IMG/VR virus record: IMGVR_UViG_3300017963_000313
Location: 1-55,807 of that record
DNA from: a virus
Length of the DNA stretch: 55,807 nt
Reading direction: 5' to 3' (one strand)
A program made the position numbers and the translations under genes. Shown piece after piece: positions 1 through 55,807 of the stretch (positions are counted from its first letter, which is position 1; every line of letters starts with the position of its first letter). Below the pieces are notes generated by a model, which saw only the letters and a list, made by a program, of their open reading frames with translations, was not told the origin of the DNA and ran no database searches.

Positions 1-222
1 AAATATAAGCTGTCTTTAGAAGAACTTATACAAGATAAAGATAGTCTGTGGGAAATTATACCCGAAAATCTTACAGATATGGAATACGACATTATTCAAC
101 TACGTATTAAAAAACACACCTTTAAAGAAATTGGGGAAATGATGGGTGGATTATCATACCAGTGGATTCATAAGGTTTATATTAGAGCACTTTCAAAAAT
201 AGTAGAGGCACATGCTGAATAG
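1..222 (+). CDS. C-terminal end of a sigma region-4-like / HTH protein (partial)
   Basis: An open frame runs from the window edge to a TAG at 220-222 (73 residues visible, start outside the window). The last 45 residues have the look of sigma-70 region 4: a short helix ending DMEYDIIQLRI, then FKEIGEMMGG, then a recognition-helix-like SYQWIHKVYIRALSKI, matching the usual pattern of hydrophobic residues with Ile-Gly at the turn and an Ala-Leu near the end. It would bind DNA or RNA polymerase. A second, more complete sigma-like protein lies at 49900-50529. The stop overlaps the start of the next gene by 11 bases, so the two are probably co-translated. Region-4-like assignment is by eye; a plain helix-turn-helix protein is the alternative. 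Confidence 0.6.
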   Translation, partial: KYKLSLEELIQDKDSLWEIIPENLTDMEYDIIQLRIKKHTFKEIGEMMGGLSYQWIHKVYIRALSKIVEAHAE

Positions 223-1912
223 AAAAAAACGAATCCTGTGGGTGAACGAAGGAAGTTTTCTAAGCACAGGATATGCTACCTACGGCAAAGAAGTGATAGG
301 TAGACTTGTTAAAACTGGCAAATATGATATTGCTGAACTCTCTTCCTTTACTACTATTAATGACCCCCGCAATAATGATGTGCCATGGGTGGTCTATCCT
401 AATAATGTAGATAAAGAAGACCCCAGGTTTGCTGATTCTCAACAGAGGAAAAACACTTTTGGCGAATGGAGGTTCGAGCGGGTACTATTAGACTTTAAAC
501 CAGATGTGGTTATAGATATTCGTGACCCCTGGATGTGCGGCTACCAATTCTATTCGCCGTACCGCCCCTTCTTTCACCACTGTATAATGCCCACAGTAGA
601 TTCCTCTCCACAACGACAAGAGTGGATAGAAAGCTTTATGTCGGCAGATAATGTATTTACATACTCTGATTGGGGTCTCAAGGTACTAGATAAGCAGAGT
701 CGTGGCAACATGAAGCTTAACCAATCGGCCTATCCCGGAGTAGACCTACAAGTATTCTGTCCACCGACCAACAAGGCTGCCCACAAACAGTCTATGGGGC
801 TAGAAGAAGACTCCATTATTATAGGTACAGTAATGCGCAATCAAAAGCGCAAGTTGTATCCAGACCTATTGGCCGTTTTCAAAAAGCTGCTGGAAAGTTT
901 ACCAGAAGACATTGCCAAAAAAACATATCTATATATACACACAGGATATCCAGACCTAGGATGGAATCTACCCGAACTTATTAAAGAGTCTGGTATTGGC
1001 AATAAAGTCCTGTTCACATACATCTGTGGAGAGACTAACAAGCCATTTATTGGACCAATGCAGGATGCCCGCACATATTCTCCATATTCCCACAATGCCT
1101 CTGGCGTTTTACCAAGTGTGAATAGGGGGGTATCGCCCGAACAACTGGCAGACATTTATAAGTGTTTTGACTTGTATATCCAATATGCTATTTGCGAAGG
1201 GTTCGGTATGCCCCAAGTAGAAGCGGCTGCCTGTGGAGTACCTGTGGCATCTGTGGACTATAGTGCCATGGTTGATGTTCTTAATAGAACTAATGGAATT
1301 AGGTTGAAGGTTCAAAAGTTATTTAAAGAACTAGAGACCAATGCTAATCGTGCCATGCCCGATAACGACTATTGTTGTTCGGCTTTAGGGAAGTATATTC
1401 GGTCTTCACAAGAGCATAAGGATAAAAAAAGCAAACAGGCTAGAGCAGCAACCGAAAAGTATTTCAACTGGGATAGAACGGCAGGTATTTGGGAAGAGTA
1501 TCTAGACAAGATTGTATTGACAGGATTACAAGGACAATGGCATGCTCCGTATAGACACCATGTAATTCCTGAACTTACTCAAGAGATTGCAACTAAACCT
1601 GTGCAGGAATATGTGGAGTGGTTATTTGTACACGTTCTTAATCAACCCGAACGCGCTCATAGCCTTGCCGCCCTAGAAATGATACAGTGGTTAAACTATG
1701 GTGGGCAACCACAGGGAGACCAAAATAATCCTATGCAGGGACTCAAACCCTTTACTAGAGAAGATGCCTATAATGTCATGAGTGCAGGGGCTAAAAACTT
1801 TATTACGTGTGAAGAATGTAGAACCGGAAAAAGAGAAACCCCAATGCAAGACTTTGTAGAATATGCACACCATAAGAAGAAGTTACTAGAACAAAATGAA
1901 CAGCATTGCTAG
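212..1912 (+). CDS. GT-B glycosyltransferase (GT4-like)
   Basis: 566 residues. Transfers a sugar from a nucleotide-sugar donor; acceptor unknown. The N-terminus (RILWVNEGSF, then STGYATYGKEV) resembles the first Rossmann strand and loop of GT4 enzymes. The donor-binding signature lies near residues 328-345: EGFGMPQVEAAACGVPVAS, the E-x7-E type motif of retaining GT-B enzymes. A middle segment (IIIGTVMRNQKRKLYPDLL, about 200-220) fits the inter-domain strand preceding donor binding. About 200 residues after the GT domain are unassigned and contain a C-x2-C pair. GAGG precedes the ATG, which overlaps the previous gene. It is the first of a run of sugar genes. Family confidence is high, substrate unknown. 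Confidence 0.88.
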   Translation: MLNRKKRILWVNEGSFLSTGYATYGKEVIGRLVKTGKYDIAELSSFTTINDPRNNDVPWVVYPNNVDKEDPRFADSQQRKNTFGEWRFERVLLDFKPDVVIDIRDPWMCGYQFYSPYRPFFHHCIMPTVDSSPQRQEWIESFMSADNVFTYSDWGLKVLDKQSRGNMKLNQSAYPGVDLQVFCPPTNKAAHKQSMGLEEDSIIIGTVMRNQKRKLYPDLLAVFKKLLESLPEDIAKKTYLYIHTGYPDLGWNLPELIKESGIGNKVLFTYICGETNKPFIGPMQDARTYSPYSHNASGVLPSVNRGVSPEQLADIYKCFDLYIQYAICEGFGMPQVEAAACGVPVASVDYSAMVDVLNRTNGIRLKVQKLFKELETNANRAMPDNDYCCSALGKYIRSSQEHKDKKSKQARAATEKYFNWDRTAGIWEEYLDKIVLTGLQGQWHAPYRHHVIPELTQEIATKPVQEYVEWLFVHVLNQPERAHSLAALEMIQWLNYGGQPQGDQNNPMQGLKPFTREDAYNVMSAGAKNFITCEECRTGKRETPMQDFVEYAHHKKKLLEQNEQHC

Positions 1913-2051
1913 TCCAATATATCAAGAGATAGAAGACAAGCTTTTTAATATATGTTATTATCAATATATGGAAATAACTGCTATCTATTGCGATATGTCT
2001 GATACTTTTATGACCAGATTATTTAATACTCTACAAGGAACCAATGTCTAA
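1896..2051 (+). CDS. Small hypothetical protein (51 aa)
   Basis: A 51-residue frame (MNSIASPIYQEIEDKLF to LQGTNV) fills the gap between two glycosyltransferase genes, overlapping the first by 17 bases and the second by 8. It is rich in Tyr, Ile and Met with no recognisable domain. Its start is preceded by only a weak Shine-Dalgarno-like GAAGAAG. The tight overlap at both ends supports its being translated. It resembles in size, but not clearly in sequence, the small genes at the right end of the window. Confidence 0.45.
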   Translation: MNSIASPIYQEIEDKLFNICYYQYMEITAIYCDMSDTFMTRLFNTLQGTNV

Positions 2052-3168
2052 CGTATTATTTATAGGCCCCTACAGACAAAACGATGGGTGGGGGCAAGGT
2101 GCCAAAGGATACATTAAAGCACTTCAACATACTAGTGCTAACGTGGCAATTCGCCCTATATACATGGCAGGGACAGGCTTTACTAAAGAGCTACCCGATG
2201 ATATTATAGAGCTTGAGCAAAAACAGTTTGATGGACCCCCAAATATAATCATTCAGAATGTTTTGCCCACTCTACTCTCTTATCAGCCAGATGCATATAA
2301 CATAGGTCTATTTTACATAGAAACCCAAGGTATTAAACATACTGGGTGGATATATAGAATGAATCTCATGGATGAGATATGGGTAGCAAGCAATCATGAA
2401 AAACAAGTTCTAGAAGAAGAGGGTGTTACAGTTAAGATATCTGTAGTTCCCATGTGTATAGATATAGAACATCTACAAAGACAAGTTAAACCATTGTCTA
2501 TTCCTGGATGTGATACAGACTATACCTTCTATTTTATTGGAGAGCATACTAATCGCAAAAATATGCTTGGTCTTTTGTCTGCTTTCCACCAAGAATTTGA
2601 TAAGCATGAGCCGGTTAGACTGGTAATTAAATGTAATAAAATGGGTATGCATCCAGATGTTTTGCAGGAAAACGTTTCAACCTGCATTAAGCAACTAAAG
2701 CAACAAATGAGACTATATCCAAATCTACAAAATTATCATAACGAAATTCTAGTTACAGGCCATCTATCTGAAGATGAAATGTTGGGTTTACATCGCGCTT
2801 GTGACTGTCTAGTAGTACCATCTTGTGGAGAGTCATTAAATAGACCCGCTATGGAGGCTATGTGTGTTGGTAATGACCTTGTAGTTAATGGTCAAACTGG
2901 CATGAAAGATACCGTTGGCATTTGGGGGTTGAAAGCCCGTTCTAATAAAGTGCCAATCATTATACCAGATGCTCCTATGCCCACTATCTATACAGGTAGA
3001 GAAACATGGCAGGAAGTGGATATTCTTAATCTTCGGTGTTGTTTACGAGCGTCTTACGAGAGTAGAAATAAACTGAAACCTTCTGGTAGAGAAGAGTATA
3101 TGAAACGATTTTCTTACGAGCAAGTTGGAAATGTAATGGAAGACCTGATTATCAATGCAGCAAATTAG
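2044..3168 (+). CDS. GT-B glycosyltransferase (GT4-like)
   Basis: 374 residues, the usual size of a single-domain-pair GT4 enzyme. The first strand and loop VLFIGPYRQNDGWGQGAKGY match the glycine-rich N-terminal loop of GT-B enzymes. HTNRKNMLGLLSAF (about 175-190) matches the typical start of the C-terminal domain (the 'R-K' helix), and VPSCGESLNRPAMEAM (258-273) is the donor-binding E-x7-E region. An AAGGA lies 5 bases upstream of the ATG. The gene overlaps the next by 14 bases. It presumably adds a sugar to the same glycan as its neighbours. The acceptor could be a virion protein, host surface glycan or modified base; the sequence does not decide. Confidence 0.88.
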   Translation: MSNVLFIGPYRQNDGWGQGAKGYIKALQHTSANVAIRPIYMAGTGFTKELPDDIIELEQKQFDGPPNIIIQNVLPTLLSYQPDAYNIGLFYIETQGIKHTGWIYRMNLMDEIWVASNHEKQVLEEEGVTVKISVVPMCIDIEHLQRQVKPLSIPGCDTDYTFYFIGEHTNRKNMLGLLSAFHQEFDKHEPVRLVIKCNKMGMHPDVLQENVSTCIKQLKQQMRLYPNLQNYHNEILVTGHLSEDEMLGLHRACDCLVVPSCGESLNRPAMEAMCVGNDLVVNGQTGMKDTVGIWGLKARSNKVPIIIPDAPMPTIYTGRETWQEVDILNLRCCLRASYESRNKLKPSGREEYMKRFSYEQVGNVMEDLIINAAN

Positions 3169-4099
3169 AAACCTTACAAATAAAGCAATTAAGAAACCTG
3201 TGGACGAACCTCTAAACATACTCACATGTTTTTATGATGGTGTGTTTGATGTGGAATTGGCTAAAACCGGCCACAACTTTTATGGGGCCATTAATGATTC
3301 TTCTAATGAGTGGTGTCCTATAGACGACATTCCCTCTAATATGTTTTTTCTGCCGGGAACACAGCATTTTCAACACTATGATTTTATACTCTGTAATAAT
3401 CGTATAGAAAAGTGGGATTTGGCTACTAGACTACAAAACTATATGCAGTTGCCGATTGTCACTATAGACCATTATGGTAATCCACCCAATGTGCCCGATA
3501 TTAAAGTTCAGCAAATAAAAGACCGTACCAAAAGCGTAATGAGTTTTGCCACTAATAAGGCAGCCATGCACTGGGACGACCAAAGTATTTATATGAGACC
3601 GGGGATTGAATACCGCGAGCCGGTTGATAAAGATATTGATGTTCTTTTAGTTGGGCACTTTCCGCCAGAAGAACATAGCCTGCTGCATAGACTAAAGTTG
3701 AAGATGCCGGGATTGGTTATTGTTGGTCAAAATGAAGACCTATCTCCATGGCACACAGGAGAGGAATTGAGAAGTATATATGATAGAGCTAAGATTTTTA
3801 TTAATCTACCCAGGACTACAGGACTACCTACACTATTAATGCCAGCTATTGAAAGTGGTTGTGCGATTATATCCGTTAGAAATGAAGGCTCTAGACAATT
3901 ATTACAGGATGCCACACTATTCCTGGAACATGTTGAAGATATTCCTAACGTGGTTAATCGATTATTAAGAAATCCACACGAACTCAAAAAATACCAACAA
4001 GCCATATTAGAACACGAAGGCTTTCAAAACAAACAAAAATCTATAGAACAATGGTCCACCCTACTAACACAAGCACGCACAGAGATATTAGTAAAATGA
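3155..4099 (+). CDS. Glycosyltransferase, GT-B fold (divergent GT4-like)
   Basis: 314 residues. The C-terminal half has the GT-B donor region: IFINLPRTTGLPTLLMPAI and SGCAIISVRNEG (about 213-245), followed by the usual pattern of a loading loop and a final helix with NPHELKKYQQAILEHE. The N-terminal half is divergent and lacks a clear Gly-rich loop, though DVLLVGHFPPEEHSLLHRL (about 163-181) looks like the start of the second Rossmann domain. The first Glu of the E-x7-E signature is replaced (RTTGLPTLLMPAIE), so activity may differ. It ends in an ATGA overlap with the next gene. Confidence 0.78.
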   Translation: MQQIRNLTNKAIKKPVDEPLNILTCFYDGVFDVELAKTGHNFYGAINDSSNEWCPIDDIPSNMFFLPGTQHFQHYDFILCNNRIEKWDLATRLQNYMQLPIVTIDHYGNPPNVPDIKVQQIKDRTKSVMSFATNKAAMHWDDQSIYMRPGIEYREPVDKDIDVLLVGHFPPEEHSLLHRLKLKMPGLVIVGQNEDLSPWHTGEELRSIYDRAKIFINLPRTTGLPTLLMPAIESGCAIISVRNEGSRQLLQDATLFLEHVEDIPNVVNRLLRNPHELKKYQQAILEHEGFQNKQKSIEQWSTLLTQARTEILVK

Positions 4100-4527
4100 A
4101 AGACATAACTATTGTACTAGACCACCCCATTAATGAAAACGAGATACACGTATCTCAAATTGCAAGTATTACCAATGGTTCTTGCGACAATCTTAATCTA
4201 CGGGCTAGTATGGATTACACACCTCATAGAGAAGCACTGTTGTCTGCCGCAATCGGTAAAGTAAAATATGGTGGAACCATCACTATATCTGGACTAGATG
4301 CGTTTGAGGTATCTCGCCAAATTTATGTAGGCAAACTCAACGGACAACAAGCATCCGAAATCTTGTATAAGAATATCAACGGTCACACTCGGTCGTCTTG
4401 TGGGCATATTCTGGATACAATCGATAAACTGCAACAACACAACTTTACAATTCTAATTAAAGAACTACAAGACTACGCATATTCTATACAGGCAAGAAGA
4501 AATGAACCCCACTCACACATCGTGTAA
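4096..4527 (+). CDS. Hypothetical protein, possible methyltransferase-like fold fragment
   Basis: 143 residues from the ATG that overlaps the previous stop (ATGA); a start 45 bases upstream is possible but would lie deep in the previous gene. Visible features are an N-terminal strand (DITIVLDHP) and a central KVKYGGTITISGLDAFEVSRQI, resembling the 'GG-x-hydrophobic' strand and helix late in class I methyltransferases. The SAM-binding GxGxG loop is absent. It lies between glycosyltransferase genes in one operon, so a role in the same glycan pathway is likely. The fold suggestion is weak. Confidence 0.7.
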   Translation: MKDITIVLDHPINENEIHVSQIASITNGSCDNLNLRASMDYTPHREALLSAAIGKVKYGGTITISGLDAFEVSRQIYVGKLNGQQASEILYKNINGHTRSSCGHILDTIDKLQQHNFTILIKELQDYAYSIQARRNEPHSHIV

Positions 4528-5266
4528 AAACTGCATCTTTGCAGAATATGAAGAAAACACACAAGTAGGCTGTACTGCTGGTAGACTTGATGTTTTTAGA
4601 AATAGGGAAGAAGAGATTATAGAAGCCTATGATGAAGAGAAGGAATTCTATGTCATAGACAAGCGGATTTGTATGTACAAGCGACCAGAAAGCTGGAAGC
4701 ACGCAGACCTACCGCACGACGAACAAATCACCACAATTAAGGAAGAAATCAAGATACCCCTACATGTTATTATTATGGGGGAAGACTTTGACGATATCTG
4801 CAAGACTATAAATTCTTTGGTGGCACAAGAGGTGCAGCCTGCCCATATTACAGTACTGCGTCCTTATGGTTCTGTTTTACACGATACAAAAATTAGAACG
4901 ATAACATCATATCTAGACCAAAGTGGCATTCCGTGGAAACTTCAAAATATCCTCAATCCAGATGTGGAACCAGAAAAATATGAAGACCTAGTAGTAGATA
5001 TCGCCAAACCCCGGTATTATATGACACTGAATGCGGGGTGCGAAATACCCTCCGACACCATTAGAATACTGAATGAAAAAATCAACGAAGAACTATTCCG
5101 CTTTTATGTTCTAACCCCTAATAGTGAAGGCAATGGGTGGACAGTGCCATGGATGACATATCAGTTGTTTAATGGTAATAAGAAAGGTTCTCTGCTAGAC
5201 AAACTCAAGGATAATCAATGTCAATTACACAGTATCAATCAGATAGTGCCCAGCTTCCCAGAGTAG
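4502..5266 (+). CDS. GT-A-like protein with N-terminal four-cysteine zinc-binding motif
   Basis: 254 residues. The first 60 contain C8-x2-C11, C24 and C57 in a pattern suited to one zinc ion, within CKNCIFAEYEENTQVGC and a later DKRIC. From residue 86 a GT-A/GT2-like core is visible: PLHVIIMGEDFDDICKTINSL resembles the first strand and helix of GT2 enzymes, and YYMTLNAGCEIPSD takes the place of the DxD region without a clear DxD. It may therefore be a non-catalytic or divergent enzyme. It overlaps both neighbours (26 and 49 bases). Confidence 0.72.
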   Translation: MNPTHTSCKNCIFAEYEENTQVGCTAGRLDVFRNREEEIIEAYDEEKEFYVIDKRICMYKRPESWKHADLPHDEQITTIKEEIKIPLHVIIMGEDFDDICKTINSLVAQEVQPAHITVLRPYGSVLHDTKIRTITSYLDQSGIPWKLQNILNPDVEPEKYEDLVVDIAKPRYYMTLNAGCEIPSDTIRILNEKINEELFRFYVLTPNSEGNGWTVPWMTYQLFNGNKKGSLLDKLKDNQCQLHSINQIVPSFPE

Positions 5267-5781
5267 TAGTATGCTATCTGTCTGAGAACGCACCTCTACA
5301 GCAAACATATAGTAATATAGAATATACTAAATGTAAAGATGTGGACAATTTTAACGACGTACTAAATAGCGGGCTGGATAATGAGGTATATGTTTTTCTA
5401 TCCGCCCACGACGATTTTTGGAATGAGGAATGTGTAGCCAGAGTAATTGACAAGCGTAATAAATGTCCTAATGCTTGTATGCTGTATACGGATAATGTTA
5501 CTATAAAGAATAACATACAGTTTATTCAATATTTTCCCACATTTAGCTATGAGCACACACAAATACCAGACCTGATTATTAATACTCCACTATTCATTTG
5601 TAAGGATACGGGGGCTCGATTTAACACAGACTTACAATTTTTGTTTTTGTACGAGATGTTTCATCAAATAAGGCAAAAGGGTCTAGTGGTTCATATCCCC
5701 AGTATTTTGACAAAAACCACACAACCCCACGATATTTCATATGAACAGGACTTTGCATTACTAAATGAGCAGCCGGTCTAG
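5218..5781 (+). CDS. Hypothetical protein with GT2-like (GT-A) features
   Basis: 187 residues. An AAGGA sits 7 bases before the ATG. Hydrophobic strands alternate with helices, and VYVFLSAHDDFWNEECVARV (about 58-77) looks like the GT2 region in which a strand ends in Asp-Asp before a helix, followed by CMLYTDNV. No full GT2 signature is seen. It overlaps the preceding GT-A-like gene by 49 bases in another frame, and the two may act as partners or be a split pair. The glycosyltransferase role is inferred from fold hints and operon context. Confidence 0.65.
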   Translation: MSITQYQSDSAQLPRVVVCYLSENAPLQQTYSNIEYTKCKDVDNFNDVLNSGLDNEVYVFLSAHDDFWNEECVARVIDKRNKCPNACMLYTDNVTIKNNIQFIQYFPTFSYEHTQIPDLIINTPLFICKDTGARFNTDLQFLFLYEMFHQIRQKGLVVHIPSILTKTTQPHDISYEQDFALLNEQPV

Positions 5782-6487
5782 AAGAAATGTAGTTACTATT
5801 AAGGAAACTACGAAAAGTAGATGTAGTGTCGTTATACCTTCTGCTGGAGTGGGTAGTAGAATGCGTACCTATGGACCCACATCACTGATTAAAATCGAAG
5901 ACGAAATTACTGTCTTTGAAAGACAAAAAAGACTTATATCTCAAACAATACCCAATCATGAAATTGTTCTAGTCACCGGATTTGAATCTCAAAAGGTTAT
6001 CAATAATACCCCCAGAGATATTATCCACGTACAAAACGAAAGATATCAGGAAAGTAATGTTGTTAGAAGTATACAAATAGGAATCAATGCGGCAACCACC
6101 GACAATATCCTTGTTGTATATGGGGATTTGGTTTTTAATTCGGCTACCCTATCTCATAGTTTTCAAGAGTCTTCTATAGTAATAGACACACAGGCAGATA
6201 ATAAGAATACTGAGGTTGGGTGTATTGTCCATAACGAATACCTAGAACAGATGTGTTTTGACCTACCGCAAAAATGGTCGCAGGTGGTTTATCTTACAGG
6301 TAAGGAATTAAGCCTATTTTCAAAGTTTGCTAATAATCCTCAGAACATTATGGCTTTTGGATTTGAGGCCATTAATTGGATATTGGAGCATGGGGGTAGA
6401 TTTAAAGTTCTAAGCAACGATATGGATATTCAAACAGTAGACCTAGACACTTCTAAGGATATTAAACTAGCACAAAGTATACTATGA
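5765..6487 (+). CDS. Sugar nucleotidyltransferase-like protein (NTP_transferase family)
   Basis: 240 residues. Enzymes of this family join a sugar 1-phosphate and an NTP to make the donor for glycosyltransferases. The N-terminal strand and signature loop (VVIPSAGVGSRM, 22-33) and the metal-binding strand VVYGDLVF (117-124, Asp121) are both present. In the signature the usual Pro-Lys-x-Leu is Pro-Thr-Ser-Leu (39-42), so the lysine that normally contacts phosphate is missing, which could mean altered substrate use. It overlaps the previous gene by 17 bases and the next by ATGA. It is the only activated-sugar enzyme inside the left cluster. Confidence 0.82.
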   Translation: MSSRSRRNVVTIKETTKSRCSVVIPSAGVGSRMRTYGPTSLIKIEDEITVFERQKRLISQTIPNHEIVLVTGFESQKVINNTPRDIIHVQNERYQESNVVRSIQIGINAATTDNILVVYGDLVFNSATLSHSFQESSIVIDTQADNKNTEVGCIVHNEYLEQMCFDLPQKWSQVVYLTGKELSLFSKFANNPQNIMAFGFEAINWILEHGGRFKVLSNDMDIQTVDLDTSKDIKLAQSIL

Positions 6488-7356
6488 TAATTTTCACACC
6501 ATCCAACAGTCGCGTATTTGAGGGTTTAGGGGCGGCTTTTAAAGTATGTTATCCTACTGGTGCCATTATATGGAAACCAGAAGTCAAACCCATATTTGAT
6601 ATGTGTGCAGAATTAAGGCCGGAAATTCTTTTTCTAGATGCTGCATATATTACTACTGATATTATAGAAGCGATAGAACACTTCAAGTTAGATGTAGTAT
6701 TGCATGCTAATGGTTGTTCTCCAGAGTTATTGCCATATATTAAGCTACTTATCTATGATTCTGATATTCCAGAGCATATGAGACAACATCTTCCAACAGA
6801 TGTTTTAACATACGAACATAAGCCTGCGGCAAACTATGTAAAATTTAGGAACCCCGTTTATAATGATAAGCTTATAGCTGACATTGGATACCTCAGTACG
6901 AGCGGACAACAAGCCTCCACAGATATTCTAGAGCGGCTATCATATGTTATCAGCGAGACACCTTATAGTTTAAAGATTATGGGTAGTCCGATGCCCTATG
7001 TTAATTATATCGGTATTACCACACCTAAACAACATCTAGACCTAGCAGCTTCTACACAAATTAGTTTAGACTGTGGCGGTCATTTACTAATGGAGTATGC
7101 TGTCAACAGGATATTTACTATCACTAATGTGGTACAAGATGTCTTTCCATATGTTGAAAAAACAGAAGACTTATTGCCCGCATTAAATCAATATATAGAA
7201 AATCCTAAACTCAGAGCTAAGATAGCTAAACAAGCATATAAACAAACCATTGATACTGACACGTGTTTTCATAGACTGGCAGATATAGCACAACTGCTTG
7301 ATAAGAAGGATTGGTATCATAAAAGTATAGACGTTTTTAAGACAATGAGGACATAA
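6484..7356 (+). CDS. Glycosyltransferase-like protein (GT-B, CgeB-like)
   Basis: 290 residues. The layout matches short CgeB/GT family 1-like proteins: an N-terminal Rossmann half, then KLIADIGYLSTSG opening the second domain, and DLAASTQISLDCGGHLLMEYAVNRIF (about 195-220) in the donor-binding position, ending with a helix pair NPKLRAKIAKQAYK typical of GT-B C-termini. Start by ATGA overlap with the nucleotidyltransferase; end by TAATG overlap with the next gene. Catalytic residues cannot be assigned confidently. Confidence 0.72.
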   Translation: MIIFTPSNSRVFEGLGAAFKVCYPTGAIIWKPEVKPIFDMCAELRPEILFLDAAYITTDIIEAIEHFKLDVVLHANGCSPELLPYIKLLIYDSDIPEHMRQHLPTDVLTYEHKPAANYVKFRNPVYNDKLIADIGYLSTSGQQASTDILERLSYVISETPYSLKIMGSPMPYVNYIGITTPKQHLDLAASTQISLDCGGHLLMEYAVNRIFTITNVVQDVFPYVEKTEDLLPALNQYIENPKLRAKIAKQAYKQTIDTDTCFHRLADIAQLLDKKDWYHKSIDVFKTMRT

Positions 7357-7808
7357 TGGAACTTGGCGTTTTTATACAGTCTCCAGACACACAACAAATG
7401 GGTCTATCTTTATTTGAAGAAGGCTCTAGACTAACCGACCACACAAATATTAATCTAGTGGTGTTCTATCATAACTATGGAACGATTCCTCTAAAACCCA
7501 GCTTTACTATGCTACAGTCTAGTCAGATTTGGGGGTTTGAGGGCCCAATTATTTCCACAGACTATAACACAAGTAGATTTTTAATTAAATGTCCAACACC
7601 TAGGAAGAAATACTATTATGTGTGGAACCTAGATTGGATTTATAAGATACGTTCTTGGGAGGCAAATAGTATAGTCATGCAGGACGATGGATTAGAACTT
7701 ATTGCTAGAAGTCAAGAGCATTACGACATTATTTCAGAATTGTGGAAAAAGCCCACATGTATTATGGAGGATTTCAACTATGAAACTCTCGAAACCTTGG
7801 CTAGCTAA
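7356..7808 (+). CDS. Hypothetical protein at the end of the sugar cluster (possibly truncated)
   Basis: 150 residues, GAGGA upstream, start overlapping the previous stop. It begins MELGVFIQSPDTQQM and reads as the N-terminal Rossmann half of a GT-B-like protein (strands VVFYHNYGTI, YVWNLDWIY), but no C-terminal donor domain follows. The downstream nuclease gene overlaps its last 29 bases. It could be a complete small family protein or a glycosyltransferase cut short when the nuclease gene was inserted. Confidence 0.65.
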   Translation: MELGVFIQSPDTQQMGLSLFEEGSRLTDHTNINLVVFYHNYGTIPLKPSFTMLQSSQIWGFEGPIISTDYNTSRFLIKCPTPRKKYYYVWNLDWIYKIRSWEANSIVMQDDGLELIARSQEHYDIISELWKKPTCIMEDFNYETLETLAS

Positions 7809-8604
7809 AGCCAAAAGGTACGGTTCTCTCACAGAGAATGATAAAAGGGAATTACTAGAACACACATACGTAGAACAAGGGTGGAGTTGGGCAGCTATAG
7901 CAGACGTTTGCAGCACATACCCCAACAAAGTACGTAGAGAAGCTCTATCTCTAGGTATTAAATCTCGCACACGTAGTGAATCTCAAAAACTGGCTTTAGC
8001 AAGTGGTAGACATGCCCACCCAACAAAAGGGAAACAACATAGCCAGGAATCTAAAGATAAAATTAGTAATAGTATGGCGGAATCCTGGGAGAATATGAGT
8101 CCCAAGGAATTAAGACGCCGCCAAGAGATGGCCCGCAAACAGTGGGATGCAATGTCAGATAAAGAGAAGGCTGAACTACAGAGGAAAGCTAGTGAAGCCA
8201 TTAGAGAAACTATTCATAAAGGTTCTAAACTAGAAAATCATCTACGCGAAGGTTTAGCGGCTAACGGCTATCAGGTTAATTTCCATGTAGACTATATGGT
8301 TAAAAACCAGAATCTACAAATTGACTTGCATATACCCAATATGAACGTAGCTATTGAGGTAGATGGTCCAAGTCATTTTACTCCCATCTGGGGAGAAGAC
8401 GCATTACGACTAAGCCAACAGGCAGATGCAGAAAAAGATGGTTTGTTGCTAGGTATGGGTTTGTGTGTAATTCGAGTACAGCAAACTAAAGAGATATCGG
8501 AAAAGTTTAAAAGAGATACCCTCTCTAGACTATTGGAAGTATTACAAAAAATTGAAAAGAAGTTTCCCGCTAGGGAAAAAAGACACATTGTATTAGGAGA
8601 CTAA
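7780..8604 (+). CDS. Putative free-standing homing endonuclease (NUMOD3 motif plus Vsr/DUF559-like nuclease)
   Basis: 274 residues from the ATG with GGAGG 9 bases upstream; a longer frame from 7702 lacks such support. Parts: an N-terminal helix-turn-helix (WSWAAIADVCSTYPNKVRRE, about 35-54), a NUMOD3-like basic motif TKGKQHSQESKDKISNSM (82-99) typical of homing endonucleases, a charged helical linker, and a nuclease core with E152, QIDLHIP (D182, H184), AIEVDGPSH (E193, D195, H199) and a later lysine and VIRV strand. This is the PD-(D/E)xK/very-short-patch-repair fold pattern. It lies between the sugar cluster and recombination genes and overlaps the preceding gene. It probably cuts DNA to spread itself. 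Confidence 0.78.
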   Translation: MKLSKPWLAKAKRYGSLTENDKRELLEHTYVEQGWSWAAIADVCSTYPNKVRREALSLGIKSRTRSESQKLALASGRHAHPTKGKQHSQESKDKISNSMAESWENMSPKELRRRQEMARKQWDAMSDKEKAELQRKASEAIRETIHKGSKLENHLREGLAANGYQVNFHVDYMVKNQNLQIDLHIPNMNVAIEVDGPSHFTPIWGEDALRLSQQADAEKDGLLLGMGLCVIRVQQTKEISEKFKRDTLSRLLEVLQKIEKKFPAREKRHIVLGD

Positions 8605-8606
8605 TT

Positions 8607-9506
8607 ATGACCACTCAGAGTAAAATGGGCATTAGAGACTTGAAAAAAATCTTGATGGATAAGCATGGGTATACAAAGCAAGAGCTACAGGGGGAAAATG
8701 CTAAAAGCCTATCTCTCCTATTAGAAGAAGCGGAGGCTGAAGAGGATATGGCTTTGGAACAAGAGCATATGTTTACGGAGGATGCAGATATAGAAGCGGG
8801 GGACGAGTATTTGTCTACCGAGACCGACCAATCAGAAGAAGTGGGAATTTATTCTGAGGGGTGGAGTGAGTATGTGTTAGACCAACTGTTTGAACATGAG
8901 CAAGTTAAGATTGGCAAGAAAGAAAGGGTGGCTCCGACAGTAGACGGTCTCCGTAGACTTACTGGAAAACTACTGGACGATATCCAGGATGTTTATTCCC
9001 AGGTGATACAAGCCCCCTCTCCAGATAATGAGAATCGAGCAACTGTACAAGTACAGGTTACTCTTGCAGATGGGCGGCGGGCTTCTGGTGCTGCCGATGT
9101 ATTTAGTGGTAATGTTCAAGAACCTTTTGATTTGCATCCAGTGGCTACGGCGGAAACTAGAGCAGAGGGTCGTGCCTACAAAAAGCTGTTACATCTATGC
9201 AAGGTTCATACAGCAGAAGAATTAGATAAACAGTCATCAGCTTATTTTGAACCCGCCCCAGACCTTACCTTGATTAATGGTCACCAGATTAAGGGATTGG
9301 AAACTCTATGTAAGCTAAGAGTTGATGTAAATATTGAAAAGTTGGTAGAAAAACATTACCCCATGTGTAATAATATTAATGAACTGGCGTCTGAAGAAGC
9401 CCAAGCACTATTTGAAATTGTGTCTGACTTTCAACAAAGTGGTACGCCAGAAGACTTGCAGGGCTATGACGAAGGTTGGAAACAGAAATTGGGAGTGAAA
9501 GAATGA
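8607..9506 (+). CDS. Putative single-strand annealing (Rad52-like) recombination protein
   Basis: 299 residues, AGGAGA upstream. The core (about 110-200) reads VAPTVDGLRRLTGKLL, then two or three strands containing VQVQVTLADGRRASGAADV, then HPVATAETRAEGRAYKKLL. An Ala-x-x-Glu-Thr-Arg-Ala-x-Gly-Arg-Ala helix of this kind is characteristic of Rad52-type phage annealing proteins. The first 35 residues (DLKKILMDKHGYTKQELQG) resemble a SAP-like DNA-binding helix pair, followed by a very acidic linker. A small zinc protein follows with ATGA overlap. It would pair complementary single strands during phage recombination. The assignment is by motif only. Confidence 0.6.
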   Translation: MTTQSKMGIRDLKKILMDKHGYTKQELQGENAKSLSLLLEEAEAEEDMALEQEHMFTEDADIEAGDEYLSTETDQSEEVGIYSEGWSEYVLDQLFEHEQVKIGKKERVAPTVDGLRRLTGKLLDDIQDVYSQVIQAPSPDNENRATVQVQVTLADGRRASGAADVFSGNVQEPFDLHPVATAETRAEGRAYKKLLHLCKVHTAEELDKQSSAYFEPAPDLTLINGHQIKGLETLCKLRVDVNIEKLVEKHYPMCNNINELASEEAQALFEIVSDFQQSGTPEDLQGYDEGWKQKLGVKE

Positions 9507-9847
9507 AAGTAACGTATAAACCGAATGAGCAGTTTGTAGTAGAAGTTGATGGTACGCCCAAAGAGATTGTTGAAGAGTTGGCTACAAGTGCCGAGCTATT
9601 CAGTCATAAGTGCGGTAAGTGCCATGGTAAAAACGGCAATAAGTTGGCGTTTAGAGTCCGCAAGGTGGAAGACAACAAATACTATGAGTTGCACTGTGAG
9701 TGCGGAGCAGTACTAGCTTTCGGAGCGCATAAAACTGGTGGGACACTTTTCCCCAAGCGTTTTGAGACTACAGACGATGGAGAAAAAAAGTGGTTGCCTG
9801 ATAATGGTTGGACAAAGTGGGATAAAGACCTAGGAAAGCGCGTGTAA
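9503..9847 (+). CDS. Small zinc-ribbon protein, partner of the annealing protein gene
   Basis: 114 residues from the ATG overlapping the previous stop (ATGA). HKCGKCHGKNGN (about 36-47) and LHCECGAVL (about 69-77) supply four cysteines as C-x2-C and C-x-C, a zinc ribbon. The remaining sequence is a basic, beta-rich small domain ending in a Trp-rich tail (KKWLPDNGWTKWDKD). Its placement directly after the putative annealing protein suggests a DNA-binding or recombination role. It is the last plus-strand gene before the convergent terminator. Confidence 0.75.
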   Translation: MKVTYKPNEQFVVEVDGTPKEIVEELATSAELFSHKCGKCHGKNGNKLAFRVRKVEDNKYYELHCECGAVLAFGAHKTGGTLFPKRFETTDDGEKKWLPDNGWTKWDKDLGKRV

Positions 9848-9878
9848 TCAACCAGATTGGCTTCTAATGCACTTTTTT

Positions 9879-9908
9879 AAAACCCATGGGGCGACCTGTG
9901 GGTTTTTT
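9879..9908. terminator. Bidirectional intrinsic terminator between convergent blocks
   Basis: AAAACCCA (9879-9886) pairs perfectly with TGGGTTTT (9899-9906) around a 12-base loop, followed on the plus strand by a T run to 9908. On the other strand the stem is followed by TTTT and AAAAAAG, giving a weaker terminator for the minus-strand genes. It lies exactly where the plus-strand left block and the minus-strand late block meet. Confidence 0.85.
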
Positions 9909-10305
9909 ATTTGCACCCACCACAGCCGCCACCAGAGCTTGGCGGTCTTTCTTCACCGTCTGATAACTCATTTAATTGTTCTGTATCAAAATCTATCTGT
10001 GCAAGCACTATATCTTCCTCACTGGCATTCTCTGCATCGTCTGGTATAACTTTTTCTACCCATTTTGGAGGGTCATCTGGACACTTTTCTGTCCCCCAGG
10101 CTAATTTATTAAGTGTCGTTCCCTCTCTTCTAACATGACACCCACATAATCCACAAGAATCATTGTCAAAATATTCACATGGCGAGCATTGTTCGTCATA
10201 TATTTCGGCAATTTCTTCTTCTGTTCTTAGTGGTCTACCAGCAGCCATCCATTGCGCCCTGGATATTAAATATTTTTTAAGTGCGGATATCACTGGCGTC
10301 TGCAC
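9907..10305 (-). CDS. Cysteine-rich zinc-binding protein, last gene of the late block
   Basis: 132 residues from a GTG start (28-base overlap with the preceding gene). An N-terminal segment ending AAGRPLRTEEEIAEIYDEQC is followed by CSPCEYF, CGLCGCHV, and a later KLAWGTEKCP, a layout of C-x2-C, C-x2-C-x-C and C that suggests one or two zinc sites. This type of small rubredoxin-like protein is frequent beside structural genes in phages. The C-terminus ends GGGCGGCK, adding two more cysteines. Its function is unknown. Confidence 0.72.
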   Translation of the reverse strand: MQTPVISALKKYLISRAQWMAAGRPLRTEEEIAEIYDEQCSPCEYFDNDSCGLCGCHVRREGTTLNKLAWGTEKCPDDPPKWVEKVIPDDAENASEEDIVLAQIDFDTEQLNELSDGEERPPSSGGGCGGCK

Positions 10306-11149
10306 AGGCTATGCCTGCCCCTCCATTAAAAAGGTCTATATGTAATTGTTCCCACTCTCCTGATGAGCGTGGACATCTATGTAATTTAACATTGTCTAAA
10401 AGTACAAAGTTATTGTTATCGTATCCTAAATCATGATATGTAGGACTCCCTGTAATGTCGGCATTATTTTTACAACCTATCCTAAATTTATAATCTTTAA
10501 CGGCACATCTAAAACTACTGATTCCACCAATAGAAGTGGTTAGAGATAACTGGGGCGCAGTTTGACCTACCTCTGTTGCATATTCATAAAAATGTAATGT
10601 ACCTTCGTCATTCCATCCCACTGTTACAAATGTCCAAACACCAGTAGTGATACCTAATTGAAGACCTATAGCATTTCCACCATTTGTTAAACCAACAATT
10701 GGCCTCACAGATTTTTTAGTACTGCCTCCTAATCCTGGATTTTCCCAACTAACAGTATATTCATGGTCATTGCACGGTGGGCTACTACCCACTTGAAAAC
10801 ATCCTTTAGAAACAATCGCAGAAGTGAGATATCCTGAAGGGTCAGCAGCCCACTCATGATAAATCCAAAATGAAAAACCCATACCTCTTTGTCTATTATT
10901 TAAACTGTACAGCTTATTATGTTCGTCCTCAAAAAAACCATGGGCAACTGATAGGTCTACCTGCTTATTACCATTATCAGTGAATTTTCTAGCATTGCCT
11001 ATATTTCCCCCTGCACTTCCTACTGTACCTACTAAACTTAAGTTTAAGCATGCATAAGAATCGTCTACGCCCCCACTGGTTTCATCCATTGTATAACAAG
11101 GTCCAGGAGTACCACACTCAAGGCCCCCCGGCATATTAAATTTAACCAT
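10277..11149 (-). CDS. LamG/concanavalin-like lectin domain virion protein
   Basis: 290 residues with a strong GGAGGAAGG before the ATG. Beta-rich, with the LamG-like order: NARKFTDNGNKQVDLS, then MGFSFWIYHEW (about 90-100, the common 'FSFWI/FTFACW' strand), a central GVWTFVTVGWND (about 172-183, the 'W-x-x-V-x-V' strand), and FVLLDNVKLHRCPRS near the C-terminus, the usual end of such folds. Likely a tail-tip or fibre protein that binds sugars on the cell. It is one of four LamG-like proteins in the window. Confidence 0.72.
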   Translation of the reverse strand: MVKFNMPGGLECGTPGPCYTMDETSGGVDDSYACLNLSLVGTVGSAGGNIGNARKFTDNGNKQVDLSVAHGFFEDEHNKLYSLNNRQRGMGFSFWIYHEWAADPSGYLTSAIVSKGCFQVGSSPPCNDHEYTVSWENPGLGGSTKKSVRPIVGLTNGGNAIGLQLGITTGVWTFVTVGWNDEGTLHFYEYATEVGQTAPQLSLTTSIGGISSFRCAVKDYKFRIGCKNNADITGSPTYHDLGYDNNNFVLLDNVKLHRCPRSSGEWEQLHIDLFNGGAGIACADASDIRT

Positions 11150-11161
11150 CGCCTTCCTCCT

Positions 11162-14100
11162 TTATGGACAGGTACAATCCTCAAAGCCAATATACCATGT
11201 ACCCGTTAAATCACGATGTATAAGTGTCCACGCAAAAGCACTAATAGACTCGTTAGTTAAATTGTATGCAAAAACGGGAGGTTCTACGGGAACTAAATTA
11301 GTACCATCATGCATATGAACCTGAATTTGTCCACCCGTAGGCTGGCCATCTGCAACACGAGCAGCAATACCGGCACTGGGTGCTCTACCTACATGATTTT
11401 GAGCCTGTCCTGATGGCAATAATTGTCCTAGGTCTTGACCACTAGAGAATGGAAATAGTGGCAACAAATTAGTAGGGGGCGTTTCTACAATATTGTAATT
11501 ACATTCTGCGGGGTCATACTCACAGTAAACAGGATAGCCCGAAGGTAATACGTGTCCCAATCCATTGTTAATTGTAATGACAGGATTACTAACTTCATTA
11601 CCGTCTTCATCATACCACGTAGAACTCTCATCGTCTACGGCGGCGTCTATACTGGTTGTACTACTTGTAAGATTACCAAGCAAATTTGCCTTAAGGAATC
11701 TAAACTTGTTAGGAGCAGCAACCCAAACACCACGCTCTCTATCTAGACGTAAATCTACAGGGGCAACCGGCCAAGTTTCTGACTTACGAAGAAAATCCTT
11801 CATGAAGTTATCTTTTAGCTCGGTCTCTACAAATGTGCCTTGTTTAGTGTCTTCTTCTACATCGGCTTCATTAGGTACCGGCTTACCAGCCAAGTCATAT
11901 CCCCAGCTTTGCATAACCAGCGGACCACGCAATGCCATAAATCTATAGTCGTCTTCATAGTCCGCAGCAGACTCTTCAGAGTACCCAGCCAAAGGCATCA
12001 TTAAGCCACCTTCGGGCGAGGTGTCGCCTCTGGCAACCATTTCTATATCATGGCCAACCTTACTTTCACCCTCTTCTTGGTCGTGGATTTGTGCTCTAGC
12101 TTTACCGGGAGGATTACTAAATGGATTAAGATAGTTCTGAGATTCCTTTAAGGCGTGTACTACATCTCCACCCTGGTCGTCTTGTACTGGTGGTAGAGTT
12201 TCAACAGGTCCACGCTCTCCACCATTTTCACAGGCTCCTAATGGGGTAATATATCTGGGTAGCTCTCCATCCCCATCCATAGATACCGGACGTAATAAGC
12301 CATCAAGACTCATCATGGCCATACTACTATAGGTATCATCATTACCCATATAGTAGTTGATATCTTTAATACTCATATCTTGAACACGTGGTCTAGTGAA
12401 TGCTTTGTCGTCACTATCTTCTGTAGAGTCCCAATCGTGTACACTTCCTGTTAAAACACTATGTGGAGTTCTCGCGGGAATAATATCACTTCTAATATCT
12501 AAGCTCGTAGTAGTTGCCCAATCTCCAAAGCTAGTAGGTCTAATAAACCTAACACTACTTCCTCCAAGTCTAAAGATATTCTCTCGTCTAACAGCGCTGG
12601 CAGCATTAACACCAAGCTGTTCTAATCTACGAGAATTTGCCTTAGAGAATCTACCAAATTTTGGAGTAAAAGTATTAAACTGATATTCTGTACGTAAACC
12701 CTCTGGTCCTATCGAGGTGGTTACAGATGTAATATTTGGCCCGTATATACCACTCCACTTATCTGTATATTGGAAAAACCCATATGAATTGGTAAGTACA
12801 ACATCAGTACTAAGGCTTCTATTTTCTACTAAGTGATGGCCCCCACCAAAAAATCCACCAGCCAAAGCCCCTAGTTCAGCACCAAGAGGAACGGTGGGAT
12901 ATCCAGGCACAGAAATAAAACCCTTTTCTCCAACTTGCATATTTGTAATGGCTTCATCGGCCTGTGCCTGCCCCGCTAGATTCATAACAGCATAGCTACC
13001 ATAATTCCAGGGCACTATATTGGCGTTGGTAGAAACATTTGTTTGTCCGGGCGGTCCTAAATTAGCCCACGGACCATAAGTTAATACTGTACTTTCAATA
13101 CCAAAAGCGGCACCATCAATCATTTTAGGAAGAGCAATAACTTTTTTAGTAACCTCTAAAGAGTCTGGCTTTTTCCATATCTCATTTAGTTTATCCCCCT
13201 CTTCTGTTCCAAATAATAATTTAATAGCATTTTGAAAACCTTCGACACTATATTTACTATCGCTTTTTTCATAAGTAACAGCCGGTACTTCGATAACCAC
13301 ACGAGGGCCAAAAAAGGTAGAGTGGTCATGATATACAAAGTCTTCAGACACCGCAGAGGCACGAACATACATCCCCGTATCATCACTATTACGTAACCAT
13401 GCGTCATACGGCATTCTATCACTATAAAATAATGATTTGTCTCCATTGTCTTGATAGTAAACAAGAGCTTCAATTTTATTAGTTTCGTTTCGGAAAAAAC
13501 TTAGTTGAGGTTCCCTTAGTCCTAGTACGTCAACGGCTCCCGGTGTAGGAAATTCTGTCCAACCATCAGCCTTTGGAGTCTCACTTGGAATAACTTGAAT
13601 ACTTTCACCGTCTAATTGTACGCAGGTAAAAGGTACTCTAACAGCAAATTGTCGGCCTAGTTGATTATAATATTCTACAAGCTTAGCCAAAAGTCTTTCT
13701 ACATCATCAAAAATTTCTGCTCCTACCTCATCTTGCACATCTTTAAGATTAGCCCCTTTTGGATTAAGTGCATCAATACCAAGAATCTGATTACCGTTTT
13801 GTCCACGGCCATCAAACCATTTTTTTAATATATTTAATGCTCCCTCAACAAATGCTCCTTCTGGCAGGGCAAAACCTAATACACCAGCAGCACTAACTAA
13901 GGCTGTGTAAAGAATAGTGGGCGACCCCTGTTCATCTGCCGCTTTATTTAAGGCATAAAATAAGTCAGTACCATTAGCGGCTAAATACAGGTCTTTAAGA
14001 CTAATAGTAATTTTACCATCAGCCGTAGGAGATATTAATTCTAAAACCTTAAAACCTTGATTAAGAATATCAATTTCAATATCAAAATACCAAAATCCAT

Positions 14101-15403
14101 CGGCATCTTTACAAGCTACTATAAAATCTTTATTTGAATCAAGGCCAAAGAAGGGTAGGATAGTATCGTCAATCTCGTTACAGCCAGTATCAAACAGGCT
14201 ACCCTGGCTAATTCTATTGGTACCGTCTCCCTCTGGGTCAAAACTTTGGTAGGCTTGATATATAGTGTTTTTAGCACCACCAATGACAAAAGAACTTAGT
14301 GGCTCATTTCTAAGCTCTTGCCCTTTATTATATGAGACCGCACTATTGTTATTATTATCAATAAATTTCTGTATTTCATTAAGGGCAGGCTGCCTAAAGC
14401 GAGATACTGTGCGAACTTTGATAAGTTTAGCAATACCACTACCGACAACCGCACTAAAGGAATCTCTAATAGGCAATAGCTCTATATAGTAGTCATGACC
14501 AGAAGCTTCTGTTAATTCATTAATCAGGTCCATAACAGAAATGCTAGTACCGCTAAACCTAAAATATGTTGGGGCAACGGGTAGTTCACTTAGGTCTAGA
14601 AAATACTCACTAAAGTCTAAGCTGTCAGCAGACATTAAACCATAGTTACCGGACTGCACACCCCGATACATCACACGACCATAAGGAGACCATGTATTAG
14701 AAGCTCTTGGTATTCTATTAGCAAGAACATTTAAGGCAGTACGGATAGAGTGCCATTGCATACCATTATCATTTGTATTGGCCCCACCATAACCATCGGC
14801 GGGAGAACCAAAAACGGCACCATCAGGAAACAAGTCTCCAAAGTTATATGCACCCTGCGTAGTTTGAGATAGTTGTGGACACAATATACCAAAAGACTCC
14901 ATGTAACCATATACATTAAACAGATTGTATGCATTAGCTACAGTACCGGCATAGTCACCAATAATAAGCTGTGTATTTTCTAATATAAGCCGGGGGTCCG
15001 TGATTTGTACTGTGTAGGTAGGATTGCCGCCAGGATTATTTGTTTGTTCCCAGCTTTGAATAATGCCCGCATACTCAAAATCGGCCACTCTAAAATATAC
15101 AGGACAACCAATAATATCTTTGGTTAATCCTAGGAATCCGGGGTCGGCTGCCGTAGTACTTTGTTTATACAGGTTAGAATCCCAGTAAAACTTGGGTAGT
15201 GCTGGGTCTGCCTCACAATTATCTTCTACAAGACGTACTGTTAAACTTCCTGTTTGTGAGTTCCAACCACCAGAAGCGGAAAAAGACTGTACACTACACC
15301 CTAGGAAAAGTGTCTGTTCAAAGCCCCCAAATATATTAGAGGGACTACACTCATTTTTTACCGGAGTATTAGTTGTAGAAAAAGTAACATTACTATTGGT
15401 CAT
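11162..15403 (-). CDS. Large tail-tip/baseplate protein
   Basis: 1413 residues, AGGA and GGAAT upstream. The first 150 residues contain VYFRVADFEYAGIIQSWEQ and YTVQITDPRLILENTQLIIG, a pattern like the hub/host-specificity proteins at the tip of phage tails, where a beta-barrel lies near the N-terminus. A helical segment (about 490-560) separates this from long beta-rich and disordered parts rich in Pro, Gly and Asp. The position after tape measure and two tail proteins matches the tail-fibre/tip slot of siphoviruses. I cannot place an enzymatic domain. Confidence 0.7.
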   Translation of the reverse strand: MTNSNVTFSTTNTPVKNECSPSNIFGGFEQTLFLGCSVQSFSASGGWNSQTGSLTVRLVEDNCEADPALPKFYWDSNLYKQSTTAADPGFLGLTKDIIGCPVYFRVADFEYAGIIQSWEQTNNPGGNPTYTVQITDPRLILENTQLIIGDYAGTVANAYNLFNVYGYMESFGILCPQLSQTTQGAYNFGDLFPDGAVFGSPADGYGGANTNDNGMQWHSIRTALNVLANRIPRASNTWSPYGRVMYRGVQSGNYGLMSADSLDFSEYFLDLSELPVAPTYFRFSGTSISVMDLINELTEASGHDYYIELLPIRDSFSAVVGSGIAKLIKVRTVSRFRQPALNEIQKFIDNNNNSAVSYNKGQELRNEPLSSFVIGGAKNTIYQAYQSFDPEGDGTNRISQGSLFDTGCNEIDDTILPFFGLDSNKDFIVACKDADGFWYFDIEIDILNQGFKVLELISPTADGKITISLKDLYLAANGTDLFYALNKAADEQGSPTILYTALVSAAGVLGFALPEGAFVEGALNILKKWFDGRGQNGNQILGIDALNPKGANLKDVQDEVGAEIFDDVERLLAKLVEYYNQLGRQFAVRVPFTCVQLDGESIQVIPSETPKADGWTEFPTPGAVDVLGLREPQLSFFRNETNKIEALVYYQDNGDKSLFYSDRMPYDAWLRNSDDTGMYVRASAVSEDFVYHDHSTFFGPRVVIEVPAVTYEKSDSKYSVEGFQNAIKLLFGTEEGDKLNEIWKKPDSLEVTKKVIALPKMIDGAAFGIESTVLTYGPWANLGPPGQTNVSTNANIVPWNYGSYAVMNLAGQAQADEAITNMQVGEKGFISVPGYPTVPLGAELGALAGGFFGGGHHLVENRSLSTDVVLTNSYGFFQYTDKWSGIYGPNITSVTTSIGPEGLRTEYQFNTFTPKFGRFSKANSRRLEQLGVNAASAVRRENIFRLGGSSVRFIRPTSFGDWATTTSLDIRSDIIPARTPHSVLTGSVHDWDSTEDSDDKAFTRPRVQDMSIKDINYYMGNDDTYSSMAMMSLDGLLRPVSMDGDGELPRYITPLGACENGGERGPVETLPPVQDDQGGDVVHALKESQNYLNPFSNPPGKARAQIHDQEEGESKVGHDIEMVARGDTSPEGGLMMPLAGYSEESAADYEDDYRFMALRGPLVMQSWGYDLAGKPVPNEADVEEDTKQGTFVETELKDNFMKDFLRKSETWPVAPVDLRLDRERGVWVAAPNKFRFLKANLLGNLTSSTTSIDAAVDDESSTWYDEDGNEVSNPVITINNGLGHVLPSGYPVYCEYDPAECNYNIVETPPTNLLPLFPFSSGQDLGQLLPSGQAQNHVGRAPSAGIAARVADGQPTGGQIQVHMHDGTNLVPVEPPVFAYNLTNESISAFAWTLIHRDLTGTWYIGFEDCTCP

Positions 15404-15415
15404 GAATTCCTGTCC

Positions 15416-16942
15416 TTATGAAGCATCTGTACTATTCAGTGCATATAATATTGAGCCTATTGAATTAACACCCGCTATACTAGCATTGCTAGCTAAGAAG
15501 GTATTAGATACATCGAAAGTACCTGTTTCTGGTGTTAGGTCTAGGTCTAACAAATTACTCTGTCCTACACCCCGTAGATAAGCACTACCATTAATATCAA
15601 AGTGTGAACCGGCCATGTGTGACCAGCTTGTAGAGTCTGTTAAATTAAAGTCGTTGGTAATATTAAATACACCAGTATTAGATGTAAGTGTGCCCCCTCC
15701 ACCAATAGAGAGATTACTTAGACTTTGAGTGCCAGAGCTATCCCAAAAAATATAGTTCCCACCAGTGACATTTATACTAAGATTATACATTGTTATGGGT
15801 AAAACTACAACCCCCTGTCCATTAACAATAGTATATCTATCCTGAAATGGGCTATAATTATCTGGCTCGATAGTGAGCAGAGGATTGCCGGTGGTGTTAT
15901 CACTATTCTGTATAAGAATTTCACCCTTATCAATATTAAAGGTTCCACCGTCTACAATAAAGTGTTTACTAAACCTGTTAAGATTTGATATAGATAATGT
16001 ACCGCTATAATTACTAGGTGTTTTTAAGCTATATACATCAAGGCCTGTAGGGCTATTTAGTGTTAGGTTGTAGTTGTCTACAAAATAAACAGCATCTCGT
16101 ACTGTGGGGGAGGTATTAACCAAATTCCAGTTAGACACCTTCAAAATATCACTATCAGAACCTACCCAGGTCGCACTGTATCCATTATGTATAGCCTGCC
16201 TATCTTGTTCTGACAAAGCATAATTATACAAACGAACATCCTGTATGTCTATGGGGGTCGTTTCACCAAGTCCACTTACACACCCAATAGTAGTGCGTCC
16301 GGGAGTTGTGAAGTTAATCTGTGTCCCCGTAAAGCCGGGGGTGCCTGTAACACTAACTATATTGTTGGATGAATCACTATGGGAGAGAATCATCCTATCA
16401 TTATCTAGGTCTAGAATACCTATGGTGGTTTCCCAGTCTGCGGGCTCTCCAGAAACACTGTGTTCAAGCGTAAAACCAGTTTCCGAAGGCATATGCACAG
16501 TAAAAGCATCTAAACCAGAATTATTATGTAGTGCCAGACCTATATTTACACCCTGTTCAGTGGGCATATTAAAATAGTAAGCGGCTCCGGTTCCGGTGGG
16601 GTGAGCGGCTGTAGAACCCAAAGTTGAAAACTTACGAGTAGCCACTACAGAAATAGCAGTTAATCCATTAAGATTTTGATATGTGTGGCCAAAATCTACA
16701 TGTTGATTACCACTACACCCCAAAAATATACCGTCATTATCATACGCGACATTAGGACCATTCTCATCATACCATTTGACAGGACCGGCGAGTACACCGC
16801 GAAATCTGCCTAGGTCATCTGCAACACCAATACCTGTATTACTAGTATATATCCATCTAGCAATGAGGCCATTAGCGGTATTAACATTATTAAGGTCTTT
16901 AGATATAGTTGAGACCAACTGCGTTTGTGAACTAAAAGCCAT
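15416..16942 (-). CDS. Tail protein with LamG-like domain and beta-helix-like C-terminus
   Basis: 508 residues, start directly after the previous stop (TAAATG). Residues about 20-260 have LamG features: GLIARWIYTSNTG, GLTAISVVATRKF, and IQDVRLYNYALSEQDRQAIHNG closing the domain. From about 270 on, short strands with repeated Asn/Gly turns (LTLNSPTGLDVYSL, GTLSISNLNRFSKHFIVDGG, LSNLSIGGGGTL) look like a right-handed beta-helix. It probably recognises a surface polysaccharide. Catalytic residues for depolymerisation are not evident. Confidence 0.7.
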   Translation of the reverse strand: MAFSSQTQLVSTISKDLNNVNTANGLIARWIYTSNTGIGVADDLGRFRGVLAGPVKWYDENGPNVAYDNDGIFLGCSGNQHVDFGHTYQNLNGLTAISVVATRKFSTLGSTAAHPTGTGAAYYFNMPTEQGVNIGLALHNNSGLDAFTVHMPSETGFTLEHSVSGEPADWETTIGILDLDNDRMILSHSDSSNNIVSVTGTPGFTGTQINFTTPGRTTIGCVSGLGETTPIDIQDVRLYNYALSEQDRQAIHNGYSATWVGSDSDILKVSNWNLVNTSPTVRDAVYFVDNYNLTLNSPTGLDVYSLKTPSNYSGTLSISNLNRFSKHFIVDGGTFNIDKGEILIQNSDNTTGNPLLTIEPDNYSPFQDRYTIVNGQGVVVLPITMYNLSINVTGGNYIFWDSSGTQSLSNLSIGGGGTLTSNTGVFNITNDFNLTDSTSWSHMAGSHFDINGSAYLRGVGQSNLLDLDLTPETGTFDVSNTFLASNASIAGVNSIGSILYALNSTDAS

Positions 16943-17308
16943 TTATACGCCGGTAATTTGGTCTACGTATGCGTCTAGTGTTGTGTCATAAGTGCTATCG
17001 GGAGTACTAGTAATCCGCACGTTTTTAATACTAATGGGAATTTCTATATGCTGAGAGGTTACCACGCCGGTACCCGTAGGTGCAATCATAGAACTGCCTA
17101 GGTCAAACCAGTTTGTTTGGTCAGGACTTACTTCAGGCTGGACTATAGCGCCTGTAGCCGCCCCATTAGTGGCATCATTAGTAAGCTTAATATATAAAGA
17201 GGCACCATATCCACTAGTTAGAGCAACAAGTGCAGATACAGTATCGGTATCGCCACCCGTTAATGTGGTGGATGCATGTAGTGTATTTGTTTCTTTTACG
17301 CTTGCCAT
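16943..17308 (-). CDS. Small beta-rich tail-associated protein
   Basis: 121 residues, AAGGAAAA upstream. It reads as a single beta-sandwich: ASLYIKLTNDA, AAIVQPEVSPDQTNWFDLG and IEIPISIKNVRITSTPD. The phrase 'SPD-x-TNW-x-DLG' is common in small phage structural proteins and lectin-like sandwich domains. It lies between two tail-tip genes and is probably a virion component. No named family assigned. Confidence 0.62.
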   Translation of the reverse strand: MASVKETNTLHASTTLTGGDTDTVSALVALTSGYGASLYIKLTNDATNGAATGAIVQPEVSPDQTNWFDLGSSMIAPTGTGVVTSQHIEIPISIKNVRITSTPDSTYDTTLDAYVDQITGV

Positions 17309-17326
17309 ATTATTTTCCTTAGATAA

Positions 17327-18820
17327 TTAACAGAAAGATGTATTTGGTGCTGGACCTGTACAATTAGTAGCGGACCAGGATACGCTTCTGGAATATCTAC
17401 CAGTTTTGGGATTCCACGAGGATGTATCACCATCCTTAAATACTTGGTCATATGTGCTTGTTAGGTCGGTTTCTACAGAGCATAATAACGAACTCACATC
17501 TCCGGTAGGAGCGGCAGCTACAGCAGTAGACCAATAATCATTAGTACAACCTGTTGGGGGCTCCATAACAGCATCAATCGTTACCTGTCTCCTAAATTTG
17601 GTTACAGTACTTATTTCCTGCATAATAGGACCGCGAGACCTACCTAGTACAACAAGTTCTGCAAATACGTCAGTTGGATGCGTATCACTAATTGTAATAT
17701 TTTCTGAACGCGCCCCATCTATATAGTTACACGGTCTATCATCATATACATAGGAATATGTAATAGTACCACCAGCAGGATTATGTCCTACAGACAGGCT
17801 AAGTGGGTCAATGTTAATAGTTCTGGTGGCTAATGGAGAAGCAACCTTATTAACGCGCCCATACAACTTAGACTGAACACCCGCCCAATAGGTTTCGGCA
17901 GAGGCATACTTAGTAGTAGTAACATCATATCCGTCTGGCTGAGTATATACCTTGGTATCTAAACCCTGGATAGTACCATCAATGTTAACGGTAGTCATTC
18001 CAGTTTCCTGGCTTTCCTGAATATTGATATTAAAATCTTCAAGAGCAGGACTAGTTAAACCAGCAATACCAGTATTTAAAACCAACCAGCTTTCGGTAAC
18101 ACCATAAGAGCCCGCTGTCTCACTATATTGTTGTGTACGAACATGGTCATAAAAACCCAGTTCATCGACAGGCAGGGCCATAGCACCACTAAATGGGGTT
18201 GTACTTTCACCCAGTCTAGGAATAACCCACCCACTAGCCTGCTGCCACGCCTCCATTTGCAAACCATTGATATCATAGTTTCGCTTGCCAACAGCACTAA
18301 CAGTGTGGCTCAATCTAAGGGCATATGAGGTGGAGTCATCAGTGCTACCATCAATTGTCCAGTTGTATAGGTGTTTATCGGTTAAAAACTCTATTTGCCA
18401 ATCTTCGTTAGCTGCACTAATATATTGACTATGCAAGGCAGAATCTTCATCGGTATCATCCTCGTTCATGGTCAAATTTATAGTATATGGTGTTGTCATC
18501 ACCCAATTATCATTTGAGGGATTGAAGTTAATATTCGTTACTTGGGGATAACCACTTAAAATGACTGTAGAATCACATAGTACCAAAAACTCTTGACCTT
18601 GGTCTTTAAAGATATGTCTTAAATCGTCCTGTAAATTATCTACATTAACATATCCAGTTTCACCATCAGGCAAAGGTGTAAGTGTACCTTGTAGTGTAAT
18701 ATTAAGTTCTGCACCAATAGGGGTGGCGTCTTGTGTGAAATTAAACTGTTTGGCTATACTCATGAAGGGTACGGGACTTAATCCGCTGCCCCCATAGGAC
18801 ATAGTTACCTGATTGCTCAT
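17327..18820 (-). CDS. Tail protein downstream of tape measure (distal-tail-like)
   Basis: 497 residues. GGAGGT lies 8 bases before the ATG, which overlaps the tape measure stop (ATGA). In siphoviruses this slot holds the distal tail protein. The N-terminal half is beta-rich (QFNFTQDATPIGAELNITLQG; EFLVLCDSTVILSGYPQV), compatible with a tube-capping barrel, and the C-terminal half has further strands with several paired cysteines (VSSLLCSVE, SATNCTG, NTSFC). Function is inferred mainly from position. Confidence 0.65.
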   Translation of the reverse strand: MSNQVTMSYGGSGLSPVPFMSIAKQFNFTQDATPIGAELNITLQGTLTPLPDGETGYVNVDNLQDDLRHIFKDQGQEFLVLCDSTVILSGYPQVTNINFNPSNDNWVMTTPYTINLTMNEDDTDEDSALHSQYISAANEDWQIEFLTDKHLYNWTIDGSTDDSTSYALRLSHTVSAVGKRNYDINGLQMEAWQQASGWVIPRLGESTTPFSGAMALPVDELGFYDHVRTQQYSETAGSYGVTESWLVLNTGIAGLTSPALEDFNINIQESQETGMTTVNIDGTIQGLDTKVYTQPDGYDVTTTKYASAETYWAGVQSKLYGRVNKVASPLATRTINIDPLSLSVGHNPAGGTITYSYVYDDRPCNYIDGARSENITISDTHPTDVFAELVVLGRSRGPIMQEISTVTKFRRQVTIDAVMEPPTGCTNDYWSTAVAAAPTGDVSSLLCSVETDLTSTYDQVFKDGDTSSWNPKTGRYSRSVSWSATNCTGPAPNTSFC

Positions 18821-21800
18821 CCTACCATACCTCCGCTACTAATAACTCCACCAACGGGCTCATCAGTTTCTCCAGTTACAGGATTAATTTTAACATGTTT
18901 GCCAATTGCCTTATCAACTTCTGACATAATAAATTGTCGTAAACCAGATTCCAATCCTCCAATACCGTTAACATTAACTTCTACAGTATGCGCACCCTTC
19001 ATAGTAATACTAGATGGAATATTAATATTGTTAAGAGCATTGGCAAGGTCTACCATAGATTGCATATCCATTAAAGCAGGACCAGACGCTCCAACAGAAC
19101 CACCATTATTAAATGCGGGAACATTATTATTAATTGCATGTAGTAAACCAAGATTTCTTTGAGTGGCGTTTCTATTCACAACAAACTCACCCGGAGTCAG
19201 ATGTGCAAGCACACTATCTCTATTAGGACCACCGCCCGGAATAATACCACCACTATTTCTAGGCAGGCCCTTTTCTAGCTGTGTAGTAAGCTTATTGATA
19301 GCCGCAGTAAAAGCGTCAATCGCACTCGGTATCTGTTGAGCAACAATTTCCGCCAAACCTTCAGTAGCTTCAGCCTGCTTTTCAACAGCATTTTCTAAAG
19401 CCTCACGAGCTTCTCTACGTGCCCCACCAGGACCAACAGCCCTACGGCCAATCTCACCCGCTCGACGGTCGCCAAATTCCTGTGCTAAGAACCCTTCGCC
19501 CTGACGACGTAAGAATTCTGCCCGCCCCTGTTGTACTCGTCTACGCTCTTTTTCATTCAGGCTAGCTTGTTCCAATAGGTCAAACCCAGCTTCAGCATCA
19601 GCAACTTGGTCTGCCCGCACACGTTCTCCACGACCAGCCCTTCTAGCTAAATCAATCTGTTGTCTTAATCTAAACTTTTCTTCAGGCCCCGCACCAGCTA
19701 CAGCACCCAGGAGACCTTGAGCCTGTTGTTTTTGAGCCTCCCTTCTTTGTATATCTTTTTCAATAGCCGCAATTTCATCAGTATTGCTAGCAATAAGCTC
19801 TAATGCCTGTTGGGCGCTTTGGAATTGTTCTCTTAAAGCCCTAAGTTCTTCTTGCTGACCAGCAGTAGTGGCAGGACCAAAGTCTTGTATCTGTCTTTGT
19901 AAACCTACAGCACGAGCGGTTATAGCTCGTGGGTCTCTTCTATCCACAGCATCCAAACCGGCTCTCTGACCCAATCTATTTAACTGGGTGTTAAGCGGAT
20001 TTAAACGCTCTTGAATACTTACGGCACGACCACCCAATTGCTCTCTAATTTCAGCAATACGTAATCTACCAGTAGCACGAACACCAGCCGCTCTATCCAA
20101 CTGTTGATTAACTTGTTGTCGTAACTGAGACTCTTTTTCTATAGCCTGAGCACTAAGTTGTAGTTTTTGATTCAGTAGGTCTTGTAGGTCAGCAGCAGTT
20201 TGAAGTGCTCCGGTATCTGCAAAAACAGAGTTTATTATGTCTTGTAGACCGCCGCTACGGATAAAATCAAGACCACCAATACTATTTTCTAATTCTTCTT
20301 CTAGTTGTTTACCAATTTCTGAACCGAAGTCTATCCCCACACCAGCAAACAAGCTCGATAGGGATGCTGTAATAATGCTTTCTGCATCTGTTGTATCGTC
20401 TCGGTCGCTTAAAGCAGCAGAAGCCCGCTGTTCTAAACTCGGCAACAGATTTTGTATTAGTCTTTGAGTTTCAATAACCTGGGCTAAGTTATTCCCGCTT
20501 GCTCCACCACTGGTTCTAAGAACACCTGTGGCACCAGCCACTTCTGCATCAGTAAATGCATCGATATTACGGAACACATTACGCTGACTTGAGCGGGCTC
20601 CCGTAACTAAGTTCAAACCGCCAGCAGAACTTCTATTCAGGGCACCTTGTAGTCCACTATTAACTTCTTCCGATAGACGATTTATACCAGCCCCAAAAGT
20701 TTCAAACTCTCGTTTTAGAGCTTTAATCTTAGTGGCAAACTCAAAAGCTACTAATGCAGATTTTTCGCTTTCTATTCTAATCTTTTCCTGTTCTTCTGCA
20801 TATTCCTGAGCGGCTTTACTACTATCAATAAATTCTTTAGAAATAGCCCTGAGTACTTTACGTTCTTCTTCTGCTGCAATAGCTAGTTTGTCATCTTCGC
20901 TTACGGGACCGCTAAGTTCTCGGAACCGAATTTGTGCGGCTGTATTATCTGCAATTGTAGCTCTCGAAGCAGCTTTTCTACGCTCGAATGCTGCGGCGGT
21001 ATCTACATCTCTTAGGGCAAATTGTAAACGTAGGTCTTCGCCAGAATCACCACTCAGAATATCAGCAGCACTTCTACCTTTGGCTATTTCGTCACGAATA
21101 AACTTCTCAACAATAGGAGTTGCCTGTTGCGCTAATGCAGATGTCTCTTGACCTCTACTTCTAAACAGTTCAGCCTCTTGTCTAAGCGAGCTTTCTTTTA
21201 AAGCCTCGTCTGACCCAAACACATTACCCACTTGATTAACACCCTCTAAGAGTAATCCTAGTGGGCCAAGTGCCAATCTACCTAATCTAGCTGCATTAGT
21301 ATCTCCGGTGGCTAAACCAATACCTACATCAGCAACAGCACTCAGAATACCACCCTGAGCACCAAGTTCACCCCTACCTGTCTCTCCGGTCAGAAGACCT
21401 CTAAGGACACCTCCTCCACGACCAATGGCATTACCTTGGCCTTGAGCAAAACCACTAGCTGCAATGTTACTTACCTGAACATTAAGAGCCTTAGTAAATC
21501 TTTCAACACTTTCTGTGCTCTTATCAAGACCACTAAATGCTTCGGACAGTTCTTTAGAACTATCTGCTAGAGCCTGTTGTTCTCTTTCTACAGCTTCAGC
21601 AGTTTGAGCATTAAAGAAGGAGTCTATACCACCTATAAGACCACCAGCCAGAGCACCAACACCAGTACCTATAGGTCCAAAGACAGAGCCAAGAGTGGCT
21701 CCAACACCAGCACCACTTAGAGCACTACCAGCCGCTTTACCCAATGGAGAACTACTATTACCGCTTATAAAACCACCCGCAAGCAATAGGGGGATACTGA

Positions 21801-24597
21801 GATTACCAGCGGCGGCACCAAAACGTCGGAAACCACTTTCTCCACTACCTCCACCAAGCAATCTGTTAATCGAACCACCGATACGGCTACCACCACCAAG
21901 CAATCCTCTAGCCCCACCACCTAGGCGACCTAAACCTCTACGTAATAGACCTTGGCGAGCAGGTAGTCCAATACCAGACGCCTGAATAATACCACTTCGT
22001 CTACCCAATGGGCTTGCAGCAAATCTTCTGTCAAATTCTGCCCCAAAACCAACCGACCTATTTACCGGACCAATAAGCGGAGCGGCAGCACCCTGTTGAC
22101 GAGCCAAAGCAACAATTCTTTGTGCGCTTGCAGCAGTTCCTCTAGAGGGTAGTTGTGGACCAATTTGTGGACCACGAGCATTGACTCTAGCTGTATTAGC
22201 AAGTTTAATTCTTCTATTCTGGTCTTCTCGACGGGCAAGATTTCTATCGGCAGCATCTTGTATTCTTTGAGTACGTTCCTCTTGTCTTTGTCTAAGAGCC
22301 CCTGCCCTTTGATTATTTTGAGCACGTACCTTAGCCGATAGTACTTGTGCAGCACCAGCCTGAGCTTCAGAAGTAGGAATAAACTTTGGTACTTGAGCAC
22401 TAGCAATAAGAGCGGGGGGAGCAATACGTCCAAGATTACTAGTAGGAGCATTGGCGGGTACAAATTGACCACCAGGAATTTGCTTAATAGGCGTAGCAGT
22501 ACCCGTAGGAATTTTTGCAAACTCTCTTTGTCGTGCTCTAGCGGCTTGCTCTTGTCGTTTAGCTGTTGTGCGTTCAATCTTTGCTAAACGCTTAGCATTC
22601 TTACTTCTGGTAAATTGCTGTTTTTCTGCTTGGCGAATATCTTCTTGGGTAGGACCAAGCTCAAAATCTCTAATTGCATCGCTTCTAGTACGCCGACCCT
22701 TTTCCGAGGGCACAGGTTGAGATTCAGCCTGCTTAACAACCTTATCAAGAGCCTTGTCTAAATTAGCAATTTGAGTTTTAGTAGACTTGGTAGCCCGACC
22801 AGAACCAAGCGGTCCTTTAAGTAGGTCATCAACAAATCCACCAGTATTAAAACCAATTTGACCTTGACGCCCATTTTTCTTGAGCATATTTAGGCGACGT
22901 AGGCTAGGCACGCCAATGGCGTCTACAGCGTCACGCTGAATAACAAATTCGCCCTTAGTAAGTTTGGCATTAACCGTATCTCTATTAGGACCACGACCGG
23001 GAACTAAACCACCAGTGTTAAACCCTGTTGTCTTACCTTGACCAAGACCCCTAAAGAAACTTCTAGACAAGCCAAAAGCACCCTTAGCACCTCTGGCTAA
23101 AAGAACAGTACCTAGTAGTGGAATAACTTCTTTTAATGAACGGGCTAGGTCAATGAGAGCATTGGCAACACCAAGAATAGTTTTGGCGGCGGCTTTGAAT
23201 GCCGTACTATTGGTAAGTTCACGAATAAGCTGCTGCCAGTTTTGCCGTGTTTTTTCTAACTGATTAGCCAAAGACTGTTGTGCTAGCTCAACGTCTCTAG
23301 TAACTTCCTTGCTACCCTCTTGTGCTGTCCTAGTAGCATCAACCGCTCTGGAGAAACCATCAATAAGAGGAATGGTTTTACCAATTTGACGGAAACCACC
23401 AATAAGTTCAGAAATTTCACGACGACGAGCATCCAGAGGACTCAAACCACTTAATGCTTTACTAAGAACCTGAACAGCTTTAAATGCTCCAATGAAGTTT
23501 CCTTCAGTATCTTCTAGCTCAATACCTAATTCTCGTAATCGCTCAATAGTGCTACCACGTTGTACACGAGTAAAAATTGTTCTCAAACCAGTTGCGATAG
23601 ATTCAGCACTTTCACGTGTTGTAGCACGAATAGAAGTAAACGTACCAATTAACTGATTAAGAGCTTCTCGTGGCTCTACAAGGCCTTTACTAGCAGACGC
23701 AAAAACAGCACCAGTACGTCGTATGGCTTGAATAATATCATCAGACTCAACAGCAAATTTAGCCGACACGGCATTGATAGAACCAAGTACAGATTCAAAC
23801 TGACCAGCCTGAATTTGAAAAGTCTGCATTGTAGCGATAAGACCTTCAGTAGCCTTGTTCATATCATTGAATGTTGGCAACAAAGAAGCCTTAGCAACAG
23901 CCTTCAAAGCTTTTTCAACTTCATTAATGCTAATACCAGTTTGTGCAAAGGTCTTAGCTATCTTGATTAGCTCGGCACTATCTACACCCAGCGCAACCGA
24001 TAGGTCTCCGACCGCATCCGTTAACCCCTGAATACTTTTAGTAGTACCACGTGTAATCTGAGCGATTTTAATTGCTTCACGCTCAAATTCAACAGAAGCC
24101 TTAACCGCACTACCAATAGCACGTACAAAACCAAAGACAACACCAGTACCAATAGAAAAGGCAGCAAATCGGCGTACAGCACGACCAGTAATTCTACCAA
24201 ACTCTTCTATTTCGGTAGCAGCTTCTTTAGCTGCCTTCTTAGTCTGTTTGAGAGATGCATTAGTGGCTTTAACAGAAGTGTTTGCCTTAGTCACATTGCT
24301 AGATACTTTATTCAAAGAATTGGTAGCAGAAGATACACTTCTGGCTGAATTACCAATTTGACGTATAGACGCAGCTACAGACTTAGCCTTCGGGTCTATT
24401 TGAGATAGGGTCTTAGATAGGTTTTGTAACTCTGCATTGGCCTTAGTTATCTGTTGTACGCTTTTATTGTCAAGCCGTAGGTTCAGACTAGCCTTAATGC
24501 TACCCAACTGTTGCTGTATTTGACGTACAGCGGGGGAAAGACCAATAACTTTTTTGCCAAGTGTTACATTGGCTGTTATATTAAATGCGCCTGCCAT
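18817..24597 (-). CDS. Tail tape measure protein
   Basis: 1926 residues, the longest gene here. It sets tail length and helps DNA entry. Residues 1-150 are coiled coil. A Phage_TMP-like core (about 140-430) includes TIFTRVQRGSTIERLRELGI. Gly-rich hydrophobic stretches (about 930-1000: AGVGATLGSVFGPIGTGVG) could enter the membrane. Two copies of a motif GG-[LI]-[VI]-PG-x-GPNRD-x-V-x-A-x-LT-x-GEFV lie near 530-560 and 1780-1812. Long Gln/Arg/Glu-rich coiled coils fill the rest. AGGTAGAT precedes the ATG. A terminator-like hairpin separates it from the upstream assembly gene. At about 0.15 nm per residue this would give a tail near 290 nm (inference). Confidence 0.93.
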   Translation of the reverse strand: MAGAFNITANVTLGKKVIGLSPAVRQIQQQLGSIKASLNLRLDNKSVQQITKANAELQNLSKTLSQIDPKAKSVAASIRQIGNSARSVSSATNSLNKVSSNVTKANTSVKATNASLKQTKKAAKEAATEIEEFGRITGRAVRRFAAFSIGTGVVFGFVRAIGSAVKASVEFEREAIKIAQITRGTTKSIQGLTDAVGDLSVALGVDSAELIKIAKTFAQTGISINEVEKALKAVAKASLLPTFNDMNKATEGLIATMQTFQIQAGQFESVLGSINAVSAKFAVESDDIIQAIRRTGAVFASASKGLVEPREALNQLIGTFTSIRATTRESAESIATGLRTIFTRVQRGSTIERLRELGIELEDTEGNFIGAFKAVQVLSKALSGLSPLDARRREISELIGGFRQIGKTIPLIDGFSRAVDATRTAQEGSKEVTRDVELAQQSLANQLEKTRQNWQQLIRELTNSTAFKAAAKTILGVANALIDLARSLKEVIPLLGTVLLARGAKGAFGLSRSFFRGLGQGKTTGFNTGGLVPGRGPNRDTVNAKLTKGEFVIQRDAVDAIGVPSLRRLNMLKKNGRQGQIGFNTGGFVDDLLKGPLGSGRATKSTKTQIANLDKALDKVVKQAESQPVPSEKGRRTRSDAIRDFELGPTQEDIRQAEKQQFTRSKNAKRLAKIERTTAKRQEQAARARQREFAKIPTGTATPIKQIPGGQFVPANAPTSNLGRIAPPALIASAQVPKFIPTSEAQAGAAQVLSAKVRAQNNQRAGALRQRQEERTQRIQDAADRNLARREDQNRRIKLANTARVNARGPQIGPQLPSRGTAASAQRIVALARQQGAAAPLIGPVNRSVGFGAEFDRRFAASPLGRRSGIIQASGIGLPARQGLLRRGLGRLGGGARGLLGGGSRIGGSINRLLGGGSGESGFRRFGAAAGNLSIPLLLAGGFISGNSSSPLGKAAGSALSGAGVGATLGSVFGPIGTGVGALAGGLIGGIDSFFNAQTAEAVEREQQALADSSKELSEAFSGLDKSTESVERFTKALNVQVSNIAASGFAQGQGNAIGRGGGVLRGLLTGETGRGELGAQGGILSAVADVGIGLATGDTNAARLGRLALGPLGLLLEGVNQVGNVFGSDEALKESSLRQEAELFRSRGQETSALAQQATPIVEKFIRDEIAKGRSAADILSGDSGEDLRLQFALRDVDTAAAFERRKAASRATIADNTAAQIRFRELSGPVSEDDKLAIAAEEERKVLRAISKEFIDSSKAAQEYAEEQEKIRIESEKSALVAFEFATKIKALKREFETFGAGINRLSEEVNSGLQGALNRSSAGGLNLVTGARSSQRNVFRNIDAFTDAEVAGATGVLRTSGGASGNNLAQVIETQRLIQNLLPSLEQRASAALSDRDDTTDAESIITASLSSLFAGVGIDFGSEIGKQLEEELENSIGGLDFIRSGGLQDIINSVFADTGALQTAADLQDLLNQKLQLSAQAIEKESQLRQQVNQQLDRAAGVRATGRLRIAEIREQLGGRAVSIQERLNPLNTQLNRLGQRAGLDAVDRRDPRAITARAVGLQRQIQDFGPATTAGQQEELRALREQFQSAQQALELIASNTDEIAAIEKDIQRREAQKQQAQGLLGAVAGAGPEEKFRLRQQIDLARRAGRGERVRADQVADAEAGFDLLEQASLNEKERRRVQQGRAEFLRRQGEGFLAQEFGDRRAGEIGRRAVGPGGARREAREALENAVEKQAEATEGLAEIVAQQIPSAIDAFTAAINKLTTQLEKGLPRNSGGIIPGGGPNRDSVLAHLTPGEFVVNRNATQRNLGLLHAINNNVPAFNNGGSVGASGPALMDMQSMVDLANALNNINIPSSITMKGAHTVEVNVNGIGGLESGLRQFIMSEVDKAIGKHVKINPVTGETDEPVGGVISSGGMVG

Positions 24598-24607
24598 ATC
24601 TACCTAT

Positions 24608-24669
24608 AAAAAAAGTGGTCATATCATCATAGCAACTAACTTATATTAGCACTATCCGATATAACCACT
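24608..24669 (-). terminator. Terminator hairpin between tail assembly gene and tape measure
   Basis: On the minus strand AGTGGTTATATC pairs with GATATGACCACT (12 pairs with one G-U) and is followed by seven T. The 32-base loop contains a further small stem CTAA/TTAG. It lies in the 79 bases before the tape measure gene, so it should lower tape measure transcription relative to the genes upstream. Confidence 0.8.
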
Positions 24670-24676
24670 GTCCACT

Positions 24677-25564
24677 TTATTCTGTCTCGGTTTCTACCGT
24701 TTCTTCAGATTCCTCTGATTCTTCGGTCTCATCATCTGTCTCGGCTTCTGGCTCTGACAAGATAATGGGGGAACCATCGTCGTCTAAGAATGGTTTCTTT
24801 TCAACTACGTAGTTACCATCTTCGTCTATACGATTACCGTCAATATCAATAAGTTCTCCATCCTCATTGACATAGCGGTTGTCTTCGTTAATAAGACGAT
24901 TTTCGGAATCTACTAAATGTCCACTTTTATTAAGTAGCCTCAAATCATCGTCACACAGCCCATAAGTCTTCATAAACTTATATTCGGGCAACTTCTTACG
25001 ATAATCATCGTCTACATCATATGCCAATTGAGCATACTTTTTAGCAGACTCGATAGCCAATTCAGTACTATCTTGAGTTAAAAAGTCTTCCAAACTCTTA
25101 AAAACGGGTTCTTCTGTACTATCATACACCGTACAGACAGCAGTACCGTAATTAAACTTCATCTGTTCTGCCTGACCTTCTGCGGTGTGAGTATCATGTT
25201 CTGTACTCTCGGAAATGAGATTAGCAATTTCATTACGTAGATTTATCATTTTGATAGCAATAGCTCTACCCTCATCCCACAAAGAAATACCACCCTCATC
25301 TAGCTTTTTCTCACAAGCAAGTACTTCCTTTTGGAGACGAGTCATTTCTGCCTCTTTTTCATCACTCCACAAGCCCTGTTCTTTCAAAAAGTCCTGTAGT
25401 TTTTGCCGTAGCAAGGCACCAGAATCCAAAGCGTCTTTCCACGTGCGATTATAGACCTTTTGGGCTTCACCCTGCTCTTTAAGTGTCATCTTACGAATAC
25501 GCAACTTATACGTCTTTTCGTCTTCTTTTCCTTTGTTGGTTACAACTTCAAATGCTCGGTTCAT
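24677..25564 (-). CDS. Probable tail assembly chaperone with heptapeptide repeats
   Basis: 295 residues, AGGAG upstream. It sits directly before the tape measure gene, the usual place of tail assembly chaperones. Residues 1-200 are helical and charged, starting with a short beta segment (AFEVVTNKGKEDEKTYKLRI) typical of such proteins. Residues 210-265 form eight 7-residue units with the pattern hydrophobic-[VI]-[DN]-x-[DE]-[GN]-x, and the last 35 residues are nearly all Glu, Ser, Thr and Asp. No slippery heptamer leading to a long alternative frame was found at its 5' or 3' end. Confidence 0.65.
   Translation of the reverse strand: MNRAFEVVTNKGKEDEKTYKLRIRKMTLKEQGEAQKVYNRTWKDALDSGALLRQKLQDFLKEQGLWSDEKEAEMTRLQKEVLACEKKLDEGGISLWDEGRAIAIKMINLRNEIANLISESTEHDTHTAEGQAEQMKFNYGTAVCTVYDSTEEPVFKSLEDFLTQDSTELAIESAKKYAQLAYDVDDDYRKKLPEYKFMKTYGLCDDDLRLLNKSGHLVDSENRLINEDNRYVNEDGELIDIDGNRIDEDGNYVVEKKPFLDDDGSPIILSEPEAETDDETEESEESEETVETETE
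24770..24937 (-). repeat. Tandem 21-bp / 7-residue acidic repeats in the chaperone gene
   Basis: Eight consecutive heptapeptides, residues 210-265: LLNKSGH, LVDSENR, LINEDNR, YVNEDGE, LIDIDGN, RIDEDGN, YVVEKKP, FLDDDGS. The register is unbroken. The Asp/Asn-x-Asp-Gly core resembles calcium-binding turns, and the period fits a small solenoid or beta-roll. Confidence 0.8.
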
Positions 25565-25574
25565 TTTTTGGCTC

Positions 25575-25943
25575 CTAGTCCTTTTTAATAATAAGTTCGG
25601 TTTGATATTTTTGCCATGTCATATCATATTGTGTAATTTCATCAATAGCAGCACGTAACTGATTATTTCCCTTATTTAAAATCTCTGTACGTAAAGGCTG
25701 CCACACATTCTCTTCAAAATCTAGTTGGTCTTGTGTCCTTTCCTCTTCAGGTAGGTCTAATCCCCACAGGAAACCCAAAGCCTCTTCAATAGACGATAAA
25801 GACCCAATCATGGCCGTTTTCATCTTCTTAGTAATGGCATCTATTAGTTGTCTTTTAGAATGCTCTTTAGAACGCTCTGTAGACACCCGTCTTGCGGCAT
25901 CATGGAGACTTTTCATCCTGTGATGGTCGTATTTATCATGCAT
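25575..25943 (-). CDS. Hypothetical tail-module protein
   Basis: 122 residues, mostly helical and charged. Start overlaps the previous stop (TAATG) with GGGAA upstream. KMKTAMIGSLSSIEEALGFLWG (about 41-62) is the one distinctive segment: a hydrophobic helix that often occurs in small phage proteins encoded near tail assembly genes. It is translationally coupled to the 352-residue gene before it and lies two genes before the tape measure, suggesting a chaperone or connector role. Confidence 0.62.
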   Translation of the reverse strand: MHDKYDHHRMKSLHDAARRVSTERSKEHSKRQLIDAITKKMKTAMIGSLSSIEEALGFLWGLDLPEEERTQDQLDFEENVWQPLRTEILNKGNNQLRAAIDEITQYDMTWQKYQTELIIKKD

Positions 25944-27001
25944 TATTTATTCCCTTTAACAGTATCCTTAAATTTTTGTAAAGCTTCTTGCTGCTGTCTC
26001 ATGCGTTGGTCTGGCAAAGACGTATCCTTAATTGGCCCCTGCGAATTCTTAATAATAGCAGCACGCTGTTTTTTAACCATATTAGCCTCATGGTCATTAA
26101 GGTCTTCAATAGTTTGCCGTTCTTCTTCACTGTTGGCAACTATAAAGATTTCTTGTGCGTTAGAATGTTTATCTGTAATGTTCTTACTATCCTCCACAAA
26201 AGCTTTCATTTGCTCTTTCTCAGAGGCCCTTCTTTCGTGTATAAGCCACCCGTCAAAAGCATCATCGTGATTTAGAATATCGTCAGGCGGTACATTAGGA
26301 TTCTTAGCAGCATTTTCATACATACGAGTATACAATGCTAAATTCCTCTGCTCATCTGTCAATATCTTTGTTTGAAATAACTCATTGCCCTTAATCGCCC
26401 ACATACCCCGCCAAGGTTCTGTTCTGGCAATTTCCCGGTATTGGGAAGGCTCAATTTGATTAGACATAAGAAAGTGATATATAGCATGTAACAGGTCTAT
26501 ATCGCACTTTTCTATACAAGGCCAAATAGGGGTAAACGTCTTATCGCAAATAGTATGTATATATATGTGTTCTTGTCTACATCTCTCAGCATAAGCTTCA
26601 ATACCTAGGTGGTCTAATGAGTGTTTACGCTTGAGCATTTCCATATGCCTATCAGAGGTAGCTTTTAACCTCTTTTCTAACTTGTCTAGCGCATCTTTGT
26701 TAAGAAAGTTTTTGAACATATCCACCTTGATATCTTCCATCACCTTCTCAATCTCTTTTAGATTATTCTCGCTATCATATTGCCAAACCCCGGAAATATG
26801 TAGGGAGCGGGCAATGTCAGATGCGGATAAAAAGTCGTCGTATCTATTATTATATATAGTGTCTGCGTAGATTTCTTCCGCTTCATATGATATGTCGGAA
26901 GTGGGGGGAATTACGTAATAGACCGCACTTTTCACTGAACACCGTATATGTCCAGATAATATCCTGTGAATAATCCTATTCTTTTGTCTTAGTGTCAACA
27001 T
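25943..27001 (-). CDS. Hypothetical protein of the tail assembly region
   Basis: 352 residues, helical, with no family recognised. The N-terminal part (RIIHRILSGHIRCSVKSAVYYVIPPT) is followed by EAEEIYADTIYNNRYDDFLS; the middle has several His/Trp-rich helices (CDIDLLHAIYHFLMSNQI, EPWRGMWAIKGNELFQ), and the C-terminus is a Gln/Lys-rich coiled coil. It overlaps the small coiled-coil gene upstream by 26 bases and the next gene by 3. The location between the major tail protein and tape measure suggests an assembly role. Confidence 0.65.
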   Translation of the reverse strand: MLTLRQKNRIIHRILSGHIRCSVKSAVYYVIPPTSDISYEAEEIYADTIYNNRYDDFLSASDIARSLHISGVWQYDSENNLKEIEKVMEDIKVDMFKNFLNKDALDKLEKRLKATSDRHMEMLKRKHSLDHLGIEAYAERCRQEHIYIHTICDKTFTPIWPCIEKCDIDLLHAIYHFLMSNQIEPSQYREIARTEPWRGMWAIKGNELFQTKILTDEQRNLALYTRMYENAAKNPNVPPDDILNHDDAFDGWLIHERRASEKEQMKAFVEDSKNITDKHSNAQEIFIVANSEEERQTIEDLNDHEANMVKKQRAAIIKNSQGPIKDTSLPDQRMRQQQEALQKFKDTVKGNK

Positions 27002-27137
27002 TATGAAAATTAGCTAGTTGTTTTTCATATTCCGATATCTGTGTCTTTAATGCCTGAATAATCGCCCCGGCATTTTCTAATTTTACGTGCAAACGTCCTA
27101 TAGTAGAGTATAGGTTTTCTGTCTGCAAATTTTCCAT
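26976..27137 (-). CDS. Small coiled-coil protein (53 aa)
   Basis: 53 residues from an ATG with an excellent AAGGAGAAAAGG upstream; a longer frame starting at 27179 would lie in the terminator-like region. The sequence (STIGRLHVKLENAGAIIQ, ALKTQISEYEKQLANF) is one long amphipathic helix, probably a coiled coil. It is the first gene after the noncoding island downstream of the major tail protein. Function unknown. Confidence 0.68.
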   Translation of the reverse strand: MENLQTENLYSTIGRLHVKLENAGAIIQALKTQISEYEKQLANFHNVDTKTKE

Positions 27138-27159
27138 CCTTTTCTCCTTGTATAGTAAA

Positions 27160-27290
27160 TAAAAAAGGCCAGAAGGCACTCGACTCGCCTGCCAAGGAAA
27201 GCCTATCGCATCACTTCTGACCCATTAGGAAAAATCAGGTTGTATCCACTTATTTCCTACCGAATTGTCTCCAATGGGCCAGCCCATCAC
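27160..27290 (-). other. Structured noncoding island with two hairpins
   Basis: Between the terminator of the major tail gene and the 53-residue gene there is about 200 bases without a gene. On the minus strand it holds a perfect hairpin ATGGGC/GCCCAT (27274-27287), then a larger stem CAGAAG/CTTCTG (27170-27175 with 27214-27219) enclosing GGCA/TGCC (27175-27178 with 27190-27193), and the outer stem is followed by GGCC and TTTTTT. The second structure looks like a terminator or attenuator just before the next gene. It could also be a small regulatory RNA. Confidence 0.5.
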
Positions 27291-27303
27291 TGTTCCAAAT
27301 AAA

Positions 27304-27330
27304 GATAGGGGGCACAAAGGCCCCCATATC
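27304..27330 (-). terminator. Intrinsic terminator of the major tail protein gene
   Basis: On the minus strand GATA-(A)-GGGGGC type stem: GGGGGC (27308-27313) pairs with GCCCCC (27320-27325), extended by GATA/TATC with one bulged base, loop of six, followed by TATCTTTATTT. It begins 5 bases after the major tail gene stop. Confidence 0.85.
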
Positions 27331-27335
27331 CTCAT

Positions 27336-28529
27336 TTATGTCATTTGGTTATACCTGTCTGCCCAAAATTCATTGGCAGAAGGGGTACCACTAGCGATAT
27401 TCGGGTCTCCACTATGAAGAACCGTAAAATCATTAAAGGTAGAATATGAATATGTAACACTCACATTACCACCACCAGCGTCACCACCACCATAATTCAC
27501 AGAAGCAAGTTTATTCTTAGTACCAAGGTAAATACGAGTACCTTCACAAGTAGCAATACGAATAGTGCGGTCTTGAAGATTACCACCATCCGAACAAGCT
27601 GCGGTGCCCGTAGTATAAATACCATTTTCTGTTGCGGCAACCATATCACCAGAAGTAGAAGTTACTTCGATTTCACAGGTTACTTCAACAGGGAACGTAA
27701 CATTACGAGTATAAGGACTTCTACGACCCAATTCATTAATCTCTTCACGACTAAAGTCGGTCGAAACAGTGATATTGGATACGTGGGCGTCATACTCACC
27801 AGCGTTACTTTCCTCATTAGTACCACTAGTTGAAATACCAAATACGTCTTGCGGGAGAATAGTCGCATCAGCATCAATAACAGAGCCGTTTACATCAGTG
27901 GTTAGACCAGTTGGTGTAAACTGCAAGTCCTGACGACGGTTAACACCACCAAGACCAATGGGCGAATCAGCACTAGCAGCACTGAAACCACCTTGGAAGG
28001 CAGGTGTTGGAAGATTGGGGTCGAGCAATCCATTAGGGTCAGGCATAGCAGCCCAAACCTTATCGTTGCCCACCAACGTAACATCTTCAGTAAAGTTACC
28101 ATCTACAGGGAATGTATAGGATACTGAATTAACAAACAAACCAGACATACCTACAACAGAACCGGGAGTGCCTTCAGCGGCATCAGAGGTGTCTGAAAAG
28201 ATAGATAGATTCACAAAACACTTGTCGGTAGAACGACCGGCAAGAGTTGGTATAACAGCATCTTCGGTTGCCATATGATAAATGAGAGGATAGCCATCGA
28301 GTACTTTAGACAGGGTTACTTCGATGTCTGGAATTTCTTCAATATTCTCATAAATCGACAACTGACCAAGTTCAAACACTTGCTCAAGATTAAAGTTAGT
28401 AGCAATACCGGCAGACTGTAGACCATGCACAACGCGAGCGGCTGGCATAGTATATGTCGCAGCGCTATCGCCCTGAATGCCTACTTGATGTGTAGCATAG
28501 TAAATTCTTTTATTATCACTACCTGCCAT
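27336..28529 (-). CDS. Major tail protein (tube subunit)
   Basis: 397 residues with GGAGACATAAAC before the ATG. Beta-rich and low in helix. It has its own promoter-like box and a strong terminator, as expected for a very highly expressed gene. VTFPVEVTCEIEVTSTSGDM and the preceding HVSNITVSTDFSREEINELG match the strand-loop pattern of long tail tube subunits, and the genomic place (after connector and tail terminator genes, before chaperone and tape measure) is the standard one. The C-terminal part (about 300-397) may be an added Ig-like domain. Alternative: another abundant virion protein. Confidence 0.78.
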   Translation of the reverse strand: MAGSDNKRIYYATHQVGIQGDSAATYTMPAARVVHGLQSAGIATNFNLEQVFELGQLSIYENIEEIPDIEVTLSKVLDGYPLIYHMATEDAVIPTLAGRSTDKCFVNLSIFSDTSDAAEGTPGSVVGMSGLFVNSVSYTFPVDGNFTEDVTLVGNDKVWAAMPDPNGLLDPNLPTPAFQGGFSAASADSPIGLGGVNRRQDLQFTPTGLTTDVNGSVIDADATILPQDVFGISTSGTNEESNAGEYDAHVSNITVSTDFSREEINELGRRSPYTRNVTFPVEVTCEIEVTSTSGDMVAATENGIYTTGTAACSDGGNLQDRTIRIATCEGTRIYLGTKNKLASVNYGGGDAGGGNVSVTYSYSTFNDFTVLHSGDPNIASGTPSANEFWADRYNQMT

Positions 28530-28567
28530 AGTTTATGTCTCCTTTAGAGATAAAGTGTATCTTAGAT

Positions 28568-28576
28568 ATTATACAC
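28568..28576 (-). promoter_or_regulatory. GTGTATAAT box upstream of the major tail gene
   Basis: Minus-strand GGTGTATAATATCTAAG, about 40 bases before the start codon. It shares GTGTATAATA with the boxes at 43143 and 50731. No good -35 hexamer lies 16-18 bases upstream, so it may serve a phage-specified sigma factor or work as an extended -10 element. Confidence 0.5.
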
Positions 28577-28584
28577 CTGGGGTA

Positions 28585-29565
28585 TTAAATATCACCCAAA
28601 ACCACCTCCATGGTGGTCCTGACTACTCCCTGGTGTAATTCGGGGTTAATTGACTCAACTTCTGATATAATAGCATCTTTCATATGGCAAGTTTTCCACC
28701 TATAACCCCCAACTGCCGAAGTTTCCACTAATGTAGGATACATTTTGGGGTTTGCCACACGGTCTCCATCAATATCTAGGGGATAGTCGCCGCTGGCTAT
28801 GAGGGCATTCACATCAAATAAATATATACCTTTATCACTCTGGGCTCTAATGGTATCCACAATATCATTACGGGTAAACCTATCTTGTGCCACAACATGG
28901 AATAGTACATCTTGTTCAATAACTAGAGAACCATTACCTAATTCATATCCACTAGACCTACCGCGAGGAACAGCCTCTAAAACAATAGCAGGTAACTGAA
29001 CACGATGCTGAGCACCCTGTGACCAATCACCACTACTGGTAAGGGCAAAATGAGAATCATCGGGCCGAAAACTATTATATTGGAGTTCTCTAAACCATGG
29101 GGCATCATCTGCTCTGTATACCTGAACATCTCTATAGGCGTATTGGGCTTCTACAGTAGCAGTAGTAGATTGAGCGGTATCAAAAATAATGCGTCCTAAC
29201 CCATAATTAACCGTATATTCAGAAGATGCTACGGGGGAACCACCAACCTGGACCGAAACACCGCTAGGATTATATGGGCCATCGCCTGTTGCCCCTAGAT
29301 AGTTAACTCCGGTTTCCCAAACCCAGTCTTTACGCACACCTTCCCAAACGGTACCGGCAGTATAGCTAGGGTCGTCCACTAGTCTTAAATCACTAAAATC
29401 TCCACCATAAGCACCACTAGTGGGCATAACAACATCTGTCCAGGCTCCAATAGCTAAATGGGCCCAATCGTAGTAGGTTTTTAGATTAACCTCTAGCTGG
29501 GACATTAGTTTGCTATCGCCGTAATGCTGTACTAATTTAAATCTTGTATAGTCTGCTCTAGTCAT
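28585..29565 (-). CDS. Hypothetical structural protein, possible tail terminator/completion protein
   Basis: 326 residues; start overlaps the previous stop (TAATG). The first 130 residues are beta-rich (LGATGDGPYNPSGVSVQVGG, TVNYGLGRIIFDTAQSTTATVEAQY, a small sandwich often found in phage neck proteins), and the C-terminal half (LVIEQDVLFHVVAQDRFTRNDIVDTI) resembles tail terminator proteins, which pair a strand with a helix. It lies immediately upstream of the major tail gene, where the tail terminator is normally found. Assignment by position and fold impression. Confidence 0.6.
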   Translation of the reverse strand: MTRADYTRFKLVQHYGDSKLMSQLEVNLKTYYDWAHLAIGAWTDVVMPTSGAYGGDFSDLRLVDDPSYTAGTVWEGVRKDWVWETGVNYLGATGDGPYNPSGVSVQVGGSPVASSEYTVNYGLGRIIFDTAQSTTATVEAQYAYRDVQVYRADDAPWFRELQYNSFRPDDSHFALTSSGDWSQGAQHRVQLPAIVLEAVPRGRSSGYELGNGSLVIEQDVLFHVVAQDRFTRNDIVDTIRAQSDKGIYLFDVNALIASGDYPLDIDGDRVANPKMYPTLVETSAVGGYRWKTCHMKDAIISEVESINPELHQGVVRTTMEVVLGDI

Positions 29566-30254
29566 TACATACTTACCGTTCTACTGAGTTCAGCATTGAT
29601 TATATTTTCCATACCGTCAATTGATTGTAGTACTGCTCTGTTTGCAAAATTATTATCATCTGTACCACGAAATTCCACAGGAACACTCCAACTCCCTTTC
29701 TGTACCATGATTTGACCACCCGCACGACCGCGACCAGGAGCAATATGATAATCTGAAATGATAACTTGGTCTCCACGAAGTAACAACCATTCTAGCCAGG
29801 GGAGGTTTTCTTTCTTCTCCGTCGTGAAGTTGGCAGTCCTACGTCTTAAAACATCTACCCATCCAGCCTTAAATATACCTATCTGTATTCCACCCTGAAT
29901 GCTATCACCAACTATTTTAATAGGTTTCAGAGTAACAAAAAGGCTTTGCACCCACACCTCAATGATGTCATCCATTCTTGCGGGACCATCTACCAAACCA
30001 AAGTGTTCACGTAAACTACCTGGGCCAGTTGCAACTAGAGCGGCATATTCAGGCTGTTCTTTAATGACCCTGCGTAACCACTCTTGTAATTGTTTTTTAA
30101 TTCTAGGAACAGCAGCACGAAAACCCTTATTTAGTTGTTGAGATATTGCATTAGCCAGTTTACGTCCAAGCACATCCCTCTCTGTACCGGCAACCTTAAT
30201 GCCAACATCTATACTAGCAAAATTTCTAAAGTTTGGCAATCCTCGACTGACCAT
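29565..30254 (-). CDS. Head-tail joining / tail completion protein (HK97 gp10-like)
   Basis: 229 residues from the ATG that overlaps the preceding stop (TAATG); a GTG 18 bases upstream is the alternative. Helical N-terminus (LANAISQQLNKGFRAAVPRIKKQLQEWL) followed by strands including GGIQIGIFKAGW and GDQVIISDYHIAPGRGRAGGQIMVQ. This is the layout of tail completion proteins of the HK97 gp10 type, which have a basic helical N-terminal part and a small beta domain. Its position between connector genes and the tail terminator candidate agrees. Confidence 0.62.
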   Translation of the reverse strand: MVSRGLPNFRNFASIDVGIKVAGTERDVLGRKLANAISQQLNKGFRAAVPRIKKQLQEWLRRVIKEQPEYAALVATGPGSLREHFGLVDGPARMDDIIEVWVQSLFVTLKPIKIVGDSIQGGIQIGIFKAGWVDVLRRRTANFTTEKKENLPWLEWLLLRGDQVIISDYHIAPGRGRAGGQIMVQKGSWSVPVEFRGTDDNNFANRAVLQSIDGMENIINAELSRTVSM

Positions 30255-30790
30255 TATGACATACGCTCCCACATTGTAATTACGTACTGCTCACCTATGC
30301 CACATAGATTGGGCTCGCCATCTCTTTGGAATCTGTGTTTTTCATAGTTAGACACATCGGTATTTAACAACACTGTCTTAGCCCGTTTAATCTTGGCGTA
30401 GGTAGTAATGTCTGAAATAGTTTGGGCAAAACCCCCAGGCGTCTGAGTGGTTCTATCTTGCCCACCAACATTAATCCAACTATCATAATCCCAAATAACC
30501 ATCATGTGAATTTCTTCGGTTTGTTCATCTCCAATACGGCCCGCCCCATTACACATAGGGCAAGTTTGACCATTTGGGAAAGGTATGGGACCACCACTTT
30601 TATACCTATTACCAGACTTGCGACCAATAGGATTATACGTACAATTAGTACACGCATTCCATTTGGTGACACCATAATCTAACAAACAAGGAGCACTACA
30701 CGCCCCCTCTTCTATGAGGGCATCAATCATGTTCTTATATATATTCTTAAATTCTTCGCTGATTATACCAGAAAAAGGATTAGTTGGCAT
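30254..30790 (-). CDS. Cysteine-rich structural protein (zinc-binding), head-tail region
   Basis: 178 residues from the ATG at 30790 with AGGTG upstream; a GTG at 30799 is possible. C-x3-C at ACSAPCL, then CTNC and CPMCNGAG provide a zinc-binding pattern reminiscent of the DnaJ-type C-x2-C-x-G-x-G repeat. The C-terminal half (EEIHMMVIWDYDSWINVGG, KIKRAKTVLLNTDVSNYEKHRFQRDGEPNLCG) is beta-rich and could be a connector or head completion domain. It overlaps the sulfotransferase gene by 11 bases, so the two are coupled. Confidence 0.62.
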   Translation of the reverse strand: MPTNPFSGIISEEFKNIYKNMIDALIEEGACSAPCLLDYGVTKWNACTNCTYNPIGRKSGNRYKSGGPIPFPNGQTCPMCNGAGRIGDEQTEEIHMMVIWDYDSWINVGGQDRTTQTPGGFAQTISDITTYAKIKRAKTVLLNTDVSNYEKHRFQRDGEPNLCGIGEQYVITMWERMS

Positions 30791-31622
30791 CTTCTTCACC
30801 TATCAAAACTGCATTACTAGCTGCTAAAGTATTAATATCTGCATATTTAGCATTGAGTTCTTGGATAATTGGTTCTGTTAATAGTTGTTTGGTTTGCTGT
30901 GGGGTAATGGGAGACTTGACCTTATGTAGGTTCATACCATAGTATGTGTCGTCCTCATGAGTAATTTGTCTGACGTTCTGTGTATCGTATTTAAACTTTG
31001 GTAGTTCTAACCCTGTATGAATACTGTCTAATACTGTGTCTGGATGATTAATGAATAATTCATAAGGAACTATCATAAGCCTATCTTCTTTTCTCTGTAT
31101 GGCATCTCTGACAATATTAATCGGATGACCAACCATACCAGCATCACTAAACCAAGCTTTAATTCTACCTTCTATTGTCACCTGGGAGGCTATCTCTGTT
31201 TCTCCACCATATGCCCAATCAACTCCTTTATTCCTATACAAGTGTTCAAAAGATGACCCAATATCGGCCACATTTCTTACCATCATGATAACAGTAATCT
31301 TCTCTTCCAAACACTGTTCTACTTCCTCAATATAGCGGGGCCAGCTACGATTCTTCTCAAATATTACCCTACCTCCCTCAAATTCGTCTTTAAAGTATCC
31401 ACGTAAAAATCCCCCCATGGCGTTAACTATGCGGGGTTTTACTGTCTCTAATCCCTCGGCCTGAAATTCGGAAAACCCTTTCCAGGCATTCTGAGTGTTA
31501 ATAAATAGTTCAATTAGTCCGCTAGTCGGAGTTACGTGGTGTGCTGGGTTTTGCCCTAACACATTCATTAATAGTGTCGAGCCACTCCGTGGTAAGCCCG
31601 CCACGAACACCATTCTTCCCAT
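30780..31622 (-). CDS. Sulfotransferase (PAPS-dependent family)
   Basis: 280 residues, AAGGATAGGAC upstream. The family moves sulfate from PAPS to hydroxyls or amines of sugars, proteins or lipids. The 5'-phosphosulfate loop is plain: FVAGLPRSGSTLLMNVLG (6-23), and the 3'-phosphate motif appears as MMVRNVADIGSSFEHLYR (about 113-130, with Arg and Ser at the expected places). The C-terminal part includes VPYELFINHPDTVL, matching the 'Y-E-x-L' strand seen in this family. It has no signal peptide, so it acts in the host cytoplasm. It sits within the virion structural operon, between a fibre module and head-tail genes, which suggests the target is a virion protein or glycan on it. Confidence 0.88.
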   Translation of the reverse strand: MGRMVFVAGLPRSGSTLLMNVLGQNPAHHVTPTSGLIELFINTQNAWKGFSEFQAEGLETVKPRIVNAMGGFLRGYFKDEFEGGRVIFEKNRSWPRYIEEVEQCLEEKITVIMMVRNVADIGSSFEHLYRNKGVDWAYGGETEIASQVTIEGRIKAWFSDAGMVGHPINIVRDAIQRKEDRLMIVPYELFINHPDTVLDSIHTGLELPKFKYDTQNVRQITHEDDTYYGMNLHKVKSPITPQQTKQLLTEPIIQELNAKYADINTLAASNAVLIGEEDAN

Positions 31623-31642
31623 GTCCTATCCTTATTTATATA

Positions 31643-31963
31643 TTATAGTATGCCTTGAGCCTTTCCAACGATTTCAAGGGCGTCAATCACACCATCAACG
31701 ACATCATTAATATCACTATTAGCCGCTGATAATTGTTCAAGACTATTAATGCTTACTAGTTTTCTGTCTTCAGATACATCACTCAGTTCCCACGTATCGT
31801 TATCGCTATTGTGCCTACCTTTAATAAAGACTGCATCAGCACATGTGTCTCTGTCTGGATGTGCAGAAATAATTAATTCTTTTAAATACCACTTATCATA
31901 GGTCACTTCAGGCTGGGCGGGTTTAGTACTTGTACTTTCCGCATCAATTTTTTTAAAACCCAT
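31643..31963 (-). CDS. Small structural or fibre-associated protein (106 aa)
   Basis: 106 residues, AAAAGGATAAATA upstream. A Ser/Thr/Pro-rich N-terminus is followed by KWYLKELIISAHPDRDTCADAVF and a C-terminal helix pair (SLEQLSAANSDINDVVDGV). The gene follows the 732-residue fibre gene and may be a fibre assembly partner or a minor capsid component. No family recognised. Confidence 0.58.
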   Translation of the reverse strand: MGFKKIDAESTSTKPAQPEVTYDKWYLKELIISAHPDRDTCADAVFIKGRHNSDNDTWELSDVSEDRKLVSINSLEQLSAANSDINDVVDGVIDALEIVGKAQGIL

Positions 31964-31974
31964 TATTTATCCTT

Positions 31975-34173
31975 TTATGTATATTTGACTTCGGTTGCTA
32001 AAACATGTGCCACCCAATTAACTTGTACTCCAGATGCTACATTATTACTTACCTGTATGGCTAGCGAATTATTACTGTTATCGCCCGATACTTGTGCTAA
32101 GTACGAAGCGGCATCTGTAGCAACAGAGGTTAATGCTTGTGGACTGCCGCCAACTAACGATACTGTACTACCAGAACGTTTAATAACACCTTCTCCTGTA
32201 AACCCAAAGGCAACATCAGCATCCCGTTCCTGACCGACTAACAGGATACTAAATACCCAACTTGTGTCTTGAGGAATAGTAAGTAATTTAGAGGAACCGT
32301 CTAAAAATAGCTCTGTCCAACTAGTGTCTGAGTGTGTCACATCATTTCTAGCAACAAACCGCGAAGATTGTGCTTCACCTCTACCCCCGGTAAAACTTCC
32401 AGCAGCAAAAGCCTGTTGTGCAAATTTATCTGTTTGAGCACGAGTACCGCCTAAAATAGTTCCATATTTTTCAGAATCCGCAACAGTATTTCTAGAACCA
32501 CCAACAATAGTGGCATAATCAGAAGCACGAGAAGTGCTATATACACGATGTTGGAAACCACCAATAACTGTAGTTCTATATGCATCATATAATTTTTGGT
32601 TTTTGCCAAATACAATTTGTGATGCGGCACCAACTCTACTATTGGCATCAACTCCAACCATAATACAGTCTGTACTATTGACCGTTCCATTATATGAACC
32701 AATAATAGTAGTAGACGTTGAGCTTGCAGTATTTCCACGGCCACCCAAGATAACCGCTCTTTTACCAGTAGCCGTATTGTTGTATCCACCAGCAATAAAT
32801 GTGTAGTCGCCATATGCTTGATTGCCAGAACCACCAGCAATGACAGAATATTTACCACTAGCCACCTGATTATTAGCACTTCTTTGCATTTGTAAGTCAA
32901 CAGCACCTTCACCTCTGGCGTTACCACCATCGTCCAACATAAATGCACCATCACCATTAGGCTTCAATACCATATCTTGATTCGTAACATTAGAGGTAAT
33001 GATATAGCTTCCCATGTTCAAATTAGCACCCAGTGTTGGGGTAGGGTCTTCAATAAGGCCTGTAATACCACCGCCCCCACCACTAGCCAAGTCTACAATA
33101 CCCTGAACACTAATACGTCGTAGGGTTCCAGGGCTATCTGTCATACCCGTACCAGTAATAGCAATGAGAAAATCGCCAGTAGTAGCTGCTACTAGAGTTT
33201 GCCCCATGATATCAACATCTAAAGTACTACTAGTAGTAAGGTCTCCACCACCAGCTAATCCAGTACCCGACAAAATAAATACGCTAGAATGGTCTGTATG
33301 TTCATCAGACAAATAGTTTTGTAAGATATTATGGTCAATGCCCGTAGCATCTGCCGATAGGGTTATATTACCATCAATAGTACCCCCACCTTTTACTCCG
33401 CTGGCTCCGATAACAGACACAGCCGTATGGTCTATATGTTCGTTAGAAACAAAATTAGTAGTTTGGTCATGGTCTACATCTGAGTGATTTAAAGAAATGG
33501 TGCGAGATACATCAATATAACCACCTCCAGATAAAATACCGTCCCCGGTTACAAAAACAGTACTATGGTCTATATGCTCATTAGCCACATAATTCTGTAG
33601 GCTATCGTGGTCAATGCCCGTAGCATCTGCCGACAATGTAATATTACCATCAATAGTGCCTCCACCCTGGACACCACTAGCGCCTGTAACAGATACCGTA
33701 GTGTGGTCTATATGCTCATTGGACACATAGTTGGAAAGAGCATCATGGTCTATTTCAGAAGGTACATATACAAAGGTTAAGTCATTGGCATTCTCTATAA
33801 TGTTAATACCTGTCTCTGGAATAAAAGAGCGGAATTCTAAATCCACACCTGTCTTCTGTTTGAAAACACCAGAACCCGTACCCTGATTAGATGCCGTATT
33901 AGCTTGACCAGCACTTCCACCAAGGGCATCAATAGCCTGTTTAACACGCAGTCCCGTAAATAGTTTGGGGGCAATGCCCGTACCGGCTTCGGCTTCGGCC
34001 TGTGTGATAATATCTGTACCTTGACCGGGACCATCCCCAGTATTAGAACTAAGGAGGGAATCAACTATATCAGTTAGTTGGTCGTTAAGAACAACCGCTG
34101 TAATATCGCCAGCATTATTTGTTGCAATATTAGCATCAATATCTGTATTTAGGTCTGCTCTACTCTTTGCCAT
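31975..34173 (-). CDS. Fibre protein with His-rich triple-beta repeats and beta-roll repeats
   Basis: 732 residues; start overlaps the previous stop (TAATG). Modules: an N-terminal helical adaptor (1-110, including LNDQLTDIVDSLL), four 46-residue repeats (142-325) each opening DHD-x4-NYV-x-NEHIDH, a Gly-rich linker, a beta-roll (430-580) with units of the type xxIAGGxxNxAxGxY resembling trimeric adhesin head repeats, and a C-terminal domain. The His-x-x-His pairs resemble the metal-binding His of trimeric phage fibres. It should be a trimeric fibre. Because it lies between capsid and connector genes, it might be attached to the head or neck instead of the tail tip. Confidence 0.83.
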   Translation of the reverse strand: MAKSRADLNTDIDANIATNNAGDITAVVLNDQLTDIVDSLLSSNTGDGPGQGTDIITQAEAEAGTGIAPKLFTGLRVKQAIDALGGSAGQANTASNQGTGSGVFKQKTGVDLEFRSFIPETGINIIENANDLTFVYVPSEIDHDALSNYVSNEHIDHTTVSVTGASGVQGGGTIDGNITLSADATGIDHDSLQNYVANEHIDHSTVFVTGDGILSGGGYIDVSRTISLNHSDVDHDQTTNFVSNEHIDHTAVSVIGASGVKGGGTIDGNITLSADATGIDHNILQNYLSDEHTDHSSVFILSGTGLAGGGDLTTSSTLDVDIMGQTLVAATTGDFLIAITGTGMTDSPGTLRRISVQGIVDLASGGGGGITGLIEDPTPTLGANLNMGSYIITSNVTNQDMVLKPNGDGAFMLDDGGNARGEGAVDLQMQRSANNQVASGKYSVIAGGSGNQAYGDYTFIAGGYNNTATGKRAVILGGRGNTASSTSTTIIGSYNGTVNSTDCIMVGVDANSRVGAASQIVFGKNQKLYDAYRTTVIGGFQHRVYSTSRASDYATIVGGSRNTVADSEKYGTILGGTRAQTDKFAQQAFAAGSFTGGRGEAQSSRFVARNDVTHSDTSWTELFLDGSSKLLTIPQDTSWVFSILLVGQERDADVAFGFTGEGVIKRSGSTVSLVGGSPQALTSVATDAASYLAQVSGDNSNNSLAIQVSNNVASGVQVNWVAHVLATEVKYT
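33199..33750 (-). repeat. Four tandem 138-bp fibre repeats
   Basis: Residues 142-325 of the fibre protein; DHD/DHN openings fall at 142, 188, 234 and 280, an exact 46-residue period. Copies 1 and 3 are nearly identical in protein and DNA, as are parts separated by 276 bases, which would allow copy-number change by recombination. Confidence 0.85.
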
Positions 34174-35120
34174 TATAAATCACCATATGTTAGTGCGGTT
34201 CCACTGTTGTATAGGAATTCTTTTTCGTCATCTGTTATTAGTCTGGACCAGTATGCCGCTTCATCTACATAACCATCAACAGCAAATGTAACATCAATAT
34301 TGCCATTGGAACCCATTGTAAAATCACCCGTTCCTTCAAACACTCCACCAGAATGTGCAGCAGTAGTATATCCACCTATTGGGTCGCCAGCCTTTGTTAC
34401 TGAAATTTTTACCAAGTCGTTTACAGAATCATATGCTCCTACTACAAAGTACCATGTTTCTACTAGGGGCGAGGTTGGGTGTTGCGCTCTACCTAAACCT
34501 GCAAAAGTACCATCGCTAGTTACGTTAAATTCTAATTTTTGTCCTACTGTATTCATTTGCAATAACCACTCTCTTTGGTCTCCAGCAGGCAACCAAATAC
34601 CAGCTATACTTTGAAAACTAGTAAGACTACCTGTTTTAAACTTAACCCAACACGCAAAAGTAAAGTCCGAATTACCGGGGGATAGGTCGTTAGCTGAAAG
34701 AGAGTGTATAAGTGTGTCATTGCTACCACGAGTAAATTCTACGGCATAATTAACACCATCGGCCCCAGTATCTCTGCCCGGAGCAGTAGCCACAATCGTC
34801 ATATCTAAACCGTCATGACTATCTACTCTATTTGAAGTACCGTCTTCTTCTAGTCCCCAATAGGCAACCATTCCCGTTTTAATAGAGTCTGCGCTAGCCA
34901 ACATGCCCCCTTTATAATAGCGAGGGTCGTCAAATCTATCTTGTAATGCTGTTGGAGTACCAGTTAGCCATACGTCACACACATTATTTGAAGCAATATC
35001 TAGTGGACTATAACGTGCAAAATCAGACCTATTATGACCAAAGCCATGCATAGTAATGGCTCCGTGGGTCGCGTTTGTGTTTTGGGTACCACTGGTATCA
35101 AAAATATCTAAAACTGTCAT
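34173..35120 (-). CDS. LamG-like lectin with N-terminal adaptor domain (paralog A)
   Basis: 315 residues; TAATG overlap with the gene before it. An N-terminal domain (1-75: LDIFDTSGTQN, ATHGAITMHGFGHNRSDFAR, DRFDDPRYYKGG) is shared with the next two upstream genes. A LamG domain follows (about 85-305): MVAYWGLEEDGTSNRVDSHDG, SDFTFACWVKFKTG, TWYFVVGAYDS and the closing AAYWSRLITDDEKEFLYNSG. LamG folds bind sugars or act as adhesion modules. Likely a head or neck fibre tip or decoration. Confidence 0.82.
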   Translation of the reverse strand: MTVLDIFDTSGTQNTNATHGAITMHGFGHNRSDFARYSPLDIASNNVCDVWLTGTPTALQDRFDDPRYYKGGMLASADSIKTGMVAYWGLEEDGTSNRVDSHDGLDMTIVATAPGRDTGADGVNYAVEFTRGSNDTLIHSLSANDLSPGNSDFTFACWVKFKTGSLTSFQSIAGIWLPAGDQREWLLQMNTVGQKLEFNVTSDGTFAGLGRAQHPTSPLVETWYFVVGAYDSVNDLVKISVTKAGDPIGGYTTAAHSGGVFEGTGDFTMGSNGNIDVTFAVDGYVDEAAYWSRLITDDEKEFLYNSGTALTYGDL

Positions 35121-36034
35121 TACAAGTCACTATATGTTAGTGGTATTCCTCCGTTGTATAGTGCGGTTTTTTCTGCTTCGTTTAATAGTCTAGACCAAAA
35201 AGCCGCTTCGTCTATGTATGCATCTGCTTGGTCTCCTAGGTTTGAGTCTGCCCCAATAACAAAAGAGGCCAATCCCTCATAAACCCCATCGGCAAAGCTC
35301 TCTGTAGTATAGTCGCCACCGTCTACAGAAATCTTCATTAAATCATTATTGGAGTCATAAGAACCTATCACTAAATACCAAGTGTCTGCCGATAAAGAAG
35401 TACCATGAGATACGACACCATTTCCAGAGTCAGTACCATCTGGACTAATTTGCATTTTGATGTCACCGTCTCCTGCTCCATCATAATATATCTTCCACTC
35501 TCTGTTTGCCGGTGATACCCATATACCAGAAATTACTTGTGTTTCACTAATGTTGGCAGCTTTAAGATATATCCAACAGGCAAACGTAAAATCACTATCT
35601 CCGGGAGATACTCCATTAGTTGGAGAAAAGCTAGGAAGATTATTAGCACCACGAACAAGATTAATAGCATAATTCACACCATCTTTACTCAATACTCTGG
35701 CAGCATCAACAATAAGGCTTAAATCATTACTTCCATGAGAATCAAATCTTGTAGAGGACGCTTCTTCAAAAGCCCAATATGAAAGTAATCCAGTCGTTAA
35801 ATCAACAACACCATTTTCACTACCCTTATAATATCTAGGATTATCAAATCTATCTTCGATATTAGTTGGATTACCAGTTGTCCAAATTGTACCCACATCA
35901 GATGTAGGTGTAGTATTTGGAACCAGCCTTGCAAAGTCTGACCTGTTATGGCCAAATCCATGCATGGTAATGCCGCCATGTGTGGCCGTAGTATTTTGAG
36001 TGCCACTAGTATCAAAAATATCTAATGAAACCAT
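35120..36034 (-). CDS. LamG-like lectin with N-terminal adaptor domain (paralog B)
   Basis: 304 residues, TAATG overlap on both sides. Same two-domain plan as paralog A: LDIFDTSGTQNTTATHG, GITMHGFGHNRSDFAR and DRFDNPRYYKG, then LLSYWAFEEASSTRFDSHG, SDFTFACWIYLKAA, TWYLVIGSYDS and EAAFWSRLLNEAEKTALYNGG. The adaptor domains are near-identical while the LamG domains have diverged, as expected after tandem duplication followed by diversification of the binding part. Confidence 0.82.
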   Translation of the reverse strand: MVSLDIFDTSGTQNTTATHGGITMHGFGHNRSDFARLVPNTTPTSDVGTIWTTGNPTNIEDRFDNPRYYKGSENGVVDLTTGLLSYWAFEEASSTRFDSHGSNDLSLIVDAARVLSKDGVNYAINLVRGANNLPSFSPTNGVSPGDSDFTFACWIYLKAANISETQVISGIWVSPANREWKIYYDGAGDGDIKMQISPDGTDSGNGVVSHGTSLSADTWYLVIGSYDSNNDLMKISVDGGDYTTESFADGVYEGLASFVIGADSNLGDQADAYIDEAAFWSRLLNEAEKTALYNGGIPLTYSDL

Positions 36035-36270
36035 TAGCTGGGCGTATCTCCACTATAGTAACGTGGGTCATCAAATCTGTCTTCCAGAGCAGTAGGATTA
36101 CCAGTTGTCCAAATATCGTCTAGAGTTGTGGTAGAAACATCTCCTGGACTATATGTGTCAAGCAAATAATCTTTTTGTCTACCCCCGGTGTTAACAGATA
36201 CAATACCGTGTGTCGCTGTCCCACTAGGAGTACCGCTGGAATTAAAAATATCCAAAGGATATGTTGCCAT
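36034..36270 (-). CDS. Adaptor-domain-only paralog (78 aa)
   Basis: 78 residues, AAAGGTAAA upstream. It corresponds to the adaptor domain alone: LDIFNSSGTPSGTATHG at the start and TTGNPTALEDRFDDPRYY near the end, directly comparable to residues 4-75 of the two LamG paralogs. The middle differs (VNTGGRQKDYLLDTYSPGDV). It either is a minimal version that plugs sites on the virion or is what remains after loss of a LamG domain. Confidence 0.75.
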   Translation of the reverse strand: MATYPLDIFNSSGTPSGTATHGIVSVNTGGRQKDYLLDTYSPGDVSTTTLDDIWTTGNPTALEDRFDDPRYYSGDTPS

Positions 36271-36285
36271 TGTTATTTACCTTTC

Positions 36286-36873
36286 TTAATGCCTGTGTGT
36301 ATGGTGTCCAAATCCATGGCCATGGCTAAAACTATCTGGATAAATAGAAGTATTACCAAAGTTTGTACTATGACCACGACCTGTAGGCAGACTTTGTGGG
36401 TCAAAATTATTACCAATAAACGGACTCAAAATTGCCTTGACAACACGTGTATCTCCAAACTGATGTTGGGTTTTTAGTGTTTCATATGCGGCACAGGGGC
36501 CAGATTCTAACAGTTCTTTAAAACCGTCTATATGTTTAAGTGTTCGTAATACAGCAGCACCACATCTAGCTTCTACGCCCGCCACCAATGCTTTAGTTCT
36601 AAAAGTACTCCAATCTGCTGTGCAGGCCGCTTTTAGTACTGTCAAATTAGTGTATGCAGGGTCTAATGTACTACTTACCGTTGGGTCTGGAGAAATATTA
36701 GGAACATCGATATTAATAGTATATGTGGTTGTTAAGTTAACTTCCTGCTGTACAAAGTGGGCGGAAACAACCAGTATTTGTTGTAGTCTTTTATCTGTAT
36801 ATGAATAATTATCCGAGTCTGTATCATTAATTAGAACACGGAGCATTGTTACCATTGTTTTATTCCACGCCAT
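36286..36873 (-). CDS. Head-tail connector-like protein with His-rich tail
   Basis: 195 residues, AAGG upstream. The first 150 residues are helical with a single beta insertion, similar in size and plan to the adaptor proteins that sit under the portal: MLRVLINDTDSDNYSYTDKRL QQIL at the start is characteristic of the HK97 gp6-like connector group, with LTVLKAACTADWSTFRTKAL later. The C-terminus is rich in His and Gly (HGHGFGHHTHRH), which may bind metal. It marks the start of the connector region. Confidence 0.65.
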   Translation of the reverse strand: MAWNKTMVTMLRVLINDTDSDNYSYTDKRLQQILVVSAHFVQQEVNLTTTYTINIDVPNISPDPTVSSTLDPAYTNLTVLKAACTADWSTFRTKALVAGVEARCGAAVLRTLKHIDGFKELLESGPCAAYETLKTQHQFGDTRVVKAILSPFIGNNFDPQSLPTGRGHSTNFGNTSIYPDSFSHGHGFGHHTHRH

Positions 36874-36884
36874 ACTACTAAACC

Positions 36885-37208
36885 TTAAATTAAATTACAA
36901 TGTACTGGTAATGTGCCTGTGTCCGAATACCACTCATGAGTACCCGTAGTTTCCACTTTTACTTGGTATTTCCAATCTCCTTCCACATCTAATAGTCCAC
37001 TGGGAATGATATATGATACCTTACCGTCTGAACCATCTGTATGCAAAGAGCCAACGCCAGTAGCGGTGGTAAAATCGGGCTTACAGAAAATAAACGTCCA
37101 AGTATCGAAACCACTGGCTGTAGAGACATTAACGGGAACACCGTCGTCTAATACCGTGATGACAAGCTTGGTTCCAATATCTCCTACATGTAGTTCTTCT
37201 GCTGCCAT
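36885..37208 (-). CDS. Ig-like fold structural protein (BppU N-terminal-like)
   Basis: 107 residues, one beta-sandwich: HVGDIGTKLVITVLDDGVPV, DTWTFIFCKPDF, GKVSYIIPSGLLDVEGDWKY. The order matches the N-terminal Ig-like domain of phage baseplate upper proteins and small virion decoration domains. TAATG overlap with the gene before it. It probably decorates the virion or anchors fibres. A tail role is less likely given the neighbouring capsid and connector genes. Confidence 0.65.
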   Translation of the reverse strand: MAAEELHVGDIGTKLVITVLDDGVPVNVSTASGFDTWTFIFCKPDFTTATGVGSLHTDGSDGKVSYIIPSGLLDVEGDWKYQVKVETTGTHEWYSDTGTLPVHCNLI

Positions 37209-37405
37209 TATAATATTCTCGTGTGGTTAACTTGTCGTTCTATTGTGCGAGAGTGTGTAACCATTTGCTCAATATCCAATTGGTGGGTTACACATTGTTC
37301 TATAGTGCGTGTATCGGTAACTATTACCACCGGGAGGGTAGCGGCGCTACACGAAGCTAGCCTCAAAAAGTCTGCACTAAAATCACAGTTAAAATCTTGA
37401 GACAT
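37208..37405 (-). CDS. Small decapeptide-repeat protein (65 aa)
   Basis: 65 residues with GGGTGA upstream. After 30 residues with three cysteines (NCDFSADFLRLASCS), residues 32-65 are built of 10-residue units: TRTIEQCVTH, QLDIEQMVTH, SRTIERQVNH, then a cut-off TRIL. It is the first gene after the major capsid terminator and a promoter-like box. The unit suggests a coil or beta-spiral with one His per turn. The C-terminal unit is incomplete. Function unknown. Confidence 0.65.
   Translation of the reverse strand: MSQDFNCDFSADFLRLASCSAATLPVVIVTDTRTIEQCVTHQLDIEQMVTHSRTIERQVNHTRIL
37211..37312 (-). repeat. 30-bp / 10-residue repeats in the 65-aa gene
   Basis: Three full units and a partial one with the pattern x-x-x-I-E-x-x-V-x-H. 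Ile, Glu, Val and His recur at constant spacing. Confidence 0.75.
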
Positions 37406-37438
37406 ATATTCACCCTATAATATAACAACTTCTAAACA

Positions 37439-37447
37439 ATAATACAC
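37439..37447 (-). promoter_or_regulatory. GTGTATTAT box after the capsid gene terminator
   Basis: Minus-strand GGTGTATTATTGTTTAG, a one-base variant of the GTGTATAAT boxes elsewhere. It lies between the capsid terminator and the 65-residue gene, exactly where restart of transcription is needed for the connector/fibre genes. Confidence 0.35.
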
Positions 37448-37494
37448 CTATCAGAAGTTTTGATAAATGTTCTAAATGACAACTTTTATAAACA

Positions 37495-37527
37495 TAAAAA
37501 AACTGGCCGAGTTTTCACCCGACCAGT
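37495..37527 (-). terminator. Intrinsic terminator of the major capsid gene
   Basis: On the minus strand ACTGGTCG pairs with CGGCCAGT (8 pairs, one G-U) around a 10-base loop and is followed by seven T. It begins about 20 bases after the capsid stop codon. Confidence 0.9.
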
Positions 37528-37549
37528 CTTTATTAGTCAGTAAGTAAAC

Positions 37550-38566
37550 TTACATGCTCATCAAGATAACTCGACGATTGTCAAGAGCGGCAAAGCCATG
37601 CTCGGCCCAACCGTAGACACCGGCTCGTCTCTGACGATGAAGGGTATCATCCTCGAAGATTTGCACCTGCTCACGGATTGGCATCACAAAGCTGTCATTC
37701 TTGCTCAAGTCAAGACCAACCAAGATTTCTACGTCACCAGTCGGTACACTAGCAGCCAACTCGTTCTCATAGAACAATTGATATTCTTGACCTTCACCAA
37801 GCTCATCAATATCGTGCAAGTTCACGCCAAAGATGTTGCTAATAGCATTATCTTCGCGGGACACGAAAATCTGACGACGAGTGATTTCGTCAACTTGGTC
37901 AACATTCCAGTTACGAATATCTTCCATGCCTTCTGGGCTCAGATAGATATCAGTAAGTTTACCGCGATTATTGGAAGTGGAGTTACCACCACCATTACGT
38001 CGCATAACGGTCTTACCAAGGCTAACAAGGCGCTTAGTAAACTGACCTTGGGAAGCGTCACTATCAAGGACGACAATGTTACGGTCAACGCCTGCGGCGA
38101 GCAAGGTGTGCCAACCATCGTCATTAGTCTTCTTGACAAACTGACCTTCCATAACTTCAAGGGCACGACTAACTACATCCCAACGCGCATCACGAGCATA
38201 CTTAAGGTTCCAGTCAATAGCTGCACCGATATCGTATGTTGGGACTTGCACATAGTCACCTTCCACATGTCGCTGCGGAATGTAACCATGATTAGGAATA
38301 GTGAATGCCACAAAGTCTTTTTCAGTTCCCGGCGCAAGGAAGTCTAGCGGGAATTCCGAAGTACTATTCGAGTCCAACTGAATGGGCTCAAAAATACCAT
38401 CGAGAATATCACCATTAAGAATACCTTTACGCAACGGCAACTCAAGAGCCTTCGCAATTTCATGCGTGTTGTTCAAAGACTCTTCTTTATTCATAGAACC
38501 AGAAGCACGCAACACATCGTTAAGCATCTTTTGTTCTTCTGGTGTGAAGATTTCTCTATCAGCCAT
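37550..38566 (-). CDS. Major capsid protein (HK97-like fold)
   Basis: 338 residues with CAGGAGATACG upstream. Follows protease/scaffold and decoration genes and has its own strong terminator. Features consistent with HK97-fold capsids: an N-terminal helix that may be removed by the protease (residues 1-60), a long helix WNLKYARDARWDVVSRALEVME (about 119-140) like the spine helix, LTDIYLSPEGMEDIRNWNVD (about 205-224) as in the A-domain, and a C-terminal strand set ending RAGVYGWAEHGFAALDNRRV. It would form the icosahedral shell. Confidence 0.88.
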   Translation of the reverse strand: MADREIFTPEEQKMLNDVLRASGSMNKEESLNNTHEIAKALELPLRKGILNGDILDGIFEPIQLDSNSTSEFPLDFLAPGTEKDFVAFTIPNHGYIPQRHVEGDYVQVPTYDIGAAIDWNLKYARDARWDVVSRALEVMEGQFVKKTNDDGWHTLLAAGVDRNIVVLDSDASQGQFTKRLVSLGKTVMRRNGGGNSTSNNRGKLTDIYLSPEGMEDIRNWNVDQVDEITRRQIFVSREDNAISNIFGVNLHDIDELGEGQEYQLFYENELAASVPTGDVEILVGLDLSKNDSFVMPIREQVQIFEDDTLHRQRRAGVYGWAEHGFAALDNRRVILMSM

Positions 38567-38584
38567 TATTTGCGTATCTCCTGT

Positions 38585-39034
38585 TTAAGCTATATCTACA
38601 TCAACGGCAGCATAACCGTCTGAATCAACAATACTTCTCCAGTAACCAACTGTGCGTTCAGCAGGAAGAGTTACTGTAAGAGTACCATCGCCAGTATTGA
38701 AACCAACACCAGAACCGACAATGGGAACTTCCCCACTACCAATCGAGTTAGTCACAACTCTACCGCGAGATAGAACCGTTACCTTACCACCAATTTGAGT
38801 TTCATCTTTGTGCTGATTCAAATGCTGGCGAGTCAGGTCGAGATTAACAACGTCGTTAAGCAGGATACCAGCACAGTTACCAGCGCCAGTTCCGACAACA
38901 TTGCCAGAATCGTCCAGAGCAACACCTGAACCAGAACTTACATGAACAACAGCAATACCACGAGTAGCAGTTTGATTCATAAAATAGCTAATCTCAGTAC
39001 CGTCTGTATATTTTCTATCTGGTTTAAGAGCCAT
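38585..39034 (-). CDS. Capsid decoration-type protein
   Basis: 149 residues, GAAGGAGATAATT upstream. Beta-rich (TRGIAVVHVSSGSGVALDDSG, GKVTVLSRGRVVTNSIGSGEVP, TLTVTLPAERTVGYWRSIVD). Position between the protease/scaffold gene and the major capsid gene is the standard location of a head decoration protein, and the small beta-barrel plan fits the lambda gpD/DUF2190 type. It should stabilise the mature shell. Confidence 0.72.
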   Translation of the reverse strand: MALKPDRKYTDGTEISYFMNQTATRGIAVVHVSSGSGVALDDSGNVVGTGAGNCAGILLNDVVNLDLTRQHLNQHKDETQIGGKVTVLSRGRVVTNSIGSGEVPIVGSGVGFNTGDGTLTVTLPAERTVGYWRSIVDSDGYAAVDVDIA

Positions 39035-39036
39035 AT

Positions 39037-39735
39037 TTAATTATCTCCTTCTTCGCCAGAATTTTTACCACGTTTCTTCTTACGAGCTTCAAGAGCCTTA
39101 GCAATTGTATCTCGTATACTAGCTTCAGCGGTTTCAGTATCAGAATTGACATCAACATCTTCTTCAGTTGCCTCGGCCTCTTCCAAACTTTCATCGCTAG
39201 CGTTTGCGTCATCAACTTCCTCATCTTGTTCATCTTCGGAAGTTTCACTACCCTCAGTGCTTTCAACATCGGTATCAGCATTGCCTTGAGTAATCTTGGC
39301 AGCTTCAATAAGGTCTTCAGCAAGAGCACTAAACTGGTCTTCATCAAGATTAGAGAATTTTTCCACCTTGGCTTCAGCGGTTTCCTTATCAATCTGACCA
39401 TCTACTAGAGTAGAGATACGATTGGCTCGGACACGCGAAGCTTCAGCTTCAGCGACTTTAGCTTCTGCCTCTGCCTTACTCTCAGTTAGTTCGTCAACCT
39501 TGGTGGTCAACTCTTCAACCTGAGTATTAAGAGAAGCAATTGTACTATCATCTTCTTCTTTAACCTTATTGGCAGCTTCTACTTGAGACGCTAAATCAGA
39601 TATTTGAGTCTCATACTGGGCAATGTCTGCCTTAGCAAGCTTGTCGGTCAATGCAGCCAATTCAGCTTTCATTTCACGAACTTCTGCTTTGGCATCATCC
39701 AGTTGAGTTTTCAAAAGTTCATTTTCTGAACTCAT
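39037..39735 (-). CDS. Nested scaffold protein (in-frame internal start)
   Basis: An in-frame ATG at 39735 has GGAGAAG nine to twelve bases upstream and begins exactly where the coiled-coil scaffold starts (MSSENELLKTQLDDAK). It would make a 232-residue scaffold without the protease, as with the lambda C/Nu3 pair. The better ribosome site at this internal start than at the full-length start supports excess free scaffold. Confidence 0.62.
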   Translation of the reverse strand: MSSENELLKTQLDDAKAEVREMKAELAALTDKLAKADIAQYETQISDLASQVEAANKVKEEDDSTIASLNTQVEELTTKVDELTESKAEAEAKVAEAEASRVRANRISTLVDGQIDKETAEAKVEKFSNLDEDQFSALAEDLIEAAKITQGNADTDVESTEGSETSEDEQDEEVDDANASDESLEEAEATEEDVDVNSDTETAEASIRDTIAKALEARKKKRGKNSGEEGDN

Positions 39736-40650
39736 ATCGTCTTCTCCAATCAAGTTATGATTATTATTTTCAGCCCTAGTCCACCACAAATTATCATTAG
39801 CATATGAATTAGTGATAGAATTACCTGGGCTATACGACATAGATACACCATTATTTCTAATAAACGGATTTTCTTGAATAGCAGAGGCAAAATCAAAATT
39901 TACTGAAGCCTTACTAAAAATAATACTCTCAGGATTGGCTGGCCTGTCTACATAGCCTTTCCCAGAGAAGGTAATATCTTTTAGAAAACGACCTACTTTG
40001 TAGTCTTGATATTCACCTGTGCCGCCATAAGCACACAAATGCTTAGTTAGAAATGCGCTGTCTTCATTGCGCGGAACAACAAACGAACTGCCATCCGACG
40101 CAACAACAGCATAGTTAAAACCAGAAAATAAACATTCCATAGAAACGTATTTTTCCCCGGCTTCAATTTTTTCAATCAGATTATTAGTACGCTCAATTAA
40201 TTTTTCATCTTCCCAATTTGTATATATAACTGCCGAATTACACAAATGATATACATTTGGTAAGTCCGACGCGATTGTATTGTCTGGAATAATATTTCCA
40301 TCAACATCCATTGCCCATGTTTCTTGCATGTGTCCAACAATTTCATGCTCATCATGCTCTAGATTAGTAGGCTTATTACCAGGAGTATTTCTGGCAGCCC
40401 AAACCTCTGAGGCTCCAAACACATCATCATTCTTATTCCAGTTGGTTGTAACCAGAATAGAATTAGTTGGATACAGGTCAGAAAATGTAGAAGCCCTAGC
40501 TAACATCTCTGGTGTGAATAGAGACGCACAAGTGCTTTCATTTGTGGACCAAGATGTAAGAGGCGCTGCGTATGCAATAGAAGCATTGGCTTTAATAACT
40601 TCTGTTAAACCGGCTTCGGCCTCTGCTTTATAGACTGGAATATCTTTCAT
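39037..40650 (-). CDS. Prohead protease fused to scaffold
   Basis: 537 residues. Residues 1-290 are a capsid maturation protease of the herpesvirus/S78 type: NLEHDEHEIVGHM (97-109) supplies candidate catalytic His (H99, H102 or H107), and GEKYVSMECLF (165-175) supplies the Ser (S170) in the usual strand context. Residues 306-537 are a highly charged coiled coil with Ala, Glu and Lys heptads and a basic C-terminus, typical of scaffold. The fusion cleaves itself, scaffold and capsid N-termini. No clear Shine-Dalgarno before the ATG, unlike most genes here. An internal start for scaffold alone is annotated separately. Confidence 0.85.
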   Translation of the reverse strand: MKDIPVYKAEAEAGLTEVIKANASIAYAAPLTSWSTNESTCASLFTPEMLARASTFSDLYPTNSILVTTNWNKNDDVFGASEVWAARNTPGNKPTNLEHDEHEIVGHMQETWAMDVDGNIIPDNTIASDLPNVYHLCNSAVIYTNWEDEKLIERTNNLIEKIEAGEKYVSMECLFSGFNYAVVASDGSSFVVPRNEDSAFLTKHLCAYGGTGEYQDYKVGRFLKDITFSGKGYVDRPANPESIIFSKASVNFDFASAIQENPFIRNNGVSMSYSPGNSITNSYANDNLWWTRAENNNHNLIGEDDMSSENELLKTQLDDAKAEVREMKAELAALTDKLAKADIAQYETQISDLASQVEAANKVKEEDDSTIASLNTQVEELTTKVDELTESKAEAEAKVAEAEASRVRANRISTLVDGQIDKETAEAKVEKFSNLDEDQFSALAEDLIEAAKITQGNADTDVESTEGSETSEDEQDEEVDDANASDESLEEAEATEEDVDVNSDTETAEASIRDTIAKALEARKKKRGKNSGEEGDN

Positions 40651-40669
40651 AATAGGATATTACACCACT

Positions 40670-40948
40670 TTAGTTACGAGTCTTAAAAAGTGCCTTAGCA
40701 ATGAGTTCTGTAGATGGCTTATTCTGAGGTGTTCGGGAAACTTCCACTTTTTCCGAAGCGGAAACCCTAGTCACCACGCTCATCTCTTCCTCATCGTCCG
40801 TTTCTACTGTAGTAACATCTACATGAAACTTATCCTCTTCAAAAAAGTCTTTAAAGAACATGGCCGCAGTCACATTATCTACTGCCTTACCATCCATAGT
40901 CACCTTAAGAGACTTCTCTTTGGTATCTAGTTCAGCTACAATCTTCAT
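40670..40948 (-). CDS. Small acidic protein between portal and protease
   Basis: 92 residues, AAAGGAGATATAG upstream. The N-terminus forms a beta hairpin (IVAELDTKEKSLKVTMDGKAV) and the middle is very acidic (VETDDEEEM), with a helical C-terminus (STELIAKALFKTRN). Overlaps the portal gene by 17 bases. A minor head assembly factor is plausible. Confidence 0.62.
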   Translation of the reverse strand: MKIVAELDTKEKSLKVTMDGKAVDNVTAAMFFKDFFEEDKFHVDVTTVETDDEEEMSVVTRVSASEKVEVSRTPQNKPSTELIAKALFKTRN

Positions 40949-43094
40949 CTATATCTCCTTTATAAGCAGCATATACAGCAGCTTGAATTCTATGCATTTC
41001 ATCGATAGTGAGTTTTCTATCTAGATTACTGGATATGTAATTAGCCCACTCTTTGCGGGTTTGTTTAATCTCTGTGGGAACCCCACCCTTGGATACGGCT
41101 GCTAAAACAGTATCCTCATCAACAATTTGATTGGGGTTTAACTGACACAAGACTCCAAACTTAATGTTTTCGGCCTGTGTTTGTTCGTCGGAACTAAGAG
41201 ACCGCATATTCTTCTTATTGAAGGTCTCTAGGATAACTGGATTTAAGTATTCTGCCAGTGCGGTTTGAGCAGCATTAGCCCACACTTCAACAACAGCTTT
41301 GCTCTTGGGCTTAAATGTTTTCTCTTTGCGTTTGGTGGAATCCTTAACATTTTTAGGTCTTCCGGGTTGCCCCTTCTTATTAGATGCGGGCGGCTTACCA
41401 CCAGCCTGCCTCATTTCAAGACCGGCCTTCTCGCCCTTCTTAGGCTCTGGTAAATCCAATCCAACTTGGAAGGGGGTAACAACACCACTTTGCAACGCAA
41501 TCTTCTTAAGAGATAGTTCAAAGTCGGCATCATGATATGGACCGGCCTTCTTAGTCATACGTCCAGCGTCACGCTCACGTTGCTCCCGATTAGTGCGAAT
41601 ACGCTCAAGTTCAGGATTATGACCAAAGTGGTAATTGAGTAGCTCATCACTGATAACACCACGGTCTGCAAGGTCAATAGCCAACTTAAGCTGACTCTGA
41701 ACATCTCCCAGATTGGCATGCTCGAACTCTACGGTAGCCGGGAATCTAAAGCCCATGGCCTTCTGCACAGCCTTAATTTCCTGATTCCAGAATCGCGTAA
41801 GTGCTTCCCGCCCATACTCCAACCGTTGTATAAGAGTTTGTAGAGATACAAAGTTATTAGTAGTACCCGTAGCTCCACCAGTACCCGTTAGAGTAGGAGG
41901 AATACCAAGACCAGCATACATAGCATTAAGTGTAGGTATATACTTTTCCTCACCTAAAAACTGGTGAACAGAAGTCTTACTTTCAAGCATCTCAATATCT
42001 GGACCCCACACGATATCCATGGTTCCAGCCCCAACATGATTTTCTAGGATATCTGCTAGGCGAGATGCGGCGGCGGCGGTAGGAACTACTTTATGCTCCA
42101 AGTTACCAATCTTGAAGATACGGATATTAGAAATAGCACCGTCTAGAGCAGCGGTATCTGCAAGTTGGAGTTTTTCAAATAACTTGACACTCTTTAGAAT
42201 AGAATGAATCATGGGGAGAGCCCATGTTTGCCAGTCATCTTTTTTATAGTGGTATACAAAGGTCTTATCGGGGTCCAACAGAACAGGTGTGCCCTTCTTG
42301 GCGCTTTCTTTAAGTTCTGCTGGTAGCTGTTCTACAATCTTGTGGTCGGCAGATGTTTTAGGGGCGCTAATAAGTCTGCGGACATTACTAGGAATCCTGA
42401 TAGCGTAGAGAGGTTTGCCCACAAAAGAAGCCAGGGGGCCTCCCACGATATGAACCATAGTAGGATTATGAAAGACATATTGCCATGGTATCTCGTTAGG
42501 TTCTACATTAGGCTGCTCAATTTTCATATCCGGCTTAGCAATGGACTTCATACGGTCTTGCTGATTAGCACCGGGAACTTTTGCGGTCTTTCTACGGACA
42601 ACAACATTGCCGTGTCTATAGAATAAGTTCATAAATCTTTCTGAGCGTTCTTTTCCGCTAACCTTGTCAAACCACGTTCGGAAAAACTTTTCCACTCTTT
42701 TGTTAGGGTGAGATAAACGAATTCCTTGGCAGGCGAAATCTCCCATTAGGTCAATAACATTGCGAATCAAACCTACACTTTTATAGGCGTGGTCACACTG
42801 AATAATGCTATCCATGGCGCTGGTAGGTAGCGCCTCACATGGGCGATGATAGTCATAGTCTCGCCGTGTAAGTCCGGGTCGGCCTGATACGTTAGTATCT
42901 AGATTAGAGTAATCGTGAAAAAAACTGGCCGAACTTCTCTGGACCCCAGAATATTCGTTAGTGGCTAAGCTAAGTTGCCTAAATGCTGTAGCCTTTTCAT
43001 CGTCTGAACCCCAGCTAACATACATCTCTTTGCCTTCATGAGCAGACTTAGTTAACATCTTACTTCTAGGATATTTATTAGACTTATGAGACAT
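40932..43094 (-). CDS. Portal protein
   Basis: 720 residues; AGG upstream and a promoter-like box 50 bases before the start. Forms the dodecameric DNA gate at one capsid vertex and docks the terminase. Portal features: RNVIDLMGDFACQGIRLSHP (about 110-130), FMNLFYRHGNVVVRR (about 155-170), PWQYVFHNPTMVHIVGG, IPTLNAMYAGLGIPPTLTG followed by FVSLQTLIQRLEYGREALTRFWNQEI (about 397-440, the long clip/stem helix context). The basic, Pro/Lys-rich C-terminal region (about 560-610) and a helical end may contact DNA. It follows the terminase in the standard order. Confidence 0.9.
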   Translation of the reverse strand: MSHKSNKYPRSKMLTKSAHEGKEMYVSWGSDDEKATAFRQLSLATNEYSGVQRSSASFFHDYSNLDTNVSGRPGLTRRDYDYHRPCEALPTSAMDSIIQCDHAYKSVGLIRNVIDLMGDFACQGIRLSHPNKRVEKFFRTWFDKVSGKERSERFMNLFYRHGNVVVRRKTAKVPGANQQDRMKSIAKPDMKIEQPNVEPNEIPWQYVFHNPTMVHIVGGPLASFVGKPLYAIRIPSNVRRLISAPKTSADHKIVEQLPAELKESAKKGTPVLLDPDKTFVYHYKKDDWQTWALPMIHSILKSVKLFEKLQLADTAALDGAISNIRIFKIGNLEHKVVPTAAAASRLADILENHVGAGTMDIVWGPDIEMLESKTSVHQFLGEEKYIPTLNAMYAGLGIPPTLTGTGGATGTTNNFVSLQTLIQRLEYGREALTRFWNQEIKAVQKAMGFRFPATVEFEHANLGDVQSQLKLAIDLADRGVISDELLNYHFGHNPELERIRTNREQRERDAGRMTKKAGPYHDADFELSLKKIALQSGVVTPFQVGLDLPEPKKGEKAGLEMRQAGGKPPASNKKGQPGRPKNVKDSTKRKEKTFKPKSKAVVEVWANAAQTALAEYLNPVILETFNKKNMRSLSSDEQTQAENIKFGVLCQLNPNQIVDEDTVLAAVSKGGVPTEIKQTRKEWANYISSNLDRKLTIDEMHRIQAAVYAAYKGDIDEDCS

Positions 43095-43142
43095 TTATGA
43101 ACCTAATAGAATTGTAATGCGATTGTTTATTCACTTAATAGT

Positions 43143-43151
43143 ATTATACAC
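43143..43151 (-). promoter_or_regulatory. GTGTATAAT box upstream of the portal gene
   Basis: Minus-strand TTTGTGTATAATACTATTAAG in the 62-base gap between terminase and portal. Identical in GTGTATAATA to the boxes at 28568 and 50731 and also followed by a TA-rich stretch. No good -35 is seen. Confidence 0.5.
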
Positions 43152-43156
43152 AAATT

Positions 43157-46100
43157 TTACTGTTTTCTCACTATACCACGACCAAGATAAGATGTGTCCT
43201 GGTTTTCAGTTAGCCATAGCGGGCCACTTTGATACATGTTTCCCGAAGTGTCTCTGTGTTTAATATCTCCGGTAAACCCACCTATAACTTCATACTCGGC
43301 TATAGTAGGTGTCCTTTTCATCTGTCTCGCAATCATATTTGCAATAATAAGTGATGAATACCTATCTTTTCTTAGTCTCCCCTTCTTACCGCTTTCAAGC
43401 TTAGTCTCTGGGGTATCCCACCTATCTCTAGCCCCTTGACCAGTACCAGTACGAGTCATAACAATAGTGGTCAACTCATCCTTTAGTTCCTCTATTTCTA
43501 ATACAGCGTCTTCAAGCGTGTCATAAATAGTAAGTTCTTTACCGTGTGCTTTACGATAGTTGTCTTCCCGAATCTTATCTTCAGCAATAGACATCTCTAG
43601 GGTAATACTATCAAACCGTGGGAATAGTAATACTTTATGCTCTAAGTCTGTACGTAAACCGTGGTTAGCTTCTGCTGTCCAATCCGACTTGGCAAACTGC
43701 ACCATTTCTAGAATGTGAAGTCCCGGCTCATTATCTGTATCCTTGGGTTTGTTATCATCAATAACTTCCCAAATAGGTAGTTCTCCAGGCTGAAGCTTAT
43801 CCATATCATGTAGGGCTTCTGCCACCGCAATACCACCACCCTGAGCATCTATACCAATACGCTCACAGGGAAACGCCCTCATTAGCTCACGTATTTTTCT
43901 GGCTGTATATCCGTAAAAATCGTTAACGTCCGTAAGGCCCGCCTTCACTCTTTTCTTGAAGTCATCACGATTAGTGGTCCATACATATACAACACGAGAA
44001 TGGTCTTCATGAAGCTCTATAACGACAATAGAGAAGTTATCGGCCTCAGAAGCAGGGTCCACCCCAAATACATATTTAAGATTAGGATTCCCTCTAGTAG
44101 CCGCATCAAAGTATACAGGGCCAGAAGGTAGGTTGACAGGCTCGGTTTCTGAGGTTACACAGGATTCAATAAGACTTCTTTTAAAGAACCCATCACTATC
44201 TGTAACAAAACAGCACCCATATTCCTTGAGATAGATAGCACTATGAACAGTAGCCTTAGCTCGCATGACCACTTTATCATCCATAAAACCCTTGGGAATT
44301 CGGTCATAGGGTATGCGGATAACGGCATAATCTTTATAGTTGAAGTATTCAGCGTCTTCTTCTGTGAAGTCTTCCCCTAGGAATCTGCGGACCTTCTCTA
44401 AATCACCCTTACTTCTAATAAAAGAACAATACCTTTTATGGTAGTCTGCAAAATGATTGAAGGAATAGTCGGCAGTACCAGAGATAATAGCTTGGTTGCC
44501 CGTTCTCTGTAGGAAGGCAGACTCTCGTTCAGAATTCCATGAGCCCTGGTCAATCATCTCTTTACGTCTTGCATATTCTTTAACATTACCCACAGGGTCG
44601 CTAGACACGGCGGCAAAACCGGCAATAACCGTTTCATAAATATCTGGAGAAATAGAGGCAAATTCATCCGATATTACAGTGGTAGCACGCAAACCACGAA
44701 TCTTACTATTATGTGAACAAAATCCATTTGCTGTATATACATGGTCTTTAGGAACATGTAAATCGTAAGTATGGGCTTCTCCATCTTCTATACTTATTAT
44801 TTCATCGTAATAAACATCCCGCTCATTAAGCTCTTTTAATTTTTCTACAAAAGGGTCACGCCCATGATATTTTCTACAAAATTTTGCAGCAAGATTTCTA
44901 GTTACTTCTTTTCTATCTTTAATTTTACTAGCTACAATACTCCTATCGCCGCTTCTACTATATTGAGAGGCTATAGATACCATAGCATCCCTAACGCCAG
45001 GAATGATGTCTCCAGCACTAACATCTCTAACCTTGTCTTCAAGACTATCCTGCAATACACTCTGTTTTCTATGTAAGCCAAAGCCAATTAGGTTTGCAAA
45101 AATTTTCACATCTTTACCAGTAATTAAAAGTTCATAGATAGTATTCCAAGATTTGTTTTCTTTTCTATTCCTACTTATTTTACACGCAACAATTCCATAA
45201 TGTAAAAGAATATATTGCATTTGGTCAACAAGCTTTTCGGAAGTATTAGTAAAACCAACAGTTATGCTAGTTCCGCCTTTGGTTGTGGAAACCTGCACAT
45301 GACCATCCGTATCATATAAACCACGCAAACATGCCGACATATTTTCTCTAGAGTCTGACATAATGGTTGATGGTAAATATTTATCTATTGTGTAACACTT
45401 TTTCATTCCGTGTTTATCTAACCAGTTTTGTCTCTCTTCTTTACTATTTAGATTATAATGTACACTATCTCCACAGGGTTTAAAATCTTTTTCAAATGCA
45501 TAATTTAAGGCTTCTACTAGCTCTATATCTTTGGTGGCAAATCTTAAAAAATATTGGTTGGTCCAACTTCCATCTCCTATCAATAACCCAAGAGCATAAG
45601 CCTCTTCCTTTGTCATTTTATCTTGTCCGTTATGCCATCTATATGACCTATCTATAAGAATTCTATCTCCAATGGTCATATTATCTGCTCTACACCATTG
45701 GATTTCACCATTACGTAAAATTTGCATTTTATGGTTATGTGTAGACTCAAAGTGAAAACCCTTATTTGTCACCACTTTTTTAGTTGGTTTATATCCATTA
45801 TAATAAGCCTCATCAGACTTTCTAAATGCTCCTTGACCAGAAATTGACTGCCCCCACACGTTTTTAGAACGTTTAACGATTTTTGGAGTTTCGTCTGCGG
45901 TAGGACGACCTACATCGTTTTCAATTGTTGTAAATCCTTGGGAACAAAGGACTTGAGTACCTCCAGAGAGACAACCATCTCCTAATGGAACAGCCGCAGC
46001 CCAATTTTCGTTGATATACATAGTCCAACGGTCGTTGTCATGGCGGGGTCCACTAGTCGTAGAGCATATAGAACGTAGAATAGGAGCATTACGCCAAATG

Positions 46101-46522
46101 GTTTCCATGTACTCAAAAATAATCTTAGACTGTCTAAAAGCAGCACCAACCAAAACAATCTTAGCACCCGGAGTACCGTTTTCGTTGGTAGGAGTGAGGG
46201 CCAGCTTGAGCATGGTATATACAGCAAGCAAAAATGATTTACCACCACCACGAGACATCATGAAGATAGAGAAGGGGCGGTTCCACAGTTCTTCTAATAC
46301 TGCGGCTTGAAAGGGCAATAGGTCAATACCTAAGAATAGCTTAGCAGACAACCATAGATAGTTAGTGTCTGTAAGAGCCCGTAATTCGTGGACACCGGGG
46401 TTCTTCTTATCCCAATCAGTTCTATTTAGAAGGGGATTCTTAGAACGGGGAATTTGTATTGCCGACGTATCAATGCCGGTCCAAGCATCATCGTGCTTGT
46501 TAAATTTAAGAGTCTGTTCCAT
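43157..46522 (-). CDS. terL: Large terminase subunit interrupted by an intein
   Basis: 1121 residues as translated, 699 after intein removal. The packaging motor and nuclease. ATPase: Walker A SRGGGKS (90-96), Walker B TVISDEF (615-621, with Asp619/Glu620). The nuclease domain (from about 815) has VFGVDPASEAD, RIGIDAQGGGIAVAEAL and a final Asp in RLRKDRYSSLI, the RNase H-like acidic set. The intein (184-605) sits at LGDG|C...N|SKIRG, just before Walker B, so packaging needs splicing. ACGGAGAAG precedes the ATG. The gene overlaps the ERCC4 nuclease gene by 17 bases. Confidence 0.95.
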   Translation of the reverse strand: MEQTLKFNKHDDAWTGIDTSAIQIPRSKNPLLNRTDWDKKNPGVHELRALTDTNYLWLSAKLFLGIDLLPFQAAVLEELWNRPFSIFMMSRGGGKSFLLAVYTMLKLALTPTNENGTPGAKIVLVGAAFRQSKIIFEYMETIWRNAPILRSICSTTSGPRHDNDRWTMYINENWAAAVPLGDGCLSGGTQVLCSQGFTTIENDVGRPTADETPKIVKRSKNVWGQSISGQGAFRKSDEAYYNGYKPTKKVVTNKGFHFESTHNHKMQILRNGEIQWCRADNMTIGDRILIDRSYRWHNGQDKMTKEEAYALGLLIGDGSWTNQYFLRFATKDIELVEALNYAFEKDFKPCGDSVHYNLNSKEERQNWLDKHGMKKCYTIDKYLPSTIMSDSRENMSACLRGLYDTDGHVQVSTTKGGTSITVGFTNTSEKLVDQMQYILLHYGIVACKISRNRKENKSWNTIYELLITGKDVKIFANLIGFGLHRKQSVLQDSLEDKVRDVSAGDIIPGVRDAMVSIASQYSRSGDRSIVASKIKDRKEVTRNLAAKFCRKYHGRDPFVEKLKELNERDVYYDEIISIEDGEAHTYDLHVPKDHVYTANGFCSHNSKIRGLRATTVISDEFASISPDIYETVIAGFAAVSSDPVGNVKEYARRKEMIDQGSWNSERESAFLQRTGNQAIISGTADYSFNHFADYHKRYCSFIRSKGDLEKVRRFLGEDFTEEDAEYFNYKDYAVIRIPYDRIPKGFMDDKVVMRAKATVHSAIYLKEYGCCFVTDSDGFFKRSLIESCVTSETEPVNLPSGPVYFDAATRGNPNLKYVFGVDPASEADNFSIVVIELHEDHSRVVYVWTTNRDDFKKRVKAGLTDVNDFYGYTARKIRELMRAFPCERIGIDAQGGGIAVAEALHDMDKLQPGELPIWEVIDDNKPKDTDNEPGLHILEMVQFAKSDWTAEANHGLRTDLEHKVLLFPRFDSITLEMSIAEDKIREDNYRKAHGKELTIYDTLEDAVLEIEELKDELTTIVMTRTGTGQGARDRWDTPETKLESGKKGRLRKDRYSSLIIANMIARQMKRTPTIAEYEVIGGFTGDIKHRDTSGNMYQSGPLWLTENQDTSYLGRGIVRKQ
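44708..45973 (-). mobile_element. Intein with LAGLIDADG homing endonuclease in terL
   Basis: 422 residues, C184 to N605. Splice ends: Cys at the first position (CLSGGTQVLCSQGF, block A), FESTHNHKM (TxxH, block B), and the C-terminal VYTANGFCSHN followed by extein Ser (blocks F and G with the His-Asn pair). Two dodecapeptides, YALGLLIGDGSW (309-320) and CLRGLYDTDGHV (398-409), mark a LAGLIDADG nuclease with both acidic residues kept. All splice and nuclease residues look intact, so it should be active. The insertion point is in the conserved GDG-S-K-I-R-G segment near the ATPase centre. Confidence 0.95.
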
Positions 46523-46958
46523 ACTTCTCCGTAATACGTTTCATTAACTTCATAGAAAACATGGCGGCATTATCTACATCCCCGGCAAAAATCACGTTTA
46601 CGTCGTGCTCTATACAAAGTTCAGAAATACGCCTCATAATAAAGGGGCCTTTGGTTTTGAGTTTACTCCACATTCGCTTAGGCACATTAGAACCCTGTGG
46701 ATAAGCCATGATATCGTCTATGGAAAATTCTAGAATGAGAAAAGAGTGGGGAATTTCTTCCATCCTTTTGAGTTCTTTCTCAAAACGTGCTTGACACACG
46801 TTCTCCGCTAGTTCCGACACATTCTGTTTACGCTCTATACACAATTTGTCTTCTAAACCAGCTAACGAATAATCGCCTGTATCAAGCTTCGCTCTAGTTG
46901 TTTCTACCCCGGAAAAAAACCACGGTTTCTTTTCTCTGGTGTCTATTATGATATGCAT
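46506..46958 (-). CDS. ERCC4-type nuclease
   Basis: 150 residues. IIIDTREKKPWFF (3-15) and GDYSLAGLEDKLCIERK (28-44) form the ERCC4/XPF active site set: Asp6, Arg8-Glu9, Gly-Asp, and Glu-Arg-Lys. The Asp usually found four residues after the Lys is Ser or Glu here (ERKQNVSEL). Such nucleases cut branched DNA. Located immediately upstream of the terminase gene, it probably trims branched or recombining DNA before packaging. Weak ribosome site; it starts right after the HNH gene ends. Confidence 0.85.
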   Translation of the reverse strand: MHIIIDTREKKPWFFSGVETTRAKLDTGDYSLAGLEDKLCIERKQNVSELAENVCQARFEKELKRMEEIPHSFLILEFSIDDIMAYPQGSNVPKRMWSKLKTKGPFIMRRISELCIEHDVNVIFAGDVDNAAMFSMKLMKRITEKYGTDS

Positions 46959-47270
46959 TTACTTATTTTCGTTTTGTATAATAATTCTATCGAAAACCTC
47001 TTGATAGTAAACTTCCTGTCCCGATATCATTTCGTGATGTTTTCTACAGAGGGTAATACCATTACGTCTTTGGAATCTAACCAGCGGTTGTTCCGCCCAA
47101 CCTCTTACATGGTGGACCTGTAATCTCTTACGCTCTTTACAGTCGGGCCACTGACAGCAGTACCCATCTCTCTTTTTTACTTCTTTTCTAAACTTGATGT
47201 ATTGAGGGTCATCAAAGTTGCGGGATTGCGGTCTTACGGGGAATTTCCGCCTGTGTCTGCGATAAGTCAT
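46959..47270 (-). CDS. HNH endonuclease next to terminase
   Basis: 103 residues. RDGYCCQWPDCKERKRLQVHHVRGW (about 33-57) and GITLCRKHHEM give the C-x-x-x-x-C, H-H, Asn/C-x-x-H order of a zinc-stabilised HNH nuclease. HNH proteins beside terminase genes often take part in genome packaging. Its first 59 bases lie inside the end of the GDP-mannose dehydratase gene in another frame, with conserved-looking HNH N-terminal sequence (PQSRNFDDPQYIKFRKEV) starting there. Confidence 0.88.
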   Translation of the reverse strand: MTYRRHRRKFPVRPQSRNFDDPQYIKFRKEVKKRDGYCCQWPDCKERKRLQVHHVRGWAEQPLVRFQRRNGITLCRKHHEMISGQEVYYQEVFDRIIIQNENK

Positions 47271-48297
47271 GGGAAACCATTTCTTTCACTAAATCTTCAA
47301 AACTATAACTAGGTTTCCATCCCAATACTTTTTTAGCCTTGGATGGATTACCACATAAATAGTCCACTTCTGAAGGTCTGAAGAACTTGGGGTCAATCAC
47401 TACATAGTTAGACCAATCTTCGATGCCTATCTCTTCAAAAGCAATATCCAAAAACTCTCTCACACTGTGTGTTTCCCCAGACGCTACCACATAGTCATCT
47501 GGCGTATCCTGTTGTAGTGTTAGATACATTGACTCAACCATATCGGAGGCATGGGACCAATCTCGATATGCATCTAAATTTCCTAGTCTAAGCTTAGGAA
47601 TTTTACCCAATCTGTCATAAATATAGTCGTCGTCAAAATGTGTGACATGACCATAGTTTTGTGCTCGAAAGTTTGCAATCCACCGAGTAATCTTGCGGGT
47701 GACAAACTTATCTCCACGACGGGGGCTCTCGTGATTAAATATCATATTAGAGCTAGCATGAATTCCATAAGCCTCTCTATAGTTTTGTACTAAATAGTGG
47801 GCAGCCAGCTTAGCCACAGCATATGGGCTCCGTGGATGAAAAGCTGTATTCTCATCCTGATATTTATTTCCATCTCCATCAACACTATAATTACTACCAA
47901 ACATCTCGCTAGTTGAAGCTTGATAGAACCTTGTGTGTGGAGATTCTCTACGAATAGCTTCGAGTATATTTAAAACACCAATATAATTAACGTCTGTTGT
48001 ATGGAGTGGTTCATTAAAGCTAGTTTGAACATGAGACTGAGCCGCGAGATTGTAACATTTATCAGGCATAAATTCTTTAATGAGTCCACTAATCGAAACA
48101 TAATCTGTCACATCTCCTTCTCTAAAAACAAAATTAGGATTAGATATAATATGAGATAGTCTATCTGTATTATTAGTACTACTTCTACGGGAAATACCTA
48201 TAACGGTATATCCTTTGTCTAATAGTAACTCTGACAAATACGAACCATCTTGTCCTGTCACACCTGTAATCAGGGCGCTTTTTTTATCCTCTGACAT
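47212..48297 (-). CDS. gmd: GDP-mannose 4,6-dehydratase
   Basis: 361 residues from the second in-frame ATG (AAGGA nine bases upstream; the first ATG at 48303 is only four from it). Converts GDP-D-mannose to GDP-4-keto-6-deoxymannose, precursor of fucose, rhamnose or perosamine donors; cytoplasmic, NADP-dependent. Evidence: GVTGQDGSYL (12-21), NLAAQSHVQTSF, QASTSEMFG (126-134, Thr129, Ser130, Glu131) and RSPYAVAKLAA (Tyr159, Lys163). SSNMIFNHESPRRG and KFVTRKITRW are diagnostic for the family. Length is normal. No partner epimerase/reductase is seen here, so the host may complete the pathway. Confidence 0.93.
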   Translation of the reverse strand: MSEDKKSALITGVTGQDGSYLSELLLDKGYTVIGISRRSSTNNTDRLSHIISNPNFVFREGDVTDYVSISGLIKEFMPDKCYNLAAQSHVQTSFNEPLHTTDVNYIGVLNILEAIRRESPHTRFYQASTSEMFGSNYSVDGDGNKYQDENTAFHPRSPYAVAKLAAHYLVQNYREAYGIHASSNMIFNHESPRRGDKFVTRKITRWIANFRAQNYGHVTHFDDDYIYDRLGKIPKLRLGNLDAYRDWSHASDMVESMYLTLQQDTPDDYVVASGETHSVREFLDIAFEEIGIEDWSNYVVIDPKFFRPSEVDYLCGNPSKAKKVLGWKPSYSFEDLVKEMVSHDLSQTQAEIPRKTAIPQL

Positions 48298-48309
48298 ATA
48301 CATTTGTCC

Positions 48310-48879
48310 TTATTTTGCAAATCTTGGTTTGTGTTGATTAACAGCTTCATTCTTGCGTGGAACATAAATACCAGTACGGCTTGTAGTGCCTTTAGAGCCA
48401 CCTTCTATATTAAGTTTATTTTCCTTTGTCTCAACACTTTCTGGTCTAATAGCCCTAGCATTAAGTACGTGTCTAGTAGAAGAATTATGTCCGGGTAGCT
48501 CAGCAAACTTCTTATCAAAGTAATCTTCGTGTACTTCCACAGCCTCTTCTGGCTCAAACTTTTCTACCAGACTTTCAGGAGCAAATACTTCCTCTTCTTC
48601 GTCAGTTTCTTCTATCTCTTCTTCGGCCATAGCTTCTGCTACAGCTTCTTCTACCTCTTCTTCAAGAGTTTCTTCCACCTCTGCCACAACTTCTTCAATA
48701 ATATCATCTTCAACCATAGCATTGTAAAGAGGGTCTGGTTTCACAACTTCTTTTTCCTCTGCCTGCTCGGCCCGCTCTTGAAGCTCCGATAAATCTCTAG
48801 CTTGTTTATCTGCCAAACTAGAAATAGTGCTCTTAAAGCTGTCCATATCTTGCTCTGTCATAATTGGTTTATTATCCAT
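48310..48879 (-). CDS. Highly acidic hypothetical protein
   Basis: 189 residues, AAGGAAAACC upstream. The middle (about 55-120) is dominated by Glu with Val and Ala (EEVVAEVEETLEEEVEEAV and similar), either a coiled coil or disordered. The C-terminus becomes basic (SRTGIYVPRKNEAVNQHKPRFAK). The mixed charge pattern resembles scaffold-like or DNA-mimic proteins; nothing more specific can be said. It sits between the terminase-small candidate group and gmd. Confidence 0.7.
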   Translation of the reverse strand: MDNKPIMTEQDMDSFKSTISSLADKQARDLSELQERAEQAEEKEVVKPDPLYNAMVEDDIIEEVVAEVEETLEEEVEEAVAEAMAEEEIEETDEEEEVFAPESLVEKFEPEEAVEVHEDYFDKKFAELPGHNSSTRHVLNARAIRPESVETKENKLNIEGGSKGTTSRTGIYVPRKNEAVNQHKPRFAK

Positions 48880-48891
48880 GGGTTTTCCTTA

Positions 48892-49098
48892 TTAAAACTT
48901 TTGTTCTAATGTAAAATTGTGTGCTATATCTATATATTGAATACTGTATGGTCTATGACCATTAATAATTATATCGTGTAAAATAGAGCTAACTGGTTTA
49001 TTATTTGATAGACGTATATCAACTTTACCAGGAATATATCTAACTTTATTACCTGGGGGTTTTACGTGTATAGGAGGTTCATAACACATATTACTCAT
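48892..49098 (-). CDS. Small hypothetical protein (68 aa)
   Basis: 68 residues from the ATG overlapping the end of the 270-residue gene, with GGAGAC upstream. Sequence (MSNMCYEPPIHVKPPGNK, PGKVDIRLSNNKPVSSIL, YSIQYIDIAHNF) is beta-rich and compact. No family recognised. Confidence 0.6.
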   Translation of the reverse strand: MSNMCYEPPIHVKPPGNKVRYIPGKVDIRLSNNKPVSSILHDIIINGHRPYSIQYIDIAHNFTLEQKF

Positions 49099-49903
49099 CG
49101 TCTCCAACGGTTTCTGGACTTAAAAAAGGTCTGTCCACAGTATCATCGGCATATTGGTGCCACTCTGACAAGTCTTCCTTAGCCTTATCTTTTGCCATAC
49201 GCATTAACTCCGCTTCTTTACCTAGGCGCTCTCTAAGCCTCTCGTCTTCGAGCATTCTAAGTATTCCGGTAAAACTAGTATTACCGTCTTCTAATCGTTT
49301 GATTCGTTCATCTCTTGTTGCCTTCAGAGACTTATCCAAGAACTTACGCTCGTTAAGCAACGTAGTGTGTTCTTTAGTAAAAGCACTAATTGCCGTTCTA
49401 GAAAAAGCCACCTGAGTCTCTAGACTTATAATCATATCTTTATCCCGCACCTCTACAGACTTAGCATACTCTTCATCTAAAGACTTCTGAATCCGCTCTA
49501 GGTCTTCTTGGTGAACCCGCCGCTCTTTCATGGACCTATCCATAAGAATTTCAATAACAATAAGCTGTTTAATACTGAGTTCTTCAGAGTAGGTAACATC
49601 TTCACGAAACTGCATATAAAGATTTGACCACGTACTAATAAAATACGCTAGCTCATTCTTTGTAAGCTGGGCCTTTACTTCCGGCCAATATGGCTTAATG
49701 GTCAACTTCTTTTCCAAAATCGCCAATTCTTTTTCTTCTTCTTTATTATGTATATGAAGATTATTCTGTTGGATATACTTTTCTACAGGATTAATACTAC
49801 GATTGAGATTGTCCGCTATCTCCTGTACCGTCATTTCGTGTACATTACGCTGGATATAGTTTTTATCTTCGGTGCTTAATGCGCCTCTTTTACGTGTGCT
49901 CAA
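49091..49903 (-). CDS. HTH protein, candidate small terminase subunit
   Basis: 270 residues from a TTG start that overlaps the sigma gene stop (TTGA), GGAGAA upstream. The N-terminus carries a DNA-binding HTH (LSTEDKNYIQRNVHEMT, VQEIADNLNRSINPVEKYI, about 9-45). The rest is helical: ELAYFISTWSNLYMQFREDV and TYSEELSIKQLIVIEILMDR, then long coiled coil and an acidic end. HTH plus oligomerising helices plus position upstream of terL suggests the small terminase subunit, but five genes intervene, so a transcription factor is the alternative. Confidence 0.55.
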   Translation of the reverse strand: MSTRKRGALSTEDKNYIQRNVHEMTVQEIADNLNRSINPVEKYIQQNNLHIHNKEEEKELAILEKKLTIKPYWPEVKAQLTKNELAYFISTWSNLYMQFREDVTYSEELSIKQLIVIEILMDRSMKERRVHQEDLERIQKSLDEEYAKSVEVRDKDMIISLETQVAFSRTAISAFTKEHTTLLNERKFLDKSLKATRDERIKRLEDGNTSFTGILRMLEDERLRERLGKEAELMRMAKDKAKEDLSEWHQYADDTVDRPFLSPETVGDDE

Positions 49904-50529
49904 CTATAGTTCTCCAATATCTTGTCGATTGCCTCTTGTACTTTAATCCGCTTATTTTTAGGAACTTTGATACCATAGCGAATTTTTAACCAAGATTTAC
50001 GTATATCAGAATCCGTAAGCTCTCTATCTATGATATCCAGTATCTCTTTATCTGCTATCTTTTCTTCTGTGCAGGTATTATCCTTCATATTGTTTTCTTG
50101 CTCGTCGCGCACAGAATGTATTTCAATAGGATGCATTAAATTATGCTTAGCCTCATTACGATAGTACCAATTAGAATACCACTTGCATTCTAGCTTATCA
50201 CTATATAGTTCACAGGAATCGGTTTGTGAAGTATAGCATTTAAGGGGGCATGAGTGACACGGTAGATTGGGGCGGCGATAATTATCCCGCTTATAGTTAA
50301 ACAAGCGGTTTCGCACATGTGTCCACAGAAAGTTCTCTAACGGTCGTTCTTTACCGTTACTATCAATGGGCTCATATTTATTCAATCCCTCTAGAGCGAA
50401 TATATGGGCCTGCTGTTTAATATCCTCCGCTTCATGATACCCAAATCTAAACTTATGAGCAAGTCTATTGGCTACGTTATCCATTACATCCAAGACTTCT
50501 TGGGTGGTCATTCCATCGGGCACATTCAT
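49900..50529 (-). CDS. Sigma-70-like factor with zinc-binding insertion
   Basis: 209 residues; ATGA overlap with the small gene before it. Region-2-like part (about 15-86): ANRLAHKFRFGYHEAEDIKQQAHIFALEGLNKY followed by LENFLWTHVRNRLFNYKRDNYRR, the usual DNA-melting/-10 recognition helices. Then a cysteine cluster (Cys91, 94, 98, 106, 115; PCHSCPLKCY) where a linker is expected, then a shortened region-4-like end (KSWLKIRYGIKVPKNKRIKVQEAIDKIL). It probably redirects host RNA polymerase to phage late promoters. Written in two parts it respects the family pattern; the zinc insertion is unusual. Confidence 0.75.
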   Translation of the reverse strand: MNVPDGMTTQEVLDVMDNVANRLAHKFRFGYHEAEDIKQQAHIFALEGLNKYEPIDSNGKERPLENFLWTHVRNRLFNYKRDNYRRPNLPCHSCPLKCYTSQTDSCELYSDKLECKWYSNWYYRNEAKHNLMHPIEIHSVRDEQENNMKDNTCTEEKIADKEILDIIDRELTDSDIRKSWLKIRYGIKVPKNKRIKVQEAIDKILENYS

Positions 50530-50681
50530 TCTTGTGTAGCTTCTTCCTCACTACGTTGTAGAAATGCTTTGGCCTTTTCACTATCTGGGTCTGGGATATT
50601 AAGTTCTTCTTCTATCTCGGCTTTCAAACTAGCAGTTGCCCTAGTTTTTAGCTCAGAATTGACAAAAGTTGACTTTTTCAT
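50526..50681 (-). CDS. Small hypothetical protein, first gene of the late block (51 aa)
   Basis: 51 residues from the ATG with GGAG six bases upstream; the longer open frame has no support and would cross the promoter region. Starts MKKSTFVNSELKTRATA and ends in an acidic helix with SEKAKAFLQRSEEEA. It is followed by the sigma-like gene with ATGA overlap. Confidence 0.68.
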   Translation of the reverse strand: MKKSTFVNSELKTRATASLKAEIEEELNIPDPDSEKAKAFLQRSEEEATQE

Positions 50682-50700
50682 AAAATTCTCCAAAAAAATG

Positions 50701-50729
50701 TTGACGTTTGCCATAAAGTGGTCTATACT
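50701..50729 (+). promoter_or_regulatory. Sigma-70 promoter for the rightward gene block
   Basis: TTGACG (50701-50706), a 17-base spacer, then TATACT (50724-50729). This is one base from consensus in the -35 hexamer and one in the -10, so host polymerase should use it early. The next gene starts at 50800 after AGGAG, giving a leader of about 63 bases. Confidence 0.88.
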
Positions 50730-50730
50730 T

Positions 50731-50739
50731 ATTATACAC
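50731..50739 (-). promoter_or_regulatory. GTGTATAAT box for the leftward late block
   Basis: Minus-strand CGTGTATAATAAGTATAG, one base from the rightward -10 on the other strand, so the two promoters overlap head to head. The -35 position shows only GTGAAT. Shares GTGTATAATA with boxes at 28568 and 43143. It would drive the small gene, the sigma-like factor and the packaging genes. Confidence 0.55.
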
Positions 50740-50799
50740 GAGGCAGAAAAGAAATTCACCCGATATACACCATTTTTTGAAAATATAGGAGAAAAAAAT

Positions 50800-51039
50800 A
50801 TGAATAACAAATGGACAGCATCAGAGAGGCAGTTTATCATTGATAACGCTGATACTATGAAGGATAGAGAAATCGCTGCCATTCTAAGTAAGGCTTCAGG
50901 CCGCGCTATTACTCTACAGGCTGTACGTAAACAGCGTCAAAAGCTTAATATTAGAAAGAAACCAGGACGGGCTGTATGTGGAGTTATTGAACAGGAGGAA
51001 TATACTAGCCACACCCTACCACAACCAAATCAGGAGTAG
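50800..51039 (+). CDS. Small helix-turn-helix protein (79 aa)
   Basis: 79 residues, GGAGAAAAAAAT upstream; the much longer frame to its left overlaps the promoter region and is unsupported. MNNKWTASERQFIIDNADTM, then KDREIAAILSKASGRAITLQ and a basic RKQRQKLNIRKKPGR look like a Myb/HTH DNA-binding unit similar to the N-termini of the 270-residue minus-strand protein and the nuclease at 7780. First gene of the rightward block, so possibly an early regulator. Confidence 0.75.
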   Translation: MNNKWTASERQFIIDNADTMKDREIAAILSKASGRAITLQAVRKQRQKLNIRKKPGRAVCGVIEQEEYTSHTLPQPNQE

Positions 51040-51043
51040 TCTA

Positions 51044-51259
51044 ATGCTAGAAACAACACAATATGTTCTTCATCGTTTGCTTTTCTTGTTAGGAGTGCTA
51101 GCCATAGTATATCTAGCAACCAAGTTGACAAATCTACAACAACAGGTTGCAGACATAGAAAAACAACAAACTATGGCAGAATCAGATATAGGCGCATTAA
51201 AATCGCACATATTAACCAATATTGTGTTGAGAAGGATGGAAAAAAATGCTGCCCAATAA
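51044..51259 (+). CDS. Small membrane protein with coiled coil (71 aa)
   Basis: 71 residues from the ATG with CAGGAG upstream. One membrane helix (VLHRLLFLLGVLAIVYLA, about 8-25) is followed by a charged coiled coil (LTNLQQQVADIEKQQTM). No signal peptide site. Likely sits in the inner membrane with the coil in the cytoplasm or periplasm. Function unknown. Confidence 0.68.
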   Translation: MLETTQYVLHRLLFLLGVLAIVYLATKLTNLQQQVADIEKQQTMAESDIGALKSHILTNIVLRRMEKNAAQ

Positions 51260-51404
51260 TGAAAAAATAAGAACTACCAATATAGCATTACGCAAATTTT
51301 CTGGAGCGTCTATAGGTGCTCTTTTTGTAGCCACACATAAAGATTTAAGAAAACCAATACACAATTATTCCTGGCCACTAATTCATATGTTTACAAGGTG
51401 GTAA
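51246..51404 (+). CDS. Small hypothetical protein (52 aa)
   Basis: 52 residues, starting 13 bases inside the end of the membrane-protein gene, with GGATGG six bases upstream. Basic N-terminus (NNEKIRTTNIALRKFSG) and a Trp/His-rich end (HNYSWPLIHMFTRW). No family recognised. Unbroken overlap chain with neighbours supports translation. Confidence 0.5.
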   Translation: MLPNNEKIRTTNIALRKFSGASIGALFVATHKDLRKPIHNYSWPLIHMFTRW

Positions 51405-51405
51405 A

Positions 51406-51582
51406 ATGAATAGCATTCCCCCTTTGAGACAATACTATATTTATAGAGATATGTATTTTAACAAGGTTGCTGCATGTATCATTCTTGAGGATACATATTC
51501 CAAATTAAGAAACATACTTTACAGTGTTTTAAATCGTCACATACACGTTATGATAAGTCATACATTAAGAGGATGGAGATAG
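51406..51582 (+). CDS. Small hypothetical protein (58 aa)
   Basis: 58 residues, starting two bases after the previous stop; AAGGTGG upstream. Tyr- and Arg-rich helical sequence (RQYYIYRDMYFNKVAAC, LRNILYSVLNRHIHVM). No family recognised. Confidence 0.5.
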   Translation: MNSIPPLRQYYIYRDMYFNKVAACIILEDTYSKLRNILYSVLNRHIHVMISHTLRGWR

Positions 51583-51623
51583 TATGAAACTAGTTAGAGA
51601 AGAGTGGGTTGCTGTAACCCAAA

Positions 51624-51632
51624 GTGTATAAT
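51624..51632 (+). promoter_or_regulatory. Possible GTGTATAAT box, plus strand
   Basis: AGTGTATAATATATTAG lies just after a small hairpin GGGTT/AACCC in an 85-base gap. It matches the box seen on the minus strand at three sites. No -35 is evident. Low confidence because AT-rich DNA gives such matches by chance. Confidence 0.25.
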
Positions 51633-51667
51633 ATATTAGTCTAAAACGAACACCACGGAAGATACTA

Positions 51668-51865
51668 GTGACCAATATATTAGAATTGGAATATCAGTTT
51701 AAAGAGCTAGACCGAATGTTCCAACGCTTGCTCAGACAGCGTAAAAACCCCACCCTTCTTAAGTTCTATGGTAGATGTATAGCCTCTCTTAGGAAAGAAT
51801 ACTATAGTCAAACAGGAAGGTATCTAAAACATGAACCCGTATTTACCCAGCACAAAATACTTTAG
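51668..51865 (+). CDS. Small basic helical protein (65 aa)
   Basis: 65 residues from a GTG start with a weak GGAAG upstream. Strongly basic helices (ELDRMFQRLLRQRKNPTLL, RCIASLRKEYYSQTGRYL). Could bind nucleic acid. No family recognised. Its end is overlapped by the next small gene. Confidence 0.55.
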   Translation: MTNILELEYQFKELDRMFQRLLRQRKNPTLLKFYGRCIASLRKEYYSQTGRYLKHEPVFTQHKIL

Positions 51866-51977
51866 TCCACACGTGGATTATTATGTGAAGGTACAATATC
51901 AAATTTTTACTGGAACTTATAGCAAAGTAACGGATATAACACATTCTCTAAAAGATATAAGATTCTTCATCGGATAA
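51831..51977 (+). CDS. Small hypothetical protein (48 aa)
   Basis: 48 residues starting inside the end of the previous gene (35-base overlap), with AGGAAGG about 10 bases upstream. Tyr/Phe-rich beta-like sequence (HVDYYVKVQYQIFTGTY, LKDIRFFIG). No family recognised. Confidence 0.42.
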   Translation: MNPYLPSTKYFSPHVDYYVKVQYQIFTGTYSKVTDITHSLKDIRFFIG

Positions 51978-51993
51978 GTATAGGATAAACACA

Positions 51994-52143
51994 ATGAAAA
52001 CTTATGGGAATGAAATACGAATAGAACCCCTGTATATGTACGAGCGCATACACATTAATCTTTTTGATTCTATAGAAGCAATATTTGTGAGAAGTGTAGC
52101 AGAAGCATTTTGGCCTATTTATGCAGGAATGAGGAATTTATGA
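51994..52143 (+). CDS. Small hypothetical protein (49 aa)
   Basis: 49 residues, AGGATAAAC upstream. The C-terminal half (LFDSIEAIFVRSVAEAFW) is an amphipathic helix with aromatic residues. ATGA overlap with the next gene. No family recognised. Confidence 0.5.
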   Translation: MKTYGNEIRIEPLYMYERIHINLFDSIEAIFVRSVAEAFWPIYAGMRNL

Positions 52144-52325
52144 TGGAGAGAGTAGAATATCATTTGCCATCATACGATTCTATTTGCGTAGACGAGTACA
52201 TAGTAGATACTGAATCAAAAATGATATTAACAGAACGTTTGTGGCTTAATATACAAAATATCTTTGAGCCTATTCATCAATACACATGGCTAGTATGCCG
52301 GAAAGGATATGAAAATGAACGCTAA
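52140..52325 (+). CDS. Small hypothetical protein (61 aa)
   Basis: 61 residues from the ATG overlapping the previous stop, GAGG upstream. Acidic and aromatic (SYDSICVDEYIVDTESKMIL, LWLNIQNIFEPIHQYTWLV). No family recognised. Overlaps the next gene by 11 bases. Confidence 0.58.
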   Translation: MMERVEYHLPSYDSICVDEYIVDTESKMILTERLWLNIQNIFEPIHQYTWLVCRKGYENER

Positions 52326-52563
52326 AGAAGAAGCTAAATATTGGAAACAACAATACTATGAATTGAGAGAGCAGCGTGGAGGTGGAAGTATCTGTGTAGA
52401 GACTGCTGATGTTCCACATATTGAGGATGGTGATGAGGTAGAACAAGTAGCCGCCTCTTTGAGACGGGCCTTTTGGGGCGAGTGTAAACCATGGGAAAAC
52501 TGCTGTCAGCAACCGGCATGGAGACAAGTGGCTAGATGGGCTATAAATTGGAAAGGAAAATAA
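52315..52563 (+). CDS. Small Trp/Cys-containing protein (82 aa)
   Basis: 82 residues, AAAGG eight bases before the ATG. An N-terminal helix (AKEEAKYWKQQYYELREQ) leads to GGGSICVETADVPHI and a C-terminal CKPWENCCQQPAWRQVARWA, with four cysteines (C-x5-CC plus one earlier). It might bind zinc. Function unknown. Last gene before the GC-richer pair. Confidence 0.6.
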   Translation: MNAKEEAKYWKQQYYELREQRGGGSICVETADVPHIEDGDEVEQVAASLRRAFWGECKPWENCCQQPAWRQVARWAINWKGK

Positions 52564-52584
52564 TAAGGAAAGAGAGGGTGAGTG

Positions 52585-52833
52585 ATGACGCACGATGATT
52601 ACAGAATCGGTAAAGTCGTTGAACTGATGCGACAAGTTAGGGAGCCGCAGCGTCACAACGAAGTTGGCATTGCTAGGGCAATCATTGACGCTCTGGAAGA
52701 ACAGTCGCCGCTGGTGGTGTCGATGGGGCAGGTGGACAAGATGCGGCAAGACATGTGCAACGTGCCGACTCGTGGCACGATGGTTTCCGCACTTACCGCC
52801 GCAGGTTTCCAAGTAGAAAGCGAGGGTGAGTAG
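52585..52833 (+). CDS. Hypothetical protein, GC-rich insert gene 1 (82 aa)
   Basis: 82 residues, AGAGGGTGAGTG upstream. Helical (DDYRIGKVVELMRQVREPQ, GIARAIIDALEEQ) with a compact C-terminal part (RGTMVSALTAAGFQV). Base composition is clearly higher in GC than neighbours: 35 of 60 bases at 52681-52740 against 18 of 60 at 54421-54480, suggesting recent acquisition. The stop is immediately followed by the next start (TAGATG). Confidence 0.62.
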   Translation: MTHDDYRIGKVVELMRQVREPQRHNEVGIARAIIDALEEQSPLVVSMGQVDKMRQDMCNVPTRGTMVSALTAAGFQVESEGE

Positions 52834-53061
52834 ATGGTGTCTAAGAAGAAGATGCGGCGGAAGGTGTGCAAGGTTGCCACGTTCACTGGGAATGGAATGG
52901 CTGGCACCCTGACCACCCGAATAGACAAAGGGAAGGACATCGACAATGCCATGAGCGCGATTCGTCAAGTGCTAAAGGATGCCCGCATTGGCGACCAGAT
53001 AAACGTCGATATCGGGTGCATGGCAAAAGACGAATACGACCGCCTTCCCGAAATGTCATAG
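52834..53061 (+). CDS. Hypothetical protein, GC-rich insert gene 2 (75 aa)
   Basis: 75 residues, directly following gene 1; GAGGGTGAG upstream repeats the leader of gene 1. Basic N-terminus (MVSKKKMRRKVCKVATF), then a helix (DIDNAMSAIRQVLKDARIG) and strand (DQINVDIGCMAKDEYD). Same GC-rich composition. No family recognised. The two genes probably moved as one piece. Confidence 0.6.
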   Translation: MVSKKKMRRKVCKVATFTGNGMAGTLTTRIDKGKDIDNAMSAIRQVLKDARIGDQINVDIGCMAKDEYDRLPEMS

Positions 53062-53071
53062 AAGAGGAATA

Positions 53072-53221
53072 ATGTATATCCTGTGGTTTATATTTTGCTT
53101 CCTGTGCCTGTTTGTTACACCCATACTATGTGTAGCAATGGAAATATACGCACTTTACAAGAGTGACAAGGAAATGGTTGAGAGAGCAGAGAGACGAGCA
53201 GAACTTGAGAAAAAACTATAG
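53072..53221 (+). CDS. Small membrane protein (49 aa)
   Basis: 49 residues, GAGGAAT upstream. One membrane helix (LWFIFCFLCLFVTPILCVAM, 4-23) and a charged helical tail (SDKEMVERAERRAELEKKL). Small phage membrane proteins of this form often act on the host envelope, but the function cannot be read from sequence. Return to AT-rich composition after the insert. Confidence 0.6.
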   Translation: MYILWFIFCFLCLFVTPILCVAMEIYALYKSDKEMVERAERRAELEKKL

Positions 53222-53239
53222 AAGATAAGGAGAATCAAA

Positions 53240-53758
53240 ATTAGTATTCTATTCTATCTTGGTCTTTTAGGTGTCACCCTATTTGTTGCAATGGTGACTT
53301 CTATTGTTATAGAACTAATCTCACCGAAATATGAGTCTGTATTTACAGGAGCAAAACTCTGCATTACTGATATACTAATATTTATGTGGTCGGGGGCCGT
53401 ATTTTTCTTTATGGCATTTCAGGTTCCTAAAGATACAGCGGGGGTCATATGTTTTTTTGGGCTTATCAATTTGTATATGTGGATAGGATTTATTCTAGTA
53501 CAACACTTTAGTAAAGAAGACGAAAAATGGGGAATAGGTGAAAATGATGGTCATGCAGGGGTTTGGCCTTTCATGCTAATACATATACTTATAATACGTA
53601 TTCAAAGAGTATATTACAAGTGTCGAGGTAAAAAACTATTCTTTGGCAGGTGTTGGAAATGTTTACAATTTAATAAAGTACTTTTAGACCTAGAAACACA
53701 AGACAGGGCTCAATGTGCTTGTTGTGGTTGCAGAATACAAGGCCCCCACTATGAATAG
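53240..53758 (+). CDS. Membrane protein with C-terminal zinc ribbon, possible ATT start
   Basis: Up to 172 residues. The first ATG in frame (53291) has no ribosome site and falls inside a hydrophobic stretch. Seventeen codons upstream, an ATT at 53240 has GGAG exactly seven bases before it and opens SILFYLGLLGVTLFVAM, completing a membrane helix. Three further helices follow (ITDILIFMWSGAVFFFM, VICFFGLINLYMWIGFILV, WPFMLIHILII). The C-terminus has CWKC and CACCGC, a zinc ribbon. It may be a membrane-bound protein with a cytoplasmic zinc domain. From 53291 it would be 155 residues. Confidence 0.62.
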   Translation: MSILFYLGLLGVTLFVAMVTSIVIELISPKYESVFTGAKLCITDILIFMWSGAVFFFMAFQVPKDTAGVICFFGLINLYMWIGFILVQHFSKEDEKWGIGENDGHAGVWPFMLIHILIIRIQRVYYKCRGKKLFFGRCWKCLQFNKVLLDLETQDRAQCACCGCRIQGPHYE

Positions 53759-53951
53759 TCAAGAACAAAAATTTTTTCACCATAAGATGGACGAAGGCTA
53801 TAGATTATGGGATACTGGTATTGCAAAAATTCAACATACCTTCCCAAGAAAGTACAATCTAGATAAACATCCAGGCTATATAGGGTGGCCCGCTGTATCT
53901 AGATGTATAGTTCATATAGACAACATGGTATTTCATGAGTCTTTAAGATAG
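53751..53951 (+). CDS. Small hypothetical protein (66 aa)
   Basis: 66 residues from the ATG overlapping the end of the membrane gene (8 bases), AAGG upstream. Aromatic and His-rich (QKFFHHKMDEGYRLW, HTFPRKYNLDKHPGYIGW). No family recognised. A small GCCC/GGGC hairpin follows its stop. Confidence 0.52.
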   Translation: MNSQEQKFFHHKMDEGYRLWDTGIAKIQHTFPRKYNLDKHPGYIGWPAVSRCIVHIDNMVFHESLR

Positions 53952-53989
53952 GTATTTAAAAGCCCCTTTGGGCATGAAGGAAACCCATA

Positions 53990-54256
53990 ATGTGGATAAT
54001 GTGGATATTAGGATTTATAACGGGCTCTGTTCTCACAGCCTGTGCATATAAACTTTATGAAGACTACAAACCGAAACCCACCCGCCCTTTTACACGTACT
54101 ATAAAAGGCAAGGCTAAAGAAGCTATTAAACCGGGAACCCCGGTTGTTATGGATGAAGACGGTTGTTATCGTCCCGCTAAAGAAAACGAAAACTATAGAT
54201 GGGTTGCAGTTACCAGTGAATCCGGCCCCACCTCATATGTGGATATGATAGTATGA
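53990..54256 (+). CDS. Small membrane-anchored or lipoprotein-like protein (88 aa)
   Basis: 88 residues, AAGGAAAC upstream. The first 18 (MWIMWILGFITGSVLTAC) are hydrophobic and end in LTAC, a lipobox match, although the usual positive charge before the helix is missing. The remainder includes GKAKEAIKPGTPVVMDEDGCY and YRWVAVTSESG, a small beta domain like the SH3-like 'KAKEAIxxGxPVxxD' seen in small phage capsid-associated proteins. Either membrane-anchored or lipid-modified. Confidence 0.62.
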   Translation: MWIMWILGFITGSVLTACAYKLYEDYKPKPTRPFTRTIKGKAKEAIKPGTPVVMDEDGCYRPAKENENYRWVAVTSESGPTSYVDMIV

Positions 54257-54423
54257 ATACAGAATGTTATGCCCTACAGATACCATTACCGACCTCAATG
54301 GAACACCCACAAGTAAATAAAGAAATTATAGATGTTTTCTTGTATGGACATTTAAGAGAGCCTCTATATTGGAGTTTTGATTATGCTGATACTATTTTGG
54401 ATTACGCTATAAAAAGGAGATAA
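54253..54423 (+). CDS. Small hypothetical protein (56 aa)
   Basis: 56 residues; ATGA overlap with the previous gene. Pro-rich start (LQIPLPTSMEHPQVNKE) and a helical aromatic end (REPLYWSFDYADTILDYAI). No family recognised. Confidence 0.5.
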   Translation: MNTECYALQIPLPTSMEHPQVNKEIIDVFLYGHLREPLYWSFDYADTILDYAIKRR

Positions 54424-54426
54424 ATA

Positions 54427-54738
54427 ATGTTTACTGATTCTGTTCTATTTCTTATAGGTGCGTTCGTTTTTGTTGCAATGTTTGTTGTTGTTGCTAGATA
54501 CGTATATATTAAAGATGGCGAACGAGAAATGTCCGAAGAAATTTCCGAAGAAATGTATTCTACATTAAATGAATGGATATTGTTACAACCCAGTATTGTA
54601 GACGACAGACCAATAACCATACCAGTAACTTATTATGATTACGATAAAATACAAGAAAGGTATGAGAATAAGATAAAAAACAATAGGAGGGTTAACTTGC
54701 TAAATACTATTAAAGAAGCTAGAGAGAAAAACGCATGA
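54427..54738 (+). CDS. Small membrane protein (103 aa)
   Basis: 103 residues, AAAAGGAGATAAATA upstream. One N-terminal membrane helix (VLFLIGAFVFVAMFVVVARY, 6-25), then an acidic helix (EREMSEEISEEMYSTLNEW) and a basic C-terminal coil (RYENKIKNNRRVNLLNTI). Cytoplasmic domain probable by charge. Function unknown. Confidence 0.65.
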   Translation: MFTDSVLFLIGAFVFVAMFVVVARYVYIKDGEREMSEEISEEMYSTLNEWILLQPSIVDDRPITIPVTYYDYDKIQERYENKIKNNRRVNLLNTIKEAREKNA

Positions 54739-54938
54739 ATACTTGTAGAATACCAATTATTGCACAATGCTCACTCACTAGAAAAGAACTAGTGCATGAT
54801 GGAGAATTGTGTCTCCCAATAGGTACTCTACTATATACTTCTAGTCAAAATCCCCTAATAATACATATGGGTCTATCCAGTGACCTAGTAGTTATATCTC
54901 AAATTTGGCCCATTATAACAACATCATTAAGCTCATGA
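54735..54938 (+). CDS. Small hypothetical protein (67 aa)
   Basis: 67 residues; ATGA overlap at both ends. Hydrophobic and Ser/Leu-rich (RIPIIAQCSLTRKELVHDG, LIIHMGLSSDLVVISQIW). No family recognised. Confidence 0.52.
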   Translation: MNTCRIPIIAQCSLTRKELVHDGELCLPIGTLLYTSSQNPLIIHMGLSSDLVVISQIWPIITTSLSS

Positions 54939-55108
54939 ATACAATATGGCGTAAATCCAGAGGTGCTTTGAGACCACAATATTTTAATGAAGTAATCTAT
55001 TATCTATTACCTTGGGAAATTCAAATGCAATTTTCCAAGTGCTGTTTACGACAACATATGATGAACATTAACAGAACAAAAAACACAATTAAGGAGACAT
55101 TTGAATGA
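54935..55108 (+). CDS. Small basic hypothetical protein (57 aa)
   Basis: 57 residues; ATGA overlap at both ends. MNTIWRKSRGALRPQYF, then EVIYYLLPWEIQMQF and CCLRQHMMNINRTK. Positive charge and aromatic residues; no family recognised. Confidence 0.5.
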   Translation: MNTIWRKSRGALRPQYFNEVIYYLLPWEIQMQFSKCCLRQHMMNINRTKNTIKETFE

Positions 55109-55506
55109 GTGCCAACCGCATCATAGTAGACGTAGATGGCGTCATAGCCGCTAAAACCACCGATGGTGACTATGCCAACGCCGCCCCCCTTCCTTACGGG
55201 ATTGCCCAAATTAACGCACTCTACGACCGGGGATTTGAAATTTATCTTTTTACTGCCAGATACGGCGACAGGGAAAACGGCAACTTAACCAAAATGTACC
55301 AGCGGGGTTACGTCGAATTGGTCGATTGGCTCGCAAAAAATAATGTAAAATATCATGTCGTGCAGCTTGGCAAACCCGCAGGAGCGCTCTATATTGATGA
55401 TAAGGCGGCACGAGTCGAGTCGGACACGCCGGGGGGATGGGACCAAGTTTGGGAGGAAGTTGAGCAGTTACACAAGAAAGATAAGTATGGGAATGTTATT
55501 AAATGA
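55105..55506 (+). CDS. HAD-family phosphatase (sugar/capsule-type)
   Basis: 133 residues, start by ATGA overlap with AAGGAGA upstream. Motif I IIVDVDGVI (6-14, two Asp), motif II IYLFTARYGDREN (Thr-Ala-Arg), a Lys in LGKPAGALYIDDKA with the acidic pair of motif III/IV. Small HAD proteins of this pattern are often found with capsular or sugar biosynthesis genes. Base composition is much richer in GC than its neighbours (36 of 60 bases at 55141-55200), so it was probably acquired separately. It may dephosphorylate a sugar phosphate that feeds the left-hand cluster, or a nucleotide. Confidence 0.8.
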   Translation: MSANRIIVDVDGVIAAKTTDGDYANAAPLPYGIAQINALYDRGFEIYLFTARYGDRENGNLTKMYQRGYVELVDWLAKNNVKYHVVQLGKPAGALYIDDKAARVESDTPGGWDQVWEEVEQLHKKDKYGNVIK

Positions 55507-55676
55507 AAACAGTATATTCAGGAATGTGTTGTGATACCTATTATAGAACGCCCGCATGGCAAAGCCTATGGACACCTATGAGAGAGTCTAGTGAAAGTAT
55601 ATGGAATCAAAGTCTCCAGCACTATTTCAATATAATGCCCATAATTGGCATGTTAATAGAAACTGCTAGAATATGA
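55503..55676 (+). CDS. Trp-rich microprotein 1 (57 aa)
   Basis: 57 residues; ATGA overlap at the start and with the next gene. It contains CC at 9-10, Trp19, Trp23, Arg27, Ser29-Ser30-Glu31, Trp34 and Ser37. The same residues occur at nearly the same positions in the gene that follows. The rest is hydrophobic (YFNIMPIIGMLIETA), possibly membrane-associated. Confidence 0.6.
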   Translation: MKTVYSGMCCDTYYRTPAWQSLWTPMRESSESIWNQSLQHYFNIMPIIGMLIETARI

Positions 55677-55807
55677 ATATAACCACACTTAAACGAGACT
55701 GCTGCAATCTCCTTACAAGCCAACAGTGGACATTATTCTGGTGGGCAGTAAGAGATTCAAGTGAAAAAACCTGGTCTGAATCATCCTTATATTTTGGAAT
55801 TTTCCAC
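55673..55807 (+). CDS. Trp-rich microprotein 2 (partial)
   Basis: 45 residues visible, running off the window. CC at 10-11, Trp19, Trp23, Arg27, Ser29-Ser30-Glu31, Trp34 and Ser37 match the preceding microprotein in spacing, so the two are paralogs. ATGA overlap with it. Confidence 0.55.
   Translation, partial: MNITTLKRDCCNLLTSQQWTLFWWAVRDSSEKTWSESSLYFGIFH

Follow-up and report, generated by a model that had tools for sequence, protein, structure and literature searches.

Which role a sulfotransferase could play among the structural genes of a phage was examined for a 55.8-kb IMG/VR virus record, analysed over its whole length and referred to here as the window. The features needed for the argument are the following (coordinates, strand, description).

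212..7356, plus: glycosyltransferase (GT) cluster with four GT genes and a MobA-like nucleotidyltransferase (Pfam)
30254..30799, minus: conserved Cys-rich gene (181 aa) that overlaps the sulfotransferase end and forms a fixed boundary of the cassette
30780-31622, minus: sulfotransferase (ST) ORF, 280 aa, complete, with ATG start
31643..31963, minus: 106-aa protein encoded between fibre and ST
31975..34173, minus: 732-aa fibre containing beta-roll repeats of the YadA-head type, its C-terminal tip domain conserved
31978..32490, minus: C-terminal fibre domain, compared in alignment A9
34173..35120, minus: LamG/ConA-like lectin-domain protein (Laminin_G_3, PF13385, 1.2e-9)
35120..36034, minus: LamG/ConA-like lectin-domain protein (Laminin_G_3, PF13385, 1.8e-18)
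36286..36873, minus: connector-like conserved gene (alignment A6, 262 relatives), the other fixed landmark of the cassette
37550..38566, minus: major capsid protein (MCP; PHROG 2522, major head protein, 0.0014)
47212..48303, minus: GDP-mannose 4,6-dehydratase, a nucleotide-sugar enzyme (PF16363, 7e-120)

As judged by its family, predicted fold and intact cofactor site, the ORF at 30780-31622 encodes a PAPS-type sulfotransferase, in agreement with an earlier note on this DNA that had described a P-loop sulfotransferase at this position. Its start is directly preceded by an AAGGA/AGGA Shine-Dalgarno-like stretch. The product matched Sulfotransfer_3 (PF13469) at 8e-14 and 52.9 bits, above the curated cutoff of 27, as well as PHROG 27463 at 1.6e-28, a family labelled 'unknown function'. 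The motifs FVAGLPRSGSTLL (residues 6-18) and VRNVADIGSSFEH (residues 115-127) match the 5'- and 3'-phosphosulfate-binding elements, respectively, and both are conserved in an alignment of 65 sequences. The 5'-phosphosulfate loop reads PRSGST (residues 11-16); R92, W94, R116, S124 and H233 are invariant in the alignment, with R116 and S124 representing the 3'-phosphate Arg and Ser, and R12 and K90 are among the further conserved residues. An AlphaFold2 model, generated with the 65 aligned sequences as input, reached a mean pLDDT of 93. Foldseek searches with this model returned sulfotransferases as top matches, the best being the tyrosylprotein sulfotransferases TPST2/TPST1 (E 1.7e-7, TM about 0.6), and a profile search against the PDB yielded TPST1 at 8.5e-15. 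Since the cofactor-site residues are conserved, the enzyme is probably active. It belongs to a known enzyme family, for which a new role is plausible. The gene is also common in phages, because an alignment-based pattern scan of IMG/VR returned at least 599 stretches, at least 587 of them confirmed relatives. This number and the ten phage records matched by the ST in tblastn searches contradict the earlier view that phage sulfotransferases are uncommon.

The fibre and lectin cassette reported by the earlier note is indeed found upstream of the ST gene, where the two LamG proteins and the 732-aa beta-roll fibre are encoded, all co-directionally. The 106-aa gene next to the ST has phmmer relatives in L080 (5.9e-6), L046 (0.0028) and L101 (0.02), the weak one in L101 occupying the matching spot (fibre, small gene, ST). 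At the other end, the 30254-30799 gene, for which 86 relatives were found, overlaps the ST end by 20 nt from its GTG start or by 11 nt from an ATG at 30790; the latter fits the relatives better (alignment A5) and is the probable start. Because the two genes overlap, the translational coupling between them that was claimed previously is plausible. The designation of this neighbour as a head-tail gene is consistent with its conserved position between the MCP/connector-like and tail genes, but Pfam and PHROG searches gave no convincing family match. Overall, the ST gene appears to lie in a late, structural operon. The probable tape-measure protein of the window (18817-24597, 1926 aa) contains a single tyrosine.

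Two further regions of the window could bear on sugars. The GT cluster at 212..7356 is a possible source of a virion glycan; the last gene of the larger plus-strand cluster (212-8604) shows a NUMOD3-like motif, albeit a weak one that scores below the cutoff, and possibly encodes a homing endonuclease. The GDP-mannose 4,6-dehydratase gene shares a strand block with the nuclease and terminase genes, just upstream of which it lies, and is present in 27 of the best 80 MCP loci (of 165 MCP relatives). In the large terminase subunit (43157-46522, 1121 aa), residues about 205-605 form an intein-like insert that has a LAGLIDADG-like motif and a terminal HN|S and was absent from all 14 relatives inspected.

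For the window MCP, 165 relatives were confirmed, of which the best 80 share 71-79% identity with it, on contigs of up to 231 kb, and its sole match among phage records was a weak one to Bacillus phage G; the protein marks an uncultured large-phage clade. The interval from the MCP to the 30254 gene holds 0.64-11.3 kb of variable genes in these relatives, with the connector-like gene (36286) fixed inside it. ST genes were found in this cassette in the window, L029, L118 and L177/L178 and were absent from all 58 other unique relatives with a complete interval, which rules out the ST as a fixed component of the clade. Within the clade of the window, the ST is therefore rare, optional content of a hypervariable fibre cassette. 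Elsewhere in the clade, the cassette was seen to hold, among others, a GT25-ST fusion in L025, glycosyltransferases of the DXD and GT92 types in L064, a methyltransferase in L226 and, in L218, a weak match to Sulfotransfer_2.

The surroundings of STs were then compared using the best-scoring 80 loci per scan, which are ranked by similarity to the query and are not a random sample; their genes were called with a simple ORF caller and the loci deduplicated by hand. Fibre-like genes, a status assigned mostly by a composition rule plus a few domains, occupied position -1 in 41% and position -2 in 46% of the best ST loci, compared with a distant-gene background of 9.6%. After deduplication, a fibre-like gene was present at -1 to -3 in 46 of the 63 best loci and at +1 to +3 in 11. 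With phylogenetic independence handled roughly, by clustering STs at 50% identity, such genes were found upstream in 12/20 and downstream in 3/20 clusters (p=0.008; background triples 12%), and at 40% identity in 7/13 and 2/13 clusters, respectively (p=0.10). The -1 neighbours carry Kelch, RCC1, Mtd_N and LamG domains or match tail-fibre PHROGs, and the -2 neighbours YadA_head, beta-roll (LbR), collagen and RCC1 domains. The fibre-ST arrangement, with the fibre upstream, thus appears to be recurrent and directional in unrelated phages. By the standard of the earlier note, homologs confined to sites outside structural operons would have spoken against virion sulfation; in the relatives, STs recur beside fibre genes, and the idea is not refuted on this count.

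The fibre of the window itself takes part in this association. Homologs of its residues 401-732 were detected in 15/71 ST loci and in 2/232 ST-less loci, the latter mostly from the window's own clade (Fisher 9e-9); one of these two, L091, does carry an ST that was missed by gene calling. In L029, a homolog of the window fibre directly precedes an ST. In a reverse scan from the fibre side, using an alignment (A10) of close variants of 31978..32490 from other loci, an ST followed at +1/+2 in 16/27 loci where the tip domain was close (by inspection, 9 of about 16 lineages) and in 0/52 loci where it was distant; as ST loci had supplied six of the seven queries, this result is biased towards the fibre-ST link. 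Fibres of the window type without ST are often directly followed by a 113-aa gene, and the ST, where present, usually sits between fibre and 113-aa gene. Thirteen of the 71 ST loci contained neither a fibre nor a GT9-like neighbour. In two ST-less relatives (L324 6486-7712, L346 6510-7769), the post-fibre gene has trypsin-like His and Ser motifs (AAHY and GDSGNP in L324), perhaps indicating a virion protease domain. The two LamG proteins were rejected as conserved ST partners: their homologs do not recur beside STs, and the previous suggestion that they are sulfation targets was not borne out.

Some STs are also linked to glycosyltransferases. A 290-aa gene is found in L102-L115, where in most loci it shares 4 nt with the start of the ST, and again in L341, where it lies between fibre and ST. 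The structure predicted for its product (pLDDT 73) best matched two GT9 heptosyltransferases, WaaF and WaaC, together with TibC, a heptosyltransferase that acts on an adhesin. A second partner of ~350 aa, weakly GT9-like (Pfam 0.021), is encoded 5' of the ST in many loci; L154 and L158 encode the two as one fused protein, and elsewhere the partner is a separate gene beside STs. Genes for donor supply were found near some STs, comprising HldE-kinase- and HldD-like genes in L002 and, close to the ST of L106, an APS kinase (3.4e-51), which bears indirectly on PAPS-dependent activity. Only the L106 type was clear among the APS kinase candidates: the ~280-aa kinase genes near the STs of L135-L149 were not confirmed as such, one of them giving only a weak nucleotidyltransferase match. 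Within the window, a GT9 partner, APS kinase and heptose genes were not found; the ORF at 55105-55506 (PHROG 'phosphoheptose isomerase') was dismissed as a heptose gene, as it has a HAD phosphatase-type motif (IVDVDGVIA) and no Pfam match. In L330 (5286-7194), a polysaccharide pyruvyl transferase gene and a second, different Sulfotransfer_3 gene lie downstream of the fibre. The glycosyltransferase links would favour a fibre-borne sugar as the acceptor.

A related arrangement is seen in bacteria of several genera, with Pseudomonas over-represented among the loci. Bacterial Sulfotransfer_3-type genes, whose products are 26-36% identical to phage STs, are likewise co-directional with a repeat-rich secreted protein, but the order is reversed, with the ST before the large gene. 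A giant repeat-rich ORF directly followed the ST in 32/64 bacterial loci (median gap 44 nt), as compared with 3/251 control genes of the same loci. Many of the giant ORFs start with a LEPRxLFD motif or a DUF4347-like pattern, as read from their sequences. In L403 and L404, which contain two of the closest cellular homologs, the ST is preceded by repeat proteins that end in PEP-CTERM-like tails. In L409, L417 and L433, the ST and giant secreted protein come after two or three tandem genes whose products, as read from the sequence, resemble phage tail-collar/microcystin-dependent proteins. In both phage and bacterial loci, the enzyme gene thus adjoins a repetitive surface-protein gene, as in adhesin-modifying systems, and the window ST would belong to a wider group tied genetically to fibrous attachment proteins, namely phage fibres and bacterial giant secreted repeat proteins.

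Because ST relatives lie beside phage fibres and bacterial giant adhesin-like proteins, it is probably these attachment proteins, or their sugars, that are sulfated. We propose, with a probability of roughly 0.55, that the window encodes a PAPS-dependent, cytoplasmic ST that is made late in infection and adds sulfate to the attachment proteins of the phage itself, either ahead of assembly or while it proceeds. As acceptor, a sugar already present on a fibre rich in repeats, for example the 31975-34173 protein, would be the most likely, with Ser/Thr/Tyr side chains of the fibre itself a less likely choice; the sulfate may alter the charge, adhesion or stability of the fibre. The late timing of expression, the activity, the acceptor and what the sulfate does are inferred. 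The idea of virion fibre or glycan sulfation put forward in the earlier note thus gains strong circumstantial support from the linkage to fibres, the linkage to bacterial giant proteins and the fusion or overlap with glycosyltransferases; its LamG targets and the purpose it suggested, mimicry of the host or avoidance of binding, did not gain such support.

A special case of fibre sulfation would be O-sulfation directly on fibre tyrosines, with the ST as the phage counterpart of tyrosylprotein sulfotransferase. It is suggested by TPST1/2 being the closest solved structures by both fold and profile, with the Arg of the PAPS site and the Lys of the NKDP motif aligning with the ST. However, identity is only about 14-17%, and the TPST2 catalytic Glu, Glu99 (E99), aligns with T33 of the ST in sequence and profile alignments. 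Compared with other fibres, ST-linked fibres showed no Tyr enrichment (p=0.74) and were depleted in Asp/Glu (p=7e-12), and the 732-aa window fibre lacks any Tyr in acidic surroundings. With no counterpart of the TPST catalytic Glu in these alignments and no surplus of Tyr in ST-linked fibres, tyrosine is not favoured as the acceptor, and this variant is regarded as improbable. A somewhat better case, albeit still an unlikely one, can be made for host surface glycans (LPS, O-antigen, capsule) being sulfated by the ST together with phage glycosyltransferases, for instance to block superinfection or hide the infected cell, with fibre proximity reflecting the co-transfer of host-range modules. The resemblance of the GT9 partners to LPS heptosyltransferases, the heptose-synthesis genes in L002, the GT genes and GDP-mannose dehydratase of the window and the hypervariability of fibre cassettes would all agree with it, whereas the location of the ST in a structural operon, one gene from the fibre, the specific direction with the fibre upstream and the association of bacterial homologs with giant secreted repeat proteins argue against it.

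Phage STs are generally catalogued under auxiliary metabolic genes, and phage nucleotide sulfation systems have been mentioned (PMC10829341, PMC8290583), in keeping with sulfation of nucleotides, DNA bases or a small metabolite as part of auxiliary metabolism or DNA hypermodification. Yet the neighbours of the window ST are structural, with no DNA-modification genes beside it, and the pattern across ST relatives is centred on fibres, making this role very unlikely. Finally, the ST could be a passenger (moron) that has no function connected with the adjacent genes and is simply tolerated at a variable site among structural genes; it is optional in the clade, and some fibres directly precede the 113-aa gene with no ST in between. 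We give this explanation hardly any weight in view of the conserved cofactor-site residues and the recurrence of the fibre-ST arrangement in unrelated phages, with an analogous one in many bacterial genera.

Fibre sulfation as proposed here can be set against known systems. The Sulfotransfer_3 proteins of cyanophages and marine phages (S-SRM01, S-SKS1, S-SCSM1; OM43 phages, PMC10580990) are 24-30% identical to the window ST. An RCC1-repeat protein precedes the ST of S-SRM01, which also has a glycosyltransferase and a nucleotide-sugar epimerase encoded nearby, whereas the ST neighbours in S-SKS1 and S-SCSM1 are not annotated as fibres. The function of phage STs has been stated to be unclear (PMC10580990), and they have been filed as auxiliary metabolic genes (PMC8290583, PMC12285232, PMC13079714). 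The BAHT autotransporter heptosyltransferases (TibC, AAH) similarly are modifying enzymes encoded beside the repetitive adhesin that they act on, the autotransporter gene often following that of the enzyme (PMC4358343). A TibC-like fold is predicted for the GT partner of some phage STs; TibC, however, transfers heptose rather than sulfate, and the window ST is not a glycosyltransferase and has no GT9 partner in the window. Our literature search yielded nothing connecting phage STs with tail fibres, APS kinase, sulfation, DUF4347 or adhesins, and bacterial loci combining an ST with a giant LEPRxLFD or DUF4347-like protein were not found as a subject of study. Tentatively, these loci may point to a widespread, unrecognised system in which a dedicated ST, often with a TibC-like glycosyltransferase and sometimes its own PAPS/ADP-heptose supply, puts sulfated sugars on tail fibres and, in a homologous arrangement, on bacterial giant secreted proteins.

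Phage STs are plentiful in metagenomes, where they are classed as auxiliary metabolic genes of sulfur cycling; if they decorate fibres, that classification would be wrong for many of them. The bacterial loci with an ST and a giant secreted protein in Shewanella, Rheinheimera and Pseudomonas offer a culturable test ground. If the proposed role is correct, sulfation would join glycosylation as a means of altering viral receptor binding.
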